DNA of 40,825 bases, taken from contig JANQMF010000084.1 of assembly GCA_028280225.1 (NCBI GenBank), positions 1 through 40,825 on the forward strand, read 5' to 3'. Numbering within the stretch: position 1 is the stretch's first letter; each line of letters opens with the position of its first letter. Below the pieces are notes generated by a model. It saw only the letters and a list, made by a program, of their open reading frames with translations. It was not told the origin of the DNA and did no database searches. Both the position numbers and the translations under genes were made by a program. This document shows, in pieces, positions 1 to 40,825 of the stretch. The DNA is from Pseudomonadales bacterium (GTDB lineage: Bacteria > Pseudomonadota > Gammaproteobacteria > Pseudomonadales > Azotimanducaceae).

Positions 1-438
1 GGAGATGCCGGGACGTTGGATTGGTGGGACGGCTGTCCCTTTGATCACATACTCCTGGACGCACCCTGCTCCGGTACCGGCACCCTCCGGCGTCACCCGG
101 ATATCAAGGTGCTCCTTAAGTCACGGCATATCCCCCAGCATGCCCAATCCCAGCTAGAATTACTCAACAACTTATGGCGCACGCTTGCGCCCGGGGGTAC
201 CCTGCTGTATTGCACCTGCTCACTGCTGACCGAAGAAAATGATGCTGTCGTGCAGGCCTTTCTTGCCGGGAACAAACTGAATGACCCAAGTGATTCCGCT
301 GCAGTGGTATCTATTCACCTGCCTACCGGGCAGGCCACCCGGCACGGGTGGCAGCTTACGCCGGTGGATTCCATTCACGATGGTTTTTATTATGCACTGC
401 TGCAGAAAAAGGTCCGGGGCGCTGGGACACCACAATAA
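1..438 (+). CDS. rsmB: 16S rRNA m5C967 methyltransferase RsmB, C-terminal part
   Basis: The window opens inside this gene, in frame from base 1, so only about the last 145 residues are present. RsmB transfers a methyl group from S-adenosylmethionine to C967 of 16S rRNA. Visible motifs are DAPCSGTGTLRRHPD (motif IV, with the cysteine that assists product release) and YCTCSLLTEEND (motif VI, with the catalytic cysteine of the RNA m5C methyltransferase family). The stop is at 436-438 and trkA begins three bases later, so the two are almost certainly cotranscribed. The rsmB-trkA-trkH order is usual in gammaproteobacteria. The N-terminal NusB-like RNA-binding domain lies outside the window. Confidence 0.93.
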   Translation, partial: GDAGTLDWWDGCPFDHILLDAPCSGTGTLRRHPDIKVLLKSRHIPQHAQSQLELLNNLWRTLAPGGTLLYCTCSLLTEENDAVVQAFLAGNKLNDPSDSAAVVSIHLPTGQATRHGWQLTPVDSIHDGFYYALLQKKVRGAGTPQ

Positions 439-441
439 TTT

Positions 442-1815
442 ATGAAAATACTGATTCTCGGCGCAGGGCAGGTGGGGGGTACCTTGGCAGAAAATCTTGC
501 CAAGGAAGCTTTTGACGTTACTTTAGTTGATCACGACTCCGCCCGCCTGCAGGAGCTGGCATCGCGCCTGGATATCCAAACGGTTGCCGGATGGGCATCA
601 CATCCCGAGGTACTGCGCAAAGCCGGTGCGGACGATGCAGACATGCTGGTGGCGGTGACCTCCAGCGACGAGGTGAATATGATCGCCTGCCAGGTTTGTT
701 ATTCCCTGTTTCGCACTCCGACAAAAATAGCCCGTGTCAGGGCAGGGTCCTACCTTACCCGGGAAGGCTTCTTCAGCAAGGAGCACATGCCCATCGATGT
801 GCTTATTAATCCGGAACAAGTGGTCACCAACCATATACATGAGCTGCTCAAACACCCAGGGGCGCTGCAAGTCCTGGATTTTGCTGACGGGCGGGTGCAA
901 CTGGTGGCTATGCGGGCCTACTACGGGGGTCCCCTGGTGGGTCAGGAACTGCGGCTTTTGCGTGAACACATGCCTAAGGCCGACACCCGGGTTGCGGCTA
1001 TTTTTCGGCGGGGCAGGGCAATCATTCCCAAGGGTGATACCGTTTTAGAAGCTGACGACGAAGTTTTTTTTATTGCCGCCCGAGAACATATCGATGCTGT
1101 TATGTCAGAACTGCGCCGGGTGGAACGGCCATTTAAGCGCATTATGATTGCCGGTGGCGGCAACGTTGGGGCCACCCTGGCCAAGGCGGTGGAAAACGAT
1201 TACACGGTAAAACTGGTTGAGTTTAATGTCGCCCGAGCCAAATTCCTGGCAGATCAACTGATCAAAACCGTTGTCCTGCAGGGAGATGCCACCGACCGGG
1301 AACTGCTGCTTGAGGAGAATATTGAGCAGTGTGATGCTTTTTGTGCAGTTACCAATGATGACGAAGTGAACATCATGTCCTCGTTGATGGCAAAACGTCT
1401 TGGGGTACGCCAGGTCATTACGCTGATTTCCAAACCCGCCTATGTGGACCTGGTGCAGGGCGGAGACATTGATATCGCGGTATCCCCCCAACAAGCCACT
1501 ACAAGTTCGCTGCTGTCACACGTGCGCCGGGCTGATGTTGCCCGGGCACACAGTCTGCGCCGGGGTGCAGCAGAGGCCATTGAAGCAATTGCCCACGGTG
1601 ATGAAAAGAGTTCCAAGGTGGTTGGCCGCCGCATCAGCGAAATCGACTTACCCACCGGCACCAATATTGGCGCGATTGTGCGCGACAATCAGGTGCTGAT
1701 CGCCCATGACGACGTGGTGGTTGAATCCGATGATCACGTTATTCTTTTTTTGGTCGACAAGAAACAGGTCCGCGATGTGGAACGCTTGTTCCAGGTTGGC
1801 TTAGCGTTCTTTTAA
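442..1815 (+). CDS. trkA: Trk potassium uptake system regulatory subunit TrkA
   Basis: This 457-aa cytoplasmic protein gates the TrkH potassium channel by binding NAD(H) or ATP. It has the duplicated RCK layout of long TrkA proteins: an N-terminal Rossmann fold with GAGQVGG near residue 7, a TrkA-C domain, a second Rossmann fold with [12 protein letters not shown] near residue 233, and a second TrkA-C domain. The length matches the E. coli protein (458 aa). The ATG lies three bases after the rsmB stop, which suggests translational coupling, and trkH follows 21 bases downstream. Nothing in it appears damaged. Confidence 0.97.
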
Positions 1816-1836
1816 TTTCCATGCGCTTTTAATTCC

Positions 1837-3285
1837 ATGCATCTGGCCGTCATTTTTCGCGTAACCGGCACACTGCTGACCTTCTTCAGCTTCACCTTTC
1901 TGGTGCCCGCTGGGGTTGCCCTGATTTACGACGAACAAACCATCCATACCTTTATTCTGGCTTTTGGCATTACCCTGGCGTGTGGGCTGCTGATGTGGCT
2001 GCCCCTGCGGGGGAATAGAGAGCTGCGGGGGGGTGACGGCTTTTTGATAACCGCCCTGTTTTATATCGGCCTTGGCATGTTCGGTGCCATACCCCTGTAC
2101 TTTGCTGAAAGCCTGAATTTGAGTTTTACCGATGCGGCTTTTGAATCGATGTCCGGTCTTACCACCACCGGGGCCACCGTGATCTCCGGACTGGACCAAC
2201 TGCCCAAATCACTGTTGTTTTATCGGCAGTTGCTGCAGTGGTTTGGCGGTATGGGCATTATCGTGTTGGCCGTTGCCATTTTCCCCATGCTGGGAATTGG
2301 CGGCATGCAGCTTTATCGCACCGAATCTCCAGGCCCGGCCAAAGACAACAAGCTCACCCCGCGAATCACCGAAACCGCCAAGGCCCTGTGGTACATCTAT
2401 CTGACACTCACCATTGGCTGCGCCATTGCGTATTGGGTTGCGGGCATGGATTTATTTGACGCCATCAGCCACAGCTTCGCCACCGTCGCCATCGGCGGTT
2501 TTTCCACTCACGATGCAAGTATCGGTTACTTTAACAGTCCCGCTATCGAATCCGTGGCCATCGTCTTTATGGTCTTGTCCGGGGTTAATTTTGGTTTACA
2601 TTTTCTGGTCTGGCGCAGACGAAATCCCTTGCACTATTTCCGGGATGTTGAGCTGCGTACCTACCTGCTGGTTCTGCTTGTTCTGTCGGTGGTGATTTGT
2701 ACCCTGCTACTGAATCACCCCGATGCCATCAGCGACCACCCGATACGGGACGGCCTTTTCCAAACCATTTCGGTGGCTACAACCACCGGCTTTACCACTC
2801 AGAACTTCAGCCTTTGGCCTTCCGTGGCACCTGTCCTTTTGTTGCTGGCCGCTTTTGCCGGCGGCTGCGCGGGGTCCACTGCCGGTGGGATCAAAATTAT
2901 TCGCGTGCTGATGATTTATCTGCAAGGGATGCGGGAAGTCAAACGTCTGATCCACCCTAATGGCGTTTTTCCCATCAAGCTGGGAAATACACCCGTTGCC
3001 GACCGCCTTGTTGAAGCCGTGTGGAGCTTTTTCAGTGTTTACGTATTCCTGTTTCTGCTGTTTGTCGCCTTTGTCATGCTGGCCGGCAACCTGGACTTCA
3101 CCACGGCTTTTTCAGCGGTAGGTGCCTGTCTGAACAATCTTGGGCCCGGTCTCGGCGAGGTTGCCCAGAACTACACCAGCCTACCCGTGAGCGTGAAGTG
3201 GACGCTCATGTTTACGATGATGCTGGGCCGCCTGGAAATTTTCACCCTGCTGGTCCTGCTGACCCCGGCTTACTGGCGCCGATAG
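1837..3285 (+). CDS. trkH: Trk potassium uptake transmembrane protein TrkH
   Basis: This is the 482-aa inner-membrane pore subunit of the Trk system, partner of TrkA encoded just upstream. The four selectivity-filter loops of the SKT superfamily can be read in order: GLTTTGAT, AIGGFSTHD, ATTTGFTTQN and CLNNLGPG, each followed by hydrophobic helices. The first helix begins at the N-terminus. Length and loop spacing are those of an intact transporter. The ATG at 1837 lacks a strong ribosome-binding site, so translation may depend on coupling to trkA. Its last 16 bases overlap the convergent acyltransferase gene. Confidence 0.96.
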   Translation: MHLAVIFRVTGTLLTFFSFTFLVPAGVALIYDEQTIHTFILAFGITLACGLLMWLPLRGNRELRGGDGFLITALFYIGLGMFGAIPLYFAESLNLSFTDAAFESMSGLTTTGATVISGLDQLPKSLLFYRQLLQWFGGMGIIVLAVAIFPMLGIGGMQLYRTESPGPAKDNKLTPRITETAKALWYIYLTLTIGCAIAYWVAGMDLFDAISHSFATVAIGGFSTHDASIGYFNSPAIESVAIVFMVLSGVNFGLHFLVWRRRNPLHYFRDVELRTYLLVLLVLSVVICTLLLNHPDAISDHPIRDGLFQTISVATTTGFTTQNFSLWPSVAPVLLLLAAFAGGCAGSTAGGIKIIRVLMIYLQGMREVKRLIHPNGVFPIKLGNTPVADRLVEAVWSFFSVYVFLFLLFVAFVMLAGNLDFTTAFSAVGACLNNLGPGLGEVAQNYTSLPVSVKWTLMFTMMLGRLEIFTLLVLLTPAYWRR

Positions 3286-4151
3286 ACGCTGCTCCGACTG
3301 CCATCAGGGGGGCGCTTAAACCGTTTGTATTCCCATTGATATTGGGCAGGGTCGCGGCGGACGATGTGCTCAATGCAGTTGTTTAACGCCTGGGCCGTGT
3401 GCTGGTCTGTCTCCCCCACACAGGGCCCCGGCTCAAATCGCAGAATATATTGGTACCCGGACCGGGTAATTTCGCGTTGCACCGAGCCCATCAACACATT
3501 GGGCCGATTTTTGGTCATCAGTCTGTGGGGAAGGCTCATGGTCAATGCCGGGTGGCCAAAAAAGTCCACGTGGACGCCCGCATTTCTGTCCGGCACTTGA
3601 TCCGGCAAAATCGCCACAAGCCCACCCTCTTTTAAGACCTTGATCAGGCTACGCATACCGCCGGTATCGATGGGAAACATCCGGCCCTTGTAACGTTCGC
3701 GCACATCAACAATAACCGGCTCAAGGCTGGCAAAGTTTGGCGGATCGTATAGGGCAGCCAGACTGTAGTGGACCCCCAAAAAGGCACACAAAATTTCCCA
3801 GTTGCCAAAGTGAGGGACCAACAACAATGTTCCACCAGGCTTGGCAACCGCCTGCTCCAATAGTTCCCGGCCTTCCACCCGGACAATCTGACCCAATAAC
3901 TTGTCCTGGGGCCAAAAAGCCAGTTGGCTGAATTCGAACAGCAGCAACATCATATGCTGCAGGCTGGACAAGGTCAGGGTGCGCACTTCCTCGGCAGTCA
4001 GGTCGGGAAAACACAGTTGTATATTTATCCGGGTAAAGCGCGCTACCTTGTTCCCGGACCAAAAAGCAAGATGGGCTATCCACCCGCTGATCCACCAGGC
4101 CATTCTGGGTGGGCACAGCTGCACAAGCCACAAGACAGATTTTGCCAACAT
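3270..4151 (-). CDS. Lipid A biosynthesis late acyltransferase (LpxL/HtrB family)
   Basis: This 293-aa inner-membrane enzyme of the LpxL/LpxM/LpxP family is expected to add a secondary acyl chain to Kdo2-lipid A. The catalytic HX4(D/E) motif is present as HFGNWE (H114, E119), preceded by a hydrophobic N-terminal segment that should anchor it. I chose the ATG at 4151 over one 14 codons upstream because it overlaps the tag stop codon by one base (TGATG), a common coupling arrangement, and gives the usual N-terminus. Its 3' end overlaps trkH. The Pseudomonas origin region has the same acyltransferase-tag pair. Which acyl position it modifies cannot be told from the sequence. Confidence 0.9.
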   Translation of the reverse strand: MLAKSVLWLVQLCPPRMAWWISGWIAHLAFWSGNKVARFTRINIQLCFPDLTAEEVRTLTLSSLQHMMLLLFEFSQLAFWPQDKLLGQIVRVEGRELLEQAVAKPGGTLLLVPHFGNWEILCAFLGVHYSLAALYDPPNFASLEPVIVDVRERYKGRMFPIDTGGMRSLIKVLKEGGLVAILPDQVPDRNAGVHVDFFGHPALTMSLPHRLMTKNRPNVLMGSVQREITRSGYQYILRFEPGPCVGETDQHTAQALNNCIEHIVRRDPAQYQWEYKRFKRPPDGSRSSVYRRQ

Positions 4152-4723
4152 CAGACCTTGCCCAGCTCCGCACAAATTTTGTGCCGAAAGCATGAGCCGA
4201 GGTGATCGTTAACCATCCCCACACTTTGCATAAAGGCATAACAAACCGTTGGGCCAACAAATTTATACCCCGCTGCCTTAAGCGCTTTTGACATGGCCCG
4301 GGATTGGACGGTCACCGACGGCACCTCACCGGGTTCTGCGTAAACCCGGGCGGGTTGTGGCGGCGCAAAACCCCAGACCCATTCAGCAAAATTGGCGGAA
4401 TCTGCCACCAGCCTTGCATTGTCCACCATGGCCCTCAACTTACCCCGGTGCCGGATAACACCCGGATTGTTCAACCAACGGTTTATATCATCCTCACCCG
4501 CCTCAGCCAGGCGCTGGATATCAAATTGAAAAAAAGCGCTGCGCATATCCGCGCGCTTGCGCAGGATAGTCAGCCAGGACAAACCCGCCTGCATACCTTC
4601 CAAGACCAAACGCTCAAACAAGGCCTGAGTATCCCGCACCGGGACCCCCCACTCTTCATCATGATATTCCACATACAGGGGATCCGGACCGCACCAATGA
4701 CACCGTTCAGGAAGGCACACCAC
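4151..4723 (-). CDS. tag: DNA-3-methyladenine glycosylase I
   Basis: This 190-aa base-excision enzyme removes 3-methyladenine from alkylated DNA. The N-terminus (ERCHWCGPDPLYVEYHDEEWG) matches Tag, including a zinc-binding cysteine and histidine; the C-terminal zinc ligands are the histidine and cysteine in NDHLGSCFRH. The helix with GLSWLTILRKR is the family's active-site region. The start is GTG at 4723, with a second in-frame GTG immediately after it. The only nearby ATG (4733) is out of frame. It is followed, with a one-base overlap, by the acyltransferase gene. It diverges from gmhB. Confidence 0.93.
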   Translation of the reverse strand: MVCLPERCHWCGPDPLYVEYHDEEWGVPVRDTQALFERLVLEGMQAGLSWLTILRKRADMRSAFFQFDIQRLAEAGEDDINRWLNNPGVIRHRGKLRAMVDNARLVADSANFAEWVWGFAPPQPARVYAEPGEVPSVTVQSRAMSKALKAAGYKFVGPTVCYAFMQSVGMVNDHLGSCFRHKICAELGKV

Positions 4724-4732
4724 AAGAGCCCA

Positions 4733-4762
4733 TTAACATTCAACACCCAGGTTTTTTAGATT
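4733..4762 (+). promoter_or_regulatory. possible sigma-70 promoter for gmhB
   Basis: TTAACA (4733-4738), an 18-base gap and TAGATT (4757-4762) lie in the 91-bp divergent spacer between tag and gmhB. The -35 element matches consensus at five of six positions and the -10 at four of six. It would start transcription about 45 bases before the gmhB GTG. This is a weak call made by eye. Confidence 0.3.
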
Positions 4763-4814
4763 AAGAATTGTTCGGGTAAGATCGGTCTTAGAAAGAACAA
4801 TCACGGTACCGCTG

Positions 4815-7803
<2,989 letters not shown>

Positions 7804-8997
7804 TTATTGTGGGGGAATGCTGTCAAATGGCGTCAATTTTCCGTGTTCCACGTGGAACACTTTGTATTCATTTGGCGTCAATAATTCGCCACCAGAGCCA
7901 GCTTCCAATTCCCGTGCAGGTTCAATGGTGTCCAGGGGTTCGCGAACACCATATTCTGCTGCAACCGGAGCAAAGCCATCTAATCGGGTACTGGTCACAA
8001 TAACCTGACCGTTCAAGTGGACAAGCTTTTCCAAAAAAACCCGCCATCGCACCGGGTCAAGCTCCGCGGCAAAATCGTCGACCAAAAACAAACAGCGAAT
8101 ATCCCGTTTGCTCCGGAGATATTCCGCCTGGGCCAAAATGCAGGCACCAGCGACTAATTTAGCCTGTCCCCTAGACAGGACATCCGAAGCAGGCTGCGTA
8201 TCCGCCTTAATCAGTAAATCGCTGCGATGGGGGCCACGGTGTGTGGTGCCCAATTTTACATCGCGGGGCAGGCTTTCGACTAATCTTTTCTCAGCTTCTT
8301 CAGCATCACCCAGCCCCCCAGAGGCATATTCGATGCTGATTTGCGCATCTATCCCCAGCCGTTCAAGACCTGCGGATATATAAGGTTGTAACGCCTCAAC
8401 ATAATTCAACCGCATGGTATGTAATGCCACCCCGTGAGCCAGAAGTTGGGGTGCCCAAGGGTCAGCAGCGGGATCAGGCGCCTGCACAGCAACCGTCTTC
8501 AGCCATGCATTGCGTTGGGCCAAAACCCGCCGGTACTGGGAATAGGTGTCCAAAAAACCCGGTTCCACGTGGAACAATCCCCAATCGATAAACGCCCGGC
8601 GTTCAGACGGCCCAGAAAGCACCAACCGGGCCGCGTCAGGCAACAGAATCTGTAACGGCAGCTCCCTGGCCAGCGCGGATACACGCCGCTCCCTTTCGCC
8701 ACCTATGCGGATCTGCGTATGTCCATCCTTGCGTTTTGCCAGTCCCAGCTTTATGTCCGGCCCCTGCTCTCTGCACACCTCACCCCGAACCATCAACTCA
8801 TCCTTGCCGTGGCTGATCAGCGTGGCAATTTTATGGCTGCGAAAGGATCTGCCCCTGGAGAGGAGATAAACAGCTTCCAGAAGCGCGGTTTTACCTGCGC
8901 CATTTTCACCATATATATAGTTGACCGATGGGTTTAAAGTCAGGTGGGTATCCGCCAGATTCCGCACGCCATGAATGGCAATGGATTTTAGATACAT
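7804..8997 (-). CDS. recF: DNA replication and repair protein RecF
   Basis: This SMC-like ATPase loads RecA with RecO and RecR at single-stranded gaps. I set the start at ATG 8997 (MYLKSIAIHGVRN), which gives the conserved RecF N-terminus and 397 aa; an open frame continues upstream to GTG 9099 but encodes unrelated low-complexity residues. Walker A is GENGAGKT (K36), the ABC signature region is VLSRGQAKLVAGA, and Walker B is LFLVDDFAAELD. The protein is about 35-40 residues longer than typical RecF because of a C-terminal tail, and that tail contains one of two parS sites. No clear Shine-Dalgarno precedes 8997, so the exact start is uncertain. Confidence 0.94.
   Translation of the reverse strand: MYLKSIAIHGVRNLADTHLTLNPSVNYIYGENGAGKTALLEAVYLLSRGRSFRSHKIATLISHGKDELMVRGEVCREQGPDIKLGLAKRKDGHTQIRIGGERERRVSALARELPLQILLPDAARLVLSGPSERRAFIDWGLFHVEPGFLDTYSQYRRVLAQRNAWLKTVAVQAPDPAADPWAPQLLAHGVALHTMRLNYVEALQPYISAGLERLGIDAQISIEYASGGLGDAEEAEKRLVESLPRDVKLGTTHRGPHRSDLLIKADTQPASDVLSRGQAKLVAGACILAQAEYLRSKRDIRCLFLVDDFAAELDPVRWRVFLEKLVHLNGQVIVTSTRLDGFAPVAAEYGVREPLDTIEPARELEAGSGGELLTPNEYKVFHVEHGKLTPFDSIPPQ
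7843..7860. promoter_or_regulatory. parS centromere site 1 (ParB-binding)
   Basis: GTGTTCCACGTGGAACAC is an 18-bp perfect palindrome containing the Pseudomonas-type parS core GTTCCACGTGGAAC. It lies in the 3' tail of recF, about 12 kb from parAB and about 4-5 kb from the presumed origin, where chromosomal parS sites are expected. It should be the loading site for the ParB encoded at 20674-21639. Confidence 0.93.
8562..8575. promoter_or_regulatory. parS centromere site 2 (ParB-binding)
   Basis: GTTCCACGTGGAAC is a 14-bp perfect palindrome identical to the core of the site at 7843-7860, here flanked by G and A. It is embedded in the recF coding sequence, in the codons for FHVEP. Two identical cores within 0.75 kb in one gene are unlikely by chance. 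Confidence 0.92.
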
Positions 8998-9013
8998 TGA
9001 CAGATGGAAGGTT

Positions 9014-9073
9014 GATCGGTGGAAAGAGGATAGACAGAGAGAAGATCGGCGGGAAAATGATAAGCGGGGAAAG
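9014..9073. repeat. degenerate purine-rich 30-bp tandem repeat between dnaN and recF
   Basis: Two adjacent 30-base units begin GATCGGTGGAAAGAGGATA (9014) and GATCGGCGGGAAAATGATA (9044). Purines dominate the plus strand. The repeat lies in the 141-base spacer upstream of the recF start and accounts for the low-complexity serine/arginine-rich N-terminal extension seen if recF is read from GTG 9099. Confidence 0.55.
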
Positions 9074-9138
9074 AACAGGGGGTAGGACTTCCCACCCACC
9101 GCGGGCCCGGTTGACTAACCCAGGAGATGCCGGGGCTG

Positions 9139-10242
9139 TTATAGACGCATCGGCATAACAACATATACCGCAGACTCATTACCTATGCCTTCAATAAGTG
9201 CTGAGCTATTGGCATCAGATACACTTAAACGCACCTGTTCGGTATCCAGCGCGTTCAGCACGTCCAGCAGGTAGCTGACGTTAAAACCAATTTCCATCTG
9301 GTCTCCGCTAAATTCAACCGAGACAATTTCTTCTGCTTCCTCTTGCTCCGGGTTATTCGCCTGAATGGTCAACTGCTCGTCATTAAGAATCAGCCTGACC
9401 CCTCTGTACTTTTCGTTGGACAGAATAGAAGCCCTTTGAAACGCCAGTTTGAGGGTCTCCCGGTCGCCTATCAGGTAGCGTGAACCATCCCTGGGAATGA
9501 CCTTCTCATAATCCGGAAACTGACCGTCAACCAGCTTGGTAGTCAATGTGAAATCGCCTGATTGCACTTTAAGGTGGTTGCTGCCAACCTGCAACTCAAT
9601 GGTTTCTACATCCGTATCCAGTAAGCGGGCCAATTCCAAAACCCCTTTTCTGGGCACAATAACCTGCACCCGCCGTTCCACATCAGGGTTTTGATTGTCT
9701 GCGGTACTCATGGCCAGGCGATGCCCATCCGTGGCGACAGCCCGGGCATGCTCAGTATCCACCTCCAGCAACATGCCATTTAAGAAATAACGGACATCCT
9801 GCTGAGCCATGGCAAAAGACACATCGTCAATCAACTGGTCAACCTGCTCCCGCGGAACGGACAAGCTCACGTCAGCATCCCCACCCGAAACTTTAGGGAA
9901 GTCCGCTGCCGGTAAGGTTGCCAGGGTGAAGCGGCTCCGGCCGGAACGCACCACGGCACGGTCACCCTCAACCGCTACGGAAACTTCAGCGCCTTCTGCC
10001 AGAGATCGCCATATGTCCGCCAACTTTCTGGCCGGCAAAGTGGCATCCCCGGGTTGGTCAACCACCGCTGGACAGGTAGCCACCAGTTCAACCTCGAGGT
10101 CTGTCCCGGTGATCTCCAGGCCATCCTCTGAAGCCTTGATTAACAAGTTGGCCAACACAGGCAAAGTTTGCCTCCGCTCAACCACACCCGTCACCAACTG
10201 CAACGGTCTGAGCAACTGCTCACGTTGAATGGTAAATTTCAT
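9139..10242 (-). CDS. dnaN: DNA polymerase III beta subunit (sliding clamp)
   Basis: The 367-aa clamp forms a ring-shaped dimer that tethers polymerase III and many repair proteins to DNA. The start MKFTIQREQLLRPLQLVTGV, the internal DGHRLAMS segment and the C-terminal YVVMPMRL, which contributes to the hydrophobic cleft that binds clamp-binding motifs, are characteristic. The length equals the usual 366-367 aa. It lies 89 bases downstream of dnaA on the same strand, the standard dnaA-dnaN operon, and 141 bases before recF. Confidence 0.98.
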   Translation of the reverse strand: MKFTIQREQLLRPLQLVTGVVERRQTLPVLANLLIKASEDGLEITGTDLEVELVATCPAVVDQPGDATLPARKLADIWRSLAEGAEVSVAVEGDRAVVRSGRSRFTLATLPAADFPKVSGGDADVSLSVPREQVDQLIDDVSFAMAQQDVRYFLNGMLLEVDTEHARAVATDGHRLAMSTADNQNPDVERRVQVIVPRKGVLELARLLDTDVETIELQVGSNHLKVQSGDFTLTTKLVDGQFPDYEKVIPRDGSRYLIGDRETLKLAFQRASILSNEKYRGVRLILNDEQLTIQANNPEQEEAEEIVSVEFSGDQMEIGFNVSYLLDVLNALDTEQVRLSVSDANSSALIEGIGNESAVYVVMPMRL

Positions 10243-10331
10243 TGCTTCAATTCAACCTTATTTGTCGATTGTCCATCGCTGGTGTCCTGCTCCGGTCAGC
10301 GCGTAACGAGCCGGGAGGCAGGCCAGCGGCA

Positions 10332-11648
10332 TTACCCAGACAGCAGCCTGGATAGATTCTTGTGGTCTTCAGCAAGGTCAGCACTCGAGTCCCGCAGCTC
10401 CGCAACTTTGCGGCACGCATGTAAAACCGTTGTGTGATCACGACCGCCAAAAGCATCACCTATTTCCGGTAGGGAGTGATTGGTGAGTTCCTTAGCCAGG
10501 GCCATCGCTACCTGCCGGGGGCGGGCAATGGTTCTGTTGCGACGCTTGGATAGAAGATCCGCAAGCTTAATATTGTAATACTCCGCCACCGTGCGCTGAA
10601 TATTATCGATAGATATTTGCCGGTCTTGAATCGCAAAAAGATCTCTTAACGCGCGTTTGACCTGGTCGATACTGATAAAGCTGCCGGTAAAACGGGCATT
10701 TGCGATAACCCTGCGCAGGGCACCCTCCAGTTCACGTACATTGGAACGAATACGTTCCGCAATAAAAAACGCCACTGCCGGGTCAAGGTTAACCTTTTCC
10801 GCTTCCGCCTTTTTCATCAGAATGGCTACCCGGGTTTCCAGTTCCGGAGGCTCAACTTCCACCGTCAGACCCCAGACAAATCTGGATTTAAGGCGTTCCT
10901 CTAAACCGTCTATCTCCCTGGGATAACGATCACAGGTTAAAACCATCTGATGGCCACGCTCCAGCAAAGCGTTAAATACGTGGAAGAACTCTTCCTGGGA
11001 GCGCAACTTTTTGGCGAAGAACTGGATGTCGTCAATGAGCAGGGCATCCACACTTCGATAATACTGCATAAAGTCCTGCATGGTGCCTTGCTGCAACGCC
11101 TTGACCATGTCCTGAACAAAACGTTGAGAGTGTAAATACACCACATGCGCATCCGGCTTTTGGTTGAGTATTTCATTCCCCACAGCCTGCATTAAGTGGG
11201 TTTTGCCTAAACCAACACCCCCATACAACAATAACGGGTTGTATGAATTTCCCGCATTGGCTGCCACCTGCAAGGCAGCCGCCTTAGCCAACTCATTCGA
11301 CTTACCTTCAACAAATGTGTCGAAGCTGAATTCGCTATTCAAATTGTGTGACGGTTTGGGTTTTTCAGCGTAAGCATCAGCGCGCAACGGCTGAGCATGC
11401 TGGGATTCACCCACACACAAACTTATGTCTATTTCTTCATCAATGCCTGTTGCTTGACTGATCAAGTCCTGAATGCGGTGCAGATATGCCAGCCGGACCT
11501 GCTCTTCAACATATATATTTGGCGCAAAAAGGGATACCGAACCATCTTCCACTCGAGCCTGTAAGGGCTTCAAATACGTATCGTACTGCTCAGCAGAAAC
11601 TTCTTCCGCCAGTCTGCCTAAGCACTGTTGCCAAATGCTGTGTCCCAC
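10332..11648 (-). CDS. dnaA: Chromosomal replication initiator DnaA
   Basis: This 438-aa AAA+ protein binds DnaA boxes in oriC and melts the origin. It has an N-terminal DnaB-interacting domain ([14 protein letters not shown]), a variable linker that is shorter than in E. coli, Walker [10 protein letters not shown] (K149), Walker [10 protein letters not shown], and the C-terminal DNA-binding signature [15 protein letters not shown]. Translation starts at GTG 11648, with AGGT just upstream. The gene faces away from the gene-poor region at 11649-12996 that carries DnaA boxes, so autoregulation by DnaA is likely, although the boxes lie far from the start. Confidence 0.98.
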
Positions 11649-11706
11649 CTATGTGTATCCTCGAAGCTTCGCTTTGTGTTCGCTCATGGTCAGCGCTACA
11701 CATGCG

Positions 11707-11712
11707 ATTATG
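11707..11712 (-). promoter_or_regulatory. possible -10 element of a dnaA promoter
   Basis: On the minus strand CATAAT (five of six matches to TATAAT) lies about 60 bases upstream of the dnaA GTG and would give a leader of roughly 50 bases. The corresponding -35 is poor, so this is a weak candidate among several possible promoters in the region. Confidence 0.25.
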
Positions 11713-11755
11713 CAATTACCGCAATTAACCTGAATCGACCTGACTCTCTCTCAAC

Positions 11756-11779
11756 ATACGAAAATCCGGGTTTTCGTAT
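11756..11779. promoter_or_regulatory. palindrome upstream of dnaA
   Basis: The arms ATACGAAAA (11756-11764) and TTTTCGTAT (11771-11779) form a perfect 9-bp inverted repeat around a six-base centre. It lies about 110-130 bases upstream of dnaA. There is no T-run after it on either strand, so it reads as an operator or a structural element rather than a terminator. No specific regulator is recognised. Confidence 0.5.
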
Positions 11780-12679
11780 AAGCCCATCCGTGGCAAACAG
11801 AGAATCAGTATGAGTAACTTAACCGAGCAAGGACAAATTAAAAACAACCTGTTGAGAAAATGAAGCCCTTTCTCCACAAATTCCAGGAAGTCCCGCCAAT
11901 GTGTTATACAAACTCATATGATGTCGTTGCATGTTTGCAATACAAAGATATACCGGTGCCGTGGCAAGGAACTTATAACCCCTGAGTAACCCCGGAGCTA
12001 ACCTCCGCTTAGGCCAACGACTTGTTAGTGTATCTTGTCAATCGCGACAAATTGCTTGTTAGTATTATCCGTTTCCAATCTGTTCGGGCATTTTGTGAGA
12101 TGGTTTGATTAAGCCAGTTATCCTCGCCCGATGACATCCTGGGCTCCCCTTCCCTTTCAGATGTGTTTCACCGTGCGATCTGTTAGAACCTGCAATCTTC
12201 TGGATCGCGTTCGTTCTATTTATTCGTCTGAATTATTCGTCTCTACGTATTTACCAAATATGCTGTGTGCTTACTTTCTTGTTCTGCTAGTTTCACTACT
12301 TTCGCTACTGACGGGTCGCCGGTTGAGGCGTTTCCCAAACAAACCACTGCTCAACGCTCTAATTCAAGCCGAAACTCCAAACTTCCTGCTGACCATGCCC
12401 GGTTAACCTGTGATACCGGTCCGGGCAGGCGCTAGTACGTGATGCATGTGGGTTAACAAACTAGTCAACACACTCACATCAAGCCTTCTGAAAACGTCCT
12501 GAAGTTGCTTGCGAACAGGCGAGCATTTAAGCCCATGGCAGAAAAAATAGCTATCAGTTCCACAGAAATTTGTTGCCTTTTTTTCGACTTACGAGGAAAT
12601 TCAGCAACTTACGCATTGGATCTACAAACAACCCAATTTAGCTAATTCTTAACAATTGTGAGCAAGATTTTGGAGAAGC

Positions 12680-12688
12680 TGTGGATAA
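12680..12688 (-). promoter_or_regulatory. DnaA box, perfect consensus
   Basis: TGTGGATAA on the plus strand is the exact complement of the consensus TTATCCACA. It is the only perfect match I found in the dnaA-rpmH spacer. AT-rich sequence lies on its left and degenerate boxes on its right. Confidence 0.85.
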
Positions 12689-12870
12689 CTTTTGTGCGCT
12701 TTTTAACCCACAAATCATCCCTGAATTTTGGGTGGGATACTCACCCGGTGTCCACAGGTTAAGGCCGTTGATAAGCGTTTGATTTTGTACCAATAAATCA
12801 GCTTGCCCACAGAAAAACCGGGCCTTAACAAACAACAATCACAAACTCTTATATATATACATACTACTAT

Positions 12871-12899
12871 TTGACTTAGCCAGAACGTGTCCATAAAAT
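12871..12899 (+). promoter_or_regulatory. rpmH promoter
   Basis: TTGACT (12871-12876), a 17-base spacer and TAAAAT (12894-12899) form a near-consensus sigma-70 promoter. It would initiate near 12906, giving a leader of about 90 bases to rpmH. The GC-rich stretch directly after the -10 resembles the discriminators of ribosomal promoters under stringent control; that regulation is inferred. Confidence 0.8.
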
Positions 12900-12996
12900 T
12901 CGCGGCCCCCAGGAAGTGGGGTAGCCCATGGTGTCCACTAATCCTGGCTGCGGGTATATACCAAGCGCTGGATAACAGTAAGAGAAGTTAATCGAT

Positions 12997-13131
12997 ATGA
13001 AAAGAACGTTCCAACCCAGCAATTTGAAAAGGAAACGCACCCACGGTTTTCGTGCTCGTATGGCAACCAAGGGAGGACGCAAGGTACTCAGTGCAAGACG
13101 CGCAAAAGGACGTAAGCGCCTCACCGTATAA
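12997..13131 (+). CDS. rpmH: 50S ribosomal protein L34
   Basis: A 44-aa ribosomal protein of the large subunit beginning [19 protein letters not shown] and ending GRKRLTV, essentially the whole family consensus. It is highly basic, as expected. A purine-rich stretch (AGAGAAG, 12981-12987) precedes the ATG. The gene lies just after the strong promoter at 12871-12899 and heads the rpmH-rnpA-yidD-yidC cluster. Confidence 0.97.
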
Positions 13132-13181
13132 ATGCCGGCCGCTGGGTTGATCAGCGTTCATGGCGGTTGATCTCCCAGCGG

Positions 13182-13535
13182 ATGATGTCAAACACTTTTC
13201 CCAGACACAATCGTCTAACCAAACCCGCGGAATTTACTCACGTATTCCGCCGGCCGGAACTAAATGTTTCTGCTGGACCATTACGCATTCGTGCCAGAAA
13301 GAATAAACTGTGCGGCGCCCGGCTTGGGGTTGTGGTACCTAGAAAAGGAACCCGCCGGGCGGTACGAAGAAATCGAATCAAACGCATTGTTCGGGATCAG
13401 TTTCGTACCAGCCGAACCCGGCTACCTGCATTAGATATGGTAGTCCAGGTTTTTGAAGATACCGGCGACACCCGCTTACGCTCGAGTTTGGATAATTTGT
13501 TTGAACAAATCTCAAAGTTACATACGAGTTCCTGA
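13182..13535 (+). CDS. rnpA: Ribonuclease P protein component
   Basis: This 117-aa protein is the cofactor of the RNase P ribozyme that matures tRNA 5' ends. The family signature is visible as [18 protein letters not shown], with the central RNR, and the N-terminus [13 protein letters not shown] is typical. The start is one of two adjacent ATG codons (13182 or 13185). An upstream TTG at 13167 would add five unsupported residues. It follows rpmH by 50 bases and is usually cotranscribed with it. Confidence 0.95.
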
Positions 13536-13536
13536 A

Positions 13537-13827
13537 TTGGCAGCAAGAAAGAACATATTTAGGGAAATCCATCGATGGCCGGCGCGTTTGGCCATCAGGT
13601 TTATCCGCCTGTATCAGATTACGCTGAGTCCCTGGGTTGGGAATCAGTGTCGATTTCACCCCACCTGTTCCCACTATGCTCAGCAAGCTATTGAACTGCA
13701 TGGCCTTGGCCGGGGACTATGGTTGGCAATGAAGCGGTTGGGCAAGTGCCATCCCTACCACGCCGGCGGGGTAGATCTGGTGCCGCAGCCTGCTGCCGGC
13801 CAAGAACACCAAAACCACCCGGTTTAG
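13537..13827 (+). CDS. yidD: Membrane protein insertion efficiency factor YidD
   Basis: A small protein (about 96 aa) that assists YidC-dependent membrane insertion. The family core is clear: [29 protein letters not shown] and the later [11 protein letters not shown]. It ends 13 bases before yidC. The start is uncertain: an in-frame TTG at 13537, one base after the rnpA stop, gives a plausible N-terminus and coupling, while the first ATG in this frame (13453) lies deep inside rnpA and would add residues not seen in the family. The C-terminal tail is hydrophilic and variable. Confidence 0.88.
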
Positions 13828-13840
13828 TTAGGAATAGTAG

Positions 13841-15574
13841 ATGTTACCTCCCGAAATCCAGCGCATCGTTTTGCTTATTGCCTTGGCCGCTACCGGCTAC
13901 CTGATGATATTGGCCTGGAACGACGACATGACCGCCAATCGTGCGCAGGTCAGTTACAGCGAAGCGCCGCTGACGTCCACGCCGGTTGACCAGGCACAAA
14001 TCCCCGGTGCCGACAGCGAGATCCCGGAAGCGGGCCCACTGACCGACCCTCAAAATGACGACATCCCGGATGCCAGTTTATTGGTTGACGAACCCGGCGA
14101 AACCCCGTCGCCATCAACAACCACCCGCTCATCTGCGCAACTGGTCAAAGTCTCAACCCCATCCTTAATTGTGTGGATTGATCTCAGAGGCGGAGACATC
14201 GTCAGGGTTCAGCTCCCCCAGTTTCCCATCGACATAGAACGAAAAGATGTGCCTTATCTTTTACTCGACCAGGGGGCCAGCCAAACTTATATTGCGCAAA
14301 GTGGGCTGATTGGCCAGGACGGGCCCGACTCCCAGCCGCAACGCCCGCTGTATCAGGTGGATACATCGGAGCTGACCGTCGGCCCGGGAGAAACCAAAAC
14401 ACTGACCTTAAGCGTTGAGTTGGGGGATGCCCTGGTTGAAAAATTGTTCACCTTCCGGGGGGACGATTACCTGGTGGATGTCGCCTACCGCATGGAAAAC
14501 CGCTCAACGGCAGTCATGCGTGCCGGTATGTTTGGACAGATTAAGCGGGATACGCGGCCCCCACCCAGCGATGAATCTTTTGCCCTGGCACCGCAACCCT
14601 ACCTGGGTGCTGCGTTGACCACGCCGGAGGAGAGGTATCTTAAAATTGATTTTGAAGACATTGACGATGACGGGCCAAGCAAAGAGCAAGTCCAAGGTGG
14701 CTGGATTGCATTTTTGCAACACTACTTTCTGTCTGCCTGGGTCCCACCCCAGGAGCAAACCAATCAGTATTCTTTGCGGCGAGGGCGGGATGGCCACTAT
14801 CTATTTGGTTTTACCGGGCCATCCCAGAGTATTGAACCGGGTGCAACCGGAGAGTGGCAGGCGCAGTTTTACGCCGGACCCAAGGATCAGAAACGCCTTG
14901 AACAGATTGCGCAGAATTTGAATCTGACAGTGGACTACGGCTTTCTCTGGTGGGTTGCCATGCCGCTGTTTTATCTGCTGGACTGGCTTTACTCGTTGGT
15001 TGGCAATTGGGGGGTTGCCATCATTCTGTTAACCGTTGTGGTCAAGGCAGCCCTGTATCCCCTGTCCGCAGCCGGGTATCGCTCCATGGCGAATATGCGC
15101 CGGGTGGCACCTGCCATGAAACGGTTGCAGGAACGTTATGGCAACGACCGGGAAAAGCTTTCCCGGGAAATGATGGCGTTATACAAAAAAGAAGGCGCAA
15201 ACCCTTTGGGTGGTTGTTTGCCCATGCTGCTGCCCATGCCCATTTTTATCGCCCTGTACTGGGTATTGTTTGAGTCTGTTGAACTGCGCCAGGCACCGTT
15301 TTTTCTTTGGATTGAAGACCTGGCGGTGATGGATCCGTTTTTTATCCTGCCGCTGTTAATGGGTGCCAGCATGTACTGGATGCAAACCCTGAATCCTCAG
15401 GTTGGAGATCCAATGCAAGTAAAAATGATGAAGATGATGCCGATCATGTTCACCGTCCTGTTCTTATTCTTCCCTGCCGGTCTGGTCCTGTACTGGCTGG
15501 TCAACAACGTCTTGTCCATTGCCCAGCAGCAGTACGTCTACAAGCAGGCGGAAAAGGCACAGGCGGCAAGTTAG
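13841..15574 (+). CDS. yidC: Membrane protein insertase YidC
   Basis: This 577-aa Oxa1-family insertase helps the Sec translocon, and acts alone on small proteins such as ATP synthase subunit c. It has an N-terminal signal-anchor helix (IVLLIALAATGYLMILAW), a large periplasmic beta-domain preceded by a low-complexity acidic and proline-rich linker (roughly residues 30-90), then five conserved C-terminal membrane segments from about residue 355. The cytoplasmic hairpin containing NPLGGCLPMLLPMPIF is typical. It follows yidD by 13 bases and precedes mnmE by 20. Confidence 0.97.
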   Translation: MLPPEIQRIVLLIALAATGYLMILAWNDDMTANRAQVSYSEAPLTSTPVDQAQIPGADSEIPEAGPLTDPQNDDIPDASLLVDEPGETPSPSTTTRSSAQLVKVSTPSLIVWIDLRGGDIVRVQLPQFPIDIERKDVPYLLLDQGASQTYIAQSGLIGQDGPDSQPQRPLYQVDTSELTVGPGETKTLTLSVELGDALVEKLFTFRGDDYLVDVAYRMENRSTAVMRAGMFGQIKRDTRPPPSDESFALAPQPYLGAALTTPEERYLKIDFEDIDDDGPSKEQVQGGWIAFLQHYFLSAWVPPQEQTNQYSLRRGRDGHYLFGFTGPSQSIEPGATGEWQAQFYAGPKDQKRLEQIAQNLNLTVDYGFLWWVAMPLFYLLDWLYSLVGNWGVAIILLTVVVKAALYPLSAAGYRSMANMRRVAPAMKRLQERYGNDREKLSREMMALYKKEGANPLGGCLPMLLPMPIFIALYWVLFESVELRQAPFFLWIEDLAVMDPFFILPLLMGASMYWMQTLNPQVGDPMQVKMMKMMPIMFTVLFLFFPAGLVLYWLVNNVLSIAQQQYVYKQAEKAQAAS

Positions 15575-15594
15575 CTGCCGCATCGGATTGATCA

Positions 15595-17010
15595 TTGAGC
15601 GCTGAAATATCGGGGGGGTTGCAGACTGATCTGATTGTTGCGGTGGCCACCCCTGCGGGTCAGGGTGGGATCGGTATTGTGCGCTTGTCCGGACCCAAGG
15701 CTAAGGAAGTTGTTGATCAGCTGATCAATAAGCCGCTAAAACCCCGAACAGCCGCCTTTTGTACCCTCCAGGAGCCCACCGGGGATAAAGCCAACCCCGG
15801 GCATGTGATTGATGAAGGTTTGGTGCTCTGGTTTCCGCATGGACAGTCGTTTACCGGAGAGGAGGTGGTGGAAATTCATGCCCACGGCAGTCCGGTGGTC
15901 TTGCAGCAATTGCTTAACTGTTGCTGTGCTCTGGGTGCGCGGCTGGCGCGCCCCGGGGAGTTTACCGAGCGTGCATTTTTACAAGGTAAGCTGGACCTGG
16001 CCCAGGCGGAAGCCGTGGCGGACCTTATTGCCAGTGGCTCGGTAGCCGCCGCGCGGGGTGCCGCGCGATCTTTACGGGGTGACTTTTCCAAACAGGTGAA
16101 TGAAATTGCCGAAGATCTTGCCGGGCTGCGTATTCTGGTGGAAGCGTGTATCGACTTTCCCGAGGAAGAAGTTGAACACTTACAGGACGCCCAGGTGGGC
16201 GCGCGCATTGAACATCAGATTGCTCAACTGAGAGAGTTGTTGACCAACAGTACTCAAGGTCGCCTTGTTAACGAAGGTGCGGCGGTGGCCTTGCTGGGTG
16301 CTCCCAACGTGGGAAAATCCAGCCTGCTGAATCGCTTGGCAGGTGAAGAGGCGGCGATCGTCACCGACATCCCCGGCACAACCCGGGATCTGTTGAAGGT
16401 TGATCTGGTCCTGGGGGGGGTACCGCTGCGCCTGGTAGACACTGCGGGCTTAAGACCTACCGAGGATGTGGTGGAAAAGATAGGGGTTGACCGGGCTGAA
16501 CACCAGGCCAGAGAAGCGGATCTGGTTATCATGGTTTTTGCGGTTGACGAGTTTTTACCCGAGATTAATCCAAACAACATCGGCACGCAGTTTGCTGACC
16601 TGATCGAACGGCTGGAAATCCCGGAGGCCACGCCGGTGCTTGGGGTGGTGAACAAAATTGACCTGCTGGACGCGGACCGGCGCAAGCACCTGGAATGTGA
16701 GGGTAAGCTGATCTGGTTGTCGGTAAAAGAAGGGGATGGCATACAGACCCTGCAGAAAACAATTTTAAATCAGCTTGGCGCCTTGGCAGGGGAAATACCT
16801 TATACCGCCCGTGCCCGGCATATCGAGGCATTGTCCAGCGCCGAGGTTCATCTGCAAACAGCGGTGTTACACCTTAAGGCACAGGCCGCCGCGGAACTGG
16901 TAGCTGAAGAACTGCGCACCGCCCATCTGGATCTGGGTGAAATTGTTGGGACAATGACCCCCGATGATCTGTTAGGCCGGATATTCAGCGAATTTTGCAT
17001 CGGCAAATAG
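15595..17010 (+). CDS. mnmE: tRNA modification GTPase MnmE
   Basis: The 471-aa GTPase, with MnmG, installs the 5-carboxymethylaminomethyl group on wobble uridine 34 of certain tRNAs. An N-terminal tetrahydrofolate-binding domain (IVAVATPAGQGGIGIVRLSG) is followed by helical regions and an inserted G domain with GAPNVGKSS (K241), DIPGTTRD, DTAGL and NKID. The C-terminus is the invariant CIGK, whose cysteine is important for modification. The best start is TTG 15595, because no ATG or GTG gives the conserved N-terminus. mnmG follows 75 bases later, so the partners are adjacent. Confidence 0.96.
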   Translation: MSAEISGGLQTDLIVAVATPAGQGGIGIVRLSGPKAKEVVDQLINKPLKPRTAAFCTLQEPTGDKANPGHVIDEGLVLWFPHGQSFTGEEVVEIHAHGSPVVLQQLLNCCCALGARLARPGEFTERAFLQGKLDLAQAEAVADLIASGSVAAARGAARSLRGDFSKQVNEIAEDLAGLRILVEACIDFPEEEVEHLQDAQVGARIEHQIAQLRELLTNSTQGRLVNEGAAVALLGAPNVGKSSLLNRLAGEEAAIVTDIPGTTRDLLKVDLVLGGVPLRLVDTAGLRPTEDVVEKIGVDRAEHQAREADLVIMVFAVDEFLPEINPNNIGTQFADLIERLEIPEATPVLGVVNKIDLLDADRRKHLECEGKLIWLSVKEGDGIQTLQKTILNQLGALAGEIPYTARARHIEALSSAEVHLQTAVLHLKAQAAAELVAEELRTAHLDLGEIVGTMTPDDLLGRIFSEFCIGK

Positions 17011-17085
17011 CGGCTTTAAAAACCCGGGGCAGCCACTATACTGGGCCGCCTTCAAATCGGCGCTAAGCTTGGCAAGGCTTAAGAT

Positions 17086-18996
17086 ATGCAATTTCCGGAT
17101 TATTTTGATGTCATTGTTGTGGGTGGTGGGCACGCGGGTACCGAAGCGGCCGCGGCTGCCGCGCGCATGGGCGCAAAAACTCTGTTGCTGACGCAAAATA
17201 TCGAGACCATTGGACAAATGTCCTGTAATCCGGCAATTGGGGGGATTGGTAAAAGCCATCTGGTTGCGGAAATCGATGCGCTGGATGGGGTAATGGCCCG
17301 GGCCACGGACGCAGCGGGTATCCACTGGAAAGTGCTGAATGCCAGCAAAGGCCCGGCGGTGCGGGCAACCCGCGCTCAGGCTGATCGCGCCCTGTATAAA
17401 GGTGCGGTTCGGCACATCCTGGAGCATCAGGAAAACCTGCACATCTTTCAGCAATCTGTGGTGGATTTTGTACTTAGCGGTGACCGGGTGTCCGGTGTAA
17501 CCACCCAAATGGGCCTGACGTTCCATTGCAAAACGATCGTCTTGACCACGGGTACATTCCTGGGCGGAAAGATCCATATTGGCAACGAGCAGCATGCCGG
17601 TGGTCGGGCGGGTGATGCACCTTCCATTGCGCTGGCGGAGCGCCTGCGTGGTCTGCCCTTCCGCGTCGGCCGGTTAAAAACCGGTACACCCCCCCGGCTG
17701 GACGGCCGGACGATAGACTACCGTGGTTTGGAAAAACAACCCGGGGACGATCCCCGGCCGGTGATGTCGGTTCTGTCGCAAACCAGCCAGCACCCGGCAC
17801 AGGTAGAGTGTCATATTGCCCGAACCAATCCGCGTACCCACGAGATCATCACCCGCAATATTGATCGGTCAGCCATGTACAGTGGTGCCATTGAAGGCAC
17901 CGGACCCCGCTACTGTCCCAGTGTGGAGGATAAGGTGGTCCGTTTTGCGGATAAGTTGGAACACCAGATTTTCCTGGAACCCGAAGGCTTAAATACAACA
18001 GAACTGTACCCCAACGGAATTTCCACCAGCCTGCCTTTTGATGTGCAGCTTGAATTTGTCCGCAGCATATCCGGCTTTGAAAATGCTCATATCACCCGCC
18101 CGGGTTACGCCATTGAGTACGACTACTTTGATCCACGTGATTTAAAATATTCGTTAGAAACCAAGGTGATTGAGGGGCTCTATTTTGCCGGGCAAATTAA
18201 CGGCACAACCGGTTATGAGGAAGCGGGTGCCCAGGGATTGCTTGCGGGGATAAATGCAGCCAGACAGGTACAGGGACGGCCCGCCTGGGAACCCGCCCGG
18301 GATGAGGCGTATATGGGTGTTCTGGTTGATGACTTGATTACCTTGGGTACGTCAGAGCCCTATCGCATGTTTACCTCCCGCGCAGAATTTCGACTGCGTT
18401 TGCGGCAGGACAACGCCCACCCGCGCTTGACGGCGCTTGGGGTTGAGATGGGAGTGGTTGGAGCCGCCCGGGCAAGTTGGTTCAAAGAGCGTAGCGCTGA
18501 GGTGTCTCGCCTTGAAAAGTTGCTGGCGAAAACCCGGGTCAGTCCCGGGGATATGATCGATGATAAATTGAACCTGAACTTAAAAGCGGATATCAACTTG
18601 TTGGATCTGTTAAAGCGTCCCGAGATTCGGGGTGCTCAAATCCAACAGTTGGCATTAGAAACAACGGATACTTTCTCTGCGGATCTGAACGCCCTGCTGG
18701 CGAAGGATGCTTTGCTGTTTCAGGTAGAAACGGATACCAAGTATGCCGGATACATCAAGCGCCAGGACGAAGAGATAGCCAAGATTCGTCGGCACGAAAG
18801 CATGACTTTGCCGGCGGAAATGGATTTTTGCTCTATTTCCGGCCTGAGTAATGAACTGCGGCAGAAGTTGGATGAACACCGGCCGACCAGTCTGGCCCGG
18901 GCTGCACGAATTCCCGGCATGACGCCGGCAGCGTTGTCTATTTTGTTAGTTCACGCCAAACAGATGGATAAAGGCAAGTCTGCTGCTTCTGTCTGA
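17086..18996 (+). CDS. mnmG: tRNA uridine 5-carboxymethylaminomethyl modification enzyme MnmG
   Basis: The 636-aa FAD- and NADH-dependent partner of MnmE. The dinucleotide-binding fold [19 protein letters not shown] begins near residue 11. The conserved [33 protein letters not shown] and [13 protein letters not shown] follow in order, and the C-terminal helical domain that contacts MnmE is complete ([15 protein letters not shown]). The length is close to E. coli (629 aa). The mnmE-mnmG-rsmG order is the standard origin-proximal cluster. Confidence 0.97.
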
Positions 18997-19023
18997 CGGT
19001 GTACGCTGAGACAAAGCCTATCA

Positions 19024-19806
19024 ATGACTGCATCAAAATACTCTGCACCAACAACAGGCAGTCAGGCAATTGAGTCGATACTGCCGGGGCTGGATAGCCT
19101 GGGGATTAGTCTCTCGGCTCCACAACAAGCTGATTTGGCCTGCTTCTGTGATGAGCTTATTAAGTGGAACCGCTCGTTTAATCTAGTGTCGCGCCAGGAT
19201 ATTCAGCGGTTGGGTACCCGGCATATTTTCGACAGCCTGACAGGTGCCACCCTGTTTCCGCCCGCACAGGAGAAAAGTGCCCAACCGGTTCAACGGTTGG
19301 TCCTGGATGTGGGTAGCGGTGCTGGTCTGCCCGGGATTCCCCTGGCCATTTGGCGCCCTGACTTTACCTACGTGCTGTTGGACAGAAGTGCCCGGCGCAC
19401 ACGTTTTTTACAACACATCAAGACCCGGCTTGATCTGGCACACGTGGAAATACTTTGTGAAGATGTGACCTCTGACAAAGTAGCGCAAACCTATACGGGA
19501 CACCGGTCATCACCGGGCGAAAACGAGGTCAATGAGGGCGGTTTTAATGTCATCGTTGCCCGGGCGGTCGCACCGGTGGAGCGGCTTTGGGCCATGACGG
19601 GGCATTTACTTGCGCCTGGGGGCCGCCTGCTGGTTTACGAATCTGTTGAGGCTGATCCCGGCCCGGGTGAAATTGTACCGGTGGAGCGCAGGCTCAACAT
19701 AGGCGCCCAAGTTGTCTGTCAGCGGCACAACTTTGCGGTTGCAAGTGAAAACATCCATGCCATATTGCAGGTCTGGGAAGATCGTTCGGACCCGGCCCGG
19801 GACTAG
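19024..19806 (+). CDS. rsmG: 16S rRNA m7G527 methyltransferase RsmG
   Basis: This enzyme methylates N7 of G527 in 16S rRNA using S-adenosylmethionine. The SAM-binding motif LDVGSGAGLPGIPLAI and the family segment KWNRSFNLVSRQD are clear, as is VARAVAP. At 260 aa it is longer than the usual 205-215 aa. The excess is an N-terminal extension of about 20-25 residues and a short hydrophilic insert (HRSSPGENEVNEGG) between the SAM fold strands, so an alternative downstream start would account for only part of it. It lies 27 bases after mnmG. Confidence 0.95.
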   Translation: MTASKYSAPTTGSQAIESILPGLDSLGISLSAPQQADLACFCDELIKWNRSFNLVSRQDIQRLGTRHIFDSLTGATLFPPAQEKSAQPVQRLVLDVGSGAGLPGIPLAIWRPDFTYVLLDRSARRTRFLQHIKTRLDLAHVEILCEDVTSDKVAQTYTGHRSSPGENEVNEGGFNVIVARAVAPVERLWAMTGHLLAPGGRLLVYESVEADPGPGEIVPVERRLNIGAQVVCQRHNFAVASENIHAILQVWEDRSDPARD

Positions 19807-19855
19807 ATTTGAAATGATGATAAGAACATACGAACAAGCAGGAGAAAGGGATTAG

Positions 19856-20614
19856 GTGAGAACCATCGCGGTGGCAAATCAGAAAGGGGGGGTGGGCAAG
19901 ACGACAACCAGTGTCAACCTCAGTGCCTCTCTCGCCATGTCCGGCAGCCGTGTATTGCTGGTGGATCTGGATCCCCAGGGTAATGCCACCATGGGGTGTG
20001 GGGTGGACAAAAATGATCTGGAGAATTCTCTGTATGAGTGGTTGTTAGAAGATCAGCCACTGACCAAGGTTGTCCAGCGCTGCAGCGGCGGTTTTGAAAT
20101 CCTGCCATCAAATATTGATCTTACCGCTGCGGAAGTTGCGCTGATGCAGTCCGAGGGGCGGGAGTTTTTCCTGCGGGACCGCTTGAACGCCCAGGCAGGA
20201 GAGTATGACTATGTCATCATCGACTGCCCGCCAAGCCTGAGCATCCTAACGGTAAACGCCTTGATTGCCGCCCAAGGTGTTTTGATTCCCATGCAGTGTG
20301 AATACTACGCGCTGGAAGGCCTTACCGCGCTTTTAGATACCATAGCCGGTGTGCAAAGCCGGGCGAATCCGGAGCTGGCCATAGAGGGCATATTGCGAAC
20401 CATGTATGATCCGCGCAACAGCCTGACCCGAGATGTATCCCGCCAGCTTATCCAGTATTTTGGCGACCAGGTCTTTCGTACCGTTATTCCGCGTAATGTC
20501 CGGCTGGCTGAAGCACCAAGCCATGGTCTGCCGGCAATCCTGTACGATAGAACTTCCCGGGGTGCGGTGGCGTACATGGCACTGGCCGGAGAGCTGCGGC
20601 AAAAACATAAATAA
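19856..20614 (+). CDS. parA: Chromosome partitioning ATPase ParA (Soj)
   Basis: This 252-aa deviant Walker ATPase drives origin segregation by binding DNA non-specifically as an ATP dimer, with ParB stimulating hydrolysis. Walker A is KGGVGKTTT, with the signature lysine K10 and catalytic-loop K15; Walker B is DYVIIDCPPSLS. The short N-terminus, without a helix-turn-helix, marks the chromosomal type. The start is GTG 19856, with GGAGAAAGG seven bases upstream. It precedes parB by 59 bases. The cognate parS sites are in recF. Confidence 0.97.
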   Translation: MRTIAVANQKGGVGKTTTSVNLSASLAMSGSRVLLVDLDPQGNATMGCGVDKNDLENSLYEWLLEDQPLTKVVQRCSGGFEILPSNIDLTAAEVALMQSEGREFFLRDRLNAQAGEYDYVIIDCPPSLSILTVNALIAAQGVLIPMQCEYYALEGLTALLDTIAGVQSRANPELAIEGILRTMYDPRNSLTRDVSRQLIQYFGDQVFRTVIPRNVRLAEAPSHGLPAILYDRTSRGAVAYMALAGELRQKHK

Positions 20615-20673
20615 AATAATTTGCTGAAATTGCACCCCTTTTCGGGGATTGACTGCGGGGATTGACGGGAAAC

Positions 20674-21639
20674 ATGAGCAAAAAGCGATTGGGACGAGGA
20701 CTGGATTCACTACTTTCGGATACCAAACCCGAAAAGACCAAGGCAGAATCTCCGCCGGCAAATACAGAACAAGGCGGGGTGGCCTCGACCATTCAAAAAG
20801 CGGTAACGGGCAGTGGTAAGGCGGTAAAAACCGGCGAAAGCGCCAAAAGTGCGGGTATTGTAGAACTCGACATCCAGGCCATCAGTGCCAGCCCGTTCCA
20901 GCCCCGGCGTCACTTTGACGATGACGCTCTGGCGGAACTGGCCCAATCGATTCAGGCCCAGGGTTTATTGCAGCCGGTGGTGGTACGCCAGCGACCTCAG
21001 GGGGGATACGAATTAATTGCCGGCGAGCGGCGTTGGCGGGCCGCCCAACTTGCGGGTTTACAATCCCTCCCGGCGGTGATCAAAACCGCCACGGATAAAC
21101 AGGCATCAGCCCTGGCATTAATTGAAAATGTGCAGCGGGAGGATCTGAGCGCCCTGGAGGAAGCCATGGGTTTAGCCCGCCTGCGGGATGAATTTGAACT
21201 CACTCAACAACAGATAGCCGACGCGGTTGGCAAATCCAGAGTGGCCATTGCCAACCTGTTACGGCTGTTAAATCTCGGCAGCACCGCTCGGGGTTTGCTG
21301 GAAGATGGCCGTATTGAAATGGGCCATGCCCGCGCCCTGTTGGGTTTGACGGGGGTGCAACAGGATCAGGCGTCGCGGCAGGCTGCGGACCAGGGCCTTT
21401 CGGTGCGTCAGACCGAAGCATTGGTCAAGCGCTTGCTGAATCCCCAGGCAAAGCCGGCCCAGGCTGCCCCGGCCAAAGATGCGGACATTAGCCGTCTTGA
21501 GCAAAGATTAATGGACAAAATTGGTGCGCCGGTGGTCATCAAGCACAGCTTGAGTGGGCAGGGTGAACTCAACATCAAATATTCCAATCTGGAAGAGTTG
21601 GATGGGGTGCTTAAACATATGGGCCTGGAGTTTGATTAG
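20674..21639 (+). CDS. parB: Chromosome partitioning protein ParB (Spo0J)
   Basis: This 321-aa CTPase and DNA clamp loads at parS and spreads. The ATG at 20674 gives the conserved start MSKKRLGRGLDSLL, the segment that stimulates ParA; an upstream in-frame TTG at 20662 adds nothing conserved. The N-terminal domain has GYELIAGERRWRAAQ, the CTP-binding motif of the ParB fold, then ENVQREDLSALEEA, a helix-turn-helix around LTQQQIADAVGKSRVAIANLL that reads parS, and a C-terminal dimerisation domain. The linker near residues 25-70 is low in complexity. Confidence 0.97.
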   Translation: MSKKRLGRGLDSLLSDTKPEKTKAESPPANTEQGGVASTIQKAVTGSGKAVKTGESAKSAGIVELDIQAISASPFQPRRHFDDDALAELAQSIQAQGLLQPVVVRQRPQGGYELIAGERRWRAAQLAGLQSLPAVIKTATDKQASALALIENVQREDLSALEEAMGLARLRDEFELTQQQIADAVGKSRVAIANLLRLLNLGSTARGLLEDGRIEMGHARALLGLTGVQQDQASRQAADQGLSVRQTEALVKRLLNPQAKPAQAAPAKDADISRLEQRLMDKIGAPVVIKHSLSGQGELNIKYSNLEELDGVLKHMGLEFD

Positions 21640-21672
21640 CAGACAAAAATGTAGATTTATTACTGCTTTTCA

Positions 21673-21701
21673 TTGAACGCACTCATATGCATCCCTATAA
21701 T
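21673..21701 (+). promoter_or_regulatory. atp operon promoter
   Basis: TTGAAC (21673-21678), a 17-base spacer and a perfect TATAAT (21696-21701) lie 34 bases upstream of atpI. Transcription would start near 21708, leaving a leader of about 27 bases. It separates the ATP synthase operon from parB, whose stop is 33 bases upstream, and no terminator was seen between them. Confidence 0.82.
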
Positions 21702-21734
21702 ACGCGCCGCCTAGAATTGGGTGTCACCGTCTAA

Positions 21735-22082
21735 ATGGGTCATCCGGGTCGCATTGTGTGGATGCAAACCACCTTGGGTGGGCTTTGTATCTTGGTGTTC
21801 TGGCTGATATCGCCACTGCAGGCACGCTCCGCCTTAATGGCAGCTGCAAGTACTGTTTTGCCCGGTCTCTACTATGCCTGGGTACAGCAGCGCACCTTTA
21901 ACGCAACTCGCTTGCTGATGCACGGGGTGTTGCGCATGTTGCTCACCGCCACATTGATTGGCGTCAGCATCGCAGCCGTAGGCATCGAGCCGGTGAGTTT
22001 TTTTGCCACGTTTGCAATTGTGCAACTAGGTTACTTTGCCAAACCTGGGCCAAAGTCGGCTGGAGATGAAGGCAATAAATAA
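21735..22082 (+). CDS. atpI: ATP synthase protein I
   Basis: A 115-aa membrane protein with four hydrophobic segments, matching the AtpI family, which assists assembly of the c-ring and heads most atp operons. It is poorly conserved, so the call rests on size, hydrophobic profile, the typical motif pattern around LPGLYYAW and ATLIGVSIAAVG, and position before atpB. The ATG at 21735 follows the promoter at 21673-21701 directly. Confidence 0.88.
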   Translation: MGHPGRIVWMQTTLGGLCILVFWLISPLQARSALMAAASTVLPGLYYAWVQQRTFNATRLLMHGVLRMLLTATLIGVSIAAVGIEPVSFFATFAIVQLGYFAKPGPKSAGDEGNK

Positions 22083-22240
22083 GCCTGTGTAGTCCGATCA
22101 TCGGCAACAACAGGTAATAAAAAGAGGTAATTGCGGCTGCAGCCAAAGTGAGTACCGTCAACGAGTACGCGAAGGCTTTGAACACAGGCTCGTATGGATA
22201 CCCGTTCCAGGAGCGTTGGGTAGCTAGACGACAAAAATAA

Positions 22241-23092
<852 letters not shown>

Positions 23093-23129
23093 CAACCAAC
23101 GCGGATAATTCGCTAATAAAAACTCGTAA

Positions 23130-23375
<246 letters not shown>

Positions 23376-23390
23376 TCCGGTATCCGGGTG

Positions 23391-23411
23391 GATTGCGGCC
23401 TATACGCAATC
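23391..23411 (+). other. intercistronic hairpin between atpE and atpF
   Basis: GATTGCG (23391-23397) and CGCAATC (23405-23411) form a perfect 7-bp stem with a seven-base loop, 15 bases after the atpE stop. There is no T-run, so it is not a terminator. It could protect the atpB-atpE message from 3' exonucleases and so help the high subunit c level; that role is inferred. Confidence 0.5.
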
Positions 23412-23473
23412 TGGAAAGGACGTTGCCGGTTAAACAGGCGGCGTCATAGCTATTGTCGAAATAGAGAAATACG

Positions 23474-23944
23474 ATGAATCTAGGCCTAACACTGATTGGT
23501 CAGTCGATAACGTTCATTGTCTTTGTGTGGTTTTGCATGAAGTTCATATGGCCGCCCATCCGTACTGCCATGCGGGAACGCCAGGAGGCGATTGCAGCGG
23601 GTTTGCAGGCATCTGAAGAAGCTGACAAAAAGTTAGCGGATGCCGCCAGTGGTGCGGAGCAGGAACTGGCAAAAGCAAAAGAAGAAGCAGCCGGCATTAT
23701 TGATCAGGCGCGCAACCGTGCCAACCAGATGATCGAAGAAGCCAAAAATGACGCTCGTGTTGAAGGTGAGCGGATGATAGAAGCGGCCAAGGCTGAGATT
23801 GAACAGGAAATGAACCGGGCCAAGGAAGCTTTGCGCGCCCAGGTATCTACCCTTGTGATCAGTGGTGCGGAACAGGTGCTGGAAAGCAGTGTTGATGAAT
23901 CCAAGCATTCTGAAATGCTCGACAAGCTGGCGGGGCAATTGTAG
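23474..23944 (+). CDS. atpF: F1Fo ATP synthase subunit b
   Basis: This 156-aa peripheral-stalk subunit forms a homodimer. One N-terminal membrane helix (roughly residues 5-25, [15 protein letters not shown]) is followed by a long charged alpha-helix rich in A, E, K and R that forms the right-handed coiled coil reaching F1. The length equals E. coli subunit b (156 aa). A 98-base spacer with a hairpin separates it from atpE, and atpH starts two bases after its stop. Confidence 0.97.
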
Positions 23945-23946
23945 AC

Positions 23947-24483
23947 ATGGCAGAACTGGCAACTATCGCACGGCCTTATGCCAATGCTTCGTTTGATCTG
24001 GCCAAGCGGGAAAACAGCCTGGATCAATGGTCGCGAATGTTGGAAACCCTGGATGGGGTCACCCAAAACCCAACGGTAAAAGTTTTTCTGGACAGTCCGG
24101 ATTTGCCGGCCAGCGCCAAGGCTTACCGGTTGGCTGAGCTGTGCGGGGACGAGTTGGACGATCGGGGTAAGAAGTTTCTACAGGCCCTGGCGGATCATGA
24201 CCGGCTGCCGCTGATTGTTGAGATTCGCGAACAGTTTGAACAACTGCGCGCAGAAGAAGAACGCAGCCTTGATGTTGAGGTGGTCTCTGCGTTTGCCCTG
24301 TCCGAAGCCCAAAGCCAACAGCTGGCCCAGGCATTAAACACCAAGTTTGCCAAAGATATCACCATTGCCACCAGAGTCGATAAGGGCCTGATTGGCGGTG
24401 CCATTGTCCGCGCGGGAGATGTGGTGATAGACGGCTCGATACGCGGAAAACTGAATAAGTTAGCGGAAACATTGACCGCCTGA
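23947..24483 (+). CDS. atpH: F1Fo ATP synthase subunit delta
   Basis: The 178-aa delta subunit caps F1 and joins it to the b dimer. The N-terminus ATIARPYANASFDLA and the C-terminal motif KGLIGGAIVRAGDVVIDGSIRGKL (split here only by reading length) are family signatures. The size is normal. It is separated from atpF by two bases and from atpA by 92 bases. Confidence 0.96.
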   Translation: MAELATIARPYANASFDLAKRENSLDQWSRMLETLDGVTQNPTVKVFLDSPDLPASAKAYRLAELCGDELDDRGKKFLQALADHDRLPLIVEIREQFEQLRAEEERSLDVEVVSAFALSEAQSQQLAQALNTKFAKDITIATRVDKGLIGGAIVRAGDVVIDGSIRGKLNKLAETLTA

Positions 24484-24575
24484 GGGCCGTTTCACCTGGT
24501 GACGGTTCTTGGCAACGATGGGTTAGGCCAGCGGGTCGGCCCACAGAAGAAATTAAGTCTTAAAAGGAAGGCATC

Positions 24576-26120
24576 ATGCAACAACTGAATCCCTCGGAAA
24601 TCAGTGACATCATTCAAAACCGCATTCAAGGTTTGGATGTAAAAGCAGAAGCACAAAACGAAGGTACCATCGTAAGTGTATCGGACGGGATCGTGCGCAT
24701 TCACGGGCTGGCGGATGCCCAATATGGTGAGATGATTGAATTCGACGGCAGCCTGTATGGGATGGCGCTGAACCTTGAGCGTGATTCTGTTGGGGTGGTT
24801 GTCCTGGGGGACTACGAGGGCCTCACCGAAGGCATGACCGCCCGTTGTACCGGACGTATTCTTGAAGTGCCGGTAGGCCCGGAGTTGTTAGGCCGGGTAG
24901 TGGATTCGCTGGGTAATCCCATTGACGGCAAAGGTCCGTTGAATGCCAGTGGCATGGAGCCCATCGAAAAAGTTGCGCCGGGGGTCATTGCCCGTCAAAG
25001 CGTAGACCAGCCGGTGCAAATTGGGCTTAAGTGTGTGGACGCCATGGTGCCCATTGGGCGGGGCCAGCGAGAGTTGATTATTGCCGACCGCCAGATTGGT
25101 AAAACGGCCATTGCCATTGATGCCATCATCAATCAGAAGCGCAGCGGCATTAAGTGTATCTACGTTGCGGTGGGTCAGAAAATGTCCACCATCGCCAACA
25201 TTGTGCGGACGTTGGAAGAGTACGGCGCCATGGAGTACACCACGGTTGTTGCGGCCAGCGCGTCGGATCCGGCGCCCATGCAATTTATTGCCCCCTACTC
25301 CGGTTGCAGCATGGGTGAATATTTTCGTGATCACGGCGAAGACGCCCTGGTGATTTACGATGATCTGACCAAACAGGCTTGGGCGTATCGGCAGATTTCC
25401 CTGTTGTTAAAACGTCCCCCGGGCCGTGAAGCGTATCCCGGTGATGTATTTTACCTGCACTCCAGATTGCTGGAGCGGGCTGCCCGGGTGAATGCGGAAT
25501 ATGTTGAAAACTATACAAACGGTGCCGTTAAGGGACAAACCGGATCGCTGACCGCGCTGCCGGTTATTGAAACCCAGGCCGGGGATATTTCCGCCTTTGT
25601 ACCCACCAACGTGATCTCCATTACCGACGGACAGATCTTTCTGGAGACCGAAAATTTCAACTCTGGACTGCGCCCGGCGATGAACCCGGGTACGTCGGTA
25701 TCCCGAGTGGGGGGTTCCGCCCAGGTACCCTTTATGAAAAAAATCTCCGGGGGGATCAAACTGGCCCTGGCTCAGTACCGTGAGCTTGCCGCGTTTTCCC
25801 AGTTTGCCTCGGACCTGGATGACGCTACCCGCCGTCAGTTAGAACACGGTGAGCGGGTGACCGAACTGATGAAACAGAAGCAGTACGCACCCATGTCCGT
25901 TGCGGAAATGGGCACCGTGCTGTTTGCCGCTAACGAAGGGTATCTGGAAGACGTTGCAGTGGATAAGGTTCTGGACTTTGAAGCCGCTCTGTTGAGCTAT
26001 ATGCGTTCGGAACATACGGATTTCATGAATGATATCGACGAAAACGGCACCTACAACGATGATGTTGTGGCGACTCTGAAGGAAGCCATCGAAAAATTTA
26101 AGGCCACGCAAACCTTCTAA
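24576..26120 (+). CDS. atpA: F1Fo ATP synthase subunit alpha
   Basis: The 514-aa non-catalytic nucleotide-binding subunit of F1. Family segments include the N-terminal [24 protein letters not shown] and [10 protein letters not shown]. The phosphate-binding loop reads ADRQIGKT (residues 170-177), with alanine in place of the first glycine of the usual GDRQ(T/I)GKT. Lysine 176 and threonine 177 are kept, so nucleotide binding is probably retained. A good AAGGAAGG ribosome-binding site precedes the ATG. The length is close to E. coli (513 aa). Confidence 0.97.
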
Positions 26121-26150
26121 AGCGGCGGGATCAGCAAACAGGACTAAATA

Positions 26151-27011
26151 ATGGCAGTCGGTAAAGAAATTAAGACCAAGATCAACAGCGTACAAAATAC
26201 GCAGAAGATCACCAGCGCCATGCAGATGGTGGCGGCCAGCAAAATGCGGCGCACCCAGAACAAGATGAGTGAGGGTAAACCCTACAGCGAACGCATTCGG
26301 GGGGTGATTGGGCATCTGGCGAACTCTAATCCCGAATATAAACACGTCTACATGCAGGAGCGCGACATCAAGCGTGTGGGCTTTATTGTTGTGTCTACAG
26401 ACCGGGGGCTGTGCGGCGGACTGAACGTCAACTTGTTCCGCACGGTGGTTAAAAGCCTGGCGGAGTGGGATGCAAAGGGCATTCAAGCTGACCTGGGACT
26501 GATAGGAAACAAGGCGGGCCCGTTTTTCAGGTCGGTGGGCGCCAATGTTAAAGCGGTGATGAACGATGTAGGCGAGGCACCGGTGCTGGCGGATTTGATT
26601 GGCGGCGTAAAGGTTATGTTGGATGCATACGAAGCGGGAGAAATTGATCGCCTGTTTTTGGCCAGCAACGAATTTGTTAATACCATGACTCAGGCCCCCA
26701 CCATTCGCCAGCTTCTGCCCCTGGATCCGGATGAGGGTGAAGCTTATAAGCACCGTTGGGACTATATTTATGAGCCCGACGCCAGACAGCTTATTGAGGG
26801 GTTGGTCACGCGATTTATTGAATCTCAGGTTTATCAGGCGGTGATCGAAAATGGTGCATGTGAACAGGCAGCCAAAATGATTGCCATGAAAAATGCCACC
26901 GAAAATGCTGAAAAGCTGGTGGACGAACTTCAGTTGATCTACAACAACGCGCGTCAGGCAGCCATTACCCAGGAAATTTCCGAAATTGTGGGCGGCGCGG
27001 CTGCGGTATAA
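26151..27011 (+). CDS. atpG: F1Fo ATP synthase subunit gamma
   Basis: The 286-aa central-shaft subunit rotates inside the alpha3beta3 ring. The N-terminal helix starts [20 protein letters not shown] and is followed by [12 protein letters not shown]. The C-terminal helix contains [21 protein letters not shown]. Both form the antiparallel coiled coil of the shaft. The [11 protein letters not shown] segment is conserved. It starts 30 bases after atpA. Confidence 0.97.
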
Positions 27012-27052
27012 ACATTTAGCTGGCAAAAATAGAGTACACAAACAAGTACATA

Positions 27053-27071
27053 GGTACTGTGCAAAAGTACC
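27053..27071 (+). other. hairpin in a GTAC-rich atpG-atpD spacer
   Basis: GGTACT (27053-27058) and AGTACC (27066-27071) form a 6-bp stem with a seven-base loop. Five GTAC tetranucleotides occur within about 45 bases of this 85-base spacer, and outer copies can extend the pairing. The role is unknown; it lies about 25 bases before the atpD start. Confidence 0.45.
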
Positions 27072-27084
27072 AGTACACAGGTAA

Positions 27085-28473
<1,389 letters not shown>

Positions 28474-28497
28474 TAGCCCGCCGGCAGAGGATTAACC

Positions 28498-28917
28498 ATG
28501 GCGACGATGCATTGTGAAATTGTAAGTGCGGAAAAGGAGCTGTTTTCCGGATCCGTAACCAAGGTGGAAGCTGTGGGCACCATTGGCGGGCTGGGCATTT
28601 ATCCCGGCCACGCCCCCCTGCTGACCGGCATTCAGCCGGGACCGGTTAAGCTGAGCCGCGAAGACGGTGAAGAGGATGTATTTTTTGCCTCCGGCGGCTA
28701 CATAGAGATTCAGCCGGGGAATATCACCATTCTTGCGGACACGGCGGTACGGGCAGAAGATCTGGACGAAGCGCAAGCTACTGAAGCCTTGGAAGCGGCT
28801 GAACGCACGCGCAGCGAACAGGCATCCGAAGTTGACTTCTCGGTGGTGGCAGCGCAGTTGGCGGAAGCAAAAGCCCAGCAACGGACCATTGATGAATTGC
28901 GAAAAATGCGCAGATAA
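28498..28917 (+). CDS. atpC: F1Fo ATP synthase subunit epsilon
   Basis: This 139-aa subunit links the gamma shaft to the c-ring and can inhibit ATP hydrolysis. The N-terminal beta-sandwich contains TIGGLGIYPGHAPLLTGI, the family's best-conserved segment, and the two C-terminal helices are rich in A, E, Q and R. It is the last gene of the operon and is followed by a strong terminator. Confidence 0.97.
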   Translation: MATMHCEIVSAEKELFSGSVTKVEAVGTIGGLGIYPGHAPLLTGIQPGPVKLSREDGEEDVFFASGGYIEIQPGNITILADTAVRAEDLDEAQATEALEAAERTRSEQASEVDFSVVAAQLAEAKAQQRTIDELRKMRR

Positions 28918-28979
28918 ATTGCCCAACCAGCCGTTTGGCGCCCAGCGAGGCGGCTTCGTACCGGGCAATTTGTTAAATG

Positions 28980-29005
28980 GGGGTGATAGCAATCACCCCT
29001 TTTTT
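28980..29005 (+). terminator. Rho-independent terminator of the atp operon
   Basis: GGGGTGAT (28980-28987), loop AGCA and ATCACCCC (28992-28999) form a perfect 8-bp stem followed by six T residues. It lies 62 bases after the atpC stop and 56 before glmU. Confidence 0.93.
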
Positions 29006-29061
29006 ATGCGCCACTCCTTATAATTGGCCAATCAGGAAGAGCGCAGGGACTCCTCTTTAAC

Positions 29062-30465
29062 ATGACACAACACATCGACACCTCAGATTCTGCTGACCCC
29101 TTGTACGTGGTGATATTGGCTGCGGGCAAGGGCACCCGGATGCAATCCTCCCAGGCCAAGGTTCTGCACAAAATTGCCGGCCGCAGCATGCTGACCCATG
29201 TGCTGGACACGGCCACCGGGCTGAATCCCAGTTGTGTTGCGGTGGTGGTTGGACACCAGGCGGAAGAGGTCAAAAAAGCAACCCCGGCTGACGTGCTGTG
29301 GGTGGAACAAGCTGAACAATTGGGCACCGGACATGCGGTGCAGATGGCGATGGCCCAACTCCCGGCGGATGGCCAGGTCATTGTCCTATACGGTGATGTG
29401 CCCATGGTTAGTGAGCAAACACTTACTTACGCGGTAGAGTCTGCCAGACAAGGCTACGTAGGCCTGGTGACGGCAGAATTTGAGGATCCTGCTGAGCTTG
29501 GCCGGATTATTCGCGGCAAGGACGGGGCCATTCAGAGCATTGTCGAATTTAAAGATGCGGACGAGGCTCAGCGGACGATTAAAGAAATTAACTCCGGCAT
29601 TGTGGCTGCGCCCGCTGGCCATCTGGTGCAATGGCTGGAGCGGATTAAACCCAACAACAACCAGGGGGAATACTATCTTACGGACATCATCGCCATGGCG
29701 GTGGCGGATGGCATTACCGTTGAGGGTATTAAGGCTGAGTCTGCCGCTGAGGTCACCGGGGTCAACGACCGTGCGCAACTGGCTGAATTAGAGCGCCTTT
29801 TCCAGCGCCGGCAAGCACTGCAACTGATGCAGCAGGGGGTCACCATTGCCGATCCCGAGCGGGTGGACATCCGCGGCCAGGTGACCGCTGACCAGGACTG
29901 TTTTCTGGACGTTAATGTTGTGCTGGAAGGCAGCGTACATCTGGGCCGGGGTGTGAAAGTGGGCCCCGGGGCGGTGGTTATCGACTCTAAATTGGGCGAG
30001 CGCTGTCAGGTTCAAGCCCATACCGTGGTGGAAGGGGCTGACCTTGGCGCGGATGTTTCGGTGGGTCCTTTTGCACGCATCCGGCCGGGATCGGTTCTGG
30101 ATGATGGTGTAAAAGTGGGCAACTTTGTTGAAACCAAAAAGGCGCATCTGGGTGCCGGTACCAAGGCCAGCCACTTAGCGTATCTGGGCGATACCAACAT
30201 TGGGGCCGACTGTAATATTGGTGCCGGGACCATCACCTGTAATTATGATGGGATCAACAAAAACCACACGGCAATTGGCGATAATGTATTTGTCGGCACC
30301 AATTCGACGCTGGTGGCTCCGCTGAAAATTGAGGATGATGCCTTTATTGCCGCGGGTTCCACGGTGACCAGCAAGGTAGAACCCGGTGACCTGGCGGTAG
30401 GCCGGGCTAAGCAGCGCAACATTAAAGGCTGGGTGCGGCCGGGTCAGCGTGACAAGACAAGTTAG
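29062..30465 (+). CDS. glmU: Bifunctional UDP-N-acetylglucosamine pyrophosphorylase / glucosamine-1-phosphate acetyltransferase
   Basis: This 467-aa cytoplasmic enzyme acetylates glucosamine-1-phosphate and then couples it to UTP to make UDP-GlcNAc for peptidoglycan and LPS. The N-terminal uridylyltransferase domain has LAAGKGTRM near residue 16. The C-terminal half is a left-handed beta-helix of hexapeptide repeats ending with NIGAGTITCNYDG, FVGTNSTLVAP and GWVRPG. The length is normal. It follows the atp terminator, so it needs its own promoter, and it precedes glmS by 76 bases. Confidence 0.97.
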   Translation: MTQHIDTSDSADPLYVVILAAGKGTRMQSSQAKVLHKIAGRSMLTHVLDTATGLNPSCVAVVVGHQAEEVKKATPADVLWVEQAEQLGTGHAVQMAMAQLPADGQVIVLYGDVPMVSEQTLTYAVESARQGYVGLVTAEFEDPAELGRIIRGKDGAIQSIVEFKDADEAQRTIKEINSGIVAAPAGHLVQWLERIKPNNNQGEYYLTDIIAMAVADGITVEGIKAESAAEVTGVNDRAQLAELERLFQRRQALQLMQQGVTIADPERVDIRGQVTADQDCFLDVNVVLEGSVHLGRGVKVGPGAVVIDSKLGERCQVQAHTVVEGADLGADVSVGPFARIRPGSVLDDGVKVGNFVETKKAHLGAGTKASHLAYLGDTNIGADCNIGAGTITCNYDGINKNHTAIGDNVFVGTNSTLVAPLKIEDDAFIAAGSTVTSKVEPGDLAVGRAKQRNIKGWVRPGQRDKTS

Positions 30466-30541
30466 TCTGCAAAACGCGCTGCAGGCACCAAAATCTATTA
30501 GTGCTGACAAAACAGAAAGAACACAACAAGGCAGTTGAATT

Positions 30542-32374
30542 ATGTGTGGGATTGTTGGAGCGGTAGCGGATCGAAACGTCCCGCATATTCTTATCGAAGG
30601 CCTCAAGCGGCTGGAATACCGGGGGTATGATTCCGCCGGACTGTTGGTTGTCGACAACAACGGCAAACTGGACCGCCGCCGGCAGGTGGGCAAGGTACAG
30701 GAGCTGGTCAAAGACATCGAAGCCACCCCTATTCTCGGCCGTATAGGCATAGCCCACACCCGCTGGGCAACCCACGGTGTACCGGCGGAACATAACGCCC
30801 ATCCGCACCTGTCCAACAACCGGATTGGGGTGGTACACAACGGCATCATTGAAAACTTCGAGGTGCTGCGGGAAGAACTGCAAGCCTTGGGTTATGAATT
30901 CAGCTCCGATACCGATTCTGAAACCGTTGCCCATCTGATTGATCACTATCTGGATGAAAATACCGATCTGCTGGGTGCCGTGCGCCTGGCGGTCAAGCGC
31001 CTGGAAGGGGCGTATGCTATTGGCGTAATCGACAAGACAGACCCTCAGCGCCTGATCGCCGCCCGTAAAGGCAGTCCGCTGGTGGTGGGTAAGGGCATTG
31101 GTGAAAACTTTATTGCCAGTGATGCCCTGGCCTTAAAGCCGGTGACGGATCGTTTTATCTTTTTGGAAGAAGGTGATCTGGTGGAGATCCGGGCGGACAG
31201 TATTTCCATCTGGAATACCGAAGATGAATCGGTTATCCGCTCGGATGTCCGGGTTGAGATGGGTCATGATGATGTGGACAAGGGCAACTATCGCCACCAT
31301 ATGCAGAAGGAAATTTTCCAGCAGCCGCAGACCCTGCACGACACCCTGGAGGGACGGCTTGGACGCACACAGGTGCTGGAGCAGGCTTTTGGCGTGGCTG
31401 CCAAGGCCATTTTTGATCAGGTGCAAACCATCACTCTGGTGGCCTGCGGGACCAGTTTTTATGCAGCCTCCGTGGCCCGGTATTGGGTGGAGGAATTGGT
31501 GGGTATTCCCTGTCAGGTGGAAATAGCCAGTGAATTCCGCTACCGGAAGTTGGCTAAACAACCCAACGCCCTGTTTGTGTCGATCTCCCAATCCGGAGAA
31601 ACAGCGGATACGCTGGCCGCCCTGCGCATTGCCAAGGACGCGGGTTACCTGGCTACGTTAACCGTCTGCAATGTTCCGACAAGTTCCCTGGTACGCGAAA
31701 GCGATCTGGCCTTAATGATCCAGGCCGGCACTGAAGTGGGGGTGGCTTCGACCAAGGCGTTTACCGCCCAACTGACGGACCTTTTGTTGCTGACCATTCT
31801 GCTGGGGCGGCGTCACGGCATGGACGCAGATTGCGAAGCTACCCTGGTAAAGGGCCTGCATCAACTGGACGATCTGGTGGCTGAAGCCCTTAAATTGGAC
31901 GATACCATTCGGCGCATAGCCGAGCAGTTTATCGACCGCGACCATGCGCTATTCCTGGGCCGGGGCACCATGTTTCCGGTGGCCATGGAAGGTGCGCTGA
32001 AACTCAAGGAAATTTCTTATATTCATGCGGAAGGGTATCCGGCTGGTGAGCTCAAGCACGGTCCCCTGGCACTGGTGGACGACGGCATGCCGGTGGTTGC
32101 GGTGGCCCCCAACGATGAGCTTTTAGAAAAACTGCATTCCAATTTACAGGAAGTACGGGCCCGGGGTGGCCAGCTCTACGTATTTGCTGCGGAAGACAGC
32201 GGTTTTAAAGAAGAACCTGGGGTAACGGTGGTCCCGCTGCCCAAGGTCAGCCCCCTGCTTGCGCCTATTGTTTATGTGGTTCCGCTGCAACTGCTGGCCT
32301 ACCACGTGGCCGTACTTAAGGGTACCGACGTGGATCAACCGCGCAACTTAGCTAAGTCGGTGACGGTGGAGTAA
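30542..32374 (+). CDS. glmS: Glutamine-fructose-6-phosphate aminotransferase (isomerising)
   Basis: The 610-aa enzyme makes glucosamine-6-phosphate from fructose-6-phosphate and glutamine, the first step toward UDP-GlcNAc. Cys2 in MCGIVGAV is the glutaminase nucleophile. Two SIS sugar-isomerase domains follow, with VACGTSFYAA and SISQSGETADTLAALR, and the C-terminus is DQPRNLAKSVTVE. The length matches E. coli (609 aa). Its last codons form the conserved target of the Tn7 targeting protein TnsD, and the gene order changes to accessory genes directly after it. Confidence 0.98.
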   Translation: MCGIVGAVADRNVPHILIEGLKRLEYRGYDSAGLLVVDNNGKLDRRRQVGKVQELVKDIEATPILGRIGIAHTRWATHGVPAEHNAHPHLSNNRIGVVHNGIIENFEVLREELQALGYEFSSDTDSETVAHLIDHYLDENTDLLGAVRLAVKRLEGAYAIGVIDKTDPQRLIAARKGSPLVVGKGIGENFIASDALALKPVTDRFIFLEEGDLVEIRADSISIWNTEDESVIRSDVRVEMGHDDVDKGNYRHHMQKEIFQQPQTLHDTLEGRLGRTQVLEQAFGVAAKAIFDQVQTITLVACGTSFYAASVARYWVEELVGIPCQVEIASEFRYRKLAKQPNALFVSISQSGETADTLAALRIAKDAGYLATLTVCNVPTSSLVRESDLALMIQAGTEVGVASTKAFTAQLTDLLLLTILLGRRHGMDADCEATLVKGLHQLDDLVAEALKLDDTIRRIAEQFIDRDHALFLGRGTMFPVAMEGALKLKEISYIHAEGYPAGELKHGPLALVDDGMPVVAVAPNDELLEKLHSNLQEVRARGGQLYVFAAEDSGFKEEPGVTVVPLPKVSPLLAPIVYVVPLQLLAYHVAVLKGTDVDQPRNLAKSVTVE

Positions 32375-32400
32375 AATTGTCTTTACAGGCTAATGATGTT
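32320..32400 (+). other. attTn7-type insertion site at the glmS 3' end
   Basis: The last codons of glmS are the known recognition site of the Tn7 protein TnsD, and insertion occurs about 25 bases past the stop, here near 32398. The coding part is conserved in protein sequence. No Tn7 end sequences or tns genes were recognised, so this marks a hotspot, not a demonstrated insertion. Confidence 0.5.
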
Positions 32401-32440
32401 CTTTGCGATAGAGTACAGAAAAGAAGAATAAAAATTCGTA

Positions 32441-32578
32441 TAGCCTTAGACACCTAGTATTCGTAGAGGTGTATTATTCAACGATAATAAGGCTGCGGGA
32501 CGAACCTGTCCAAAACAGCCCGGTTTTAGAACTTCTTCTGACCGATTGCACTGAAGTGACTCACGAATACTAGCAGCC
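32441..32578 (+). other. structured intergenic segment with nested inverted repeats
   Basis: An 11-bp perfect inverted repeat, CTAGTATTCGT (32454-32464) and ACGAATACTAG (32563-32573), encloses about 98 bases. Inside and around it are ACACCT/AGGTGT (32450-32455, 32467-32472), AGCCTTA/TAAGGCT (32442-32448, 32488-32494) and GGCTG/CAGCC (32491-32495, 32516-32520), the last with an inner GGAC/GTCC pair. Several of these exclude one another. It could be a glmS terminator region, an attenuator or small RNA for the next gene, or a remnant of a mobile element; the sequence does not decide. Confidence 0.45.
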
Positions 32579-32583
32579 TCGCC

Positions 32584-32613
32584 TTGATATATGCCGCGAT
32601 TATCACGTAGGAT
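32584..32613 (+). promoter_or_regulatory. possible promoter for the TM0106-type nuclease-helicase gene
   Basis: TTGATA (32584-32589), an 18-base spacer and TAGGAT (32608-32613) match the sigma-70 consensus at five and four of six positions. Transcription would start near 32620, about 54 bases before the preferred ATG at 32674. Confidence 0.35.
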
Positions 32614-32673
32614 TATTTACACATTTCTTGATACTTGTCTCTTGAGAACGCGAAACAAAAGGCGCAACAAATT

Positions 32674-35600
32674 ATGCGCATTGTAGATGACAGATTTCGA
32701 CTATCGCCCACAGATCTAAGCCATTTCCTCGGATGCCGTCATCTGACAAGCCTTGATATTCGCTCGGAGAAAGGTGAACTGGATCGACCCGAGCCTTTCA
32801 GCCCTCTCATCAATGAACTGATTGATAAAGGCAAACAACATGAAACCACCTACCTGGCACACCTAAAGGCGCAAGGTCTTAAAGTAGTCGAGTTGGAGGA
32901 AGATGCCGGTTCTCAAGCAACCATCGATGCGATGGAAGCAGGCGCGGATGTTATTTATCAAGCACCGCTACGAAATGACACCTGGTTTGGCTTTGCTGAT
33001 TTTCTAATCAAAGTCCCTACGAAGAGTGATCGTTGGGATTGGTCCTACGAAGTTCAAGATACCAAGCTCGCAAAAGAGACAAGAGGTGGCACGATCGTGC
33101 AGCTCTGCGTGTACAGCTATCTGGTCGGCGAGATTCAGGGTAGGCCGCCAGAACACATGCACGTCGTCGCGCCCGGTAGGAACTATGCGCCGGAGACTCA
33201 TCGATGTGATGACTATGGTGCGTACTTCCGCCTCATCGCTGGCGGATTGCGCGATTTCGCCAACGCGCCAAGCGAAACCTACCCAGATCTAGTTTCGCAT
33301 TGCGACTATTGTAATTGGTGGGCAGTGTGCGAGACGCGCCGTAGAGGCGACGATCACCTCTGCTACGTCGCCGGGCTTGGAGGGAGTCAATTGGCGACGC
33401 TCCGGGACATGGACATCAACACGCTTGAGGCGCTCGCTGAAGCGCCGTCCATCGAAAAACCTGACCGTGGATCTCGCGAGACGCTGCTCAAACTTCAGGA
33501 GCAAGCGCGGATTCAGCTGTGGGGACGTGAATCGGGAGAACCCATTCATGAGATCATAACGCCACTCGATGAACAGCATGGCTTTCGGTTGCTGCCCGAA
33601 CCGACACCTGATGACATTTTCCTGGATTTCGAGGGTAACCACTTTGCTGAACATGGCGTTAGGGAATACCTCACAGGCTATGTAACGCTAGATGGCGAAG
33701 CAATGCAGTACACGCCATTGTGGGCGGATACACAGGCTAAGGAGCAGCAGGCGTTTGAGCAGTTTGTTGATTTTGCACTTAGCGTGCGTGAGCGAAACCC
33801 GAACGCGCACATCTATCATTTCGGCGCTTATGAACCCGTAGCCCTAAAACGCCAGATGGGTTGGTTTGCCACGAGGGAGGTAGAACTCGACCGATTACTT
33901 CGTGGAGAGACGTTTGTAGACCTGCACCGGGTTGTAAAGTCGTCGTTGATTGCCAGCGTGGAAAACTACTCAATCAAGAACCTAGAGCCCCACTTTGGTT
34001 ACGAGCGAACGCAGAATTTGCGAGAAGCGACCCGAAGCCGCAGAGCGATCGAAGTTGCTCTAGAGATTGGAACGCTAGACGACTCTGTTGTGGACCACAT
34101 CGCTCGGGTGGAGGTGTATAACCGAGAAGATTGTGAATCCACGTATCGGCTACAGCAGTGGCTGGAATCGCTCCGTGCCCAGGAGGTTGCCAATGGTGCC
34201 AACATCCCTCGGCCGCAGGTCAGTGATGGAGAGGCCCCCGAAGAGATCGGGGATCTAGATCGAAGGCTGCAGGATCTGCGTGATAGGCTGTTGGTTGACG
34301 TACCCGAGGAGCCTTCAGAGCGATCAACGGAAGAACAGGCGCGTTTCTTACTAGCTCACATGATGGAATTTCACCGTCGCGAGAATAAGGCGGCATGGTG
34401 GGAAAATTACCGACTACGCGATCTGCCCAATGAAGATTACTTGGGAGAACGTCGTGCGGTCGCTGAGCTTGAGTTCATCGAAGTGCTCGATCACAAAGCT
34501 GCTCCCTTACAGCGCTACCGATTCATCAAACAGGATGTTGACGCACGCGTTGATGATGAAGTGAAGGACAACGAGGGGAACAAGATCGGGACCGTGACAG
34601 CGCTTGATCTTGGCAACAGCTTCATTGACATCAAAAAACGCAAGGACACAGCGGGTACGCATCCCACACACGCATATTTTCACAAGGTGATCGGCGCAGA
34701 TGCTATGCGTGAGTCATTGGTACGGTTTGGGGAACATGTCATCTCAAATGGATTGGCCATGGCTTCGCCGTATGCATCGGCTGTTCGATTGTTACTCCGA
34801 TCAGCGCCCAACGGTGAGACAGATAGTGACTCATTGATGTTCACAACCGAAGGTGTTCTTCAGGCCGCAAAACGTCTGATCACCGACATGGAAGGCCAGG
34901 TCCTTGCGATCCAGGGGCCTCCTGGTACAGGAAAAACCTTCACTGGCGCACAAATGATTTGTGAGCTCATTGAAGTTGGGAAATCTGTCGGCGTTACTGC
35001 GGTAAGCCACAAGGTCATTCTGAATTTGCTTGAGAAGGCGGCCGAGGAAGCGGTGTCGCGAGGCTTGGATACTCGCATTGTCCATAAGCCGAAATCGGGC
35101 GAGAAAGAGTATGAAGGCGATAGTGCCATTTCTTATGAGAAAAAGGACCCAAAGATCTTAGAGGGTTTGGCGGATGGCAGTATCGCGGTCCAGGGTGGTA
35201 CAACTTGGCTTTGGTCTAAGCCTGAGTTCGCTGAGCAACAGCTGGATGTGCTGATCGTCGATGAAGCTGGCCAGATGGCATTAGCAAACGTGCTGGCCGT
35301 CGCGCCCGCTGCGAAGACACTGGTCTTGCTCGGCGATCCGCAGCAACTAGAGCAACCTTTGCAAAGCAGCCACCCTGAAGGCAGTGATGTGCCAGCGCTC
35401 ACCCATTGGCTCGGTGCTCGAAATACGATGCCGGAAGATCGAGGTTTGTTTTTGGACGTGACATGGCGTTTACATCCAGACATCTGCCGCTTTACTTCCG
35501 AGGTGTATTACGAAGAACGACTAACCGCGAAACCCGGGCTCGAAAGCCAATCGATCAAGGGAGAAGATCAGCCACTGAGTGCAGGACTCGGTTTTTTGCC

Positions 35601-36090
35601 AGTCGAACACACGGGGAATACAGCACGATCGACCGAAGAAGCTGAAGCGGCCAAGCACGTGGTCGAAAATCTGTTAGACGGCAAAAGGAAATGGACAGAC
35701 AGTGCCCAAGTTCAGCGTCCCCTGGAAGCATCCGACATCTTGCTCGTCGCTCCGTACAACGCCCAGGTCGCGCTGCTCGAAGAAATGCTGCCAATGCTTG
35801 CGGGTCAGATCGGAACGGTCGACAAGTTCCAAGGGCAGGAAGCGCCAATAGTCATCTACTCAATGACTTCTTCATCGCCCGCTGATGCGCCCCGGGGAAT
35901 GGAGTTCCTCTACAATCCCAACAGATTCAATGTGGCGACTTCGAGAGCGAAGGCGCTATTCATACTGATAGGGAGTCCATTGCTACTTGATCCAGAATGC
36001 AAAACCCCGGCGCAAATGAGAATGGCCAATGGTGTTTGCCGGTTCAGAGAGCTCGCCAGGCACTATGATCAACAGGCTTTCTCAAACTGA
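32674..36090 (+). CDS. TM0106-family RecB/Cas4-like nuclease fused to RNase H-like domain and SF1 helicase
   Basis: A 1138-aa protein with three enzymatic modules. (1) Residues about 10-235: a RecB/Cas4-like nuclease of the TM0106 family, with D109, a (D/E)xK variant at D129-T-K131, a QLCVYSYLV helix, and C210, C213, C219 and C230, which may hold an iron-sulfur cluster as in Cas4. (2) About 310-495: an RNase H-like/YprB-type domain, FLDFEG (D318, E320), D416 and YNREDCEST (D486). (3) About 735-1120: a Dna2/Upf1-type SF1 helicase, Walker A GPPGTGKT (K754), Walker B VDEAGQ (D863, E864), GDPQQL, DKFQGQE and TSRAK (R1091). ATG 32674 is preferred; an in-frame TTG at 32635 adds 13 residues. The substrate is unknown; defence or DNA repair are plausible. 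Confidence 0.88.
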   Translation: MRIVDDRFRLSPTDLSHFLGCRHLTSLDIRSEKGELDRPEPFSPLINELIDKGKQHETTYLAHLKAQGLKVVELEEDAGSQATIDAMEAGADVIYQAPLRNDTWFGFADFLIKVPTKSDRWDWSYEVQDTKLAKETRGGTIVQLCVYSYLVGEIQGRPPEHMHVVAPGRNYAPETHRCDDYGAYFRLIAGGLRDFANAPSETYPDLVSHCDYCNWWAVCETRRRGDDHLCYVAGLGGSQLATLRDMDINTLEALAEAPSIEKPDRGSRETLLKLQEQARIQLWGRESGEPIHEIITPLDEQHGFRLLPEPTPDDIFLDFEGNHFAEHGVREYLTGYVTLDGEAMQYTPLWADTQAKEQQAFEQFVDFALSVRERNPNAHIYHFGAYEPVALKRQMGWFATREVELDRLLRGETFVDLHRVVKSSLIASVENYSIKNLEPHFGYERTQNLREATRSRRAIEVALEIGTLDDSVVDHIARVEVYNREDCESTYRLQQWLESLRAQEVANGANIPRPQVSDGEAPEEIGDLDRRLQDLRDRLLVDVPEEPSERSTEEQARFLLAHMMEFHRRENKAAWWENYRLRDLPNEDYLGERRAVAELEFIEVLDHKAAPLQRYRFIKQDVDARVDDEVKDNEGNKIGTVTALDLGNSFIDIKKRKDTAGTHPTHAYFHKVIGADAMRESLVRFGEHVISNGLAMASPYASAVRLLLRSAPNGETDSDSLMFTTEGVLQAAKRLITDMEGQVLAIQGPPGTGKTFTGAQMICELIEVGKSVGVTAVSHKVILNLLEKAAEEAVSRGLDTRIVHKPKSGEKEYEGDSAISYEKKDPKILEGLADGSIAVQGGTTWLWSKPEFAEQQLDVLIVDEAGQMALANVLAVAPAAKTLVLLGDPQQLEQPLQSSHPEGSDVPALTHWLGARNTMPEDRGLFLDVTWRLHPDICRFTSEVYYEERLTAKPGLESQSIKGEDQPLSAGLGFLPVEHTGNTARSTEEAEAAKHVVENLLDGKRKWTDSAQVQRPLEASDILLVAPYNAQVALLEEMLPMLAGQIGTVDKFQGQEAPIVIYSMTSSSPADAPRGMEFLYNPNRFNVATSRAKALFILIGSPLLLDPECKTPAQMRMANGVCRFRELARHYDQQAFSN

Positions 36091-36096
36091 AGCGAT

Positions 36097-36110
36097 CCAA
36101 AAGTCTTTGG
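36097..36110. other. small hairpin between the two convergent island genes
   Basis: CCAAA (36097-36101) and TTTGG (36106-36110) form a 5-bp stem with a four-base loop in the 34-base gap between convergent stops. It lacks a good T-run on either strand, so terminator function is doubtful. Confidence 0.25.
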
Positions 36111-36124
36111 GACTAACTGTTATT

Positions 36125-39100
36125 CTAACGACGTCTAGACCGACCGGTGTAGTGTCTCTGTCGACCTGAGCTTGACTCTCTTTTACAAAGCGTGCATGAA
36201 CGAGCGAATCCGGATTTCAGTTTTGGATCTCGAAACTCCGAGGTTGGTTTTATTGCGCCACACGTACTGCACTTTTTATGTGTGCCTTCTGCCAACCCTT
36301 TTCGGTCTCGTTCCTCTTGTTCACTGATCCCAGAGAGAATTTCATTTTTGTTTTCGGCTGATGCGAGAAGTTCGAACGCCTCGCTTAGCCTGTCGTCTAG
36401 TACCGAAATTGGATCATCGCCCAAATTGAACCGGTTAACGCGGATCATTTTGTAGCCATAGCCTTCGAGCACTGCCTCTCGCTCTACGTCTGCTTCAAGC
36501 AAATAGTGTTGCCAGTTACTGCTATCAATCCTGTCTTGCCGCTCGAAGTGAAACTCAAACCCGTCGTACTCAACAATAACTTGTCTTAGGGAGTCCTCTG
36601 TTCGCAGCCTTAGGAGAAAGTCCACTTTATATGAGGGATGCGAATAGCTCGGGTCAATGCTTTTTAGGTAGTCGCCGATGGGGAACTGGGAAATAATCTC
36701 CAACGATCCTTGGTTTCGTGTAAAGAACGCTGTACTTGCTAGCCATTCCAGAACATGGGCTTCCATCGGGGACTGCGAGTCGGTGTCTTCAACCGAAGGC
36801 ATTGTTTTTGCGTGATCTAGAACGTGCTTGTAATGTTCTAGTACCTGTCGTGCTGCGCCTTTGAACTCTCCAATCGGTTTGGAGCATAGAAATACCAGCT
36901 TCTCTTGGCCTCGGCTGAAAGCGACATTTAGCCGTTGCACCTTTAGTTTGCCTTCGGCGTCCTCTGCCGCCACCGCACTCAGATCAGACGGGAAGATATA
37001 GTTGAGACGGTCATGTTCGCGGGTTGAAACCATTGAGTAAAATATGAGTTCGCGCTCCTCACCCTGACAAGTGTCTGCTGTAAAAACAGCGAGCTTAAGT
37101 CGGTCTCTGAAGTCGTGCGCTTTTGGATGATTCATTACCCGTTCGTTTACTAGGCGTTGTTGCTCCCTAAATGGCGTAATGACCGCGACTGTCGGCGGCG
37201 ATTCCGTTTCAAGAAGGTATTCTAGTCTTTCGAGAATAACTTCTGCTTCCCAGGTGTTGGCGTTTCTTACGTCTTCGAAGCGGTCTGGGTTCTCTGATAC
37301 GACGAATTCCAGAACATCATCTATTGGCTTGCCCCTTAGTTTTAGTACTTGCAGCGCGCCACCGTAGAAATGCTCTGAACTAAAGCTGATAATTTCTGGA
37401 TAGCCGCGGAAGTGCTTACGAAGCATTATCATGTACTCGCTGGTCATCTCGCCGAAGTCCATGACGCTTTTTGTAACGTCGAGGTTTTTAAGGCGGGTAG
37501 CGAGTGCGCTATCCAAGTCTTCTTCGAGGTCGTCGAAAGCGCCGCGTACCTCGTCAAAATATGCGTTGTTCAGCGCCTTGCTCGCCTGTGCGGCTTTGAC
37601 GTTACTAAACTGCTGTCTGTCACCCATCAGCACGGTCTTCTTGCTGCGCAAAATCGCTGGGAGGGCCTGTGCGATAGATACTTGGGATGCTTCGTCGATG
37701 ATTACGAGATCGAACAATCCTTGTTCCAAAGGTATGTAGTTTGCGTAGTCACGAAGCCCTGCGATCATGACTGGGAATGCTTCGCGTAAACTGGAGAACT
37801 TATCGATCGGAAACTTGGATTTGCTTCTTACGATATCACGAAGGGTCTTGGCATCATTCTTTCGGGCTTCTACAAAGTGAACCACGCGTTCATCAATATG
37901 TTTGGTGATTCGCTTAGCACAAAAATCCTCATAGTTACGCTTAAGTCTTAGATAGTCGAAATCAGGCATTTCATTGAACTTGCTCGCGATAGCTGCTTCT
38001 GTTTGGCGCAATGAAATGAATTCAGTTAGCTTTCGCTGATCTGCCTCCGTTGCACTCAACAACTCGATGACCGTCACGGGTATGTCGTACTCGGACAAAG
38101 CGTCGTGATCGAGTGACAGGTAAAGTTCGATTGATTCGTACTCTTCAGGCGCGAGCTCTACGCGAGCACAGACACAAGAGTGCAGCGTCTGAAAATGTTG
38201 CCCATCAATTGCTCTCCCTCGCAAAATATCCTGAAGCTCCTTTCGTATTTTTGCAGCGCGTAGAAGGTCATCGCTGTGGGCCCGGACATCACGAATGTCA
38301 TCCCCCAATATCTCGCGAGCAGTTCGGGAAACGCTGCTTAGTTGCTTCCGCCTAAACAGGTAACCAAAAATTGCCTGTTTCATGTCAACAACTTCGCGTT
38401 GGAGCGCTTGCAACTCTTCGGCGCGTTCGAGATTGATGTTCGGCCATTTCAGCAAAAACTGTTGAAGTTCCTCGGAGACATCTCCAATTGCTGGGCCCAG
38501 TCGTTGCAGGATTGCGAGATCCTGAGTTTGGTCGCCTTCAGAAAGAAACTTACTGAAGAAGGATCGATGTTTGTCGAGCAACGCAAAGAAGCGAGAGAGC
38601 GCGTCGAGCGACTCTATATCATTGTTTGTAAAGTGGTCTAGAGCAGGAACGAGATCTCGGTATTCATCCTCCATCCAGAAATAGGATCCGAGCTGCCGTA
38701 AATCGAGAGATTTGCCGACTTCGATACGGGCTGAGACGCCATCGACCATTTCGCTTTTAATACTTTCGAACTCGTCGTTAAATGCGGATTCAGACGTCTT
38801 GAAACTTTGCAGCGCCGTTTTGATTTTCTGAATCGAGCCTGGCTTTACGATCTTGGCGTAGTTAGCGGAGTCCTTCCCTAGCCGTAGTACCGGATTTACG
38901 TATTCGCCCTCTTCTCCTCGAACTCTCTCAAATACTGCGTTCAGCTTTGATTCTACGACGTCTAGCGCTTCCTTCTTGTCAGAAAGAATCAGTACATTTT
39001 TGCCCTCGCGAATCACATCGAAAGCCAAAGCCGCGAGGCTATGGGACTTACCGCAACCAGGCGGACCTTCAACCACGATCATGCGTGATTTCTTGTGGTG

Positions 39101-40504
39101 AACAGCTTCCATGAGTTTTCTCTGTTCTTCAGCAAGCGGTAGAGGGCTTTCGAACACTAGGCGGTCGGGCACACTTGATTCGCGCCATATGCTGTCAATA
39201 TCCGCCTCAAGGGAGATGGGATTCTTTGAGAGGAACGACCCGATAAGGCTCTCAAAGGCTAAAACCAACGGGTTTTCTGGGTCGAGCCCAGACATAAGCA
39301 ATTCATAGTCATTAACGATTGCTTCGTCTGCGTTGTCGGCGAGGGAGAGGCTCAAGTCATTGCTGATACGAAAGTCTTCACCTTCAGCAAAGTGGGTTGC
39401 GGGCGAAGTGAAATCTAGTTCGCCGTTGCATTGGAGACCGGCCAGTATTCGATGTTGTGTGCGTTCTATCAGATCAAGAAAGGTGTCAGAGTCTTCTTGA
39501 TGAAAAATCCGCTCACTCACAGGATTGGGCACTACTCGTCCAATGGCTCTGGTCAGTTCGCCTGCGATGTAGTCACATGCGGGTTTATTGACATAGACAA
39601 AACTCTGGAACTCCATCCGTACGGAAGCTTCCTCGAATTCGACATCTAGTGGAATGTAGTAGAGTGGGAATTTGTGTGTTTTGTATTGGATCTCACCCAC
39701 GTTTAGATAGATCGTAGTGTTCTCAAGCGTCTGTCGTGATGCAACAAGCTCGCGCACGTCAACAAACAGATCTGCTGCACCGAAGTGTTCGAAGTAATCG
39801 TGGAGTACAAGTTTGACCCTCTGCTCGTCCGTCATGTCCCGAACGATCTGTTCAAAGAGGGACGAATCACTTTTTACCAGAAGATCTGCACACGCGATGG
39901 GTAGCGACTCAGCTACTTCGTCCAAGAGGCGCTCGACGATTTCTTCGGTGTAAGCAGCTAGTTGGCGGTCACCTGCATCATCGCTCGGATCGGATCCGAA
40001 GATTGGCTCTAACAGTGCAATCAAAGGACTAACAACGACGCGCTGCATACCTGATCCAAGCGCTTTTTTCGCATCAACGGTCGCCTCGTCGATGTTTGCC
40101 GTTTCTTTGTGCTTGTTTAGCAGCGCTGTCGGAATTGCTAGCCCACTGGATAAAAGGCGATCCGTTTCAATCTTGTCAATCGCACTGACGATTCCCGCCT
40201 GAACTCCCTTGCTTAAGTCGGCTCGGTACTTCCTGGGGGAAACTCTGACTGTCGCAGTCTGCTGTTCTAGTTTTCCGGATATCAGTGAACGGAATTGGCT
40301 AAATCTCTCTATGCGAACACCAATCCTGCTGTTTTTAGAGTCTCGAAGTGCATACCTACGCTTTGGGGTTCGAACTTTCTTGAAATCAGTTTCAAGGAAT
40401 TCTTTGTAGTAGGCGCAGAGTGTCATCATCGCCTTGCTGATTGGCACTGTCGGTTTATTGCCATCCGGTGTTGGCAGGACTGGCTTGTCTTCAACGTTGC
40501 TCAT
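36125..40504 (-). CDS. Large SF1 helicase with C-terminal DUF559/Vsr-like nuclease and zinc ribbon
   Basis: A 1459-aa protein. Residues 1 to about 450 match nothing I recognise. An SF1 (Upf1/Dna2-like) helicase follows: Walker A GPPGCGKSHS (K486), a long charged helical insert of about 440 residues, Walker B VIIDEASQ (D937, E938), GDRQQF, LRKHFRGYPEI, TADTCQGEE and NVAFSRGQEKL. Then comes a restriction-endonuclease-like domain (about 1245-1375) with an early E1248, KVDFLL (D1295) and VEYDGFEFHF (E1312, D1314), as in DUF559/Vsr proteins. The C-terminus is a zinc ribbon (C1412, C1415, C1437, C1440) of the kind often next to HNH nucleases, then a basic tail. ATG 40504 fits AAGGA upstream better than the GTG before it. 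It resembles Hhe-type helicase-Vsr defence proteins, but no DUF4011 domain was recognised. Confidence 0.85.
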   Translation of the reverse strand: MSNVEDKPVLPTPDGNKPTVPISKAMMTLCAYYKEFLETDFKKVRTPKRRYALRDSKNSRIGVRIERFSQFRSLISGKLEQQTATVRVSPRKYRADLSKGVQAGIVSAIDKIETDRLLSSGLAIPTALLNKHKETANIDEATVDAKKALGSGMQRVVVSPLIALLEPIFGSDPSDDAGDRQLAAYTEEIVERLLDEVAESLPIACADLLVKSDSSLFEQIVRDMTDEQRVKLVLHDYFEHFGAADLFVDVRELVASRQTLENTTIYLNVGEIQYKTHKFPLYYIPLDVEFEEASVRMEFQSFVYVNKPACDYIAGELTRAIGRVVPNPVSERIFHQEDSDTFLDLIERTQHRILAGLQCNGELDFTSPATHFAEGEDFRISNDLSLSLADNADEAIVNDYELLMSGLDPENPLVLAFESLIGSFLSKNPISLEADIDSIWRESSVPDRLVFESPLPLAEEQRKLMEAVHHKKSRMIVVEGPPGCGKSHSLAALAFDVIREGKNVLILSDKKEALDVVESKLNAVFERVRGEEGEYVNPVLRLGKDSANYAKIVKPGSIQKIKTALQSFKTSESAFNDEFESIKSEMVDGVSARIEVGKSLDLRQLGSYFWMEDEYRDLVPALDHFTNNDIESLDALSRFFALLDKHRSFFSKFLSEGDQTQDLAILQRLGPAIGDVSEELQQFLLKWPNINLERAEELQALQREVVDMKQAIFGYLFRRKQLSSVSRTAREILGDDIRDVRAHSDDLLRAAKIRKELQDILRGRAIDGQHFQTLHSCVCARVELAPEEYESIELYLSLDHDALSEYDIPVTVIELLSATEADQRKLTEFISLRQTEAAIASKFNEMPDFDYLRLKRNYEDFCAKRITKHIDERVVHFVEARKNDAKTLRDIVRSKSKFPIDKFSSLREAFPVMIAGLRDYANYIPLEQGLFDLVIIDEASQVSIAQALPAILRSKKTVLMGDRQQFSNVKAAQASKALNNAYFDEVRGAFDDLEEDLDSALATRLKNLDVTKSVMDFGEMTSEYMIMLRKHFRGYPEIISFSSEHFYGGALQVLKLRGKPIDDVLEFVVSENPDRFEDVRNANTWEAEVILERLEYLLETESPPTVAVITPFREQQRLVNERVMNHPKAHDFRDRLKLAVFTADTCQGEERELIFYSMVSTREHDRLNYIFPSDLSAVAAEDAEGKLKVQRLNVAFSRGQEKLVFLCSKPIGEFKGAARQVLEHYKHVLDHAKTMPSVEDTDSQSPMEAHVLEWLASTAFFTRNQGSLEIISQFPIGDYLKSIDPSYSHPSYKVDFLLRLRTEDSLRQVIVEYDGFEFHFERQDRIDSSNWQHYLLEADVEREAVLEGYGYKMIRVNRFNLGDDPISVLDDRLSEAFELLASAENKNEILSGISEQEERDRKGLAEGTHKKCSTCGAIKPTSEFRDPKLKSGFARSCTLCKRESSSGRQRHYTGRSRRR

Positions 40505-40518
40505 CACATCCTTATCCC

Positions 40519-40534
40519 GAGCCTCCCGCGGCTC
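40519..40534 (-). other. hairpin in the 5' leader of the large helicase gene
   Basis: GAGCC (40519-40523) and GGCTC (40530-40534) form a 5-bp GC-rich stem with a six-base loop, 15 bases upstream of the ATG at 40504 on the minus strand and just before the AAGGA. The 180-base spacer 40505-40684 otherwise shows no gene and no convincing promoter. Confidence 0.35.
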
Positions 40535-40684
40535 CTATTAAACAGGATTGGAGCTGAAATGTAAGGAGTTAGTCGAGCCTTGCTTGAAAGCTATACAATA
40601 TGTGGAGAATTTGACTTGCACGCGTCAACAACCCGCCACATGGTGCAAAAAACACTAAACGAACCGACGGAGAGTTTGAGAGTT

Positions 40685-40825
40685 TTACGACAGCAATTGA
40701 GCGACTAGTTTCGTAAAGGGAACGATATCCTCTCCAACGCTCGCAGCCTCAAGCGCACTCATATACGCAGCACGTTGGTCTACCGTGATGACTGTCCAAG
40801 GGTAGCCGCCAGCGGCCATCATCAA
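40685..40825 (-). CDS. Fic-family protein, C-terminal fragment
   Basis: The window ends inside this gene; 46 C-terminal residues and the stop are present. The translation contains AAGGYPWTVITVDQR, YMSALEAASVGEDIVPF and a leucine-rich end, which is the characteristic C-terminus of many Fic-domain proteins (GGYPWTVIPV...YM.ALE.ASV..DI.PF). Fic proteins usually transfer AMP to target proteins and occur as toxins or stress modulators. The catalytic HPFxxGNGR motif would be outside the window, so activity cannot be judged. It is on the same strand as the large helicase gene, 180 bases upstream of it. Confidence 0.8.
   Translation of the reverse strand: MMMAAGGYPWTVITVDQRAAYMSALEAASVGEDIVPFTKLVAQLLS

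Follow-up and report, generated by a model that had tools for sequence, protein, structure and literature searches.

The window, by which we mean the whole stretch of DNA analysed here (40,825 nucleotides of contig JANQMF010000084.1 from a Pseudomonadales bacterium), carries two very large accessory genes after glmS, and the question it raises is whether these genes make up one defence module, as had been proposed from sequence alone, or act independently of each other. We found the core gene glmS at 30,542–32,374 on the forward strand (phmmer against solved GlmS, E 1.3e-234), followed on the same strand by P1 (32,674–36,090), a TM0106-type nuclease-helicase of 1138 aa, and on the reverse strand by P2 (36,125–40,504), a helicase-nuclease of 1459 aa from an uncatalogued family. 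The sequence-only reading was right that two giant nuclease-helicase genes converge 3′ of glmS; they are separated by 34 bp and, since they are convergent, they are not an operon. We favor the interpretation that P1 and P2 serve innate immunity independently of each other, as horizontally moving genes that occupy a variable spot downstream of glmS, each mainly a single-protein defence effector, and we hold this with reasonable though far from full confidence. The basis is their architecture, their intact catalytic residues, their patchy distribution and the neighbours of their homologues; how the proteins would act, we infer.

The 3′ end of glmS is the classical attTn7 site, and we considered a possible Tn7-like insertion there; convincing element ends were not found in the flanks as far as the contig reaches. 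Within either flank of P1/P2 we found no repeats of at least 12 bases, and between the flanks, which on the P2 side extend only about 320 bp to the contig end, there were only four inverted near-matches, each of ten bases and given without a chance level. The last feature before that end is a probable Fic protein (40,703–40,825, reverse strand), a C-terminal fragment of a gene cut by the contig end, with weak FICD matches (E about 0.08) and no Pfam hit; a search of the source genome for the rest of this gene, made with the final 266 bases, gave no match outside the window. Apart from this possible Fic gene, no known defence gene lies beside P1 and P2 in the window, in which the contig ends shortly past P2.

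P1 is a member of the TM0106 family, as had been claimed, scoring 226.5 bits against NCBIfam TIGR03491 (curated cut-off 97.45 bits; model positions 4–462 of 462); it shows no difference from this family, the name of which says merely "putative nuclease", and plasmid proteins annotated as TM0106 family align with it end to end. Its RecB-like nuclease core (32,830–33,114, forward; residues 53–147) has the motifs G53/E57, G106xxD109, D129xK131 and Q143xxxY147, which we take to be those of a RecB-type nuclease. In a 13-row alignment G53, E57, G106, D109, K131, Q143 and Y147 are invariant and D129 nearly so, and the RecB-type nuclease residues (E57, D109, D129, K131, Q143, Y147) are intact in P1. 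The core is followed by an RNase_H_2 domain, a DEDD exonuclease-like type (33,616–34,164, forward; residues 315–497; PF13482, E 1.3e-15), in which D318, E320, D416, Y482 and D486 are invariant in 13 rows, and by an SF1 Upf1-like helicase (34,888–35,991, forward; residues 739–1106; AAA_11/AAA_12, with AAA_12 at E 2.2e-26). The helicase matches TIGR00376 at E 2.1e-29, under the cut-off of that model, as well as SMUBP-2, UPF1 and DNA2 chains; the fusion of an Upf1/Dna2-like helicase to a nuclease, read earlier from the sequence, is present in P1 with two nuclease-type domains. In the literature searched, we found no biological description of the TM0106 name (matches to TM0106, PDC-S37 or TIGR03491 were, by title, corrosion papers) and no description of TM0106 combined with a helicase and a nuclease. 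TM0106 was mentioned in none of the RecB-like/Upf1-like matches, and neither COG2251 nor COG1112 was present among the matches listed for these terms.

In P2, the SF1 helicase, nuclease and zinc ribbon of the sequence-only reading were all recovered, the Vsr/DUF559 type of the nuclease as a probable assignment. The N-terminal region (39,140–40,504, reverse; residues 1–455) has no Pfam hit; residues 50–390 were mostly modelled at pLDDT 75–90, and fold comparison gave no informative match. The SF1 helicase, detected with Pfam (36,878–39,136, reverse; residues 457–1209), is split by a long helical insertion that separates Walker A from DEASQ, and the predicted structure has helices at 548–909 (mean pLDDT 69). 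Walker A, DEASQ, CQGEER and QRLNV..SR are conserved in a 14-row alignment of homologues with 29–37% identity. The nuclease (36,362–36,772, reverse; residues 1245–1381) has both the fold and the acidic residues that define the PD-(D/E)xK superfamily, and is probably of Vsr/DUF559 type; it matches Pfam MTES_1575 weakly (15.1 bits, gathering score 38.2), and 3hrl is of the DUF559 type. A C-terminal Cys4 ribbon (36,185–36,271, reverse; residues 1412–1440; CxxC-x21-CxxC) occurs in 12 of the 14 aligned rows and is missing from the aligned frames of the other two (L044 and L046). No Pfam, NCBIfam or PADLOC model matched P2 over its full length, and DUF559 was absent among the matches listed in a DUF559/UPF1 literature search. 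Judged by its sequence, the P2 family is uncatalogued in the databases searched, yet of a known helicase-nuclease kind.

Both proteins share parts with known systems. P2 has an SF1 helicase region in common with the DUF4011 anti-phage protein Hhe (NF042953, PADLOC Hhe; 73.5 bits, far below the cut-off of 2000) and with ProA (NF058533; 116.5 bits, far below the cut-off of 1500). Hhe and ProA also place a helicase before a Vsr-type nuclease in one large protein, as P2 does; neither DUF4011 (at E ≤ 0.1) nor DUF3320 gave a Pfam hit in P2. The PADLOC candidate PDC-S37 is matched by 14 of 14 P2-family members at E ≤ 1e-5 (best 3.6e-47), with the best stretch of P2 covering positions 928–1254 of 1550, the helicase end, rather than the full model. 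Mokosh MkoA has an Upf1-like SF1 helicase in common with P1 (4.7e-40) and P2 (9.2e-37), and the best stretches to MkoA and MkoC are confined to the helicase part. The Mokosh partners are a kinase or a PLD domain, type II MkoC being helicase and PLD in one protein; neither a kinase nor a PLD domain (the latter at E ≤ 0.1) gave a Pfam hit in P1 or P2. DNA2, an SF1 helicase with a RecB-type nuclease, matches the P1 helicase (E 1.4e-14), but P1 has an additional RNase_H_2 domain, and the nuclease of P2 is at the opposite end. Hna is described as a single-protein helicase and PD-(D/E)XK nuclease of 845 aa, with SF2, DinG-like helicase domains, that gives abortive infection (PMC13381803). Hna thus resembles P1 and P2 in joining helicase and nuclease in one protein, but on that description we rejected it as their family, since both (1138 and 1459 aa) match AAA_11/AAA_12 and UPF1-type SF1 chains.

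The distribution of P1 is patchy. Of 185 genomes in the class, 8 (the source genome of the window among them) have TIGR03491 over its cut-off in a frame of at least 940 aa, and 60 of 72,556 plasmid records have matches over at least 80% of P1. Defence neighbours were assigned at 6 of 17 P1 loci, the rest having weak or no hits or not being mapped gene by gene; neighbours of P1 homologues include BrxL, MkoA and PDC-S11 (L093), PDC-M16A/B (L091), mREase_IV and NERD+UvrD (L090), SIR2-HerA (L106), DrmD-like and TmtA-like genes (L105) and an E1-E2-like gene (1.1e-18, partial; L107). Hand-picked P1 neighbours had no PADLOC family in 2 of 10 cases in one set and 5 of 10 in a second.

P2 is patchy as well, with homologues in Planctomycetota, Bacteroidota, Acidobacteriota, Bacillota, Pseudomonadota (SAR11 also among the carriers) and Candidatus Berkelbacteria, on a plasmid and on three viral contigs. 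An initial viral scan with a single P2 sequence gave no match, and phage records yielded two weak helicase-only matches; a further helicase-only match (L048) was left out of the P2 count. The P2 tree crosses phyla; in it, the copy from the window clusters with those of Planctomycetota and Bacteroidota (100/98). The branch of this copy is long, and the tree program flagged its placement as unsure. Defence neighbours were assigned at 4 of 19 P2 loci, which include close pairs and so are not 19 independent events, and the rest again had weak or no hits or were not mapped gene by gene. The neighbours include Gabija GajA (4e-185) and GajB (1.1e-132) at L039, together with PDC-S15 and Tn7-like transposition genes (TnsA-like, Mu-transposase-C, TniB, TniQ), bSEFIR (6.9e-97) at L040, HEC-05 (2e-236) with terminase-like and recombinase genes at L047, and HmaA (in part), HmaB and HmaC at L111. 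Among hand-picked P2 neighbours, 2 of 10 lacked a PADLOC family, as did 3 of 10 proteins in a further set that included neighbours from L111 (a P2 locus) and L113 (a P1 locus). As a control, we took 12 stretches from relatives and compared the genes that lie 3′ of glmS. Of 31 families with matches, each of the 25 listed matched 3 of 91 proteins; those listed were all RTasHel/GajB-type UvrD helicase models, presumably matching the same three housekeeping UvrD/Rep-like proteins, and this control covers one genus, whereas the P2 set spans phyla.

The genomic context of the homologues supports a defence role for each gene taken separately, whereas the sequence-only reading had inferred such a role for the pair. 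If P1 and P2 are such effectors, the SF1 Upf1/Dna2-like motor would load on invading phage DNA, at intermediates of replication or repair that are single-stranded or abnormal in some other way, and its engagement would then let the attached nuclease cut. P1 would cut with its RecB-like nuclease and RNase_H_2 domain, and P2 with its Vsr/DUF559-like endonuclease, which is probably restrained until the motor is moving, while the N-terminal region and Cys4 ribbon of P2 may help to recognise the target; the outcome could be either destruction of phage DNA or death of the infected cell. For P2, we give about even chances to its defining a family, as yet without a name, of anti-phage systems that are mobile and consist of a single protein. 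Tn7-like elements, plasmids and (pro)phages would have spread this family across phyla (SAR11 and Candidatus Berkelbacteria included), and in at least one case a member is placed after an Hma operon, possibly as its fourth component; the definition takes in the novel N-terminus, the helicase split by a helical insertion, the Vsr/DUF559-like nuclease and the Cys4 ribbon. If P2 protects cells, bacterial immunity would gain an uncatalogued, broadly spread helicase-nuclease family that extends to SAR11, in whose genomes few defence systems are expected. P1, if defensive, would provide a function for a family annotated only "putative nuclease".

Alternatively, P1, P2 or both might be repair or recombination enzymes that process ends in the manner of Dna2 and are carried by mobile elements whose upkeep they assist, rather than serving defence. 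The solved helicases that come closest are UPF1, SMUBP-2 and DNA2, and DNA2, like P1, has a RecB-like nuclease; moreover, DNA repair or element upkeep is conceivable because several P1 homologues (L088, L089, L092 and L094) sit, from their translations, among ordinary-looking genes. Nevertheless, homologues lie repeatedly beside named defence systems and both genes are patchy, and we consider this explanation unlikely.

Less likely still, P2 could be an accessory fourth gene of systems such as Hma, and P1 an accessory of DrmD/TmtA-type operons. At L111, the P2 homologue lies directly behind HmaA (in part), HmaB and HmaC on the same strand; at L105, P1 lies behind DrmD-like and TmtA-like genes, and at L113 the gene adjoining P1 is weakly TmtA-like (1.3e-12). 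However, we saw by eye no constant partner gene among the P1 loci or among the P2 loci, and in the window each gene stands by itself within the limits of the contig.

Finally, that P1 and P2 are one joint module of paired nuclease-helicases acting together is very improbable and already largely refuted: the two genes are neighbours with similar architectures, and one SAR11 genome (G437, 1.1 Mb) carries homologues of both, but the genes are convergent, the G437 homologues are on different contigs, the two differ in GC, and the sequence fetched around the 19 other P2 loci contained no P1, nor did that around the 17 other P1 loci contain a P2. The sequence-only reading had named two outcomes that would count against its module. 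One was that the pair never co-occurs elsewhere, which is what we found for them as neighbours, and on which the module fails; the other was that homologues are widely conserved singletons next to housekeeping genes, and both are instead patchy, though some P1 homologues have ordinary-looking neighbours. Full-length P1 was found in 7 and full-length P2 in none of 57 other related genomes, and among 17 records with a P2, one also has a full-length P1, located on a different contig. Adjacency of two defence-like genes thus need not indicate a module. Against the favored reading of horizontally moving genes, the GC content of P1 (0.531) is near that of core genes, and the low value for P2 (0.489) is a weak argument because dnaA, also within the window, has 0.497.

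We found that P1 (32674-36090, plus strand) and P2 (36125-40504, minus strand), the two long open frames downstream of the DnaA and GlmS genes, converge with stop codons 34 bp apart. Re-reading the frames returned the lengths of 1138 and 1459 aa given by the sequence-only reading, whose convergent pair downstream of glmS and whose architectures, a TM0106-type P1 and a helicase-nuclease P2, were likewise confirmed. Residues 13-497 of P1 match the TM0106 RecB-like nuclease family (226.5 bits vs a cut-off of 97.45), with an RNase_H_2 match at residues 315-497. An Upf1/IGHMBP2-type SF1 helicase makes up the C-terminal half; its nearest PDB structures are SMUBP-2, UPF1 and DNA2. Aligned with 12 homologues (29-58% identity), P1 shows conservation of the RecB-like core (E57, D109, K131, Q143, Y147), the RNase_H_2 domain (D318, E320, D416, Y482, D486) and the helicase motifs, and cysteines that we liken to the Cas4/Dna2 iron-sulphur set occur in P1 and in only part of its homologues. 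P1 adds a member to a named family whose function is yet undescribed, and P2 is of a known general kind, in a family named by none of the libraries searched. At two loci, the Cys4 ribbon is encoded by a small frame of its own, directly 3' of the P2 homologue (L038:9926-14471; L046:9968-14136).

The pair had been proposed to form a single defence module, a reading that did not hold when we checked co-occurrence. Local tblastn with both proteins did not find P1 in 19 other P2 loci, bar a helicase cross-match inside the L032 P2 homologue, or full-length P2 in 17 other P1 loci; a distant P1 could have escaped detection at L032, L033, L042 and L043, where both P2 flanks are short, and at L045, L047 and L112, where one flank is. 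With P1 as query, the 17 genomes or records from which loci L031-L047 come yielded one full-length homologue, in a SAR11 genome (30% identity), on a different contig from its P2 homologue. Among 58 relatives, full-length P1 is present in 8, including the source genome, and full-length P2 in the source genome only (1/58). A joint module is not supported. The presence of both homologues in one SAR11 genome of ~1.1 Mb (P1, L104:8320-11679; P2, L041:9977-14563; separate contigs) is surprising given streamlining. A helicase protein of 1745 aa that partly matches P2, and that may be Hhe-like, lies ~28 kb from a P1 homologue on the same contig (L095:6880-12117).

Each gene alone is nonetheless probably a defence gene, judged by the genomic context of its homologues. 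In Paenibacillus (L039), TnsA-like, Mu-transposase-C and TniB genes precede the P2 homologue and a TniQ gene is near; PDC-S15 is found on its upstream side, and Gabija GajA and GajB on its downstream side. The Cupriavidus copy (L040) has a bSEFIR gene downstream. One viral contig with a P2 homologue (L047) has HEC-05 together with a recombinase, a reverse transcriptase and a terminase-like gene, and on another (L111:1-14530) HmaA (part), HmaB and HmaC lie immediately upstream on the same strand, making the P2 homologue there a possible fourth Hma gene. Upstream of P1 homologues are BrxL, MkoA and PDC-S11 (L093) or PDC-M16A and PDC-M16B (L091), and a type IV restriction gene and NERD+UvrD lie near a third (L090). 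Plasmid records matching P1 number 239, 60 of them over at least 80% of P1, and we viewed 4 of 20 listed matches, picked before their neighbours were seen: DrmD-like and TmtA-like genes lie near P1 in L105, SIR2-HerA beside it in L106, a partial E1-E2-like match and a Fic gene near it in L107, and the one neighbour gene tested in L108 had no PADLOC match. On the L105 Ensifer plasmid, a small gene, the DrmD-like helicase, the TmtA-like protein and P1 form a compact run (2131-12387) that might be a multi-gene system, and in L107 (4723-12327) multiubiquitin, E2-like and ThiF genes shortly precede P1. Both P1 and P2 are good candidates for anti-phage genes; by analogy only, we propose that their SF1 motors would engage the DNA of replicating phage where it is abnormal or single-stranded, and that the attached nucleases would then cut it.

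Hand-picked neighbours lacked any match in 2/10 cases (one P2 set), 2/10 (one P1 set), 5/10 (plasmid P1 set) and 3/10 (the set that includes the L111 neighbours). Batch scans at E <= 1e-20 returned 41 families from 104 of 112 listed P2 neighbours (15 loci; the other 8 were one 1813-aa frame and 7 frames of 156-213 aa), 50 from all 68 listed P1 neighbours (8 loci) and 31 from the control (a small set, one genus), made up of all 91 genes listed after glmS in 12 stretches from relatives, as counts that give no protein-by-protein assignment and with contents known for the best 25 families of each. The best 25 of the 31 control families are all UvrD-type helicase models, each matching three proteins, presumably the same three housekeeping UvrD/Rep-like ones.

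P2 is rare, occurring in the source genome only among 369 genomes of the class (E <= 1e-40) and among 398 of the phylum (E <= 1e-60), two overlapping samples. TIGR03491 scored above cut-off in 11/185 genomes of the class, with a positive frame of 940 aa or more in 8/185, the source included. The topology of a 14-row P2 tree, in which 8/11 inner branches have good support, departs from species order: Paenibacillus P2 clusters with Phycisphaerales P2 (100/99), and the window copy with Planctomycetota and Bacteroidota copies (100/98), on a long branch of the sort whose placement the tree program calls unsure. The GC of P2 (0.489; P1, 0.531) is below that of atpA, atpD, glmU and glmS as we placed them (0.538-0.569), which says little because dnaA is also low (0.497).

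The window is a complete contig, one of 242 in a 4.44-Mb genome, and stops ~320 bp past P2; the adjacent Fic gene of the sequence-only reading gave weak FICD matches and is represented only by a tail of 41 residues that the contig end truncates, without a Pfam match. A search of the window for element ends turned up none that were convincing. Content downstream of glmS varies among the relatives read, and the glmS 3' end is the classical Tn7 target. In one relative, two recombinase-like frames, read from translations, lie 3' of glmS (L098:6902-9264), which suggests an insertion hot spot there.
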